DNA of 47,500 bases from Neocallimastix lanati (nom. inval.). Its lineage: Eukaryota > Neocallimastigomycota > Neocallimastigomycetes > Neocallimastigales > Neocallimastigaceae. Positions 1-47,500 of the stretch are shown here, one piece after another (position 1 is the first letter of the stretch; each line of letters opens with the position of its first letter). Below the pieces are notes generated by a model. It was given only the letters and a program-made list of their open reading frames with translations. It had not been told where the DNA came from and searched no databases. A program made the translations under genes and the position numbers. Where the stretch lies: contig JACVTC010000313.1 of assembly GCA_016946835.1 (NCBI GenBank), positions 1 to 47,500 on the forward strand, in the 5' to 3' direction.

Positions 1-2039
1 TCATTTATATTATCATTTAATTTATTAAGATTATCCTTAATCCATTTCAAATTACTTTCAAGAAAACTATTAATCCAACGATCTTTAATATTAACTTTAT
101 TAACTTCCATTTCAATCCATTCATCCGGATTCGTATTTTTTCTAATGATGTAGCTTTCCAATGCCCTTAATTGTGCTAATAATTCTTTATTTGCTATGGG
201 ATTTGTGATATATTCATATAATTCTTCATTTTCAAATGTTTTAGCCATTGAACTCATAATTATATTACCATTTAAATAATTCATATTGCCATCATCATAA
301 ATATAACCTGGATATTGATTAATACCATTAAGCTGTGGAATTGATAATACATTTTCTAATTGTGTACCTTTAAATAAAATATTACATTTATATAAGATAT
401 CTATCCCTTCATCTTTTACATATCCTTCTTCTCCTTTTCCCTTAGGGTTATGATTTTCTTTATTATAAAAATTACTTATACTTTCAATACTTAAACTTTT
501 ATCAGAACTTAAATTTGAAAAGCCGTTCCTTTGTCTATCATTAAATTCATTTCTTTGCTTTGTAATATATTCATTCATTTTATTTAATACTGTATTATCT
601 ATTTTAGTCGAATCATAATTACTTTCATTCTTTTGAATGTCATCATATAAATAATTAGCAAATCTTTGACATTGTTGATAGGTAACCGAAGAATCTACTT
701 TTGCTATTTCATTCATAAGATTTTGAGCTAAATCAGATTCAAATAATTTAACTTTATTATTAGCTTTCTTTATATTTTCTAACTTATTAAATCGTTCATC
801 AACTTCATTTTGTTCATTTTTTCCACTTCCACGTTTCTCATAATTCTTATTATCCATATTTATATTGTTTTTTCCATTTTTAATTTTATCAAAACTATCT
901 TTCAAATTATATTTTGAATTTGAAAAGGCATCCTTAATAAAACTATTAATATTTTTATATAAATCATCATTAATAGATAAATTTGGAAGATTCAACAATT
1001 TATAGAAATATAATTCCGTTGGAGGAATAGTAGTATCTTTAACATATATCGTTTTTAATGTATCTTCATTATAATCTTCTTTTAATGAAAAGGGGCGTGC
1101 TAATCTTCCATTTTTAATATCTTTTACAATAAAATGGTATCGTTTTTCGTTTAAGATTCCTGTTGTAACTATCATAAAATTTACACCATCTTTAAGGGCT
1201 TCTTTAGCTCTAGAGTTAATTTTCCTTTTATTATCATTAAGTTTTTCTCTATCAGTAGCCGAATTACTTAACTCATAGTCATCTAAATGTAATTTATAAT
1301 CTTTAAAATATCTATCTTTACAGTTAGCAACATCGTCTTTACACGCATCTACTATTGCTGTTATAAGTTCTCGATTAATATTATATAATCCATACTCATA
1401 ATTATTTAAATATGAAAACTTAGCATCATTATCATTACTTTCTGCATTAACATTATTAGTGTTAAAATAATATCCGGCATTGGAAAAATAACCATATTTA
1501 TCATTATTAGAAGAAATACTTTCAATGACACCTAATAATAATTTATTAACTTCAGCATAATTTCCTGTATCTTTAATTGGATTTAAAAATATATCAATAT
1601 TTTTATTAAATAATGTAAAATCTTCTATTAAGTATGTTAACAAATCTTTATTAATTTTATAATCATCTACATTTTCATTACTAAATTTAAAATTATATAA
1701 ATCTAATGCTGCAGGAAATAAAATATTTTTAAAATATTTGATTGCGGTATCTCTAGGTAATGTTCTCAATGCAGGAATTATATCGAATATCGTTGCTCTT
1801 ACATTTTCTGTGATACGATTATTATTTGCATCAAAATACTCGATATTACCAATATCTATTTTAAGTAGATTTCCATTTTCATCTAATTTTGGTCCGCAAT
1901 TTCTTTCCGCTAAACATTCATCATTTATATCAGTACAAGATAAAATGGTTAAACCAACTTGTATAGCTTGATGATTGTGACCACTACAATAAATTTTAAT
2001 AATAAATAAGAAAAATGTAAATATTGATATTACTCTCAT
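1..2039 (-). CDS. Secreted hypothetical protein, C-terminus beyond the window
   Basis: A minus-strand frame starts with ATG at 2039-2037 and stays open for 679 codons to the left window edge, so the C-terminus is missing. Residues 1-19 (MRVISIFTFFLFIIKIYCS) form a classic signal peptide, which supports this start. A short Cys-containing stretch follows (residues about 35-50), and a Cys pair lies in a DACKDDVANCKD segment. The rest is rich in Asn, Lys, Asp, Ile and Tyr, with a charged, helix-prone part towards the visible end. I recognise no catalytic or binding domain. The open frame is long for such AT-rich DNA, where chance stops are dense, so it is very probably a real gene. No intron is needed. 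It lies 167 bp downstream of another minus-strand gene. The role is unknown; secretion is inferred from the signal peptide alone. Confidence 0.75.
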   Translation of the reverse strand, partial: MRVISIFTFFLFIIKIYCSGHNHQAIQVGLTILSCTDINDECLAERNCGPKLDENGNLLKIDIGNIEYFDANNNRITENVRATIFDIIPALRTLPRDTAIKYFKNILFPAALDLYNFKFSNENVDDYKINKDLLTYLIEDFTLFNKNIDIFLNPIKDTGNYAEVNKLLLGVIESISSNNDKYGYFSNAGYYFNTNNVNAESNDNDAKFSYLNNYEYGLYNINRELITAIVDACKDDVANCKDRYFKDYKLHLDDYELSNSATDREKLNDNKRKINSRAKEALKDGVNFMIVTTGILNEKRYHFIVKDIKNGRLARPFSLKEDYNEDTLKTIYVKDTTIPPTELYFYKLLNLPNLSINDDLYKNINSFIKDAFSNSKYNLKDSFDKIKNGKNNINMDNKNYEKRGSGKNEQNEVDERFNKLENIKKANNKVKLFESDLAQNLMNEIAKVDSSVTYQQCQRFANYLYDDIQKNESNYDSTKIDNTVLNKMNEYITKQRNEFNDRQRNGFSNLSSDKSLSIESISNFYNKENHNPKGKGEEGYVKDEGIDILYKCNILFKGTQLENVLSIPQLNGINQYPGYIYDDGNMNYLNGNIIMSSMAKTFENEELYEYITNPIANKELLAQLRALESYIIRKNTNPDEWIEMEVNKVNIKDRWINSFLESNLKWIKDNLNKLNDNIN

Positions 2040-2206
2040 CTTAAATTTTTTTACTTTATTTTAAATTTAAAATAAAATTTTAAAAATCATTTTATAATAT
2101 TATTAATTTATAATAAATTTATTAAAAATTATTTAAATTTATTTTAAATAGTTAATATAAAAAAAAATAATAGCAATTACATATTTAATGATATATGAAT
2201 ACCGTT

Positions 2207-3823
2207 TTAGTATTTTAACTCAATATATTTTTTAATAATGCTATTAGAATTAAATAAATCATAGAATTCATATTCCAAACTCATATATTGAAATTTATTT
2301 TTAATAAAATATAAACGATTATTTTTATACTCTAATTTATATTCTAAATGACGTAATAATAATAATATAATAAATGTAGAATAATTATTATGAATTAATG
2401 ATATAATATATAATATTTTTAATAATGAAACGAATATTTTATTATTTTTATATTCATTAATATAATTATAAATTAATGGATTTTCTATATTATTCAAAAT
2501 TTCTTGCATGCTATCGTCGTTATTAAATATTCTTTTCTTAAAACTATCCAATTGATTTTGAATCAAAATTTCTAAATCCTCATATCCAACAATATAAAAA
2601 TCAAATGGAAATATAGTATAATTAATATCAAAGAAATTTAAAATTTCGTTATACTCCAAATCATATTCATCGATATCAACTTCTCTTAATTTATAATAAT
2701 CTTTCCAATCACATTCTTCCGTATAATATTTTTCAACAAATTTAAAGACCTTATCACTTATATATCTCACTTTTTCAGAATTTGTATTATTGTTGGAATT
2801 TGAAAATGGTATATCAAACAACTCTTTAGTTTCAAAATTTAATGAATAATGATTGTTAAAACCTTTATTATTAGAGGAATTATTATAAAAATTCGTGCAT
2901 TCTAATGTTTTAATTCTTTTAGGAATATTGAATTTAACATTATACCGATAAAAATAATGTGGTAATATATAACTATTATAATATTCACATATTTCTTCTA
3001 TGCCTAAATCAGTGAGTATTGTATTAAAAAATAACTCTGAATTTTTATCTTTAGAACAAATTAAATATTTTTCATTTGGTTTATATATTTTTGAAGTATA
3101 TTCTTTTAAAGTATCTATTGGAAATGTTGCAGGAATTCTATATAAATTATCTTTTGTATCTATTAAGGAACCTTTTACTAAATTTTTAATAACATAATTT
3201 AATATTTTAATATCTCTTCCAAATACATTAATAATTGTGGAAATTAGATATTCTCTTTCCATGTATTTCAATAATTTAGTTATTTCATAAAACTTATCAT
3301 TTAAATAAAAAAAATTAGTAACATATATTATTATAATTGCTTCATCAGATAGTACCCAAAGTTTATAAATATTAAATATATTTAAAGATATAATATCATA
3401 TTTATATAAATAATATAAAAATATACTCATTCCACTTCCATGAAATTTAAGTAATATTTTTAGTATATTTTCATTATTTTTATCATTGACTAAAAAATTG
3501 ATTAAATTATTATTCAAAATAAATAATGTATTCTTATCACTTTCTATATATGGATATATTTTATTTAATTTGGAAGGATTTTCATCCCAATTTTTTATTA
3601 AACTAATAAATTCATTATATTGTTCAAGAGTATAAATCATAAAATTTTGGTATGATTCAAAACTTGTTTTAATAACAAATGTATCGTACTTTATCTTATC
3701 ATACTTAAATAAAGGTTCGTATAAAAATATTTTATCATTAGCAATATTTTTTAATTTTTCAATATTACAATCACCATTTAACTCTTTATAAAATTTTTCC
3801 GTATTTTGTTCAACTTTTTCCAT
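2207..3823 (-). CDS. Hypothetical 538-residue intracellular protein
   Basis: The frame runs from ATG at 3823 to a stop at 2207 and encodes 538 residues with no signal peptide. The protein is dominated by Ile, Asn, Lys, Tyr, Leu and Phe. Alternating hydrophobic segments (for example ILKILLKFHGSGMSIFLYYL near residue 120, and IISLIHNNYSTFIILLLLRH near the end) look like stacked helices. That resembles the degenerate ankyrin-like proteins common in very AT-rich lower fungi, but I cannot see a clean ankyrin consensus, so I assign no family. An acidic, Tyr-rich stretch near residues 375-395 (YYTEECDWKDYYKLREVDIDEYD in part) is soluble-looking. It is surrounded by AT-rich spacers and has the same strand as the gene to its left. 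The length of the frame supports a real gene; its function is unknown. Confidence 0.65.
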   Translation of the reverse strand: MEKVEQNTEKFYKELNGDCNIEKLKNIANDKIFLYEPLFKYDKIKYDTFVIKTSFESYQNFMIYTLEQYNEFISLIKNWDENPSKLNKIYPYIESDKNTLFILNNNLINFLVNDKNNENILKILLKFHGSGMSIFLYYLYKYDIISLNIFNIYKLWVLSDEAIIIIYVTNFFYLNDKFYEITKLLKYMEREYLISTIINVFGRDIKILNYVIKNLVKGSLIDTKDNLYRIPATFPIDTLKEYTSKIYKPNEKYLICSKDKNSELFFNTILTDLGIEEICEYYNSYILPHYFYRYNVKFNIPKRIKTLECTNFYNNSSNNKGFNNHYSLNFETKELFDIPFSNSNNNTNSEKVRYISDKVFKFVEKYYTEECDWKDYYKLREVDIDEYDLEYNEILNFFDINYTIFPFDFYIVGYEDLEILIQNQLDSFKKRIFNNDDSMQEILNNIENPLIYNYINEYKNNKIFVSLLKILYIISLIHNNYSTFIILLLLRHLEYKLEYKNNRLYFIKNKFQYMSLEYEFYDLFNSNSIIKKYIELKY

Positions 3824-4491
3824 TTTAATATTAAATTTTCTTAAAATTAATAAAAAAAAATTTATTGCTATTTTTTTACTTTATATTTTTGTATACATAA
3901 ATCATTTTATATATATATAATTATTTATATTTTATATTATTTTTTATTATAAAGATACAATATATGTATTATTTAGAGAAAAATGTTCATTTAAATAAAA
4001 ATTTTCATTAGCAAAGTATTAAATTATATAAATAAAAATATTTTATTGATTTTATTTTTTGAATTATATAGAAGAGATATTAATGTAATAAAATTTATTT
4101 TAAATATGCATAAATAAATTAAAAATATTGTTTATAAAAATTTTCTTAGAATACCTTTAAATTTACTTTTTAATTTACAAAAAGAATATTCAAAAATAAA
4201 ATATAAAACCTAATTCATTATTTTTTTACTAGTGACAAAATAAATTGAAAATGCAAAAATATAGTATTTAGTAATCATAGATTATATACAATTCCTTTTA
4301 CCTATATATAATACAAAAAATAATTTTAATTATTTTGATAAATATAAAATCAATATATTATATATATATATAAAAGAAAATACATTAAACTATATACTAA
4401 CAATAAAATTAGTCCTTCATCCAATTTGTAAATTAAGTTATATTTATTTTAATAATCTTGATATATTTAAATATAATAATATTTTTAATAA
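3824..4491. other. AT-rich intergenic spacer
   Basis: Nearly pure A/T sequence with no open frame of note on either strand. It holds the 5' region of the 538-residue gene. I see no recognisable promoter element beyond generic A/T runs and TATATATA tracts near 3910 and 4360. Confidence 0.5.
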
Positions 4492-4762
4492 ATGTTCATC
4501 TATTATTATATATTTAAATTAAATAAAAAAAATAACAATGAAGATTTATATAATTCTAAAAATAATTCTAATGGTTCTAATGATTTTGAAATAGAATTTT
4601 ATGATTATGAAGAGTATTTAATTTTATACAAATTTTATTAAAATGTCTTTAGATACTTATGATGATTGTTATAGTAGCATTAACCTTTTTTATTATTATT
4701 TAAAAGTATTACAAATGAAAAAATCAAAAATATTATTAAATAATTGTATAATAATAAAATAA
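4492..4762 (+). pseudogene. Possible frameshifted gene remnant
   Basis: Two short plus-strand frames sit almost end to end. ATG 4492 to TAA 4641 encodes 49 residues with a coding-like acidic/Tyr-rich end (FEIEFYDYEEYLILYKFY). ATG 4643 to TAA 4762 encodes 39 residues (starting MSLDTYDDCYSSINLFYYYL). They lie in different frames, and their composition is like the neighbouring hypothetical proteins rather than random A/T. The simplest reading is a decayed gene or fragment broken by a frameshift, but two chance frames cannot be excluded. Confidence 0.3.
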
Positions 4763-4995
4763 AAAAATACTAATTATAATAAAAATAGTTTAAATTAATT
4801 ATCAAAATGAATAAATTTTAAATTTATTTTATTTATTTAATTTAAAAATATTTATTTATTTAAATAAAAATATTAATATATATTTTATTAATTAAAGAAT
4901 TTTTTTTTTTTTTTTAAAAATGATTTTATTTTTACTTTTATTAAAAAAATAATATAAAATTTTATTATATTGATAAAAAAATAAATAATAGGAAA

Positions 4996-5706
4996 ATGAA
5001 ATATTTTATTTTATTATTAAATTTAATAGTTATAACTTCATCTTATGCTAGTTCTATTGTTTTTCCAACAATTTTAAGAAGAGATGTTTCAGTTAATCAA
5101 GAGACTCTCTTAAGTAATTTTAGTGAAGAATGTGCTGAAGAGGATAAAAATTCGGAATATAGTATCGAATGTATGTCTCCAGTTACAATAAATAATTGGA
5201 AACAAACTTGTTCAAATATTTATTCTGAAAAGTGTCAAAAGTTTTATATTGATGAAGATAAAACAAAATATTATCCAATATGTAGTAAAATCCCTCAATT
5301 TAATGAATTGTTTAAACCACTTGTATTTAAAAATATTGTACAGAAATTAGAATTAAATTGTCAAACCGATGAAAATAATGAATTATGTCCATTTTCTATA
5401 TATGGTATTACACAAACTGGTGGTGACAAAGCTTTAGATGATACATGTAAATCTAAAAAATGTACTGAAGAATTACTTAATATATATAAGAATGTTAGTA
5501 TGGATCAACTTGCTGCTTATGAAAATTTATCATATACAAATGGAAGTCTTTCCTATGAAGAATTATCTGTTGCTAAAAGGCTTGTTTCTGAATTAGAATC
5601 TGAAGAATGTAAATCTAAACATGTTACCAGTGGTACTGTTACTATAACAAATAATAATATTTCTTTAATTTCATTCGTTTTTTTATTACTATTATTTTTA
5701 TATTAG
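4996..5706 (+). CDS. Secreted Cys-rich protein with GPI-anchor-like tail
   Basis: A 236-residue protein. Residues 1-18 (MKYFILLLNLIVITSSYA) are a typical signal peptide, which fixes the start. The mature part has ten cysteines (46, 59, 72, 80, 96, 122, 131, 151, 156, 205), suggesting a disulfide-bonded extracellular domain, and N-glycosylation sequons such as NFS 41, NVS 166, NLS 177, NGS 182 and NIS 221. The last ~15 residues (ISLISFVFLLLLFLY) are hydrophobic and end at the C-terminus, preceded by a Ser/Thr/Asn/Gly spacer. That is the usual layout of a GPI-attachment signal in fungal cell-surface proteins; a plain C-terminal membrane anchor is the alternative. I do not recognise the domain family. 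A run of T upstream (about 4899-4914) and A/T-rich 3' sequence flank it. The cell-surface location is an inference. Confidence 0.8.
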   Translation: MKYFILLLNLIVITSSYASSIVFPTILRRDVSVNQETLLSNFSEECAEEDKNSEYSIECMSPVTINNWKQTCSNIYSEKCQKFYIDEDKTKYYPICSKIPQFNELFKPLVFKNIVQKLELNCQTDENNELCPFSIYGITQTGGDKALDDTCKSKKCTEELLNIYKNVSMDQLAAYENLSYTNGSLSYEELSVAKRLVSELESEECKSKHVTSGTVTITNNNISLISFVFLLLLFLY

Positions 5707-5789
5707 ATAAAATCTATTATATTATTAAATAAAATATGTAATTTTAAAAAAAAAAAAAATAGATATATATAAATAAAACAAAATATACT

Positions 5790-5900
5790 ATCGCTCTTAA
5801 AAAAAATATCAATAGGCAATCCTGATGCTCTTAAAAAAAATAAATATCAATAAGCAATCCTTATGCTCTTAAAAAAAATATCAATAAGCAATCTTGATGA
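5790..5900. repeat. Short tandem repeat, about 3 copies of ~40 bp
   Basis: Three near copies of a unit containing GCTCTTAAAAAAAATATCAA followed by a TAGGCAATCCTGATG-like segment lie in tandem downstream of the GPI-like gene. The middle copy carries an extra AAATA. The region is non-coding. Confidence 0.7.
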
Positions 5901-5948
5901 AAATATTTTCTAAAGTAACATATATAACATTTAAATTAAAAATAATGA

Positions 5949-6215
5949 ACAAAATAATAATTAAAACAAAAATAAAATATAAATATAAAAAGTTATATAT
6001 TATTACTATTATTAATAATTAATATTTATTTTGAAATAAATTAAATATTTTATTAGTATTTATATAAATTTTTAAAATAATACAAAATAATAATTAAAAC
6101 AAAAATAAAATATAAATATAAAAAGTTATATATTATTACTATTATTAATAATTAATATTTATTTTGAAATAAATTAAATATTTTATTAGTATTTATATAA
6201 ATTTTTAAAATAATA
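5949..6215. repeat. 133-bp tandem duplication
   Basis: A 133-bp A/T-rich segment beginning ACAAAATAATAATTAAAAC at 5949 is repeated directly from 6082. The two copies are essentially identical, so the duplication is recent. No coding capacity is seen. Confidence 0.8.
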
Positions 6216-6423
6216 ATATATAAAAATATTATAATATTTAAAAAATAATATAAAACTTACCCTACATTAAATAAAAATAAAAACAGTAAAATAAGTTTAA
6301 ATAAAAAATTTCAAATAAATTAAAAAAATTATAATATAATATAAGTTATATTTATTATATTTTTTAAAACTATATTTTTATTAATTATGTAAAAATATTT
6401 ATATTTTTTAAAACTATATTTTT

Positions 6424-6930
6424 TGGGAGTATTGCATTTCGACATAATTTATGTATAATCATTTATTCATGTATTACAATGTGGCTTATAAGAATAAAGA
6501 ATAGGATAGGGTTAATAATTTAATTTTATTAACATTTGTAGTAAAAAAAAATAAATAATAAAGAAAAATAAAAATAAAAAAAATAAATAATAAAGTAAAA
6601 TAAAAAATAAAAAAAAAAAAGAATAAAAATATAAGATAAAAAAAATAGATTAAAACAAAAAAATTAAAAAATAAAACTTTTAATTTAAAATATTTGAAAA
6701 TTAATTAAATAATTGAAAATAAATAAAAATAAAATAAAATTCTTAACAGAAAACTTATTTATTCTTTTATTTATTATTTTTTTAGTTTTTTATTTTATTT
6801 TTTTAATGCTAAAATACAATAAATAAAAGTATACGTTGAATGATGTGGTGTATTACATAATTTGTACGCATTGTACAAATATTTATGCTGATTATACATA
6901 AATTATGTCGAAATGCACCACATTCATATT
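6424..6930. mobile_element. Non-coding TIR element (MITE-like), copy 1
   Basis: An exact 28-bp inverted repeat occupies 6434-6461 (starting GCATTTCGACATAATTTATG) and 6889-6916 (ending AATTATGTCGAAATGC). The left repeat is followed by AATGTGGCTTA, a motif shared with the other TIR elements at 28.27, 29.84 and 36.34 kb. The interior is A-rich and non-coding, and has another dyad, TTTGTAC-gcatt-GTACAAA, near the right end. An identical 49-bp sequence flanks the element (6376-6424 and 6931-6979), but the left flank already holds tandem copies of that ~46-bp unit. It is therefore more likely an insertion into a tandem repeat than a target duplication. No transposase is present. Confidence 0.65.
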
Positions 6931-7039
6931 TTTTATTAATTATGTAAAAATATTTATATTTTTTAAAACTATATTTTTTATTAATTATTTGTTGAAAAAT
7001 AAAGTTTAATATTTTCTTACTATATTATTAATTATATAA

Positions 7040-7054
7040 TTTTACAGATTTATA
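7040..7054. repeat. Left target-site duplication of the SINE
   Basis: TTTTACAGATTTATA is matched at 7502-7516 by TTTTACAGGTTTATA, a 15-bp direct repeat with one mismatch. The pair brackets the GC-richer tRNA-like sequence exactly, as expected for insertion by target-primed reverse transcription. Confidence 0.75.
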
Positions 7055-7501
7055 GCCATGTTGGTCCAGTCGGTTAGGACGATACAGGTTACTGTAGAGG
7101 GCGGGGTTCGCGTTTGAATCCTTGGCATGGCACCAAATAATCGGATGAGGTTTCTATCCTGGGATATCATGAGACCACGCGTGATATTCATAAGGCTTTA
7201 CCTCAAATGGTTATTTCACCCAACTCTGATACTACGCTTTGAATTGAAGCATAGACCTTGATGATTGTAAAATTTCCAATCGCCAATGATTACACACACT
7301 AGGGAGGAGTTAATGATTCCGTTCTGGTGTTCGTGGTTAATGGAGATATAGGGTTAGGGTTAAGAATGCATCTCCAGGCAGTGTGTAACGACGATTGAGA
7401 GCGGCGAGGCTGTTACAGTATTCCAATAACTTATCACCTTAAAGTTAATTAATAACCGTATGATGGGTACCTATTATGTGCAAGTCTATGTTTTTTTTTT
7501 T
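7055..7501 (+). mobile_element. tRNA-derived SINE with Pol III promoter
   Basis: This 447-bp block is much richer in G+C than its surroundings. Its head (7055-7135) resembles a tRNA: GCCATGT and GCATGGC can form a 7-bp acceptor stem, followed by A and CCA; GTCC/GGAC forms a D stem. An A-box (TGGTCCAGTCGG, 7062-7073) and a B-box-like GTTTGAATC (7112-7120) are present. The anticodon and T arms do not fold canonically, so it is not a functional tRNA gene. A ~355-bp unrelated body follows, ending in a T-run at 7491-7505 that would stop Pol III and merges with the target duplication. The body carries a telomere-like TAGGGTTAGGGTTA (7349-7362) in the loop of a hairpin (TGGAGAT/ATCTCCA). The 15-bp direct repeats identify it as a retroposed SINE. 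The family is not one I recognise. Confidence 0.75.
7062..7120 (+). promoter_or_regulatory. Internal Pol III A-box and B-box of the SINE
   Basis: TGGTCCAGTCGG (7062-7073) matches the A-box, and GTTTGAATC (7112-7120) matches the B-box with one C-to-T change. The spacing is within the tRNA range. An intact pair suggests the copy could still be transcribed. Confidence 0.6.
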
Positions 7502-7505
7502 TTTT
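7491..7505 (+). terminator. Pol III T-run terminator at the SINE 3' end
   Basis: Fifteen consecutive T residues directly follow the SINE body. Pol III terminates in such runs. The last T residues overlap the right target duplication, so the exact element end is ambiguous. Confidence 0.55.
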
Positions 7506-7516
7506 ACAGGTTTATA

Positions 7517-7643
7517 TTATTTTGTATTAATTATTTTATTATAAAATTATATATGCCAAAATATACTATTATACATTTAAATATTTATTGTAATACATAT
7601 GAAATTTAATGTAATATTATTATATTATAAAAGATGTAATTCA

Positions 7644-7686
<43 letters not shown>

Positions 7687-8049
7687 TTTTTTTTTTAAAT
7701 GGACACTTTAAAAAGTTAATAAAACTTGATTAATTTCTTTTTAATTTTAATCATAACTTTCAGGATTTATTATATAAAGAAAAATATATAAATTATTTAA
7801 TATTTAATTAAAAAAATATATTATATATATTTATTATTTTTATATATAATATTGTTTCAATATAATAATATAATAAATTATATAGTTTTAAAAAATTAAA
7901 ATTTAAAAGTTTATAATACATTAAAAGTATATTTTGGTTAAAGTTGTAATTAATTGGGACTGGCATTATTAATAATCTTTTTTTTATATATATATATAAC
8001 TATTTTTAATTATAAATACATTTTTTATATAATAATATCTTATTATATT
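7517..8049. repeat. AT-rich spacer with a (TTA)n microsatellite
   Basis: Intergenic A/T-rich DNA. A perfect TTA/ATT trinucleotide run occupies about 7644-7686 and is followed by a T-run. Nothing else in it could be assigned. Confidence 0.6.
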
Positions 8050-8248
8050 TTATTCTGAATCAGTTATTATTTCTTTTTTAAATATAATATTATTAAAAAT
8101 TTCAGGAATTGTAGTATTTAAATTTGAAATTATATTATAATAATCTTGTTCATATGAATTTTTTGCTAAGTAGAATAAAGCAATAAATTTTAACTTTTAA
8201 AAACATATCTTTAAGATATAAAATTTGGTTACATTCTGTATATTTCAT
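8050..8248 (-). pseudogene. Frameshifted gene remnant or 3' exon
   Basis: On the minus strand a coding-like stretch ends at a TAA (8050-8052); its translation ends KNSYEQDYYNIISNLNTTIP...IITDSE. Upstream in another frame, ATG 8248 gives MKYTECNQILYLKDMFLK. The two join near an A/T tract around 8197, where a frameshift or very short intron would be needed. Composition matches the local hypothetical proteins. It lies just beyond the stop of the CBM18 gene on the same strand. I read it as a decayed fragment; it could also be the last exon of an unrecognised gene. Confidence 0.35.
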
Positions 8249-8398
8249 AACATTTTATTTATGTCATTATTTAAAGTTTATTAGATAGTAACTAACTCTA
8301 AATATGTAATATTTAAAAGTTTCAAATATTCATAATTTGTGTATTGCTCTATTTTTTATTTTTTTTTATTTAAATTTCTGTTAATTAATCACTATCAA

Positions 8399-10282
8399 TC
8401 ACATACACATTCCGAATTCAGATTGACATCCATTATAGCAATATCTTTTACCATTGCCACAGTAGCCATACTTACTACAGCACTTATTATTATTGCATAT
8501 TCCATATTCTATACCACAACGACTTGACTTTGAATAACATAAACCATAATTATTTTGACAACCTTTTCCACAATATTTCTCAGTATCTCCGCAATGTCCA
8601 TATTTGCTGCAACATTTGTTGTTTTTACAGACATAGATCCCATCATCATATGTGCCGCATTTGTTACTGGACATAATAGTTGGTATCGAAATTCCACTTA
8701 TTGAGGATGAAGATTGTGTTTGGCTCGGCAAATAAATATCCTTGTGTGATTTAATGGTTATTTTATCGATTTTGGTAGTAATATTATCATTAATTGAGAT
8801 TATTGTAGTACTAGTTAAATTAGTATAGATTGGAATATCACCAACAACTGGAGTGGAAGTGAGAGTATTACTTGAAGTAGTCGTTTCAAAATCCAACGGC
8901 ATGTCATATTCTCTCGGAAATGGATAGCCTTTATATTCGTCGCCAGGTAAAATTTGCCAAATTTTTACACCCGCTCCATCATACAACATAACTGGTGAAT
9001 TTTTAGATTTGGATCCATCATCCGATAATACTAAAAAATACCCTGAATCTCCAAAGTAACCAACATTATAAGTTAAGTTCCGTGGTAGAGAATCCCAAAC
9101 GATTATTTCTTTATCTGATTTATAATTTACGTTTTGGATAACATTGCTAATTTCGTATATTTTGCTTTTGTTCTCAGGTAATTTATAATTTTTTAGCCAT
9201 TCTTTGAACTTTGCGACATTTTCTAATAGATAACTTTTGTTCAATGAATCGTTATCTTCAACTGAATTAGCAGATACTTTATCCTTATTCTTTTCTTCAA
9301 TCCTTTTGTTTAATTTATTTTCTTTGGTTATACTATTTGTTTTCTCGTCGTAATGGTCGTTCTTATCCAATGATTTAACGATATTTTTAGCAGTAACTAC
9401 TAAATGACCGCTAATATCAATAAAGAATTTGAGGTCATATTTACTCAAGTAGTTTATTCTATTGGACCATTTGATGTGACTTTCTTTAAATTCATTTTCA
9501 CATAATGCTAATTCGCCATTAGGAAGTAATCCAAAATGCCATCTACCTCCAGGAGATGAAATGTATTCGCCTTTCTTTAAAGCTTCACTATAATTTAATG
9601 TATATCCTTTGGTTCTTTCATTAAAAGTGTTATTTAAAGTTATTTGTTTGGTGTTATTTGTTTTACTGTCACAGCGATTCAAATAGGTGATGTAATTGTT
9701 GATTTTGATCGTAGTTACATTTTTGGAAATTTCTATATTGTTATTGTAATTGCATGACCAAAGATTGACTTTTGCAGTATATATAGGAAGTGCTCTAATA
9801 TTATAGCATTGATTATCTGGTACTATAAATTCTACTATTTGTGTTGTATTATTGGGAAGAGTAATATGACATGAGATAGATTGTTTGTTCATATTTTGTA
9901 TGGTTCCACACTCATTTTCGGAATTTATATTCTTTTTGTTGATTTCAATAGGATTTCCTAGAACAGTAATAGTATTACCTTCTTTACTGTTAACAATAAG
10001 TGATGTGTGATATGGGTTGTACGCCGGATTATCACTTGTTAAAGCAACGCAACCGTTCTCTTTTTCAAACAGATTTTTATAATAGTAATTATAATACTCT
10101 TGTATATTATTATTATATTGCTCACTATAAGCTGTGTTTTTATTTGTTAATGCTAATAAAGATAAGGGTAATTCTGGATTATTAATAGACTTTTTTTCTG
10201 ATTTAGCAATTATCGCTAATAATATTAAAATTAAAAATTTTATAAGTATCATTATAGTGAAAACTATTTTAAAAATTGGCAC
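8399..10282 (-). CDS. Secreted lectin-like protein with two C-terminal CBM18 domains
   Basis: A 627-residue protein. Residues 5-26 are a hydrophobic signal peptide or anchor. Residues 235-300 (GRWHFGLLPNGELALCE) and 395-445 (GYFLVLSDDGS...LYDGAGVKIWQ) resemble repeats of bulb-type (B-) lectin folds, separated by a charged Lys/Asn/Glu insert at about 303-392; this part is tentative. A Ser/Thr-rich linker spans about 466-540. Residues 542-582 and 589-626 are two hevein-type chitin-binding domains (CBM18), each with all eight cysteines and the CCSKYG(H/Y)CG core. CBM18 binds chitin or GlcNAc oligomers, so a role in wall chitin binding or attachment outside the cell is likely. No catalytic domain is visible. 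The start is set by the signal sequence. A truncated gene begins 145 bp away on the other strand. Confidence 0.9.
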   Translation of the reverse strand: MPIFKIVFTIMILIKFLILILLAIIAKSEKKSINNPELPLSLLALTNKNTAYSEQYNNNIQEYYNYYYKNLFEKENGCVALTSDNPAYNPYHTSLIVNSKEGNTITVLGNPIEINKKNINSENECGTIQNMNKQSISCHITLPNNTTQIVEFIVPDNQCYNIRALPIYTAKVNLWSCNYNNNIEISKNVTTIKINNYITYLNRCDSKTNNTKQITLNNTFNERTKGYTLNYSEALKKGEYISSPGGRWHFGLLPNGELALCENEFKESHIKWSNRINYLSKYDLKFFIDISGHLVVTAKNIVKSLDKNDHYDEKTNSITKENKLNKRIEEKNKDKVSANSVEDNDSLNKSYLLENVAKFKEWLKNYKLPENKSKIYEISNVIQNVNYKSDKEIIVWDSLPRNLTYNVGYFGDSGYFLVLSDDGSKSKNSPVMLYDGAGVKIWQILPGDEYKGYPFPREYDMPLDFETTTSSNTLTSTPVVGDIPIYTNLTSTTIISINDNITTKIDKITIKSHKDIYLPSQTQSSSSISGISIPTIMSSNKCGTYDDGIYVCKNNKCCSKYGHCGDTEKYCGKGCQNNYGLCYSKSSRCGIEYGICNNNKCCSKYGYCGNGKRYCYNGCQSEFGMCM

Positions 10283-10427
10283 TTTAAAATAAATCAGTTT
10301 AAATACCTTAAATATTTATTTAGCTACTTATATTACCAATTTATAATAAACTATTAAAATAAAATGTAAAATGAAAATATATTGAATATTTAAAAATAAA
10401 ATAAAAATAAAAAAATTAATTATAAAA
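10283..10427. promoter_or_regulatory. Divergent intergenic promoter region
   Basis: The 145-bp A/T-rich spacer separates the CBM18 gene (leftward) from the truncated secreted-protein gene (rightward), so it probably holds both promoters. I see no specific site beyond A-rich leaders before both ATGs. Confidence 0.4.
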
Positions 10428-10514
10428 ATGTATCTAATTAAAATTTTATTAATTTTAACATTATCAGCCAATACAATATTTTCTTCTCCATTATCATCTA
10501 TTGTTGATGGTTAG
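10428..10514 (+). pseudogene. Secreted-protein gene truncated by telomeric/retroposon sequence
   Basis: ATG 10428 opens 28 codons, mostly a textbook signal peptide (MYLIKILLILTLSANTIFSS), followed by PLSSIVDG. The reading frame then enters GGTTAGG and stops at the TAG within that motif (10512-10514). Immediately after it begins a 2.35-kb retroposon also present at three other places. The unique sequence therefore ends at about 10508, and the rest of the gene is missing. The A-rich leader and signal peptide match those of the neighbouring secreted proteins. I infer a gene broken at this point and capped by telomeric plus retroposon DNA. An insertion with the remainder displaced elsewhere is the alternative. 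Confidence 0.6.
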
Positions 10515-10515
10515 G
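10509..10515 (+). repeat. Minimal telomere-like junction GGTTAGG
   Basis: Seven bases of telomeric G-strand separate the broken gene from the 3' end of retroposon unit 1. The same GGTTAGG precedes all the other elements of this family, so it is part of the junction signature. Confidence 0.6.
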
Positions 10516-12296
10516 TTTTAAACGTTATAATTTTATTTAATAAAATTAATCAAAATAGTTAATACATTATTAATGTATATATAATTTAAGAAAAATCATT
10601 ATTGATTTTCAAGAAGTTTAATTATTAAACTATTCTAGCGACTATTATTATTTTAAACAAATAATAATAGAAAATAAGATTTTTATTTTAGATATTAAAA
10701 TCTATTCTAAGATTTTTAAACTATTCTATTTGTAACAAAGAATTCTATACTATTCTAGAGAATTATTATTAAGAAAATAATAATAATTATAGCAAGCGAA
10801 TAATAACTTTAAATATTAAGTAATTATTATTGTAAAATAATAATTAATACAATCTTTAAGAATTAATATTATTATAAAAATAATAATTAATACATGAGTT
10901 TATAATTATTATGAGAAATAATAATTAATACATGAGTTAATAAATAATACATTTTAAAATAGAAAATTATTATTATTATGAAAATAATAATAATTAATAC
11001 ATGATTTTATAGAAGATTATTATTATGAGAAATAATAATCAAACAATTTTGATTAAAAAATATTGTTATTATATAAATAATAACAATTATACATAAGTTT
11101 ATTAAATAGATTATTATAATAATAAAATAATTAATTATTAAATAAATAATAATTAATTAAAAGTATTGTTAATTATTATAACAATCATAGAGAATAAAGA
11201 AAATACATCCCAAGAAGGTAAGGTCGGAGAACCGAGAACCAAAAAAAGGGATCCAAAGAATCCAGAATAACCCAAAGAATAGACAAGAGAACTAAAAGAC
11301 AAGAACTCTGAATCAAAGGAGTACCCTGGAGAATAAGCAAACGAGAATCCAACAACCAATCAAGTAACCAGAAGAATAACCGAAAGAGAATCCAGCAAAC
11401 CAACAAAGAGTAAACCGGAGAGTTCAGCAAGACAACAGAAATCCTGAAAACCAAAAGGAACCAAAAAATCATTCCAAAAGGAAACCGGAGAGATTACATT
11501 CCAGTAATCAAAAGTGAGAACCGGAGTTTAAATCAAAAAGAGTCCAGCTAACAAAAGTGTCAACTGGAAGAGTTTAAAGACATTCCAGAAAACAGGTTAA
11601 AAAACCTGAATTCTGGGCGAATTATTTAAATATATTTTATTTTATTTTGATATAATGAATATTGCAAACGAATACTCATTAATACGGAAAAAATATTTTA
11701 AAAAAAAACAAAAGATATTTATACTCTAAATTTCTTTATTATTAAAAAAATAAAACAAAATATTATAAAATAAAACAAAATATTATAGGTCCACTTTTAA
11801 TTTACATTTTAATACAAAGGGATTTATTCTTTTATTTAAAATAATTTATTTATATTAATAAAATAAAATAAAATAAAAAAACGGATTCATAAAAATTTAT
11901 TTGTTTTTAAAATAATTTATTTATTATTTTGTTTTATCAAAGGGATGATGCAAATATAAAAACAATATAATTATAAAACTATTATTTTAAACAATATTTA
12001 AAAATAAATAAATAATGACAATAAACAATAGAACAAACGCTTTTATTTTATATAATATAAATTTTTAATTAATAATTTCAAATAATTTCGTAAAACTAAA
12101 TTAAAATTATTTTTTAAAATTTAAAACTGATTTAAAAGTAATTAATTTTATATAAGTTTTTCATATTTTATAAATTTAAAAAAAAATAATATATATATAT
12201 ATATATATTTTTTTTTTTTGCTTTGCTTCTTTTTTTTCTTTTTTTTTTTTTTCTTTTTTTTTTTTTTTTTGGTTATATAGTAATAAAAATCTAATC

Positions 12297-12328
<32 letters not shown>

Positions 12329-12868
12329 TTTAAATAATAATAATTTAAATATTAAACAAAAACTAATAAATAAAATATTTTAATATAGTTATTTAAAAAT
12401 TAATAATTAATTAAATTTCATAATTAAATATTAATAAATTATAGTTATAATACAATGAAAATAGCATTAAAAAAAATACTATTTGTTATTTATAAATTAA
12501 ACATTAATCCAATCAATATATATTAATATAAATATTAAAATTATCATATTAAAATGAAAATTTTGTATAAATTTTATTATTAGTTATATATATTGATATT
12601 TTGGTATTTTTTAGGTATTATATTTATTATCTATTATATAATTTATTTTATTATTTATAATTTTAATAAATGTTTATTATTATTTATGATTCTTTAATAT
12701 TTATAATTTTAATAAACGTTAATAATTATTTATTTATGATTCTTTAATTTATAATTTTAAAAAACGTTAATAATTATTTATTTATGATTCTTTAATTTAT
12801 AACTTTTAATTATTTTTTTTTTAATAATTATTTTTAAAAATAAAAAATGGGTTATCCATATTTTAAAG
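10516..12868 (-). mobile_element. 2.35-kb non-coding telomeric retroposon, unit 1
   Basis: One of four near-identical units. In transcript sense (minus strand) the 3' end lies at 10516, next to GGTTAGG. From left to right it holds: a 3'-terminal ~100 bp related to the Gag-type element at 38857; a run of short A/T hairpins (about 10618-11155); a G+C-richer island (about 11160-11612) with repeated AACCGGAG motifs and a CAGGTTAAAAAACCTG hairpin; A/T-rich DNA; a T-run/A-run pair (about 12205-12324); and a ~50-bp tandem repeat containing CGTTAATAATTATTTATTTA. No plausible protein is encoded. It ends at TTTTAAAG, directly followed by telomeric repeats, whereas unit 2 continues beyond that point. 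It pairs with unit 3 by shared small differences. Confidence 0.7.
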
Positions 12869-12882
12869 GGGGTTAGGTTAGG
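12868..12882 (+). repeat. Telomere-like tract between units 1 and 2
   Basis: GGGGGTTAGGTTAGG joins the 5' side of unit 1 to the 3' end of unit 2. It reads as G-strand from left to right, like the other junctions. Confidence 0.7.
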
Positions 12883-14604
12883 TTTTAAACGTTATAATTT
12901 TATTTAATAAAATTAATCAAAATAGTTAATACATTATTAATGTATATATAATTTAAGAAAAATCATTATTGATTTTCAAGAAGTTTAATTATTAAACTAT
13001 TCTAGCGACTATTATTATTTTAAACAAATAATAATAGAAAATAAGATTTTTATTTTAGATATTAAAATCTATTCTAAGATTTTTAAACTATTCTATTTGT
13101 AACAAAGAATTCTATACTATTCTAGAGAATTATTATTAAGAAAATAATAATAATTATAGCAAGCGAATAATAACTTTAAATATTAAGTAATTATTATTGT
13201 AAAATAATAATTAATACAATCTTTAAGAATTAATATTATTATAAAAATAATAATTAATACATGAGTTTATAATTATTATGAGAAATAATAATTAATACAT
13301 GAGTTAATAAATAATACATTTTAAAATAGAAAATTATTATTATTATGAAAAAAATAATAATTAATACATGATTTTATAGAAGATTATTATTATGAGAAAT
13401 AATAATCAAACAATTTTGATTAAAAAATATTGTTATTATATAAATAATAACAATTATACATAAGTTTATTAAATAGATTATTATAATAATAAAATAATTA
13501 ATTATTAAATAAATAATAATTAATTAAAAGTATTGTTAATTATTATAACAATCATAGAGAATAAAGAAAATACATCCCAAGAAGGTAAGGTCGGAGAACC
13601 GAGAACCAAAAAAAGGGATCCAAAGAATCCAGAATAACCCAAAGAATAGACAAGAGAACTAAAAGACAAGAACTCTGAATCAAAGGAGTACCCTGGAGAA
13701 TAAGCAAACGAGAATCTAACAACCAATCAAGTAACCAGAAGAATAACCGAAAGAGAATCCAGCAAACCAACAAAGAGTAAACCGGAGAGTTCAGCAAGAC
13801 AACAGAAATCCTGAAAACCAAAAGGAACCAAAAAATCATTCCAAAAGGAAACCGGAGAGATTACATTCCAGTAATCAAAAGTGAGAACCGGAGTTTAAAT
13901 CAAAAAGAGTCCAGCTAACAAAAGTGTCAACTGGAAGAGTTTAAAGACATTCCAGAAAACAGGTTAAAAAACCTGAATTCTGGGCGAATTATTTAAATAT
14001 ATTTTATTTTATTTTGATATAATGAATATTGCAAACGAATACTCATTAATACGGAAAAAATATTTTAAAAAAAAACAAAAGATATTTATACTCTAAATTT
14101 CTTTATTATTAAAAAAATAAAACAAAATATTATAAAATAAAACAAAATATTATAGGTCCACTTTTAATTTACATTTTAATACAAAGGGATTTATTCTTTT
14201 ATTTAAAATAATTTATTTATATTAATAAAATAAAATAAAATAAAAAAACGGATTCATAAAAATTTATTTGTTTTTAAAATAATTTATTTATTATTTTGTT
14301 TTATCAAAGGGATGATGCAAATATAAAAACAATATAATTATAAAACTATTATTTTAAACAATATTTAAAAATAAATAAATAATGACAATAAACAATAGAA
14401 CAAACGCTTTTATTTTATATAATATAAATTTTTAATTAATAATTTCAAATAATTTCGTAAAACTAAATTAAAATTATTTTTTAAAATTTAAAACTGAATT
14501 AAAAGTAATTAATTTTATATAAGTTTTTCATATTTTATAAATTTAAAAAAAAAAATAATATATATATATATATATTTTTTTTTTTTTGCTTTGCTTCTTT
14601 TTTT

Positions 14605-14648
<44 letters not shown>

Positions 14649-15223
14649 TTGCTTCTTTTTTTTTCTTTTTTTTTTTTTTTTTTGGTTATATAGTAATAAA
14701 AATCTAATCAAAAAAAAAAAAAAAAAGTTTTTTAAATAATAATAATTTAAATATTAAACAAAAACTAATAAATAAAATATTTTAATATAGTTATTTAAAA
14801 ATTAATAATTAATTAAATTTCATAATTAAATATTAATAAATTATAGTTATAATACAATGAAAATAGCATTAAAAAAATACTATTTGTTATTTATAAATTA
14901 AACATTAATCCAATCAATATATATTAATATAAATATTAAAATTATCATATTAAAATGAAAATTTTGTATAAATTTTATTATTAGTTATATATATTGATAT
15001 TTTGGTATTATTTAGGTATTATATTTATTATCTATCATATAATTTATTTTATTATTTATAATTTTAATAAACGTTAATAATTATTTATTTATGATTCTTT
15101 AATTTATAATTTTAAAAAACGTTAATAATTATTTATTTATGATTCTTTAATTTATAACTTTTAATTATTTTTTTTTTAATAATTATTTTTAAAAATAAAA
15201 AATGGGTTATCCATATTTTAAAG
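12883..15223 (-). mobile_element. 2.35-kb non-coding telomeric retroposon, unit 2
   Basis: The organisation is as in unit 1, in the same orientation. Differences: the TTTGCTTTGCTTC block within the T-run is doubled (about 14586 and 14645), the GAAAATAATAATAATT of unit 1 reads GAAAAAAATAATAATT, and a ~55-bp stretch of the CGTTAATAATT repeat is missing. Sequence continues past the unit 1 endpoint (TTTTAAAG, 15223) into a polypurine/polypyrimidine tail, so this unit may include more of the element's 5' part. Confidence 0.7.
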
Positions 15224-16840
15224 TAAAACTTTTTTAAAATAAATTTAAGACATTTAAAATTATGAGGTCTTTAATAAAAAAAAGATAGTTATACTCAATT
15301 CATGACCTTTTTTTAAATAAATAACTTTTGAAAAAAAATTAATTAATTTACATATAATAAAAAAATACTTCTTCCCATAATGTTTAATTTTTTTTATTTT
15401 ATTTAATTTTTTTATTTTATTTTATTTTTTTTTAATAAAAATGAAAGAAAGAAAAAACCATAATAAAAAATATTATTTTTTCTATCTTTCTAAAATTTAG
15501 CCTTTTAATAAGCAAAAAAAGGATAACAAAAAAAAATTCTTATATTCTTTTATTTTTTTTTCCTTTCTTTCTTTCTTTCTTATTTTTTTTTAAATAAAAA
15601 CATATATATTATTGTTTTTAATTTTCTAAAATTTTAGCCTTTTACAATTAAAAAAAGAAAAAAAAATTCATCTCCTCCCTCTCATCACTTTTTTTATTTT
15701 TATTTTATTTTATTCTTTAAAAAAAATAATTAAAAATAAAAATAAAAAATTAAAATAAAAATAAAAATGAAGGAAAAATATTTTTTCTTTTTATCTTTCT
15801 AAAATAGAAAAAAAAAATTTCCTTCTTCCATTTCATCATTTTTTAATTTTTTTTATTTTTATTTTTATTTTATTTTTTTTTAAAAATAATTTAAAATAAA
15901 AATAATAAAAAAATTAATAAAAAAAAAAAAAAAAGAAAAAAAAAATATTTATTTCTTTTATCTTTCCAAAGTAGAAAAAAAAAAAGAAAAAAATTTCCCT
16001 CTTCCTTTCATCATTTTTTAATTTAATTTATTTTTTTTTAAAAAATAATTTAAAATAAAAATAAAAAAAAAATAAAAAAAAAAAAGAAAGAAAAAAGAAA
16101 AATATTATTTCGTTTATCTTTCTAAAATAAAAATAAAAAAGAAAAAAATTCCCCTCTTCCTTTCATCATTTTTTAATTTTATTTTATTTTATTTTTAAAA
16201 TAAAAATAAAAAAAAAATAAAAAAAAAAAGAAAGAAAAAAGAAAAATATTATTTCGTTTATCTTTCTAAAGTAGAAAAAAAAAAAAAAAAGAAAAAAATT
16301 CCCCTCTTCCTTTCATCATTTTTTAATTTTTTTTTTTTTTTTATTTTTATTTTATTTTATTTTTAAAATAAAATAATCTAAAATAAAAATAAAAAAAATT
16401 AATAAAAAAAAAAAAAGAAAGAAAGAAAAATATTTATTTCTTTTATCTTTCTAAAGTAGAAAAAAAAAAAGAAAAAATTTCCCCTCTTCCTCTCATCATT
16501 TTTTAATTTTAATTTTATTTTTATTTTATTTTATTTTTAAAATAAAATAATTTAAAATAAAAATAATAAAAAAAATTAATAAAAAAAAAAAAAAAAAAAG
16601 AAAGAAAGAAAGAAAAATATTTATTTCTTTTATCTTTCTAAAGTAGAAAAAAAAAAAAGAAAAAATTTCCCCTCTTCCTCTCATCATTTTTTAATTTTTT
16701 TTTTTATTTTTATTTTTATTTTATTTTTGAAATAAAATAATTTAAAATAAAAATAATAAAAAAAATTAATAAAAAAAAAAAAAGAAAGAAAGAAAGAAAA
16801 ATATTTATTTCTTTTATCTTTCTAAAGTTAAACTTTTTAC
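15224..16840. repeat. Polypurine/polypyrimidine tail with ~150-185-bp tandem repeats
   Basis: About seven imperfect repeats carry CCCTCTTCCTTTCATCATTT, then A/T runs, then GAAAGAAAGAAA and ATTTCTTTTATCTTTCTAAA. Strand-asymmetric GAAA runs alternate with CTTT/CCTC runs. The same tail follows unit 4 (46285-47500). Non-coding. Confidence 0.75.
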
Positions 16841-16993
16841 AAAGTAAAAAGCTTGCAATAAGAAAAAAAAAAATAAAAAAAAAAATAAATATTATCTATG
16901 CACCAAAAATAATTATTATCCCCAAAAAAACCCACAATCAAAAATTTTATTTCGCTATTTAAAATTTTAATAATTATATAATTTTATTTTATT

Positions 16994-17028
<35 letters not shown>

Positions 17029-18136
17029 CCCATCACATAGATAAAAAACCAAAAAAAATGACCACCCCCTTAGCAAAAGCGGGTTTTATTTGTCAAAGTA
17101 GAAAAATTTTTCTATTTAAAAATCGATTGGTCCAAAAAATTTAAATTTTTAATTTAATTATAGATTTATATTAAATTAATTATAAAATAAAATTTCGGAT
17201 ATGCCATTTTTTTAAAAACTTAATTTTTTAAATTTTTTAATCAAAATTTAATTTTAAAGCTGAAAAGAAAAAACTTTTTTTTTTTTTTTTAATTATTATA
17301 TTAATATATAGATAAAAAATAAATATAAAATATTAATGAACAATATTTAATTATAGTTTATTTTAGAGTACATTAGATGATTAATTTTTTTAAGGAATAA
17401 AAAAAATAAAAATAAATAAAAATATTATTTATACTAAAAAATAAAATCAAATAGTATTTTATTAAACACAATATAATTAATCTACATTTAGGATTATAAA
17501 AATATTTAAATCTTTAACTATAAAAATTATTAAATAATTAAAAAATAAAATAATATCTAATGTACATAACCACGAATAAATTATATAAAAATAATTAATA
17601 AGAAATTAACAATTAAAATAATTTATAAATATATATATTTTTTTATTTTATTATTTTTTTATTTAATTTTTTTTTTTTTTGTAGCATTTATTTATTATTT
17701 ATTATTTAATTATTTAATTATTTAATTATTATTTATTTATTTATTATTTAATTATTAATTATTTATTATTTATTATTTATTATTTTTTATTACTTATTTA
17801 TTACTTATTATTTAATTATTTATTATTTATTATTTTTATTTATTATTTATTTTTTTATTTATTATTTATTATTTATTTTTTTATTTATTATTTATTATTT
17901 ATTTATATATAATTTTTATTTACTTATTTCTTTTTTTATTTTATAAAAAAAAAAGGAAAAGAATAAATTATTATAAATAAAAAAAATAAATATATATATT
18001 TAAAATTAAGTAATACTAAATATTATTATTTTATTTTATAAAAAAAATAAAAATATATCTTTAAAATTAAATAAAATATTAAATATATATTTGATTTAAT
18101 TTATGATACATTTTGAAATACAACTTTCTCTTTAGA
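16841..18136. other. AT-rich non-coding region
   Basis: No gene is visible. A less AT-rich patch at about 16890-17130 is bordered by short inverted TTATCTATG (16892-16900) and CATAGATAA (17036-17044), perhaps a small decayed element. From about 17640 to 17930 it is a degenerate TTATTTATTA-type simple repeat with a T-run before it. Confidence 0.5.
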
Positions 18137-19005
18137 AATTTTTAGGTCAAAAAAATTTTTTTGGTTATTGAAAAATTTAGGGTCAAAGAATTTTTTAGGT
18201 CAAAAATTTTTTAGGTCAAAAAATTTTTTTGGGTTATTGAAAAATTTAGGGTCAAAGAATTTTTTAGGTCAAAAATTTTTTAGGTCAAAAAATTTTTTTG
18301 GGTTATTGAAAAATTTAGGGTCAAAGAATTTTTTTGGGTTATTGAAAAATTTAGGGTCAAAGAATTTTTTAGGTCAAAAAATTTTTTTTTTTTGGGTTAT
18401 TGAAAAATTTAGGGTCAAAGAATTTTTTAGGTCAAAAAATTTTTTTGGGTTATTGAAAAATTTAGGGTCAAAGAATTTTTTTGGGTTATTGAAAAATTTA
18501 GGGTCAAAGAATTTTTTAGGTCAAAAAATTTTTTTTTTTTTGGGTTATTGAAAAATTTAGGGTCAAAGAATTTTTTAGGTCAAAAAATTTTTTTTTTTTT
18601 TGGGTTATTGAAAAATTTAGGGTCAAAGAAATTTTTAGGTCAAAGAATTTTTTTGGGTTATTGAAAAATTTAGGGTCAAAGAATTTTTTAGGTCAAAAAA
18701 TTTTTTTTTTTTTGGGTTATTGAAAAATTTAGGGTCAAAGAAATTTTTAGGTCAAAGAATTTTTTTGGGTTATTGAAAAATTTAGGGTCAAAGAATTTTT
18801 TTGGGTTATTGAAAAATTTAGGGTCAAAGAATTTTTTTGGGTTATTGAAAAATTTAGAGTCAAAAAATTTTTAGGTCAAAGAATTTTTTTGGGTTATTGA
18901 AAAATTTAGAGTCAAAAAATTTTTAGGTCAAAAAATTTTTTTGGGTTATTGAAAAATTTAGGGTCAAAGAAGATTTAAGGTCAAAGAAATTTTTTGGGTT
19001 ATTGA
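18137..19005 (+). repeat. Minisatellite with TTAGGGTCAAAG units
   Basis: About 17 tandem units of GGGTTATTGAAAAATTTAGG-GTCAAAGAATTTTTT, with or without an extra AGGTCAAAAAATTTTTTT segment, so unit length varies (about 35-55 bp). T-run length varies between units. A 127-codon open frame inside it is simply the translated repeat and is not called as a gene. Each unit carries one TTAGGG-like core. Confidence 0.85.
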
Positions 19006-19792
19006 AATTAGTGGATATATAAAATATAAGTAAAATTAATAATAATAATCAATAAATATTTATATTATATTTTGATAAAAAAAGTAATAAATGTAAATAA
19101 ATAAAATAAAATGTTATTTATTATTTTATTATTTTTATTTCAAGAGGTACATAACTTTTAATATTATTACTATTTTTTATTATTCATAATTATTATTAAT
19201 AAGATGAATATTTATTTAAATATTAATTATTAAATATTCATTCTTTAATAAAATAAACATTTAAGAAATATTATTTAAAAGATATATTATTTATTGTACT
19301 ACCATTTTTATTTCAAGAATTATTAAGCTTTAAATATTATATATATTTATTTAGTATATTAATATTTATTACTAACAATATTTTTATAAAGGATTTTGAA
19401 GATTAATATTTAATTAATCATTTAGTATTCAAAACATAATAAAATAAACCTATAATGATAAAAAAGAAAATATAAAAGTACTTTTTTATAAAAAAAATAA
19501 TGTCAAAACTTTATAATAACATAAAATATGTATTTTAATAATTTTTATAAAAAATAAATAAAATTAAATAATTTTTCTTAATTATTAATAATAATTTTTT
19601 AAATATAATATTTTTTTATATATATTTAAATATTAAATATTTTTTAAATCAAAAATAAAAAGAATAAATAATTAAAGGTCACTCACTTTACAAATAATTT
19701 CTTTTTTATAGTAATTAAATGATATATTTTTATAGTTCTAATATAATTATTTTAAAAGAAACTAAATTATATATTTCATTTTTTTTATTTAT

Positions 19793-19843
<51 letters not shown>

Positions 19844-20066
19844 GATTTGAGACTTAGATATTTTATTTAAAAATTAATAAAGATTCAAATTTTATTTAAA
19901 TAATATAATAAAAAGGCATATAATAATATATTATTTGAAAATACAATATTACTTGTTTATGAAAAATTAAAATTTATTTTTTTTTTTTTGTTTGTTTTTT
20001 TGTTTTTTTGTTTTGGTTTTTTTTTTTTTTTTATTTGTTTGTATGTGTGTGTGTTTCAAAAAATAG
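19006..20066. other. AT-rich spacer with a 44-bp A-run
   Basis: No gene is visible. A pure A-run occupies about 19797-19840. A T-rich stretch with TTTGTTTG and GTGTGTGTG lies at about 19976-20055. Confidence 0.55.
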
Positions 20067-20449
20067 TGTTGAGATTTAATGGTTTACAATTATTGAAATA
20101 ACTAACAAACAAATTAAAATTATATTATAAGATGCTTATCAATTAAATGTATATTTCATTAAATGTTGAACCCTTCACAACTAAATTTTCAAGATATTCA
20201 AATATTTGTTTAAACTTAGGGTTATTTTTATTAAATTATTAATAATACATATAGATAGTTTTGAGATTTGAAGTTTTATAACTTTTTAAATTTTTAACGA
20301 ATAAATGAAAATAATATATCACTAGATGCACAATAAATAGGGTTTTATTATATTAAACGTTGAATTCATCGCAACTAAATTTTAAAATTATTCAAGTATT
20401 TTTTTAATTTTTTTAAAAATTTTATAATTAATTTTAATTATTAACCCTG
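20067..20449. repeat. Two diverged direct repeats of about 190 bp
   Basis: The segments starting GTTGAGATTTAATGG (about 20068) and TTTGAGATTTGAAG (about 20259) align loosely and both contain GTTGAA(C/T)...CACAACTAAATTTT or CGCAACTAAATTTT. They lie next to the 195-bp satellite but are distinct from it. Confidence 0.45.
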
Positions 20450-23400
20450 AAATAATATTGTATATACGATGAAATAACTCATGAAATAGTAAACCTAGAA
20501 TAAAATAAATTATTTCATTAGAAAAGCTTTTTTTTCGCTAATTTTAAATGAAAATAAATTGTTTGTTACTTCATTTTTAAAAAAAAAAATTTTTTTTTTT
20601 TTCAGTAAAATTTTTATAATAAATTTTTATAATAAGCATGGATCAAGTTGGATATATAGGTTGAAATAAATCATGAAATAGTAAACCTAGAATAAAATAT
20701 ATTATATCATTAGAAAAGCATTTGTTTTCGCTTACTTAAAATGAAAATAAATTATTTGTAACTTCATTTTTAAAAAAAAAATTTTTTTTTTATTTTTTAG
20801 TAAAATTTTTATAATAAATTTTTATAATAATCATGAATCAAGTTGGAAATATGGGTTGAAATAACTCATGAAATAATAATCTTAAAATAAAAATAAATAT
20901 ATCATTAGAAAAGCTTTTGTTTGCACTTACTTAAAATGAAAATAAATTATTTGTAACTTCATTTTTAAAAAAAATTTTTTTTTTTTTTTTCAGTATAATT
21001 TTTATAATAAATTTTTATAATAAGCATGGATCAAGTTGGATATATAGGTTGAAATAACTCATGAAATAGTAAACCTAGAATAAAATATATTATATCATTA
21101 GAAAAGCACATATTTGCGCTTACTTAAAATGAAAATATATTATTTGTAACTTCATTTTTAAAAAAAATTTTTTTTTTTTTTTTTTCAATAAAATTTTTAT
21201 AATAAATTTTTATAATAATCATGAATCAAGTTGGAAATATGGGTTGAAATAACTCATGAAGTAGTAAACCTAGAATAAAATATATTATATCATTAGAAAA
21301 GCATTTGTTTTCGCTTACTTAAAATGAATATAAATTATTTGTAACTTCATTTTTAAAAAAAAAAATTTTTTTTTTTTTTTTTCAGTAAAATTTTTATAAT
21401 AAATTTTTATAATAAGCATGGATCAAGTTAGAAATATGGGTTGAAATAACTCATGAAATGGTAAACATAGAATAAAATATATTATATCATTAGAAATGCA
21501 TTTGTTCTCGCTTACTTAAAATGAATATAAATTATTTGTAACTTCATTTTTAAAAAAAAAAAATTTTTTTTTTTTTTCAGTATAATTTTTATAATAAATT
21601 TTTATAATAATCATGAATCAAGTTGGAAATATGGGTTGAAATAAATCATGAAACAGTAAACCTAGAATAAAATATATTATATCATTAGAAAAGCATTTGT
21701 TTTGGCTTACTTAAAATGAATATAAATTATTTGTAACTTCATTTTTAAAAAAAAAATTTTTTTTTTATTTTTTACTAAAATTTTTATAATAAATTTTTAT
21801 AATAATCATGAATCAAGTTAGAAATATAGGTTGAAATAACTCATGAAGTAGTAAACCTAGAATAAAATATATTATATCATTAGAAAAGCATCTGTTTTCG
21901 CTTACTTAAATTGAATATTAATTATTTATAACTTCATTTTTTAAAAAAAAAAAATTTTTTTTTTTTTTTCAGTAAAATTTTTATAATAAGTTTTTATAAT
22001 AAGCATAGATCAAGTTGGAAATATGGGTTGAAATAACTCATGAAATAATAATCTTAAAATAAAAATAAATATATCATTAGAAAAGCTTTTGTTTTCGTTT
22101 ACTTAAAATGAAAATAAATTATTTGTAACTTCATTTTTTAAAAAAAAAAATTTTTTTTTTTTCAGTAAAATTTTTATAATAAATTTTTATAATAAGCATG
22201 GATCAAGTTGGAAATATGGGTTGATATAACTCATGAAGTAGTAAACCTAGAATAAAATATATTATATCATTAGAAAAGCATTTGTTTTCGCTTACTTAAA
22301 TTGAATATTAATTATTTATAACTTCATTTTTTAAAAAAAAAAAATTTTTTTTTTTTTTTCAGTATAATTTTTATAATAAATTTTTATAATAAGCATGGAT
22401 CAAGTTGGATATATAGGTTGAAATAACTCATGAAATGGTAAACTTATAATAAAATATATTATATCATTAGAAATGCATTTGTTTGCACTTACTTAAAATG
22501 AAAATATATTATTTGTAACTTCATTTTTTAAAAAAAAAAAATTTTTTTTTTTTTCAGTAAAATTTTTATAATAAATTTTTATAATAAGCATGGATCAAGT
22601 TGGAAATATGGGTTGATATAACTCATGAAGTAGTAAACCTAGAATAAAATATACTATATCATTAGAAATGCATTTGTTTTCTCTTACTTAAAATGAAAAT
22701 AAATTATTTGTAACTTCATTTTTTAAAAAAAAAAAATTTTTTTTTTTTTTCAGTAAAATTTTTATAATAAATTTTTATAATAAGCATGGATCAAGTTGGA
22801 AATATGGGTTGATATAACTCATGAAGTAGTAAACCTAGAATAAAATATACTATATCATTAGAAATGCATTTGTTTTCTCTTACTTAAAATGAAAATAAAT
22901 TATTTGTAACTTCATTTTTTAAAAAAAAAAAATTTTTTTTTTTTTTTCAGTAAAATTTTTATAATAAATTTTTATAATAAGCATGGATCAAGTTGGAAAT
23001 ATGGGTTGATATAACTCATGAAGTAGTAAACCTAGAATAAAATATACTATATCATTAGAAATGCATTTGTTTTCTCTTACTTAAAATGAAAATAAATTAT
23101 TTGTAACTTCATTTTTTAAAAAAAAAAATTTTTTTTTTTTTTTCAGTAAAATTTTTATAATAAATTTTTTTAATAAGCATGGATCAAGTTGGAAATATGG
23201 GTTGAAATAACTCATGAAATGGTAAACATAGAATAAAATATATTATATCATTAGAAAAGCATTTGTTTGCATTTACTTAAAATGAATATTAATTATTTGT
23301 AACTTCATTTTTAAAAAAAATTTTTTTTTTTTTTTTTTTTCAGTAAAATTTTTATAATAAATTTTTATAATAATCATGAAACAAGTTGGAAATATGGGTT

Positions 23401-25345
23401 GAAATAATTCATGAAATAATAATCTTAAAATAAAAATAAATATATCATTAGAAAAGCTTTTGTTTTCTCTTACTTAAAATGAATATTAATTATTTGTAAC
23501 TTCATTTTTAAAAAAAAAATTTTTTTTTTATTTTTTACTAAAATTTTTATAATAAATTTTTATAATAATCATGAATCAAGTTAGAAATATGGGTTGAAAT
23601 AACTAATGAAGTAGTAAACCTAGAATAAAATATATTATATCATTAGAAAAGCATTTGTTTTCGCTTACTTAAATTGAATATTAATTATTTATAACTTCAT
23701 TTTTTAAAAAAAAAATTTTTTTTATTTTTTCAGTAAAATTTTTATAATAAGTTTTTATAATAAGCATAGATCAAGTTGGAAATATGGGTTGAAATAACTC
23801 ATGAAATAATAATCTTAAAATAAAAATAAATATATCATTAGAAAAGCTTTTGTTTTCGTTTACTTAAAATGAAAATAAATTATTTGTAACTTTATTTTTT
23901 AAAAAAAAAAATTTTTTTTTTTTTCAGTAAAATTTTTATAATAAATTTTTATAATAAGCATGGATCAAGTTGGAAATATGGGTTGATATAACTCATGAAG
24001 TAGTAAACCTAGAATAAAATATATTATATCATTAGAAAAGCATTTGTTTTCGCTTACTTAAATTGAATATAAATTATTTGTAACTTCATTTTTAAAAAAA
24101 AAATTTTTTTTTTATTTTTTACTAAAATTTTTATAATAAATTTTTATAATAATCATGAAACAAGTTGGAAATATGGGTTGAAATAATTCATGTAATAATA
24201 ATCTTAAAATAAAAATAAATATATCATTGGAAAAGCTTTTGTTTGCACTTACTTAAAATGAAAATAAATTATTTGTAACTTCATTTTTAAAAAAAAAATT
24301 TTTTTTTTTTTTTCTCAGTAAAATTTTTATAATAAATTTTTATAATAATCATGAAACAAGTTAGAAATATGGGTTGAAATAACTCATGAAATGGTAAACA
24401 TAGAATAAAATATATTATATAATTAGAAAAGCATTCGTTTTCGCTTACTTAAAATGAATATAAATTATTTGTAACTTCATTTTTAAAAAAAAAAAAAATT
24501 TTTTTATTTTTTACTAAAATTTTTATAATAAATTTTTATAATAATAATGAATCAAGTTGGAAATATGGGTTGAAATAACTCATGAAGTAGTAAACCTAGA
24601 ATAAAATATATTATATCATTAGAAAAGCATTTGTTTGCACTTACTTAAAATGAAAATAAATTATTTGTAACTTCATTTTTAAAAAAAAAAAAAATTTTTT
24701 TTTTATTTTTAGTAAAATTTTTATAATAAATTTTTATAATAATCATGAATCAAGTTGGAAATATGGGTTGAAATAACTCATGAATTAGTAAACCTAGAAT
24801 AAAATATATTATATCATTAGAAAAGCATTTGTTTTCGCTTACTTAAAATGAATATTAATTATTTGTAACTTCATTTTTTAAAAAAAAAGAATTTTTTTTT
24901 TTTTTCAGTAAAATTTTTATAATAAGTTTTTATAATAAGCATAGATCAAGTTGGAAATATGGGTTGAAATAACTCATGAAATAATAATCTTAAAATAAAA
25001 ATAAATATATCATTAGAAAAGCTTTTGTTTTCGTTTACTTAAAATGAAAATAAATTATTTGTAACTTCATTTTAAAAAAAAATTTTTTTTTTTTTTTTTT
25101 TCAGTATAATTTTTATAATAAATTTTTTTAATAAGCATGGATCAAGTTGGATATATAGGTTGAAATAATTCATGAAGTTCTAAGCTTAGAATAAAATAAA
25201 TTAAATCATAAGAAAAGCATTTGTTTTCGCTAATTTTAAATGAATATAAATTATTTGTAACTTCATTTTTAAAAATAGATATTTTTTTTTTTTAATAAAA
25301 TTTTTATAATAAGCATGAATCAAGTTGGATATATAGGTTAAAATA
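20450..25345. repeat. ~195-bp satellite, about 25 tandem monomers
   Basis: Successive monomers start near 20636, 20831, 21024, 21219 and 21416, giving a 193-197-bp period. Each contains ATCAAGTTGGAAATATGGGT, TGAAATAACTCATGAA, TATCATTAGAAAAGC, ACTTCATTTTT, and an A-run directly followed by a T-run (about A10T12). Monomers fall into types (GCATGGATC or TCATGAATC; AAACCTAGAATAAAATATA or ATCTTAAAATAAAAATAAA). Three consecutive monomers at about 22560-23160 are almost identical. Edge monomers are the most diverged. Non-coding; a centromeric or subtelomeric satellite are both possible. Confidence 0.9.
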
Positions 25346-25640
25346 ATTCATGAAAAAATAAGTATATAATAAAAATGAAATATCATTAAATATTTAATAT
25401 TAGAAATATTTAATTTATAAAAATTTAAACTCTTAATTATTAATATTTAAAGCTGATAATTTACATTTAAAAATACCTATTCATATGTAATAAAATATTA
25501 TTTATAATTAGATATATAAAAAAAATATAAATTTAAATATTAAATAAATTTAATTTAAAATATTAATGAATAAATATTAATTATATAAATAATTAAATAT
25601 TTTAATAAAAAAAAATATTTTTATTTTATAGAATAAAATA
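25346..25640. other. AT-rich spacer between two satellites
   Basis: A/T-only sequence of mixed short repeats. Nothing is recognisable. Confidence 0.4.
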
Positions 25641-28005
25641 AAGCATGTTTAAGCCATATATGTCAAAAAAAATAGCGAAAAAACTTTTTTCTTTCAAATG
25701 TAAAAATATTTGAATATTTTATTCCCAATAAGCAAAAGTATTTTCAGATTAATTTTTTTTTATATAATTATTATTTAAAATAAAAAGTTTATATAAGTGG
25801 ATATATATTATGTTTATAAATAAATCAACCATACATATTAATGAATAAATAATTATAAAATAAATAAATAAATAATTTAATAAACAAATTCTTTTATTTT
25901 TGGTAAATAAAAAAAATTTGCTCAAACCGTATATGTCAAAAAAAAAATAGCGAAAAAACTTTTCTCTTTAAAATGCAAAAATATTTGAATATTTTATTCA
26001 TAATAAGCAAAAGTATTTTCAGATTAATTTTTTTTATATAATTATTATTTAAAATAAAAAGTTTATATAAGTGGATGTATATTATGTTTATAAATAAATC
26101 AACTATACATATTAATGAATAAATAATTATAAAATAAATAAATAAATAATTTAATAAACAAATTCTTTTATTTTTGGTAAATAAAAAAAATTTGCTCAAA
26201 CCGTATATGTCAAAAAAAAATAGCGAAAAAACTTTTTTCTTTAAAATGCAAAAATATTTGAATATTTTATTCCCAATAAGCAAAAGTATTTTCAGATTAA
26301 TTTTTTTTTATATAATTATTATTTAAAATAAAAAGTTTATATAAGTGGATGTATATTATGTTTATAAATAAATCAACTATACATATTAATGAATAAATAA
26401 TTATAAAATAAATAAATAAATAATTTAATAAACAAATTCTTTTATTTTTGGTAAATAAAAAAAATTTGCTTAAACCGTATATGTCAAAAAAAAAATAGCG
26501 AAAAAACTTTTCTCTTTAAAATGCAAAAATATTTGAATATTTTATTCCTAATAAGCAAAAGTATTTTCAGATTAATTTTTTTTATATAATTATTATTTAA
26601 AATAAAAAGATTATATAAGTGGATGTATATTATGTTTATAAATAAATCAACTATACATATTAATGAATAAATAATTATAAAATAAATAAATAAATAATTT
26701 AATAAACAAATTCTTTTATTTTTGGTAAATAAAAAAAATTTGCTCAAACCGTATATGTCAAAAAAAAAATAGCGAAAAAACTTTTCTCTTTAAAATGCAA
26801 AAATATTTGAATATTTTATTCCTAATAAGCAAAAGTATTTTCAGATTAATTTTTTTTATATAATTATTATTTAAATTAAAAAGATTATATAAGTGGATAT
26901 ATATTATGTTTATAAATAAATCAACTATATATATTAATGAATAAATAATTATAAAATAAATAAATAAATAATTTAATAAACAAATTCTTTTATTTTTGGT
27001 AAATAAAAAAAATTTGCTCAAACCGTATATGTCAAAAAAAAAATAGCGAAAAAACTTTTCTCTTTAAAATGCAAAAATATTTGAATATTTTATTCATAAT
27101 AAGCAAAAGTATTTTCAGATTAATTTTTTTTTATATAATTATTATTTAAAATAAAAAGTTTATATAAGTGGATATATATTATGTTTATAAATAAATCAAC
27201 TATACATATTAATGAATAAATAATTATAAAATAAATAAATAAATAATTTAATAAACAAATTCTTTTATTTTTGGTAAATAAAAAAAATTTGCTCAAACCG
27301 TATATGTCAAAAAAAAAAATAGCGAAAAAACTTTTTTCTTTAAAATGCAAAAATATTTGAATATTTTATTCATAATAAGTAAAAGTATTTTCAGATTAAT
27401 TTTTTTTATATAATTATTATTTAAAATAAAAAGTTTATATAAGTGGATGTATATTATGTTTATAAATAAATCAACTATACATATTAATGAATAAATAATT
27501 ATAAAATAAATAAATAAATAATTTAATAAACAAATTCTTTTATTTTTGGTAAATAAAAAAAATTTGCTCAAACCGTATATGTCAAAAAAAAATAGCTAAA
27601 AAACTTTTTTCTCTAAAATGCAAAAATATTTGAATATTTTATTCATAATAAGCAAAAGTATTTTCAGATTAATTTTTTTATATATAATTATTATTTAAAA
27701 TAAAAAGTTTATATAAGTGGATGTATATTATGTTTATAAATAAATCAACTATACATATTAATGAATAAATAATTATAAAATAAATAAATAAATAATTTCA
27801 TAAACAAATTCTTTTATTTTTGGTAAATAAAAAAAATTTGCTCAAACCGTATATGTCAAAAAAAAATAGCTAAAAAACTTTTTTCTCTAAAATGCAAAAA
27901 TATTTTAATATTTTATTCCTAATAAGCAAAAGTATTTTCAGATTAATTTTTTTTATATAATTATTATTTAAAATAAAAAGTTTATATAAGTGAATGTAAA
28001 AATAT
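25641..28005. repeat. 274-bp tandem repeat, about 9 copies
   Basis: The marker TATATGTCAAAAAAAA recurs every 273-275 bp (25659, 25932, 26206, 26480 and so on to about 27852). Copies share AATAGCGAAAAAACTTTT, AAGCAAAAGTATTTTCAGAT, ATAAATCAACTATACATATT and TTTTATTTTTGGTAAATAAA. The first copy is diverged and the last is incomplete. Open frames of 76-115 codons recur with the same period and are products of the repeat. Confidence 0.9.
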
Positions 28006-28267
28006 AAATAAATAAATTTATTTATTAACATTAATGAATGTAAATTAATAATATAAATAAATATTTTAATATAAATATTAATGAATATATTAATATATTA
28101 AATAAATATTTTGACATATCTCTTAATGAACATGTATTAATAATATAAATAAATAATTCAATATAGTTATTAATGAATATTTATTAATAAAATAAATAAA
28201 ATAGGGTTATGAGTTGCATTTCGGATAACGTGGCTTTTTAAATTTAAATAAATTAAATCGGAGAGAT
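28006..28267. repeat. A/T-rich repeat ending in a GCATTTCGG-GTGGCTT module
   Basis: TTAATGAATATTTATTAATA-type repeats lead to AGGGTTATGAGTTGCATTTC-GGATAACGTGGCTT at about 28203-28237. The same sequence, with TTCC for TTGC, ends a related stretch at about 29158-29192, so about 180 bp is duplicated. Confidence 0.6.
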
Positions 28268-28552
28268 GTGCTTTTCACAAAATGTGGCTTAAAATATTTT
28301 TATTATTTATTATTTATTTATTATATTATTATAATTATTTATTATATTTATTATTTGTTATTATATTTTATATTTATTATTTGCTATTGTTTATTATTTG
28401 TTATTATTTTTTATATTTATTATTTCCTATTATTTATTATTTGCTATTATTTATTATTTATTATTTATTATTTACTAGGGTTATTTATTGGTTAAAAAAA
28501 TATATATTGTGGCAATTAATTAAAAATATTTAAGCCACATTGTGAAAAACAC
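28268..28552. mobile_element. Non-coding TIR element (MITE-like), copy 2
   Basis: The left end (28268-28302, GTGCTTTTCACAAAATGTGG then CTTAAAATATTTTTA) is inverted at 28521-28552 (TAAAAATATTTAAGCCACAT then TGTGAAAAACAC) with few mismatches. The interior is a TTATTTATTATT-type run with no transposase. The terminal ATGTGGCTTA is shared with copy 1. It probably belongs to the same family. Confidence 0.6.
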
Positions 28553-29274
28553 AATTGCGAAATGCACATTTGCACATTCATAAAATTGCATTTGAAAATG
28601 TGGCTTTTTAAAGTTTTAAATAATTAATTAATAAATAAAAGTTAGGGTCAGAGATTTTTTAATTTTTATATTATTAAGTTATTAATAATATAAATATTAT
28701 AATATATTATTCTACTATTTTAAATAATTTAAAAAAATATTAATAAAAAATTATATAAGTGTATGTATATAATGTATATAAATAAATTTAATTGTAAATA
28801 TTAATGTATATATATTAATTATGTAAATAAATATTTTAATAAAAATATTAATGAATATATATTTATATACTATAAATAAATATTATAATGTATATTAATG
28901 AATATTTATTAATAATACAAATTAATATTATAATATATATAAATTAATATTTAATAACAATATAAATAAATATTTATATATATATAAATGAATATTTAAT
29001 AACAATATAAATAAATATTTTAATATATATATTAATGTATATATATTAATTTTTTAAATAAATATTTTTATATATCTATTAATGAACATGTTTTAATAAC
29101 ATAAATAAATAATTCAATATATATATTAATGAATATTTATTAATAAAATAAATAAATAGGGTTATGAGTTCCATTTCGGATAACGTGGCTTGTTAAAATT
29201 TAAATAAATAAAATAAAATTTAAAAATCTCTAACCCTAATATTTATTTATTATTATTTAATTTTTATTTCTTTT

Positions 29275-29319
<45 letters not shown>

Positions 29320-29836
29320 TTTTATTTTTATTATTATTATTTATTTATTTTAAAAAATAGTTATATAAAAAAAAATATAAATCAATAAAAAATATTTTAA
29401 ATAAAAAATATACATTTATATTTAAAATATAAAAAATTAATTATATTTAAATTTTAAAAATCCTTATAAATATCTTTAAAGTTATATTTAAAACTTTAAA
29501 AGGTTATATATCTTTTAATTATAAAAAAAATATTCCTTAAATATTCTTCAGAAATATAAATAAATGTTTTAAAATAAATTTTCTTTAAATGTTTATTAAT
29601 TATTTAAGGTTAATAAAACAATTGTGACAGAATTCAGATAATCCTTTTCGTTTGATAATTAACCTGTAATTTATTATAAATTGGTATTTTCATTACTTAA
29701 TTTAATTAAATATTTAAACTATCATTTAATATTATCATTTCTTATTTCTTCCAGTATCATCAAACATTGTTTATATCATAAGAAAGTTTATTTACTTATT
29801 TTTTTTTTTTTTTGTTATTTATGATTTAATTGAGGA
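28553..29836. other. AT-rich region with inverted TTAGGGT/ACCCTAA sites and a T-run
   Basis: A further GCATTTGAAAATGTGGCTTT module lies at about 28590. GTTAGGGTCAGAGATTTTT (28642) is inverted as AAAAATCTCTAACCCTAA (29219), suggesting ends of another small element. A ~40-bp T-run occupies about 29277-29317. 29580-29790 is less repetitive but has no open frame that I trust. Confidence 0.45.
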
Positions 29837-30113
29837 TAGTGCATTTCGCAATGTGGCGTATTTTTGTATTTTACTATTTTTTTAATAATATAATAAATAA
29901 TAAGTATTCTTTTTTCTTTTTTATATATAATTTATTAATATTCCATTGTAAAAATAAGTTTTTATAAAAAATAATTTTTAATATTTCTTTTGAAATAGTA
30001 ATTATTTTTATATTTATTTATGATTATATATATAGAATATCTTAAAAATGTATGGCTTTATTTTTTTAAATATTTAAGCCACATTACAAATCAAATTATT
30101 GTGAAATGTACTA
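29837..30113. mobile_element. Non-coding TIR element (MITE-like), copy 3
   Basis: The left end TAGTGCATTTCGCAATGTGG(C) at 29837-29857 is inverted imperfectly at about 30078-30113 (GCCACATTA...TTGTGAAATGTACTA). TA at each outer end may be the target dinucleotide, as in Tc1/mariner-type elements, but that assignment is speculative. It shares the GCATTTCG and ATGTGGC modules with copies 1 and 2. There is no coding sequence. Confidence 0.5.
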
Positions 30114-30449
30114 TATTCGAATTACTTGCATAAATCCCATTTTTTTTGTGATACTTTATTAAATATATGTTTAAGTTTATACTGAAAAGAATTGAACTTT
30201 TTGCCGTTTCATCTTAAATTTTATTTTCTTCAATTGATATAGATGTATTAAATTCTTTTAGGGATGATTATTTAAGCATTCATATTTAGGGGTTTTTATT
30301 TTTTTTAACATTTAAAATAATGAAAGATTTGCATTTATATAGTTTTATCATATATTATATTTAGGAATTATCTTTTTTTTTTTTTTTTTTTAAATAAATA
30401 TATTTTATCTTTTTTTTTTTTTTTTTTTTTAATAAATATATTTTAACTA
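30114..30449. other. AT-rich spacer, no gene seen
   Basis: A slightly less biased stretch (30115-30300) precedes two long T-runs (about 30371-30391 and 30412-30430). On the minus strand a few coding-like codons are interrupted by stops; too weak to call. Confidence 0.4.
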
Positions 30450-31510
30450 TTTAAATAAATATTTTGATATATATTTAAATGAATATATATTAATTAATTA
30501 AATAAATATTTTGTTATATATATAAATGTATATATAATAATTATTTAAATAAATATTTTGATATATATATAAATGTATATATATTAATTAATTAAATAAA
30601 TATTTTGATATATATTTAAATGAATATATAATAATTAATTATATAAATATTTTGATATATATATTAATGAATATATAATAATTAATTAAATAAATATTTT
30701 GATATATATATTAATGAATTTATAATAACTAATTAAATAAATATTTTGATATATATTTAAATGTATATAATAATTATTTAAATAAATATTTTGATATATA
30801 TTTAAATGTATATAATAATTATTTAAATAAATATTTTGATATATATTTAAATGTATATAATAATTATTTAAATAAATATTTTGATATATATATTAGTGAA
30901 TATATAATAAATAATTGAATAAATATTTTGATATATATATTAATGAAAATATAATAATTAATTAAATAAATATTTTGATATATATATAAATGTATATATA
31001 TTAATTAATTAAATAAATATTTTGATATATATTTAAATGAATATATAATAATTAATTAAATAAATATTTTGATATATATTTAAATGAATATATAATAATT
31101 ATTTAAATAAATATTTTGATATATATATAAATGTATATATATTAATTAATAAAATAAATAATTTGATATATATATTAGTGAATATATATTAATTATTTGA
31201 ATAAATAATTTGATATATATATTAGTGAATATATAATAATCAATTAAATAAATATTTTGATATATATATTAGTGAATATATAATAAATAATTGAATAAAT
31301 AATTTGATATATATATTAGTGAATATATAATAAATAATTAAATAAATATTTTGATATATATATTAATGAAAATATAATAATTAATTAAATAAATATTTTG
31401 ATATATATTTAAATGAATATATATTAATTAATTAAATAAATATTTTGATATATATATTAATGAATATATATTAATTAATTAAATAAATATTTTGATATAT
31501 ATATTAATGA
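30450..31510 (+). repeat. ~47-bp tandem repeat, about 22 copies
   Basis: The unit is AAATAAATATTTTGATATAT followed by (A/T)TTAATGAATATATAATAATTAATT, with variants GTATATA and TTAGTGAATA. Starts near 30453, 30500, 30547 and 30595 give the period. Related units in reverse orientation lie at 36365-36870. Confidence 0.85.
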
Positions 31511-34500
31511 ATATTTAAATAAAGAATAAAATAAAGATAAAATAAAATAAAGAATAAAATAAAGATAAAATATAATAAAGAGAAAAAAAATAAAATAAAA
31601 AAAATAAAATAAAATAAAGAATAAAATAAAGAATAAAATAAAAAATAAAATAAAATAAAGAATAAAATAAAAATAAAGAATAAAATAAAAATAAAGAATA
31701 AAATAAATCAAAATAACATAAAATAAAATAAAGAATAAAATAAAGAATAAAATAAAAAATAAAATAAAATAAAGAATAAAATAAAAATAAAGAATAAAAT
31801 AAAATAAATCAAAATAACATAAAATAAAATAAAGAATAAAATAAAATAAAAAATAAAATAAAATAAAGAATAAAATAAATCAAAATAACATAAAATAAAA
31901 TAAAGAATAAAATAAAGAATAAAATAAAGATAAATAAAATTAAATAAAGAATAAAATAAAAAAAAAATAAAATAAAATAAAATAAAAAAGAAATAAAATA
32001 AAATAAAATAAAGAATAAAAAGAAATAAAATAAAAATAAAATAAAATAAAATAAAATAAAATAAAAATAAAATAAAATAAAATAAAAAATAAAATAAAAA
32101 AGAAATAAAAAAAAAATAAAGAATAAAATAAAATAAAAAATTAAGATAAAATAAAACATAAAGAATAAAATAAAATAAAATAAAGAATAAAAAAGAAATA
32201 AAATAAAATAAAGAATAAAAAAGAAATAAAATAAAATAAAGAATAAAATAAATCAAAATAAAGAATAAAAAAAATAAAAAATTAAAATAAATCAAAATAA
32301 AGAATTGAATGAAATAAAAAATTAAAATAAAATAAAATAAAGAATAAAATAAAATAAAATAAAATAAAGAATAAAATAAAATAAAATAAAATAAAATAAA
32401 ATAAAATAAAATAAAATAAAATAAAATAAAATAAAATAAAATAAAATAAAATAAAATAAAATAAAATAAAAAATAAATCAAAATAAAATAAAATAAAGAA
32501 TAAAATAAATCAAAATAAAATATAATAAAGAATAAAATAAATCAAAATAAAATAAAGAATAAAATAAATCAAAATAAAGAATAAAATAAAATAAAAAATT
32601 AAAATAAATCAAAATAAAGAATTGAATGAAATAAAAAATTAAAATAAAATAAAATAAAGAATAAAATAAAATAAAATAAAATAAAGAATAAAATAAAATA
32701 AAATAAAGAATAAAAGAGAAATAAAATAAAATAAAGAATAAAATAAATCAAAATAAAATAAAATAAAGAATAAAATAAATCAAAATAAAATAAAATAAAG
32801 AATAAAAAAGAAATAAAATAAAATAAATCAAAATAAAGAATTGAATGAAATAAAAAATTAAAATAAAATAAAATAAAGAATAAAATAAAATAAAATAAAA
32901 TAAAGAATAAAATAAAATAAAATAAAATAAAATAAAATAAAATAAAATAAAAAATAAATCAAAATAAAGAATAAAATAAATCAAAATAAATCAAAATAAA
33001 GAATAAAATAAAATAAAAAATTAAAATAAATCAAAATAAAGAATTGAATGAAATAAAAAATTAAAATAAAATAAAATAAAGAATAAAATAAAATAAAATA
33101 AAATAAAGAATAAAATAAAATAAAATAAAATAAAATAAAATAAAATAAAATAAAAAATAAATCAAAATAAAGAATAAAATAAATCAAAATAAAATATAAT
33201 AAAGAATAAAATAAATCAAAATAAAATAAAATAAAAAATAAAATAAAATAAAATAAAGAATAAAATAAAAAAGATATAAAAAAAAATAAAGAATAAAATA
33301 AAAAAAAATAAAGAATAAAATAAAATAAAATAAAGAATAAAAGAGAAATAAAATAAAATAAAATAAAATAAAATAAAGAATAGAATAAAATAAAATAAAT
33401 AATAAAATATAAAGAAATAAAATAAAACATAAAAAATAAATAAATAATAAAAAAAAAAAAAATAAAACATAAAGAATAAAATAAAGATAAATAAAATAAA
33501 ATAAAGAATAGAATAAAATAAAATAAAGAATAAAATATAAAGAAAATAAATAAAAAAAATAAAATAAAACATAAAGAATAAAAAAAAAATAAAATAAAAC
33601 ATAAAGAATAAAAAAAAAATAAAATAAAACATAAAGAATAAAAAAAAATAAAATAAAACATAAAGAATAAAAAAAATAAAATAAAACATAAAGAATAAAA
33701 AAAAAATAAAATAAAACATAAAGAATAAAATAAAATAAAGAATAAAATAAAATATAATAAGGAATAAAATAAATCAAAATAAAATATAATAAAGAATAAA
33801 ATAAATCAAAATAAAATATAATAAAGAATAAAATAAATCAAAAAAAATAAAATAAAAAAAAAATAAAATAAAACATAAAGAATAAAATAAAGATAAATAA
33901 AATAAAATAAAGAATAGAATAAAATAAAATAAAGAATAAAATATAAAGAAAATAAATAAAAAAAATAAAATAAAACATAAAGAATAAAAAAAAATAAAAT
34001 AAAACATAAAGAATAAAATAAAATAAAATAAAATAAAATAAAATAAAATAAAGAATAAAATAAATCAAAATAAAATATAATAAAGAATAAAATAAATCAA
34101 AAAAAATAAAATAAAAAAAAAATAAAATAAAACATAAAGAATAAAAAAAAGATAAATAAAATAAAATAAAATAAAATAAAATAAAATAAAGAATAAAATA
34201 AAATAAAGAATAAAATATAAAGAAAATAAATAAAAAAAATAAAATAAAGAATAAAATATAAAGAAAATAAATAAAAAAAATAAAATAAAGATAAATAAAA
34301 TAAAATAAATAAAATAAAATAAAGAATAAAATAAAATAAAATAAAGAATAAAATAAAGATAAATAAAATAAAATAAAGAATAGAATAAAATAAAATAAAG
34401 AATAAATAAAATATAAAGAAATAAAATATATCATAAAAAATAAATAAAAAATAAAATAAAAAAAAATAAAATAAAACATAAAGAATAAAATAAAGATAAA

Positions 34501-35926
34501 TAAAATAAAATAAAGAATAAAATAAAAATTAAAATAAAATAAAAAAGAAATAAAATAAAACATAAAAAATAAAATATAAAGAAATAAAATATATCATAAA
34601 AAATAAATAAAAAATAAAATAAAGAATAGAATAAAATAAAACATAAAGAATAAAATAAAACATAAAGAATAAAATAAAGATAAATAAAATAAAATAAAGA
34701 TAAATAAAATAAAATAAATAAAATAAAATAAAGAATAAAATAAAATAAAATAAAGAATAAAATAAAGATAAATAAAATAAAATAAAGAATAGAATAAAAT
34801 AAAATAAAGAATAAATAAAATATAAAGAAATAAAATATATCATTAAAAAATAAATAAAAAATAAAATAAAAAAAAATAAAATAAAACATAAAGAATAAAA
34901 TAAAGATAAATAAAATAAAATAAAGAATAGAATAAAATAAAATAAAGAATAAAACAAAGATAAATAAAATAAAATAAAGAATAGAATAAAATAAAATAAA
35001 GAATAAAACAAAGATAAATAAAATAAAATAAAGAATAGAATAAAATAAAATAAAGAATAAAATAAAGATAAATAAAATAAAATAAAGAATAGAATAAAAT
35101 AAAAATAAAGAATAAAACAAAGATAAATAAAATAAAATATATCATAAAAAATAAATAAAAAATAAAATAAAGAATAGAATAAAATAAAACATAAAGAATA
35201 AAATAAAACATAAAGAATAAAATAAAGATAAATAAAATAAAATAAAGATAAATAAAATAAAATAAATAAAATAAAATAAAGATAAATAAAATAAAATAAA
35301 GAATAGAATAAAATAAAATAAAGAATAAAATAAAATAAAATAAAGAATAAAATAAAATAAAATAAAGAATAAAATAAAATAAAATAAAGAATAAAATAAA
35401 ATAAAATAAAGAATAAAATAAAATAAAATAAAGAATAAAATAAAAAAGAAATAAAATAAAATAAAAAATAAAATAAAATAAAATAAAAAATAAAATAAAA
35501 TAAAATAAAATAAAAAATAAAATAAAATAAAATAAAATAAAATAAAGAATAAAATAAAAAAGAAATAAGAATAGAATAAAATAAAATAAAGAATAAAATA
35601 AAGATAAATAAAATAAAATAAAGAATAGAATAAAAAAGAAATAAAATAAAATAAAGAATTAAATAAAATAAAATAAAGAATAGAATAAAAAAGAAATAAA
35701 ATAAAATAAAGAATAAAATAAAATAAAATAAAATAAAAAATAAAATAAAATAAAATAAAATAAAATAAAATAAAATAAAGAATAAAATAAAGAATAAAAT
35801 AAAATAAAAAATAAAATAAAATAAAATAAAATAAAATAAAGAATAAAATAAAAAAGAAATAAAATAAATAAAATAAAATAAAGAATAAAAAAGAAATAAA
35901 ATAAAAAATAAAACGAAAAATAAAAA
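31511..35926. repeat. 4.4-kb AAAAT/AAAG low-complexity block
   Basis: The plus strand is almost only A, T and isolated G, built from AAAATAAAAT, AAAGAATAAAAT, AGATAAATAAAAT, AAATCAAAATAAAG and ACATAAAGAATAAAA words. Larger blocks are themselves duplicated: GAATTGAATGAAAT marks repeats near 32303, 32620, 32839 and 33041, and a CATAAAGAATAAAAA-type unit is repeated about six times at 33560-33720. Long minus-strand open frames of Phe/Ile/Leu/Tyr are consequences of stop-free repeat words and are not genes. Confidence 0.9.
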
Positions 35927-36338
35927 CATTTAATGACTATTTTTTTTTTAAGGAATATATTATTTATAGCAATACTTTTTTTATTTAAAAGAATAATTTT
36001 TTTTAAATAATATTTTATTCTTTTAAATAATATTTTATTTGAAGTTTATTTTAAAGTATCATTTTTTTTTTATTATTAAGAATATTTTTTTTTTTTTAGG
36101 TATAGGTACTTTTTTTAAATACAAATATTTTTAAGACTTTTTTAATTTTTAAATATAAGAATATATATATATTTTATTATTTAAATATTTTTATTGAATA
36201 TTTTATTTTATATTTATTTATTTATTTTTTTTTAAAATAAAAATAAATAAGAAAAAAAAAAAAAAAAAAACTTTAATACTAATTTAACATTATTTATTAA
36301 AACTGCTTATTTATTAATTCAATTATTAAAAATTTAGT
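35927..36338. other. AT-rich spacer, no gene seen
   Basis: T-rich and then A-rich sequence with homopolymer runs; no recognisable feature. Confidence 0.4.
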
Positions 36339-36361
36339 TAGCCACATTTTTCGAAATACTA
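36339..36361. mobile_element. Solitary TIR end of the MITE-like family
   Basis: TAGCCACATTTTTCGAAATA-CTA is close to the right-hand end of the TIR elements at 29.84 and 28.27 kb (GCCACAT...GAAATG(C/T)AC). No partner end is visible nearby, so it is a remnant or solo end. Confidence 0.4.
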
Positions 36362-36364
36362 TAA

Positions 36365-36870
36365 TTCCATATTCATTAGTATATTAAAATATTTATTTAT
36401 ATTATTAATATATATTCATTAAAATATATATTAAAATATTTATTTATATTATTAATATATATTCATTAAAATATATAATAAATAATTTATTTATATTATT
36501 AATATATATTCATTAAAATATATAATAAATAATTTATTTATATTATTAATATATATTCATTAAAATATATAATAAATAATTTATTTATGTTATTAATATA
36601 TATTTATTAAAATATATAATAAATAATTTATTTATATTATTTATATATATTCATTAAAATAGATATTAAAATATTTATTTATATTATTAATATATATTCA
36701 TTAAAATATATATCGAAATATTTATTTAAGTAATTAATAAATATTCATTAATATATATATCAAAATATTTATTTAAGTAATTAGTAAATATTCATTAATA
36801 TATATATCAAAATATTTATTTAAGTAATTAATATATATTCATTAATATATATATTAAAATATTTATTTAA
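36365..36870 (-). repeat. Inverted array of the ~47-49-bp A/T repeat
   Basis: About ten units of TATTCATTAAAATATATA-(T/A)TAAAATATTTATTTATATTA are the reverse complement of the array at 30450-31510. The later units (36710-36870) carry TTTAAGTAATTA. Confidence 0.8.
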
Positions 36871-37075
36871 GTAATTATTTTATTTTTTTTATTCTTTATT
36901 TTATTTTATTTTATTTTATTTTTTTTATTTTATTTTTTTTTTATATTCTTTATTTTATTTTATTTTTTATTATATTATTTTTTATTTCTTTTTTATGTTT
37001 TATTTTATTTATTTTTTATTTTATTTATTTTTTATTTTATTTTATTTATTTTTTATTTTATATTTTTATATTACA
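36871..37075. repeat. TTTTA-type low-complexity block
   Basis: The reverse-complement type of the AAAAT block: ATTCTTTATTTTATTTTATT and TATTTTTTATTTTA words. It adjoins the inverted 47-bp array. Confidence 0.8.
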
Positions 37076-37420
37076 ATTTTTTTTATATTTTGATTTATTT
37101 AATTAGAAATTGCTTTAAAGAAAATATTTTATTGTATTAAAAAAAAAAAAAAATAAATAATTTATTAGTTAAAAATTAAAATAATAAATAATTAATCTTA
37201 TAAATATTATTAACTATTAATTGAATATATATAAATTATTTGATGGATGATATAATCCATTAAATTAAAAATTTAATATTATAAATAAATTTTTATTAAA
37301 CATAAAAATATATCAAAACAATTTTTTCTTAAAATATTATTTAATTTTAATAAGATTAACATAAATTAAAGATAAATTATCCTATGATAATTTCATTTTT
37401 TTATGTAAAAATCATTTATA
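37076..37420. other. AT-rich spacer, no gene seen
   Basis: Unremarkable A/T-rich DNA leading into the 76-bp repeat. No open frame or RNA feature could be supported. Confidence 0.4.
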
Positions 37421-38000
37421 GTTCATGTGGAAAACATAAATAAATGACAAAATAGCATATGATTTTTACATAATTTTATGAAAATAAAGCATTATTTTTC
37501 ATGTGGAAAACATAAATAAATGACAAATTAGCATATGATTTTTACATAATTTTATATAAAAAAACATTAATTTTTCATGTGAAAAACATAAATTAATGAC
37601 AAAATATCATATGATTTTTACATAATTTTATGTAAAAAAACATTAATTTTTCATGTGAAAAACATAAATAAATGACAAAATATCATATGATTTTTACATA
37701 ATTTTATGTAAAAAAACATTAATTTTTCATGTGAAAAACATAAATTAAAGACAAATTATCATATGATTTTTACATAATTTTATGTAAAAAACATTAATTT
37801 TCATGTGAAAAACATAAATTAATGCCAAAATATCATATGATTTTTATATAATTTTATGTAAAAAACATTTATTTTTCATGTGAAAAACATAAATTAAAGA
37901 CAAAATATCATATGATTTTTACATAATTTTATGTAAAAAACATTTATTTTTCATGTGAAAAACATAAATTAATGATAAAAAAAATTAATGATGAAATATC
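37421..38000. repeat. ~76-bp tandem repeat with dyad, about 8 copies
   Basis: CATGTG(G/A)AAAACATAAAT recurs every 75-77 bp (37424, 37500, about 37577, 37652, 37728 and on). Each unit also has CATATGATTTTTACATAA and TTTTATGTAAAAA. TTTTTACATAA and TTATGTAAAAA are inverted around a short loop, so every unit can form a hairpin. Non-coding. Confidence 0.85.
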
Positions 38001-38810
38001 AAATGATGATTTATATAATTTAATATAAGAAAACAAATAAAATTATATTTTATTTTTTTTATATTTAATTGCAATTATTTTAAATTATATAATTATTAAT
38101 AGATTAGTATGTTGTTTGAATAATATTAATCAATATTAAAAATTTAAAAAATTTTTATATTTATATTTATTTTTTATTTTATATTTTATATTTGATTTTA
38201 ATTTATTTTAAATTATTACTTAGATTTTAATTTACATTAGAATAAAGTTAATTAATTAAATTTATAATGATTAAATAATTAATAACATATAATTATGATA
38301 TTATAAAATTTATATTTTTAATTTTATAATGATTAAATAATAAATAAAATAATAATATTTTTTATATTTTTACTTTTATAATGATTAAATAATTAATAAC
38401 ATATAATTATAATATTAATAAAATTTTATTATTTAATAATGATTAAATAATTAATAAAATTTACTATGATATTAGTGAAATTTTTATTTTTAATTAAATA
38501 ATTATTAAATAATAAATAATATATCATTATTATTTATATTTTTAATTTGATAAGGGTTAAATAATAAATAAAATATATATATAATATTATTAAAATTCAC
38601 ATTTTTAATTAAAATATAATTTTTAAATAAAATTTAAATTTATATCTTTATAATTAATTATATATTATATTGTGAAGTATATATAATTATATTGATAATA
38701 AATATTATTTGCAATATATTAAATTTTAAATAAAATATTACTATTTTTAAATAATAATTTACTTAATCTCAATGATAGTATATAAATACAGCTATTATTT
38801 TATTAATAAA
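38001..38810. other. AT-rich spacer left of the telomere-like tract
   Basis: Loose repeats of ATGATTAAATAATTAATAAC with ATATAATTATAATATT occur (about 38260-38570). No gene is seen. The sequence ends abruptly at the G-rich tract. Confidence 0.45.
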
Positions 38811-38856
38811 GGGGTTAGGGGTTAGGGGTTAGGGGTTAGGGGTTAGTAGGGTTAGG
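38811..38856 (+). repeat. Internal telomere-like tract, GGGGTTA units
   Basis: Five GGGGTTA units are followed by GTAGGGTTAGG, 46 bp in all, reading G-strand left to right. This is TTAGGG-type telomeric sequence with a G-rich 7-bp variant. It sits exactly between unrelated A/T DNA and the 3' end of the Gag-type element. Confidence 0.85.
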
Positions 38857-41503
38857 TTTTAAACTTTGTAATTTTTATTAAAATTATTCGATTAGATAAT
38901 ACATTAATTAATGTATATATAAATTATATGAAATCATGACTACATGATTTTAAGTAAATTAATACATTTTTAGTAAAAAAATAAAAGTTCGATAAAGTAA
39001 AAAAAAAGTATATATCTATAAAGTTTAGAATTTTAAGGAAGAGAAAAATTATTCTTTTAAAGTAAATGAATAATAAAAGTAATTCTAATAAAAGAATTTT
39101 TGTAATTATCTAAAAGAATATAAAGTTTTTATAATCTAGTAGAATATTTTAAAATAAAATTTATAAAGAAATTAAATTTTAGTTTGTTCGTAAAGTAAGT
39201 ATATTTAATTAAAACTGAAATCGTATGAAATATATTTATTCATTGATATATTTCATAGATTCAATAATATCCTCAGAACTATAATCCATAGGATTTAATG
39301 GATTAATAGTTGTACTGAGAATATTAGGGGAATTGGATATTATAGTGTCACTATACATATCCATCCCGGCTTCATGGTAGTGCTCAATTGGCACTGTAGG
39401 AGTTAACGTTGAGGAGATAATTGAATCATTATCATCCTCCGTGTTTAGGCTGTCATCCTCAAAGAGTTCAGACGTACCTTTGAACTCTGGGGATTCAAGA
39501 GGGCCACTTGGATTAGCAGCCTTAAAAGCAGCAAAGCCCTTTGATGGGCTAACAACCCTTTCCTTTAGCGCAAGGGCAAAGGCAGAGATGGCTTCTTTAC
39601 TAGAGCGGAGGGCAGCATTAGCTACTTCCGAGGTCGAGCCGGGCGAGTTAGCTGGAGCATCATTGATGGTAGCTGGAGCATTATCGTGGGCACAAACCGA
39701 AGAAGGAGCAGCGAAGTTATTACCTGAGGTAGAGGCTTCTACATTAAGAGAAGCTTCATCAGGAACAGCAGTAGGCGTAGGCGTAGGAATATTAAATTTG
39801 GTAAATTTAATATTCTGGATAACATTAGAAAAGAAGTCCTTAATATAATCAGGACTTCTTTTTCTATTAATAGTTTCAGATATTCTTCGGTAGCATGCTT
39901 TTTCTACTCTAAGAATATCTTCATCATTAGCTGTAGAGGCATTGTCAACAGCAACAGGGTTAAAGTTTTCGAGAACTTTGAATGAGTTTTCAAAAACTTT
40001 AAGGATGTTAATAATCATTGGTTTGGATCTTTTGAGAACTGTAAGTTCGCAAATGTCTTTACCAATGAACGAGACATTTTTAATATAAAAATGTCGTATT
40101 CCAAGATTACTAAGGCATTTTTTGATAACCCAGATGGGTTGCCTTTGAATGCCTTTAATATATACTAAGTCAAGATCATCCTTTCGGATGATCTTAGGTT
40201 GCCTCATAATGAGGCTCAGGATACTTTCCTGAATTAAGGGGAGGCCATCTTCCTGACTTCTTATTCGTTGAAGCTGTGGAGGAAGATGGTCGGCATTCTT
40301 CTCAAGGGAATCTGTAATATCCTTACATTTTCCCTTTTTTTCTTCTATCATTTTTTTGATCCTCTCCTTTTTCTCTAATATTTCAAGAGAAAGTCGAGAG
40401 GGGGAGGCTTCAGACTTATTTTGTAGCACCGTACTAAGTGCTACTGAGTTGTTCTGAGCCTTGAAAATTTGGGATGAAAGTTTAACTTTCTCCTTTTTCC
40501 AAGACTCTTCTAGGCTTCTTATTGATTCAGTAAGATTGGAAATTTCAATCTTACTATTATAACATAAATTTTTTAAATGAGCGTTCTCAGTTCTAAGACG
40601 ATTAAATTCGTCTAAATCGAACTGATTGAGCTCTTTAGGGGCCGAATTTTGGCAGCTTGAGAGATATCTCTCAATGCTAGGATTTCGTTCATCTTCTTCC
40701 AAGGGGTTATTTTTTCTTTTACCAGTCCCTTCGGTCACTGGCTTCTTGAATAACCTTTCTTGGCTTAAGATATCTACTTCTTTCGTTGTGGAGGGAATCA
40801 CCGGCTTTAAGATAGGCTCTTCAGTAATCATGGGATTACTGACGGTCTTTCCAACGAGTTCTTCCCCAGAGTTAGCTTCTTTCATCGCAGCATCTTGGGT
40901 AGGTGCTGCGATGACTAGAGTAGTACCGTTAGAAGAGGTAGTAGGTTCAGCAGAGAGGAGGGTTTGATTTACATCAATCTCCTCTTTGTCGTTCATTTCT
41001 GGTCTACAATAATCATATTTGCACCAGAAATGGTTTCTCAAACTAGGCACCATCGTGAGTAGCTTCTTTACTGGTACCGGTTTGAAGAGGTCTTCATTAG
41101 TTTTGTCCTTGGGATTAGGACTTTGGAAGGGGAGAGATATGACCTGTCTCCCATTCTTGAATAGGATAAGAGGTATGTTATCATTTCCCTTACTGAGAGA
41201 GACGATCTTATGATTATAAAGATCAATAAGATACGCCTTAAGAGCACTAAAGGTGCAGCTATTGTTGCATTTCTTTCGTTTGTTCGAGCAGTAGAGGCGG
41301 GTATGACTTGTCTTAGTAAAAATTCCCCCGCATCTTCTGCAGCGGATCGGAATAGGGCGTCCGTCCGCGCTTTGGTTTTTACCACTAAGAATAAATGACA
41401 AGTGGTAAACACCGGCGTAGCTTAAGACTTCTTCCCCTTTAGATGGCATTATAAGATATTAAAAATTTATAAGAATATTTAATTATAAAGAATATTTTTA
41501 TTT
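38857..41503 (-). mobile_element. Gag-only telomeric retroposon (HeT-A-like arrangement)
   Basis: A 2.65-kb element in minus orientation, flanked on both sides by G-strand telomeric tracts. From 5' (right) to 3' (left): a short leader (41450-41503), one large ORF1/Gag-like gene, and a ~380-bp A/T-rich 3' region. Its 3'-terminal ~100 bp (38857-38955) aligns with the 3' end of the 2.35-kb units: both begin TTTTAAAC, then share a TACATTA(A)TTAATGTATATATAA dyad and a following hairpin. No reverse transcriptase or endonuclease frame is present. It is therefore either a natural Gag-only element or a derivative lacking ORF2. Its coding part is far richer in G+C than anything around it. Confidence 0.65.
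39236..41449 (-). CDS. ORF1/Gag-like protein of a non-LTR-type retroposon
   Basis: A 737-residue protein with an intact frame. Cys 37, 40, 54, 61 and 65 (RCRRCGG...YCSNKRKKCNNSC) form a zinc-finger-like N-terminal cluster. Residues about 275-335 are a probable coiled coil (FNRLRTENAHLKNLC...IRSLEESWKKEK), with further charged helix at 355-380. Residues about 420-490 (IIRKDDLDLVYIKGIQRQPI, then VIKKCLSNLGI, NVSFIGKD) form a compact alpha/beta segment resembling, to my recollection, the nucleic-acid-binding part of fungal LINE ORF1 proteins. The C-terminal third is Ala/Pro/Ser-rich, then acidic. Coiled coil plus nucleic-acid-binding domain fits an RNA-packaging Gag/ORF1p. Mixed codons and high G+C contrast with the host genes, suggesting separate ancestry. 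Another Zn-binding DNA protein is possible. Confidence 0.75.
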   Translation of the reverse strand: MPSKGEEVLSYAGVYHLSFILSGKNQSADGRPIPIRCRRCGGIFTKTSHTRLYCSNKRKKCNNSCTFSALKAYLIDLYNHKIVSLSKGNDNIPLILFKNGRQVISLPFQSPNPKDKTNEDLFKPVPVKKLLTMVPSLRNHFWCKYDYCRPEMNDKEEIDVNQTLLSAEPTTSSNGTTLVIAAPTQDAAMKEANSGEELVGKTVSNPMITEEPILKPVIPSTTKEVDILSQERLFKKPVTEGTGKRKNNPLEEDERNPSIERYLSSCQNSAPKELNQFDLDEFNRLRTENAHLKNLCYNSKIEISNLTESIRSLEESWKKEKVKLSSQIFKAQNNSVALSTVLQNKSEASPSRLSLEILEKKERIKKMIEEKKGKCKDITDSLEKNADHLPPQLQRIRSQEDGLPLIQESILSLIMRQPKIIRKDDLDLVYIKGIQRQPIWVIKKCLSNLGIRHFYIKNVSFIGKDICELTVLKRSKPMIINILKVFENSFKVLENFNPVAVDNASTANDEDILRVEKACYRRISETINRKRSPDYIKDFFSNVIQNIKFTKFNIPTPTPTAVPDEASLNVEASTSGNNFAAPSSVCAHDNAPATINDAPANSPGSTSEVANAALRSSKEAISAFALALKERVVSPSKGFAAFKAANPSGPLESPEFKGTSELFEDDSLNTEDDNDSIISSTLTPTVPIEHYHEAGMDMYSDTIISNSPNILSTTINPLNPMDYSSEDIIESMKYINE

Positions 41504-41520
41504 GGGGTTAAGGGGTTAGG
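41504..41520 (+). repeat. Telomere-like tract between the Gag element and unit 3
   Basis: GGGGTTAAGGGGTTAGG, in G-strand orientation, lies directly between the 5' side of the Gag-type element and the 3' end of unit 3. Confidence 0.75.
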
Positions 41521-43301
41521 TTTTAAACGTTATAATTTTATTTAATAAAATTAATCAAAATAGTTAATACATTATTAATGTATATATAATTTAAGAAAAA
41601 TCATTATTGATTTTCAAGAAGTTTAATTATTAAACTATTCTAGCGACTATTATTATTTTAAACAAATAATAATAGAAAATAAGATTTTTATTTTAGATAT
41701 TAAAATCTATTCTAAGATTTTTAAACTATTCTATTTGTAACAAAGAATTCTATACTATTCTAGAGAATTATTATTAAGAAAATAATAATAATTATAGCAA
41801 GCGAATAATAACTTTAAATATTAAGTAATTATTATTGTAAAATAATAATTAATACAATCTTTAAGAATTAATATTATTATAAAAATAATAATTAATACAT
41901 GAGTTTATAATTATTATGAGAAATAATAATTAATACATGAGTTAATAAATAATACATTTTAAAATAGAAAATTATTATTATTATGAAAATAATAATAATT
42001 AATACATGATTTTATAGAAGATTATTATTATGAGAAATAATAATCAAACAATTTTGATTAAAAAATATTGTTATTATATAAATAATAACAATTATACATA
42101 AGTTTATTAAATAGATTATTATAATAATAAAATAATTAATTATTAAATAAATAATAATTAATTAAAAGTATTGTTAATTATTATAACAATCATAGAGAAT
42201 AAAGAAAATACATCCCAAGAAGGTAAGGTCGGAGAACCGAGAACCAAAAAAAGGGATCCAAAGAATCCAGAATAACCCAAAGAATAGACAAGAGAACTAA
42301 AAGACAAGAACTCTGAATCAAAGGAGTACCCTGGAGAATAAGCAAACGAGAATCCAACAACCAATCAAGTAACCAGAAGAATAACCGAAAGAGAATCCAG
42401 CAAACCAACAAAGAGTAAACCGGAGAGTTCAGCAAGACAACAGAAATCCTGAAAACCAAAAGGAACCAAAAAATCATTCCAAAAGGAAACCGGAGAGATT
42501 ACATTCCAGTAATCAAAAGTGAGAACCGGAGTTTAAATCAAAAAGAGTCCAGCTAACAAAAGTGTCAACTGGAAGAGTTTAAAGACATTCCAGAAAACAG
42601 GTTAAAAAACCTGAATTCTGGGCGAATTATTTAAATATATTTTATTTTATTTTGATATAATGAATATTGCAAACGAATACTCATTAATACGGAAAAAATA
42701 TTTTAAAAAAAAACAAAAGATATTTATACTCTAAATTTCTTTATTATTAAAAAAATAAAACAAAATATTATAAAATAAAACAAAATATTATAGGTCCACT
42801 TTTAATTTACATTTTAATACAAAGGGATTTATTCTTTTATTTAAAATAATTTATTTATATTAATAAAATAAAATAAAATAAAAAAACGGATTCATAAAAA
42901 TTTATTTGTTTTTAAAATAATTTATTTATTATTTTGTTTTATCAAAGGGATGATGCAAATATAAAAACAATATAATTATAAAACTATTATTTTAAACAAT
43001 ATTTAAAAATAAATAAATAATGACAATAAACAATAGAACAAACGCTTTTATTTTATATAATATAAATTTTTAATTAATAATTTCAAATAATTTCGTAAAA
43101 CTAAATTAAAATTATTTTTTAAAATTTAAAACTGATTTAAAAGTAATTAATTTTATATAAGTTTTTCATATTTTATAAATTTAAAAAAAAATAATATATA
43201 TATATATATATATTTTTTTTTTTTGCTTTGCTTCTTTTTTTTCTTTTTTTTTTTTTTCTTTTTTTTTTTTTTTTTGGTTATATAGTAATAAAAATCTAAT
43301 C

Positions 43302-43332
<31 letters not shown>

Positions 43333-43872
43333 TTTAAATAATAATAATTTAAATATTAAACAAAAACTAATAAATAAAATATTTTAATATAGTTATTTAA
43401 AAATTAATAATTAATTAAATTTCATAATTAAATATTAATAAATTATAGTTATAATACAATGAAAATAGCATTAAAAAAAATACTATTTGTTATTTATAAA
43501 TTAAACATTAATCCAATCAATATATATTAATATAAATATTAAAATTATCATATTAAAATGAAAATTTTGTATAAATTTTATTATTAGTTATATATATTGA
43601 TATTTTGGTATTTTTTAGGTATTATATTTATTATCTATTATATAATTTATTTTATTATTTATAATTTTAATAAATGTTTATTATTATTTATGATTCTTTA
43701 ATATTTATAATTTTAATAAACGTTAATAATTATTTATTTATGATTCTTTAATTTATAATTTTAAAAAACGTTAATAATTATTTATTTATGATTCTTTAAT
43801 TTATAACTTTTAATTATTTTTTTTTTAATAATTATTTTTAAAAATAAAAAATGGGTTATCCATATTTTAAAG
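41521..43872 (-). mobile_element. 2.35-kb non-coding telomeric retroposon, unit 3
   Basis: Nearly identical to unit 1 over its whole length, including the same end at TTTTAAAG followed by GGGG. It shares unit 1-specific states: GAAAATAATAATAATT, a single TTTGCTTTGCTTC block, and the extra ~55 bp in the CGTTAATAATT repeat. Homopolymer lengths differ slightly. Confidence 0.75.
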
Positions 43873-43886
43873 GGGGTTAGGTTAGG
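43872..43886 (+). repeat. Telomere-like tract between units 3 and 4
   Basis: GGGGGTTAGGTTAGG, identical to the tract between units 1 and 2. Confidence 0.7.
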
Positions 43887-45608
43887 TTTTAAACGTTATA
43901 ATTTTATTTAATAAAATTAATCAAAATAGTTAATACATTATTAATGTATATATAATTTAAGAAAAATCATTATTGATTTTCAAGAAGTTTAATTATTAAA
44001 CTATTCTAGCGACTATTATTATTTTAAACAAATAATAATAGAAAATAAGATTTTTATTTTAGATATTAAAATCTATTCTAAGATTTTTAAACTATTCTAT
44101 TTGTAACAAAGAATTCTATACTATTCTAGAGAATTATTATTAAGAAAATAATAATAATTATAGCAAGCGAATAATAACTTTAAATATTAAGTAATTATTA
44201 TTGTAAAATAATAATTAATACAATCTTTAAGAATTAATATTATTATAAAAATAATAATTAATACATGAGTTTATAATTATTATGAGAAATAATAATTAAT
44301 ACATGAGTTAATAAATAATACATTTTAAAATAGAAAATTATTATTATTATGAAAAAAATAATAATTAATACATGATTTTATAGAAGATTATTATTATGAG
44401 AAATAATAATCAAACAATTTTGATTAAAAAATATTGTTATTATATAAATAATAACAATTATACATAAGTTTATTAAATAGATTATTATAATAATAAAATA
44501 ATTAATTATTAAATAAATAATAATTAATTAAAAGTATTGTTAATTATTATAACAATCATAGAGAATAAAGAAAATACATCCCAAGAAGGTAAGGTCGGAG
44601 AACCGAGAACCAAAAAAAGGGATCCAAAGAATCCAGAATAACCCAAAGAATAGACAAGAGAACTAAAAGACAAGAACTCTGAATCAAAGGAGTACCCTGG
44701 AGAATAAGCAAACGAGAATCCAACAACCAATCAAGTAACCAGAAGAATAACCGAAAGAGAATCCAGCAAACCAACAAAGAGTAAACCGGAGAGTTCAGCA
44801 AGACAACAGAAATCCTGAAAACCAAAAGGAACCAAAAAATCATTCCAAAAGGAAACCGGAGAGATTACATTCCAGTAATCAAAAGTGAGAACCGGAGTTT
44901 AAATCAAAAAGAGTCCAGCTAACAAAAGTGTCAACTGGAAGAGTTTAAAGACATTCCAGAAAACAGGTTAAAAAACCTGAATTCTGGGCGAATTATTTAA
45001 ATATATTTTATTTTATTTTGATATAATGAATATTGCAAACGAATACTCATTAATACGGAAAAAATATTTTAAAAAAAAACAAAAGATATTTATACTCTAA
45101 ATTTCTTTATTATTAAAAAAATAAAACAAAATATTATAAAATAAAACAAAATATTATAGGTCCACTTTTAATTTACATTTTAATACAAAGGGATTTATTC
45201 TTTTATTTAAAATAATTTATTTATATTAATAAAATAAAATAAAATAAAAAAACGGATTCATAAAAATTTATTTGTTTTTAAAATAATTTATTTATTATTT
45301 TGTTTTATCAAAGGGATGATGCAAATATAAAAACAATATAATTATAAAACTATTATTTTAAACAATATTTAAAAATAAATAAATAATGACAATAAACAAT
45401 AGAACAAACGCTTTTATTTTATATAATATAAATTTTTAATTAATAATTTCAAATAATTTCGTAAAACTAAATTAAAATTATTTTTTAAAATTTAAAACTG
45501 ATTTAAAAGTAATTAATTTTATATAAGTTTTTCATATTTTATAAATTTAAAAAAAAAAATAATATATATATATATATATTTTTTTTTTTTTGCTTTGCTT
45601 CTTTTTTT

Positions 45609-45652
<44 letters not shown>

Positions 45653-45713
45653 TTGCTTCTTTTTTTTTCTTTTTTTTTTTTTTTTTTGGTTATATAGTAA
45701 TAAAAATCTAATC

Positions 45714-45744
<31 letters not shown>

Positions 45745-46284
45745 TTTAAATAATAATAATTTAAATATTAAACAAAAACTAATAAATAAAATATTTTAAT
45801 ATAGTTATTTAAAAATTAATAATTAATTAAATTTCATAATTAAATATTAATAAATTATAGTTATAATACAATGAAAATAGCATTAAAAAAAATACTATTT
45901 GTTATTTATAAATTAAACATTAATCCAATCAATATATATTAATATAAATATTAAAATTATCATATTAAAATGAAAATTTTGTATAAATTTTATTATTAGT
46001 TATATATATTGATATTTTGGTATTTTTTAGGTATTATATTTATTATCTATTATATAATTTATTTTATTATTTATAATTTTAATAAATGTTTATTATTATT
46101 TATGATTCTTTAATATTTATAATTTTAATAAACGTTAATAATTATTTATTTATGATTCTTTAATTTATAATTTTAAAAAACGTTAATAATTATTTATTTA
46201 TGATTCTTTAATTTATAACTTTTAATTATTTTTTTTTTAATAATTATTTTTAAAAATAAAAAATGGGTTATCCATATTTTAAAG
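43887..46284 (-). mobile_element. 2.35-kb non-coding telomeric retroposon, unit 4
   Basis: Matches unit 2 at diagnostic sites (GAAAAAAATAATAATT; doubled TTTGCTTTGCTTC block at about 45590 and 45649) but keeps the ~55 bp that unit 2 lacks. It continues past TTTTAAAG into the same polypurine tail as unit 2. Confidence 0.75.
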
Positions 46285-47500
46285 TAAAACTTTTTTAAAA
46301 TAAATTTAAGACATTTAAAATTATAAGGTCTTTAATAAAAAAAAGATAGTTATACTCATTTCATGACCTTTTTTTAAATAAATAATTTTTGAAAAAAAAT
46401 TAATTAATTTACATATAATAAAAAAATACTTCTTCCCATAATGTTTAATTTTTTTTATTTTATTTAATTTTTTTATTTTATTTTTTTTTTTTTTAATAAA
46501 AATGAAAGAAAGAAAAAACCATAATAAAAAATATTATTTTTTCTATCTTTCTAAAATTTAGCCTTTTAATAAGCAAAAAAAGGATAACAAAAAAAAATTC
46601 TTATATTCTTTTATTTTTTTTTCCTTTCTTTCTTTCTTTCTTATTTTTTTTTAAATAAAAAACATATATATTATTGTTTTTAATTTTCTAAAATTTTAGC
46701 CTTTTACAACTAAAAAAAGAAAAAAAAATTCATCTCCTCCCTCTCATCACTTTTTTTTTATTTTTATTTTATTTTATTCTTTAAAAAAAATAATTAAAAA
46801 TAAAAATAAAAAATTAAAATAAAAATGAAGGAAAAATATTTTTTCTTTTTATCTTTCTAAAATAGAAAAAAAAAATTTCCTTCTTCCATTTCATCATTTT
46901 TTAATTTTTTTTATTTTTATTTTTATTTTATTTTTTTTTAAAAATAATTTAAAATAAAAATAATAAAAAAATTAATAAAAAAAAAAAAAAAAAAAAAAAT
47001 ATTTATTTCTTTTATCTTTCTAAAGTAGAAAAAAAAAAAGAAAAAAATTTCCCTCTTCCTTTCATCATTTTTTAATTTAATTTATTTTTTTTTAAAAAAT
47101 AATTTAAAATAAAAATAAAAAAAAAAAAATAAAAAAAAAAGAAAGAAAAAAGAAAAATATTATTTCGTTTATCTTTCTAAAATAAAAAAAAAAAAAAAAG
47201 AAAAAAATTCCCCTCTTCCTTTCATCATTTTTTAATTTTTTTTTTTTTAATTTTATTTTATTTTATTTTTAAAATAAAAATAAAAAAAAAAAATAAAAAA
47301 AAAAAAAAAGAAAGAAAAAAGAAAAATATTTATTTCTTTTATTTTTCTAAAATAGAAAAGAAAAAAGAAAAAATTCCCCTCTTCCTTTCATCATTTTTTA
47401 ATTTTTTTTTTATTTTTATTTTTATTTTATTTTTAAAATAAAATAATTTAAAATAAAAATAAAAAAAAATTAAAAAAAAAAAAGAAAGAAAGAAAGAAAG
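46285..47500. repeat. Second copy of the polypurine/polypyrimidine tail, runs off the window
   Basis: Colinear with 15224-16440 and onward, with the same CCCTCTTCC and GAAAGAAAG repeats and only small indels in homopolymers. The window ends within it, so the right boundary of the duplication is not seen. Confidence 0.8.

What the first reader, a model, noticed from the sequence alone, without database searches (positions are those of the whole stretch)
38811..47500. Polarised array of telomere-attached retroposons (terminon/HeT-A-like) in a probable fungus
Five elements in the window (units 1-4 and the Gag-type element) all have their transcript-sense 3' end on the left, abutting plus-strand G-rich TTAGGG-type repeats. 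Their other end is on the right, where it is visible followed again by G-rich repeats. If the RNA ends in CCTAACC-like sequence, it could anneal to the telomeric G-overhang and be copied outward, and telomerase could then re-cap the new end. That explains the alternation telomere tract - element - telomere tract with a single polarity. Known parallels are Drosophila HeT-A/TART and the telomere-attached endonuclease-deficient Penelope-like elements of rotifers and some fungi. The arrangement is seen directly; the mechanism is inferred.
Basis: partly seen in the sequence, partly recalled or inferred. Interest (0 to 1): 0.9.

Follow-up and report, generated by a model that had tools for sequence, protein, structure and literature searches.

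The report
Telomere-attaching LINE elements in gut fungus
The chromosome ends of a gut fungus carry stacks of selfish retroelements, facing the same way and joined tail-first to short stubs of telomere repeat; they recall the fruit-fly telomere elements, but in a fungus that seems to keep telomerase.

Summary
The window is a whole contig of (very probably) Neocallimastix lanati. All five elements have sense 3' ends reading GTTTAAAACC-TAACC against TTAGG(G) stubs. Without asking for TTAGG, 76 of 77 3' ends in fetched loci are preceded by it. On 15 contigs capped by telomere at the predicted distal end, 43 of 43 known unit/Gag-type junctions point to the cap. One cut element end exists with plain telomere in two contigs and with an element attached at two different telomere positions in two others.
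Copies with long open RT frames lie in the same contigs and polarity. One lineage has the order RT then Gag; the window's Gag element is its 5'-truncated end, and units 1-4 are noncoding derivatives. Unit 2 is the 3' end of a ~26-kb block kept at near-constant spacing elsewhere.
Units 1 and 3 are 99.96% identical with identical outer junctions, so block copying also acts. Overhang priming versus nicking is unresolved. Some diverged copies are internal or reversed. New variant of a known kind.

The parts
10516..12867 (-). Unit 1: noncoding element, sense 3' end at 10516 on a TGGTTAGG stub; outer (5') end followed by the next telomeric stub
12868..12882 (+). Telomeric stub GGGGGTTAGGTTAGG between units 1 and 2
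12883..38810 (-). Unit 2: 3' part (to ~15223) is the same noncoding unit; the rest is a repeat-rich stretch (VNTR 15.2-16.8 kb, 18.1-19.0 kb repeat, 195-bp satellite 20.4-25.4 kb, further arrays to 38.8 kb) read as its 5' leader. Markers at 16.9 and 29.7 kb keep near-constant spacing to a 3' end in other contigs
38811..38856 (+). Telomeric G-strand tract: five GGGGTTA repeats plus GTAGGGTTAGG
38857..41503 (-). Gag-only element (2.65 kb), 5'-truncated relative of the RT-Gag element (LINE-B); 5' end about 50-55 nt before the ATG, the same point within 3 nt as in C126 and C177
39236..41458 (-). Gag-like ORF, 740 aa: N-terminal Cys cluster and a later segment homologous to ORF1 pieces of LINE-A; dN/dS 0.24-0.27 against B-type Gag over 500 codons
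41504..41520 (+). Telomeric stub GGGGTTAAGGGGTTAGG
41521..43871 (-). Unit 3: 99.96% identical to unit 1
43872..43886 (+). Telomeric stub GGGGGTTAGGTTAGG, identical to that between units 1 and 2
43887..47500 (-). Unit 4 and the start of its repeat-rich 5' leader, running off the contig end

Best explanation
These are telomere-directed non-LTR retrotransposons (LINEs with an APE endonuclease) of Neocallimastix and their nonautonomous derivatives. An RNA ending in TTTAAAACC(UAACCC) is laid on a telomeric G-strand 3' end in one register (TTAGG|TTTTAAA) and copied outward, often incompletely (5' truncation). Telomerase re-caps the new end and the cycle repeats, giving head-to-tail arrays with 3' ends inward. 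RT comes from LINE-A (order Gag then EN/RT) and LINE-B (order EN/RT then Gag). Gag-only copies and noncoding units are moved in trans or spread by recombination. Stubs left behind also let whole blocks be copied between chromosome ends by break-induced replication. Shown: register, polarity, caps, empty/filled sites, open RT frames in the same contigs, constraint on Gag. Inferred: the RNA 3' end, the priming step, trans supply, the part of telomerase.
For: 76 of 77 3' ends preceded by TTAGG; 58 distinct junctions, median stub 16 nt. In the TTAGG-constrained table, 24 of 24 junctions on contigs >100 kb point to the nearer contig end (lengths). Of 31 predicted distal ends of array contigs inspected, 15 are telomere-capped, 15 not, 1 masked. 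Empty and filled versions of one site. 28 of 81 junctions sit on the cut 5' end of another element. The best RT matches, 8 at 99-100% and 6 at 59%, all lie on junction-bearing contigs and agree with neighbouring junctions. LINE-A RT lies 6.65-6.69 kb from its 3' end in 6 copies, 7.0 kb in C1; in C191 the contig ends first. APE profile match: probability 98.6, E 9e-16, motifs kept. A relative named Orpsp1_1 (an Orpinomyces code, recalled) is 65% identical over 51% of the ORF. TERT-like exons.
Against: No RNA or native-end data. LINE-A-type 3' ends also occur internally or reversed (e.g. C65, C128, C168, C190, C665), and diverged Gag/unit-type copies on C1, C24, C35 and C212 are internal or face away from the nearer end. 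One of the six 59% RT copies (C1:3772845) belongs to such a reversed group. Block copying is shown for the window pair, so the number of true retrotransposition events is unknown. Apparent 26-35 kb lengths are long for a LINE cDNA (general knowledge).
Confidence: 0.8

Rival explanations
1. A sub-variant of the best explanation: the APE endonuclease nicks double-stranded telomeric repeats at TTAGG^G and the element inserts inside the tract (as thought for TRAS/SART and MoTeR), rather than priming on a free overhang.
For: Endonuclease motifs kept; fixed register with two Gs; LINE-A-type ends at internal sites with little more than GGTTAGG (C721, C665); telomeric repeats on both sides of elements.
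Against: Inner stubs are short (54 of 58 at most 25 nt) although plain telomeres on the same cut end run to 244 nt (C57) and about 440 nt (C269) before the contig stops; random insertion in such tracts should often leave longer stubs.
Confidence: 0.4
2. Recombination only: the arrays are old subtelomeric relics spread between ends by break-induced replication through TTAGGG stubs, with no recent retrotransposition.
For: Units 1 and 3 share 2360 bp and the same outer junction; shared arrays in C126/C269/C347, C157/C297, C175/C402/C589; markers about 4 and 14-17 kb from the 3' end conserved on many ends. This route also preserves polarity and register.
Against: Open RT frames of near-identical length (1479-1484 aa five times, 1201 aa five times), constraint on Gag, one 3' end (TTTAAAACC) in families whose RTs are 59% identical, Gag copies with one 5' end but three different stubs, one site with different attachment points.
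Confidence: 0.12
3. Endonuclease-deficient Penelope-like element / rotifer-type Terminon.
For: 3' end complementary to telomere repeats, 5' truncation at telomere repeats, apparent giant size.
Against: RT matches LINE-1 and R2 RTs among solved structures and LINE-like RTs by profile; APE endonuclease present; no hammerhead seen in 38-47.5 kb.
Confidence: 0.02
4. Assembly artefact: repeat collapse or chimerism makes false arrays.
For: Mean PacBio read 7.8 kb, MECAT assembly (PMC8561657, passages read); 762 contigs, many short telomeric ones.
Against: Caps directly on cut elements in contigs up to 1.88 Mb; consistent polarity; different stubs and cut points that collapse would not invent.
Confidence: 0.03

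Closest known systems
Drosophila HeT-A / TART / TAHRE
   Same: Head-to-tail arrays at chromosome ends, 3' end towards the centromere; a Gag-only member beside RT-bearing members (PMC5537684, abstract and passages).
   Different: Telomere repeats and TERT-like exons here; 3' junction is TTTAAAACC-TAACC telomere repeat, not a poly(A) stretch; Gag lies 3' of RT in LINE-B.
MoTeR (Magnaporthe) and FoTeR (Fusarium)
   Same: Fungal telomere non-LTR elements, MoTeR 5' ends nearest the chromosome end, short interstitial telomere tracts, break-induced replication (PMC7367193 passages); upstream VNTRs in FoTeR (PMC12857005 abstract and sections 16 and 19). That MoTeR2 lacks RT is recalled.
   Different: Those carry a restriction-like endonuclease; these carry an N-terminal APE. 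Another phylum. The variant repeats at MoTeR 5' ends were not looked for here.
Bombyx TRAS / SART
   Same: APE-type LINEs joined to TTAGG-type repeats in a fixed register (PMC7265360 passages).
   Different: SART has a poly(A) tail, none here; a review says only full-length copies are found at Bombyx telomeres (PMC4700185 passages), whereas truncated copies are common here.
Rotifer Terminons / EN-deficient Penelope-like elements
   Same: Short reverse-complement telomere repeat at the RNA 3' end, 5' truncation by telomere repeats, size up to 40 kb (PMC6431247 passages).
   Different: Penelope RT and hammerhead there; LINE RT with APE and no hammerhead seen here.

Membership tests
HeT-A/TART (HTT) | Polarised head-to-tail array, 3' end inward | tested here: met
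HeT-A/TART (HTT) | Gag-only element plus RT-bearing elements | tested here: met
HeT-A/TART (HTT) | 3' oligo(A) at the junction | tested here: not met
   77 of 77 3' ends read TTTTAAAC on the G strand, 76 preceded by TTAGG; at most AAAA stands before CC
HeT-A/TART (HTT) | Host without telomerase | tested here: not met
   Telomerase_RBD exons on C106, weak but over the cut-off, and TTAGGG(G) caps
HeT-A/TART (HTT) | Jockey-clade RT | not tested
   no RT tree with named clades was built
MoTeR/FoTeR | Located at telomere repeats, 5' end distal | tested here: met
MoTeR/FoTeR | Restriction-like endonuclease after the RT (C-C-H-C then RHD) | tested here: not met
   APE at the N-terminus; the C-terminal CPIC..H..C motif of the ORF is not followed by RHD (by eye only)
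TRAS/SART | APE endonuclease | tested here: met
TRAS/SART | Fixed position within the telomere repeat | tested here: met
TRAS/SART | Poly(A) tail | tested here: not met
TRAS/SART | R1-clade RT | not tested
   no tree built
Terminon / EN-deficient PLE | Penelope RT without endonuclease | tested here: not met
   no Penelope sequence was available for direct comparison
Terminon / EN-deficient PLE | Hammerhead ribozyme before the 3' telomeric repeats | tested here: not met
   (38001-47500, E up to 5: three hits, none a hammerhead); LINE-A and LINE-B 3' ends were not scanned
Terminon / EN-deficient PLE | Giant unit moving as one RNA | tested here: inconclusive
   near-constant spacing; block copying explains it too

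The most novel reading that the evidence does not exclude
A telomere-dedicated LINE lineage whose transposing unit is about 25-35 kb: a ~24-kb satellite-rich leader, then EN/RT, then Gag (reversed gene order), ending in a telomerase-template-like CCUAACCC. It coexists with telomerase, and each 5' truncation strips RT first and keeps Gag, so HeT-A-like Gag-only elements arise automatically.
Probability: 0.2. Interest if true: 0.9.

Novelty: new variant of a known kind. Interest (0 to 1): 0.74.

Why it matters
It puts a Drosophila-like telomere array beside telomerase-type ends in an early-diverging fungal phylum, so retroelement and telomerase upkeep could be compared in one nucleus. Empty and filled versions of one cut end let one ask directly whether LINEs prime on chromosome overhangs. 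A Gag gene placed 3' of RT would show how RT-less, Gag-only telomere elements can arise by simple 5' truncation; the review read in passages calls the origin of HeT-A unclear (PMC5537684).

Tried and rejected
Penelope/terminon reading: rejected on RT and endonuclease. Rfam: no family at gathering threshold over the window; three hits at E 3-3.8 in 38-47.5 kb, taken as chance. Conserved 3' RNA structure: two hairpins, no pair with changes on both sides, not used. RVT_1 scan of the assembly: 5028 candidates, 150 scored, no use for finding the telomeric RT. No solved relative of Gag (best E 0.026, taken as chance). RT clade not assigned. Overlap between cut 5' ends and telomere letters was seen but chance was not computed, so it is not used. 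Literature: searches found one paper each (on Mucorales DNA methylation), six and two, none on this subject by title and abstract start; the N. lanati genome paper has no word beginning telomer-; (non-LTR retrotransposon + downstream of ORF2 + gag) found none. The library lacks most subscription journals.
Full report
WHAT AND WHERE. The window is the complete contig C239 (47,500 bp) of a 199-Mb, 762-contig assembly. Homologues of the Gag-like protein are listed for Neocallimastix lanati (nom. inval.) on contigs of exactly the lengths of C157, C497, C507 and C35, so this is very probably that gut fungus (taxonomy). The published genome is PacBio, 200.97 Mb, mean read 7.8 kb, from a sheep faecal isolate (PMC8561657, passages read).

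OBSERVATION. TTAGGTTTTAAAC marks the left end of each of five elements, all on +. The RNA-sense strand is minus, so RNA-sense 3' ends read GTTTAAAACCTAACC. The Gag-type ORF is 39236-41458 minus. Tracts between elements are telomeric but mostly short.

GENOME-WIDE TEST. A 398-bp query from unit 3's 3' end returned 43 near-full-length matches at 97-100% (40 of 299 candidates scored, so a lower bound). A 401-bp query from the Gag element's 3' end returned 43 matches at 72-100% (40 of 127 scored). In the fetched loci, without asking for TTAGG, 76 of 77 3' ends with enough flank are preceded by TTAGG; the exception is a T-run in C57. Collapsing identical 45-bp flanks gives 58 distinct junctions, median stub 16 nt, 54 of 58 at most 25 nt. 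In a table of 79 junctions found by the TTAGG-containing 13-mer, the 24 on contigs over 100 kb all have their predicted distal end as the nearer contig end.

CAPS. Of 31 predicted distal ends of array contigs inspected, 15 are telomere (C126, C57, C756, C760, C197, C562, C191, C131, C185, C421, C269; C177, C666, C200, C296), 15 are not (C157, C5, C22, C138, C198, C299, C98, C1, C253, C305, C175, C58, C402, C317, and the window's own end) and one reads N (C750). Five more left ends of contigs whose 13-mer matches are deep inside (C14, C38, C46, C212, C223) also lack a cap. The opposite ends seen on array contigs (C1, C58, C98, and C239 left) have none. On the 15 capped contigs 43 of 43 known unit/Gag-type junctions and 18 of 19 LINE-A-type junctions point to the cap (positions; one search listed only 100 of its 125 places, up to C421). 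The odd one is C296:10473.

RESULTS AGAINST. In one search, diverged matches (72-84%) on C1 (near 3.776 Mb, two), C24, C35 and C212 are internal or face away from the nearer end; the two on C22 (83 and 86%) fit. In one search, LINE-A-type ends on C65, C128, C141 (122 kb), C151, C164, C168, C190, C665 and C296 (10 kb) are internal or opposite; those on C14, C97, C379 and C721 lie 90-160 kb from an end with fitting polarity. The pattern itself demanded TTAGG, so TTAGG at these places proves nothing; beyond it, 15 of the 22 junctions that I read have GGTTAGG or more, while C14, C65 (+), C151, C164, C296, C366 and C379 have less. Old copies thus may sit at internal sites with little telomere repeat.

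EMPTY AND FILLED SITES. One cut unit end...AACAAACGC, is followed by plain telomere in C57 (TAGGGGTTAGGGGTTTAGGGTTAGGG...) and in C269 (TAGGGGTTAGGGGTTAGGG..., about 440 nt to the contig end). In C347 an element joins after TAGGGGTTAGGGGTTTAGG and in C126 after TAGGGGTTAGG. C126, C269 and C347 share the inner array (junction spacings 236 and 2656 bp). The variant TTTAGG shared by C57 and C347 suggests that the stub is old telomere, not copied from RNA. Twenty-eight of 81 junctions sit on the cut 5' end of another element.

THE HELPER. C5:1-9000 holds a LINE fragment. Its RT segment gave 125 matches (150 of 463 candidates scored): 8 at 99-100% including itself (C5, C1, C175, C191, C297, C497, C507, C177; open frames of 1479-1484 aa in five) and 6 at 59% (C126, C175, C191 twice, C299, C1:3772845; 1201 aa in five). 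All 14 lie on contigs with telomeric junctions and agree with the polarity of neighbouring junctions, but C1:3772845 belongs to the group that faces away from the nearer end, and C5/C507 are duplicates. The other rows: one partial 97% match on C126, broken copies at 46-78% (C112, C128, C168, C58, C527, C171), and weaker matches at 48% or less, many internal. LINE-A: pieces on C1 give a Gag ORF 5' of the endonuclease piece, homologous to the window's Gag (32% over 205 aa, 33% over 141 aa). Its 3' end, GAATTTAAAACCTAACC, lies 6.65-6.69 kb from the RT segment start in six copies, 7.0 kb in C1, and beyond the contig end in C191. LINE-B, read in C126: repeat-rich 5' region shared with the window units, a 1201-aa EN/RT ORF, a 1.4-kb spacer, a Gag ORF with a frameshift in this copy, 3' UTR, CCTAACCC. 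The RT segment is 6.46-6.47 kb from the 3' end in five of five 1201-aa copies (positions). The spacer is 98% identical to sequence 5' of Gag in C157, so Gag elements are 5'-truncated RT-Gag elements. RVT_1 E 8e-31; best solved matches are 8c8j (RNA-directed DNA polymerase), LINE-1 ORF2 proteins, then R2. The N-terminus matches endonuclease regions of LINE-like proteins (probability 98.6, E 9e-16) with the N, E, GDFN, D and S/TDH motifs kept (motif roles recalled); no Pfam endonuclease family was hit directly. A 65% relative over 51% of the ORF carries an Orpinomyces code (code recalled). Gag dN/dS between A- and B-type copies is 0.24-0.27 over 500 codons (simple counting method).

GAG-ONLY COPIES. 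In C239, C126 and C177 the Gag element starts at the same point within 3 nt, about 50-55 nt before the ATG, with three different stubs. I read this as an RNA start, which is inference.

SIZE. A marker at window 16.9 kb has 26 matches at 93-100% over nearly its whole length; all 26 have a junction inward, 21 at 3.9-4.6 kb and 5 at 11.4-11.9 kb, the five being LINE-B copies. Weaker partial rows (92% on C435, 81% or less elsewhere) were left out. A marker at 29.7 kb has 17 matches at 97-100%: 9 at 14.2-16.9 kb, 3 LINE-B copies at 23.9-24.2 kb, one (C177) 25.8 kb from a LINE-A end, and 4 with no listed junction inward; partial rows at 84% or less were left out. In C126 about 7.8 kb holding RT and Gag stands where the units have ~1.7 kb of their own. 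So the leader travels with the 3' end. Whether as RNA or by break-induced replication is open. Units 1 and 3 are 99.96% identical and share the junction GGGGGTTAGGTTAGG, so block copying occurs.

MECHANISM. Best account: telomeric G-strand 3' ends prime on RNA ending TTTAAAACC(UAACCC); incomplete copies are healed by telomerase (weak TERT-like exons); stubs left behind serve later attachment or strand invasion. The short stubs lean towards eroded ends; the intact-looking APE leans towards nicking. I put priming on free or eroded ends slightly ahead.

KNOWN KINDS. It works like HeT-A/TART and like MoTeR, but fails a tested defining feature of each (oligo(A), loss of telomerase; restriction-like endonuclease, the last partly by eye) and of Terminons (Penelope RT, hammerhead). 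It is best filed as a new telomere-targeted APE-LINE group; its clade is untested.

Noticed in passing
L040:2448-3392 (C481) and L043:2448-3392 (C197): ORF of at least 315 aa with RNA polymerase Rpb1 domain 5 (E 2.8e-10) about 550 bp inward of a telomeric Gag element.
   Followed up: no
G000 C65:117673-118318 and C379:1113424-1114069: Two LINE-A-type 3' ends facing each other about 625 bp apart; may be a fused end or another repeat.
   Followed up: partly
window 8399-10315 (-): 638-aa ORF with chitin-binding domains (PF00187, E 2.4e-16) lies about 200 bp from the innermost telomeric junction.
   Followed up: no
window 20470-25312: 195-bp satellite, ~25 copies, inside the leader of unit 2; similar sequence was seen by eye at the ends of C138 and C253.
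   Followed up: partly
window 31500-35930: Very AT-rich tandem array at 5-6% GC with strong strand skew.
   Followed up: no
window 7000-7450: GC-richer stretch containing GGGTTAGGGTTAAG; no tRNA (bacterial-code ARAGORN) or Rfam family found.
   Followed up: partly
G000 C177:50605: Leader marker lies 25.8 kb from a LINE-A 3' end with no listed unit/Gag-type junction between, so LINE-A may share part of the leader or the contig is recombinant.
   Followed up: no
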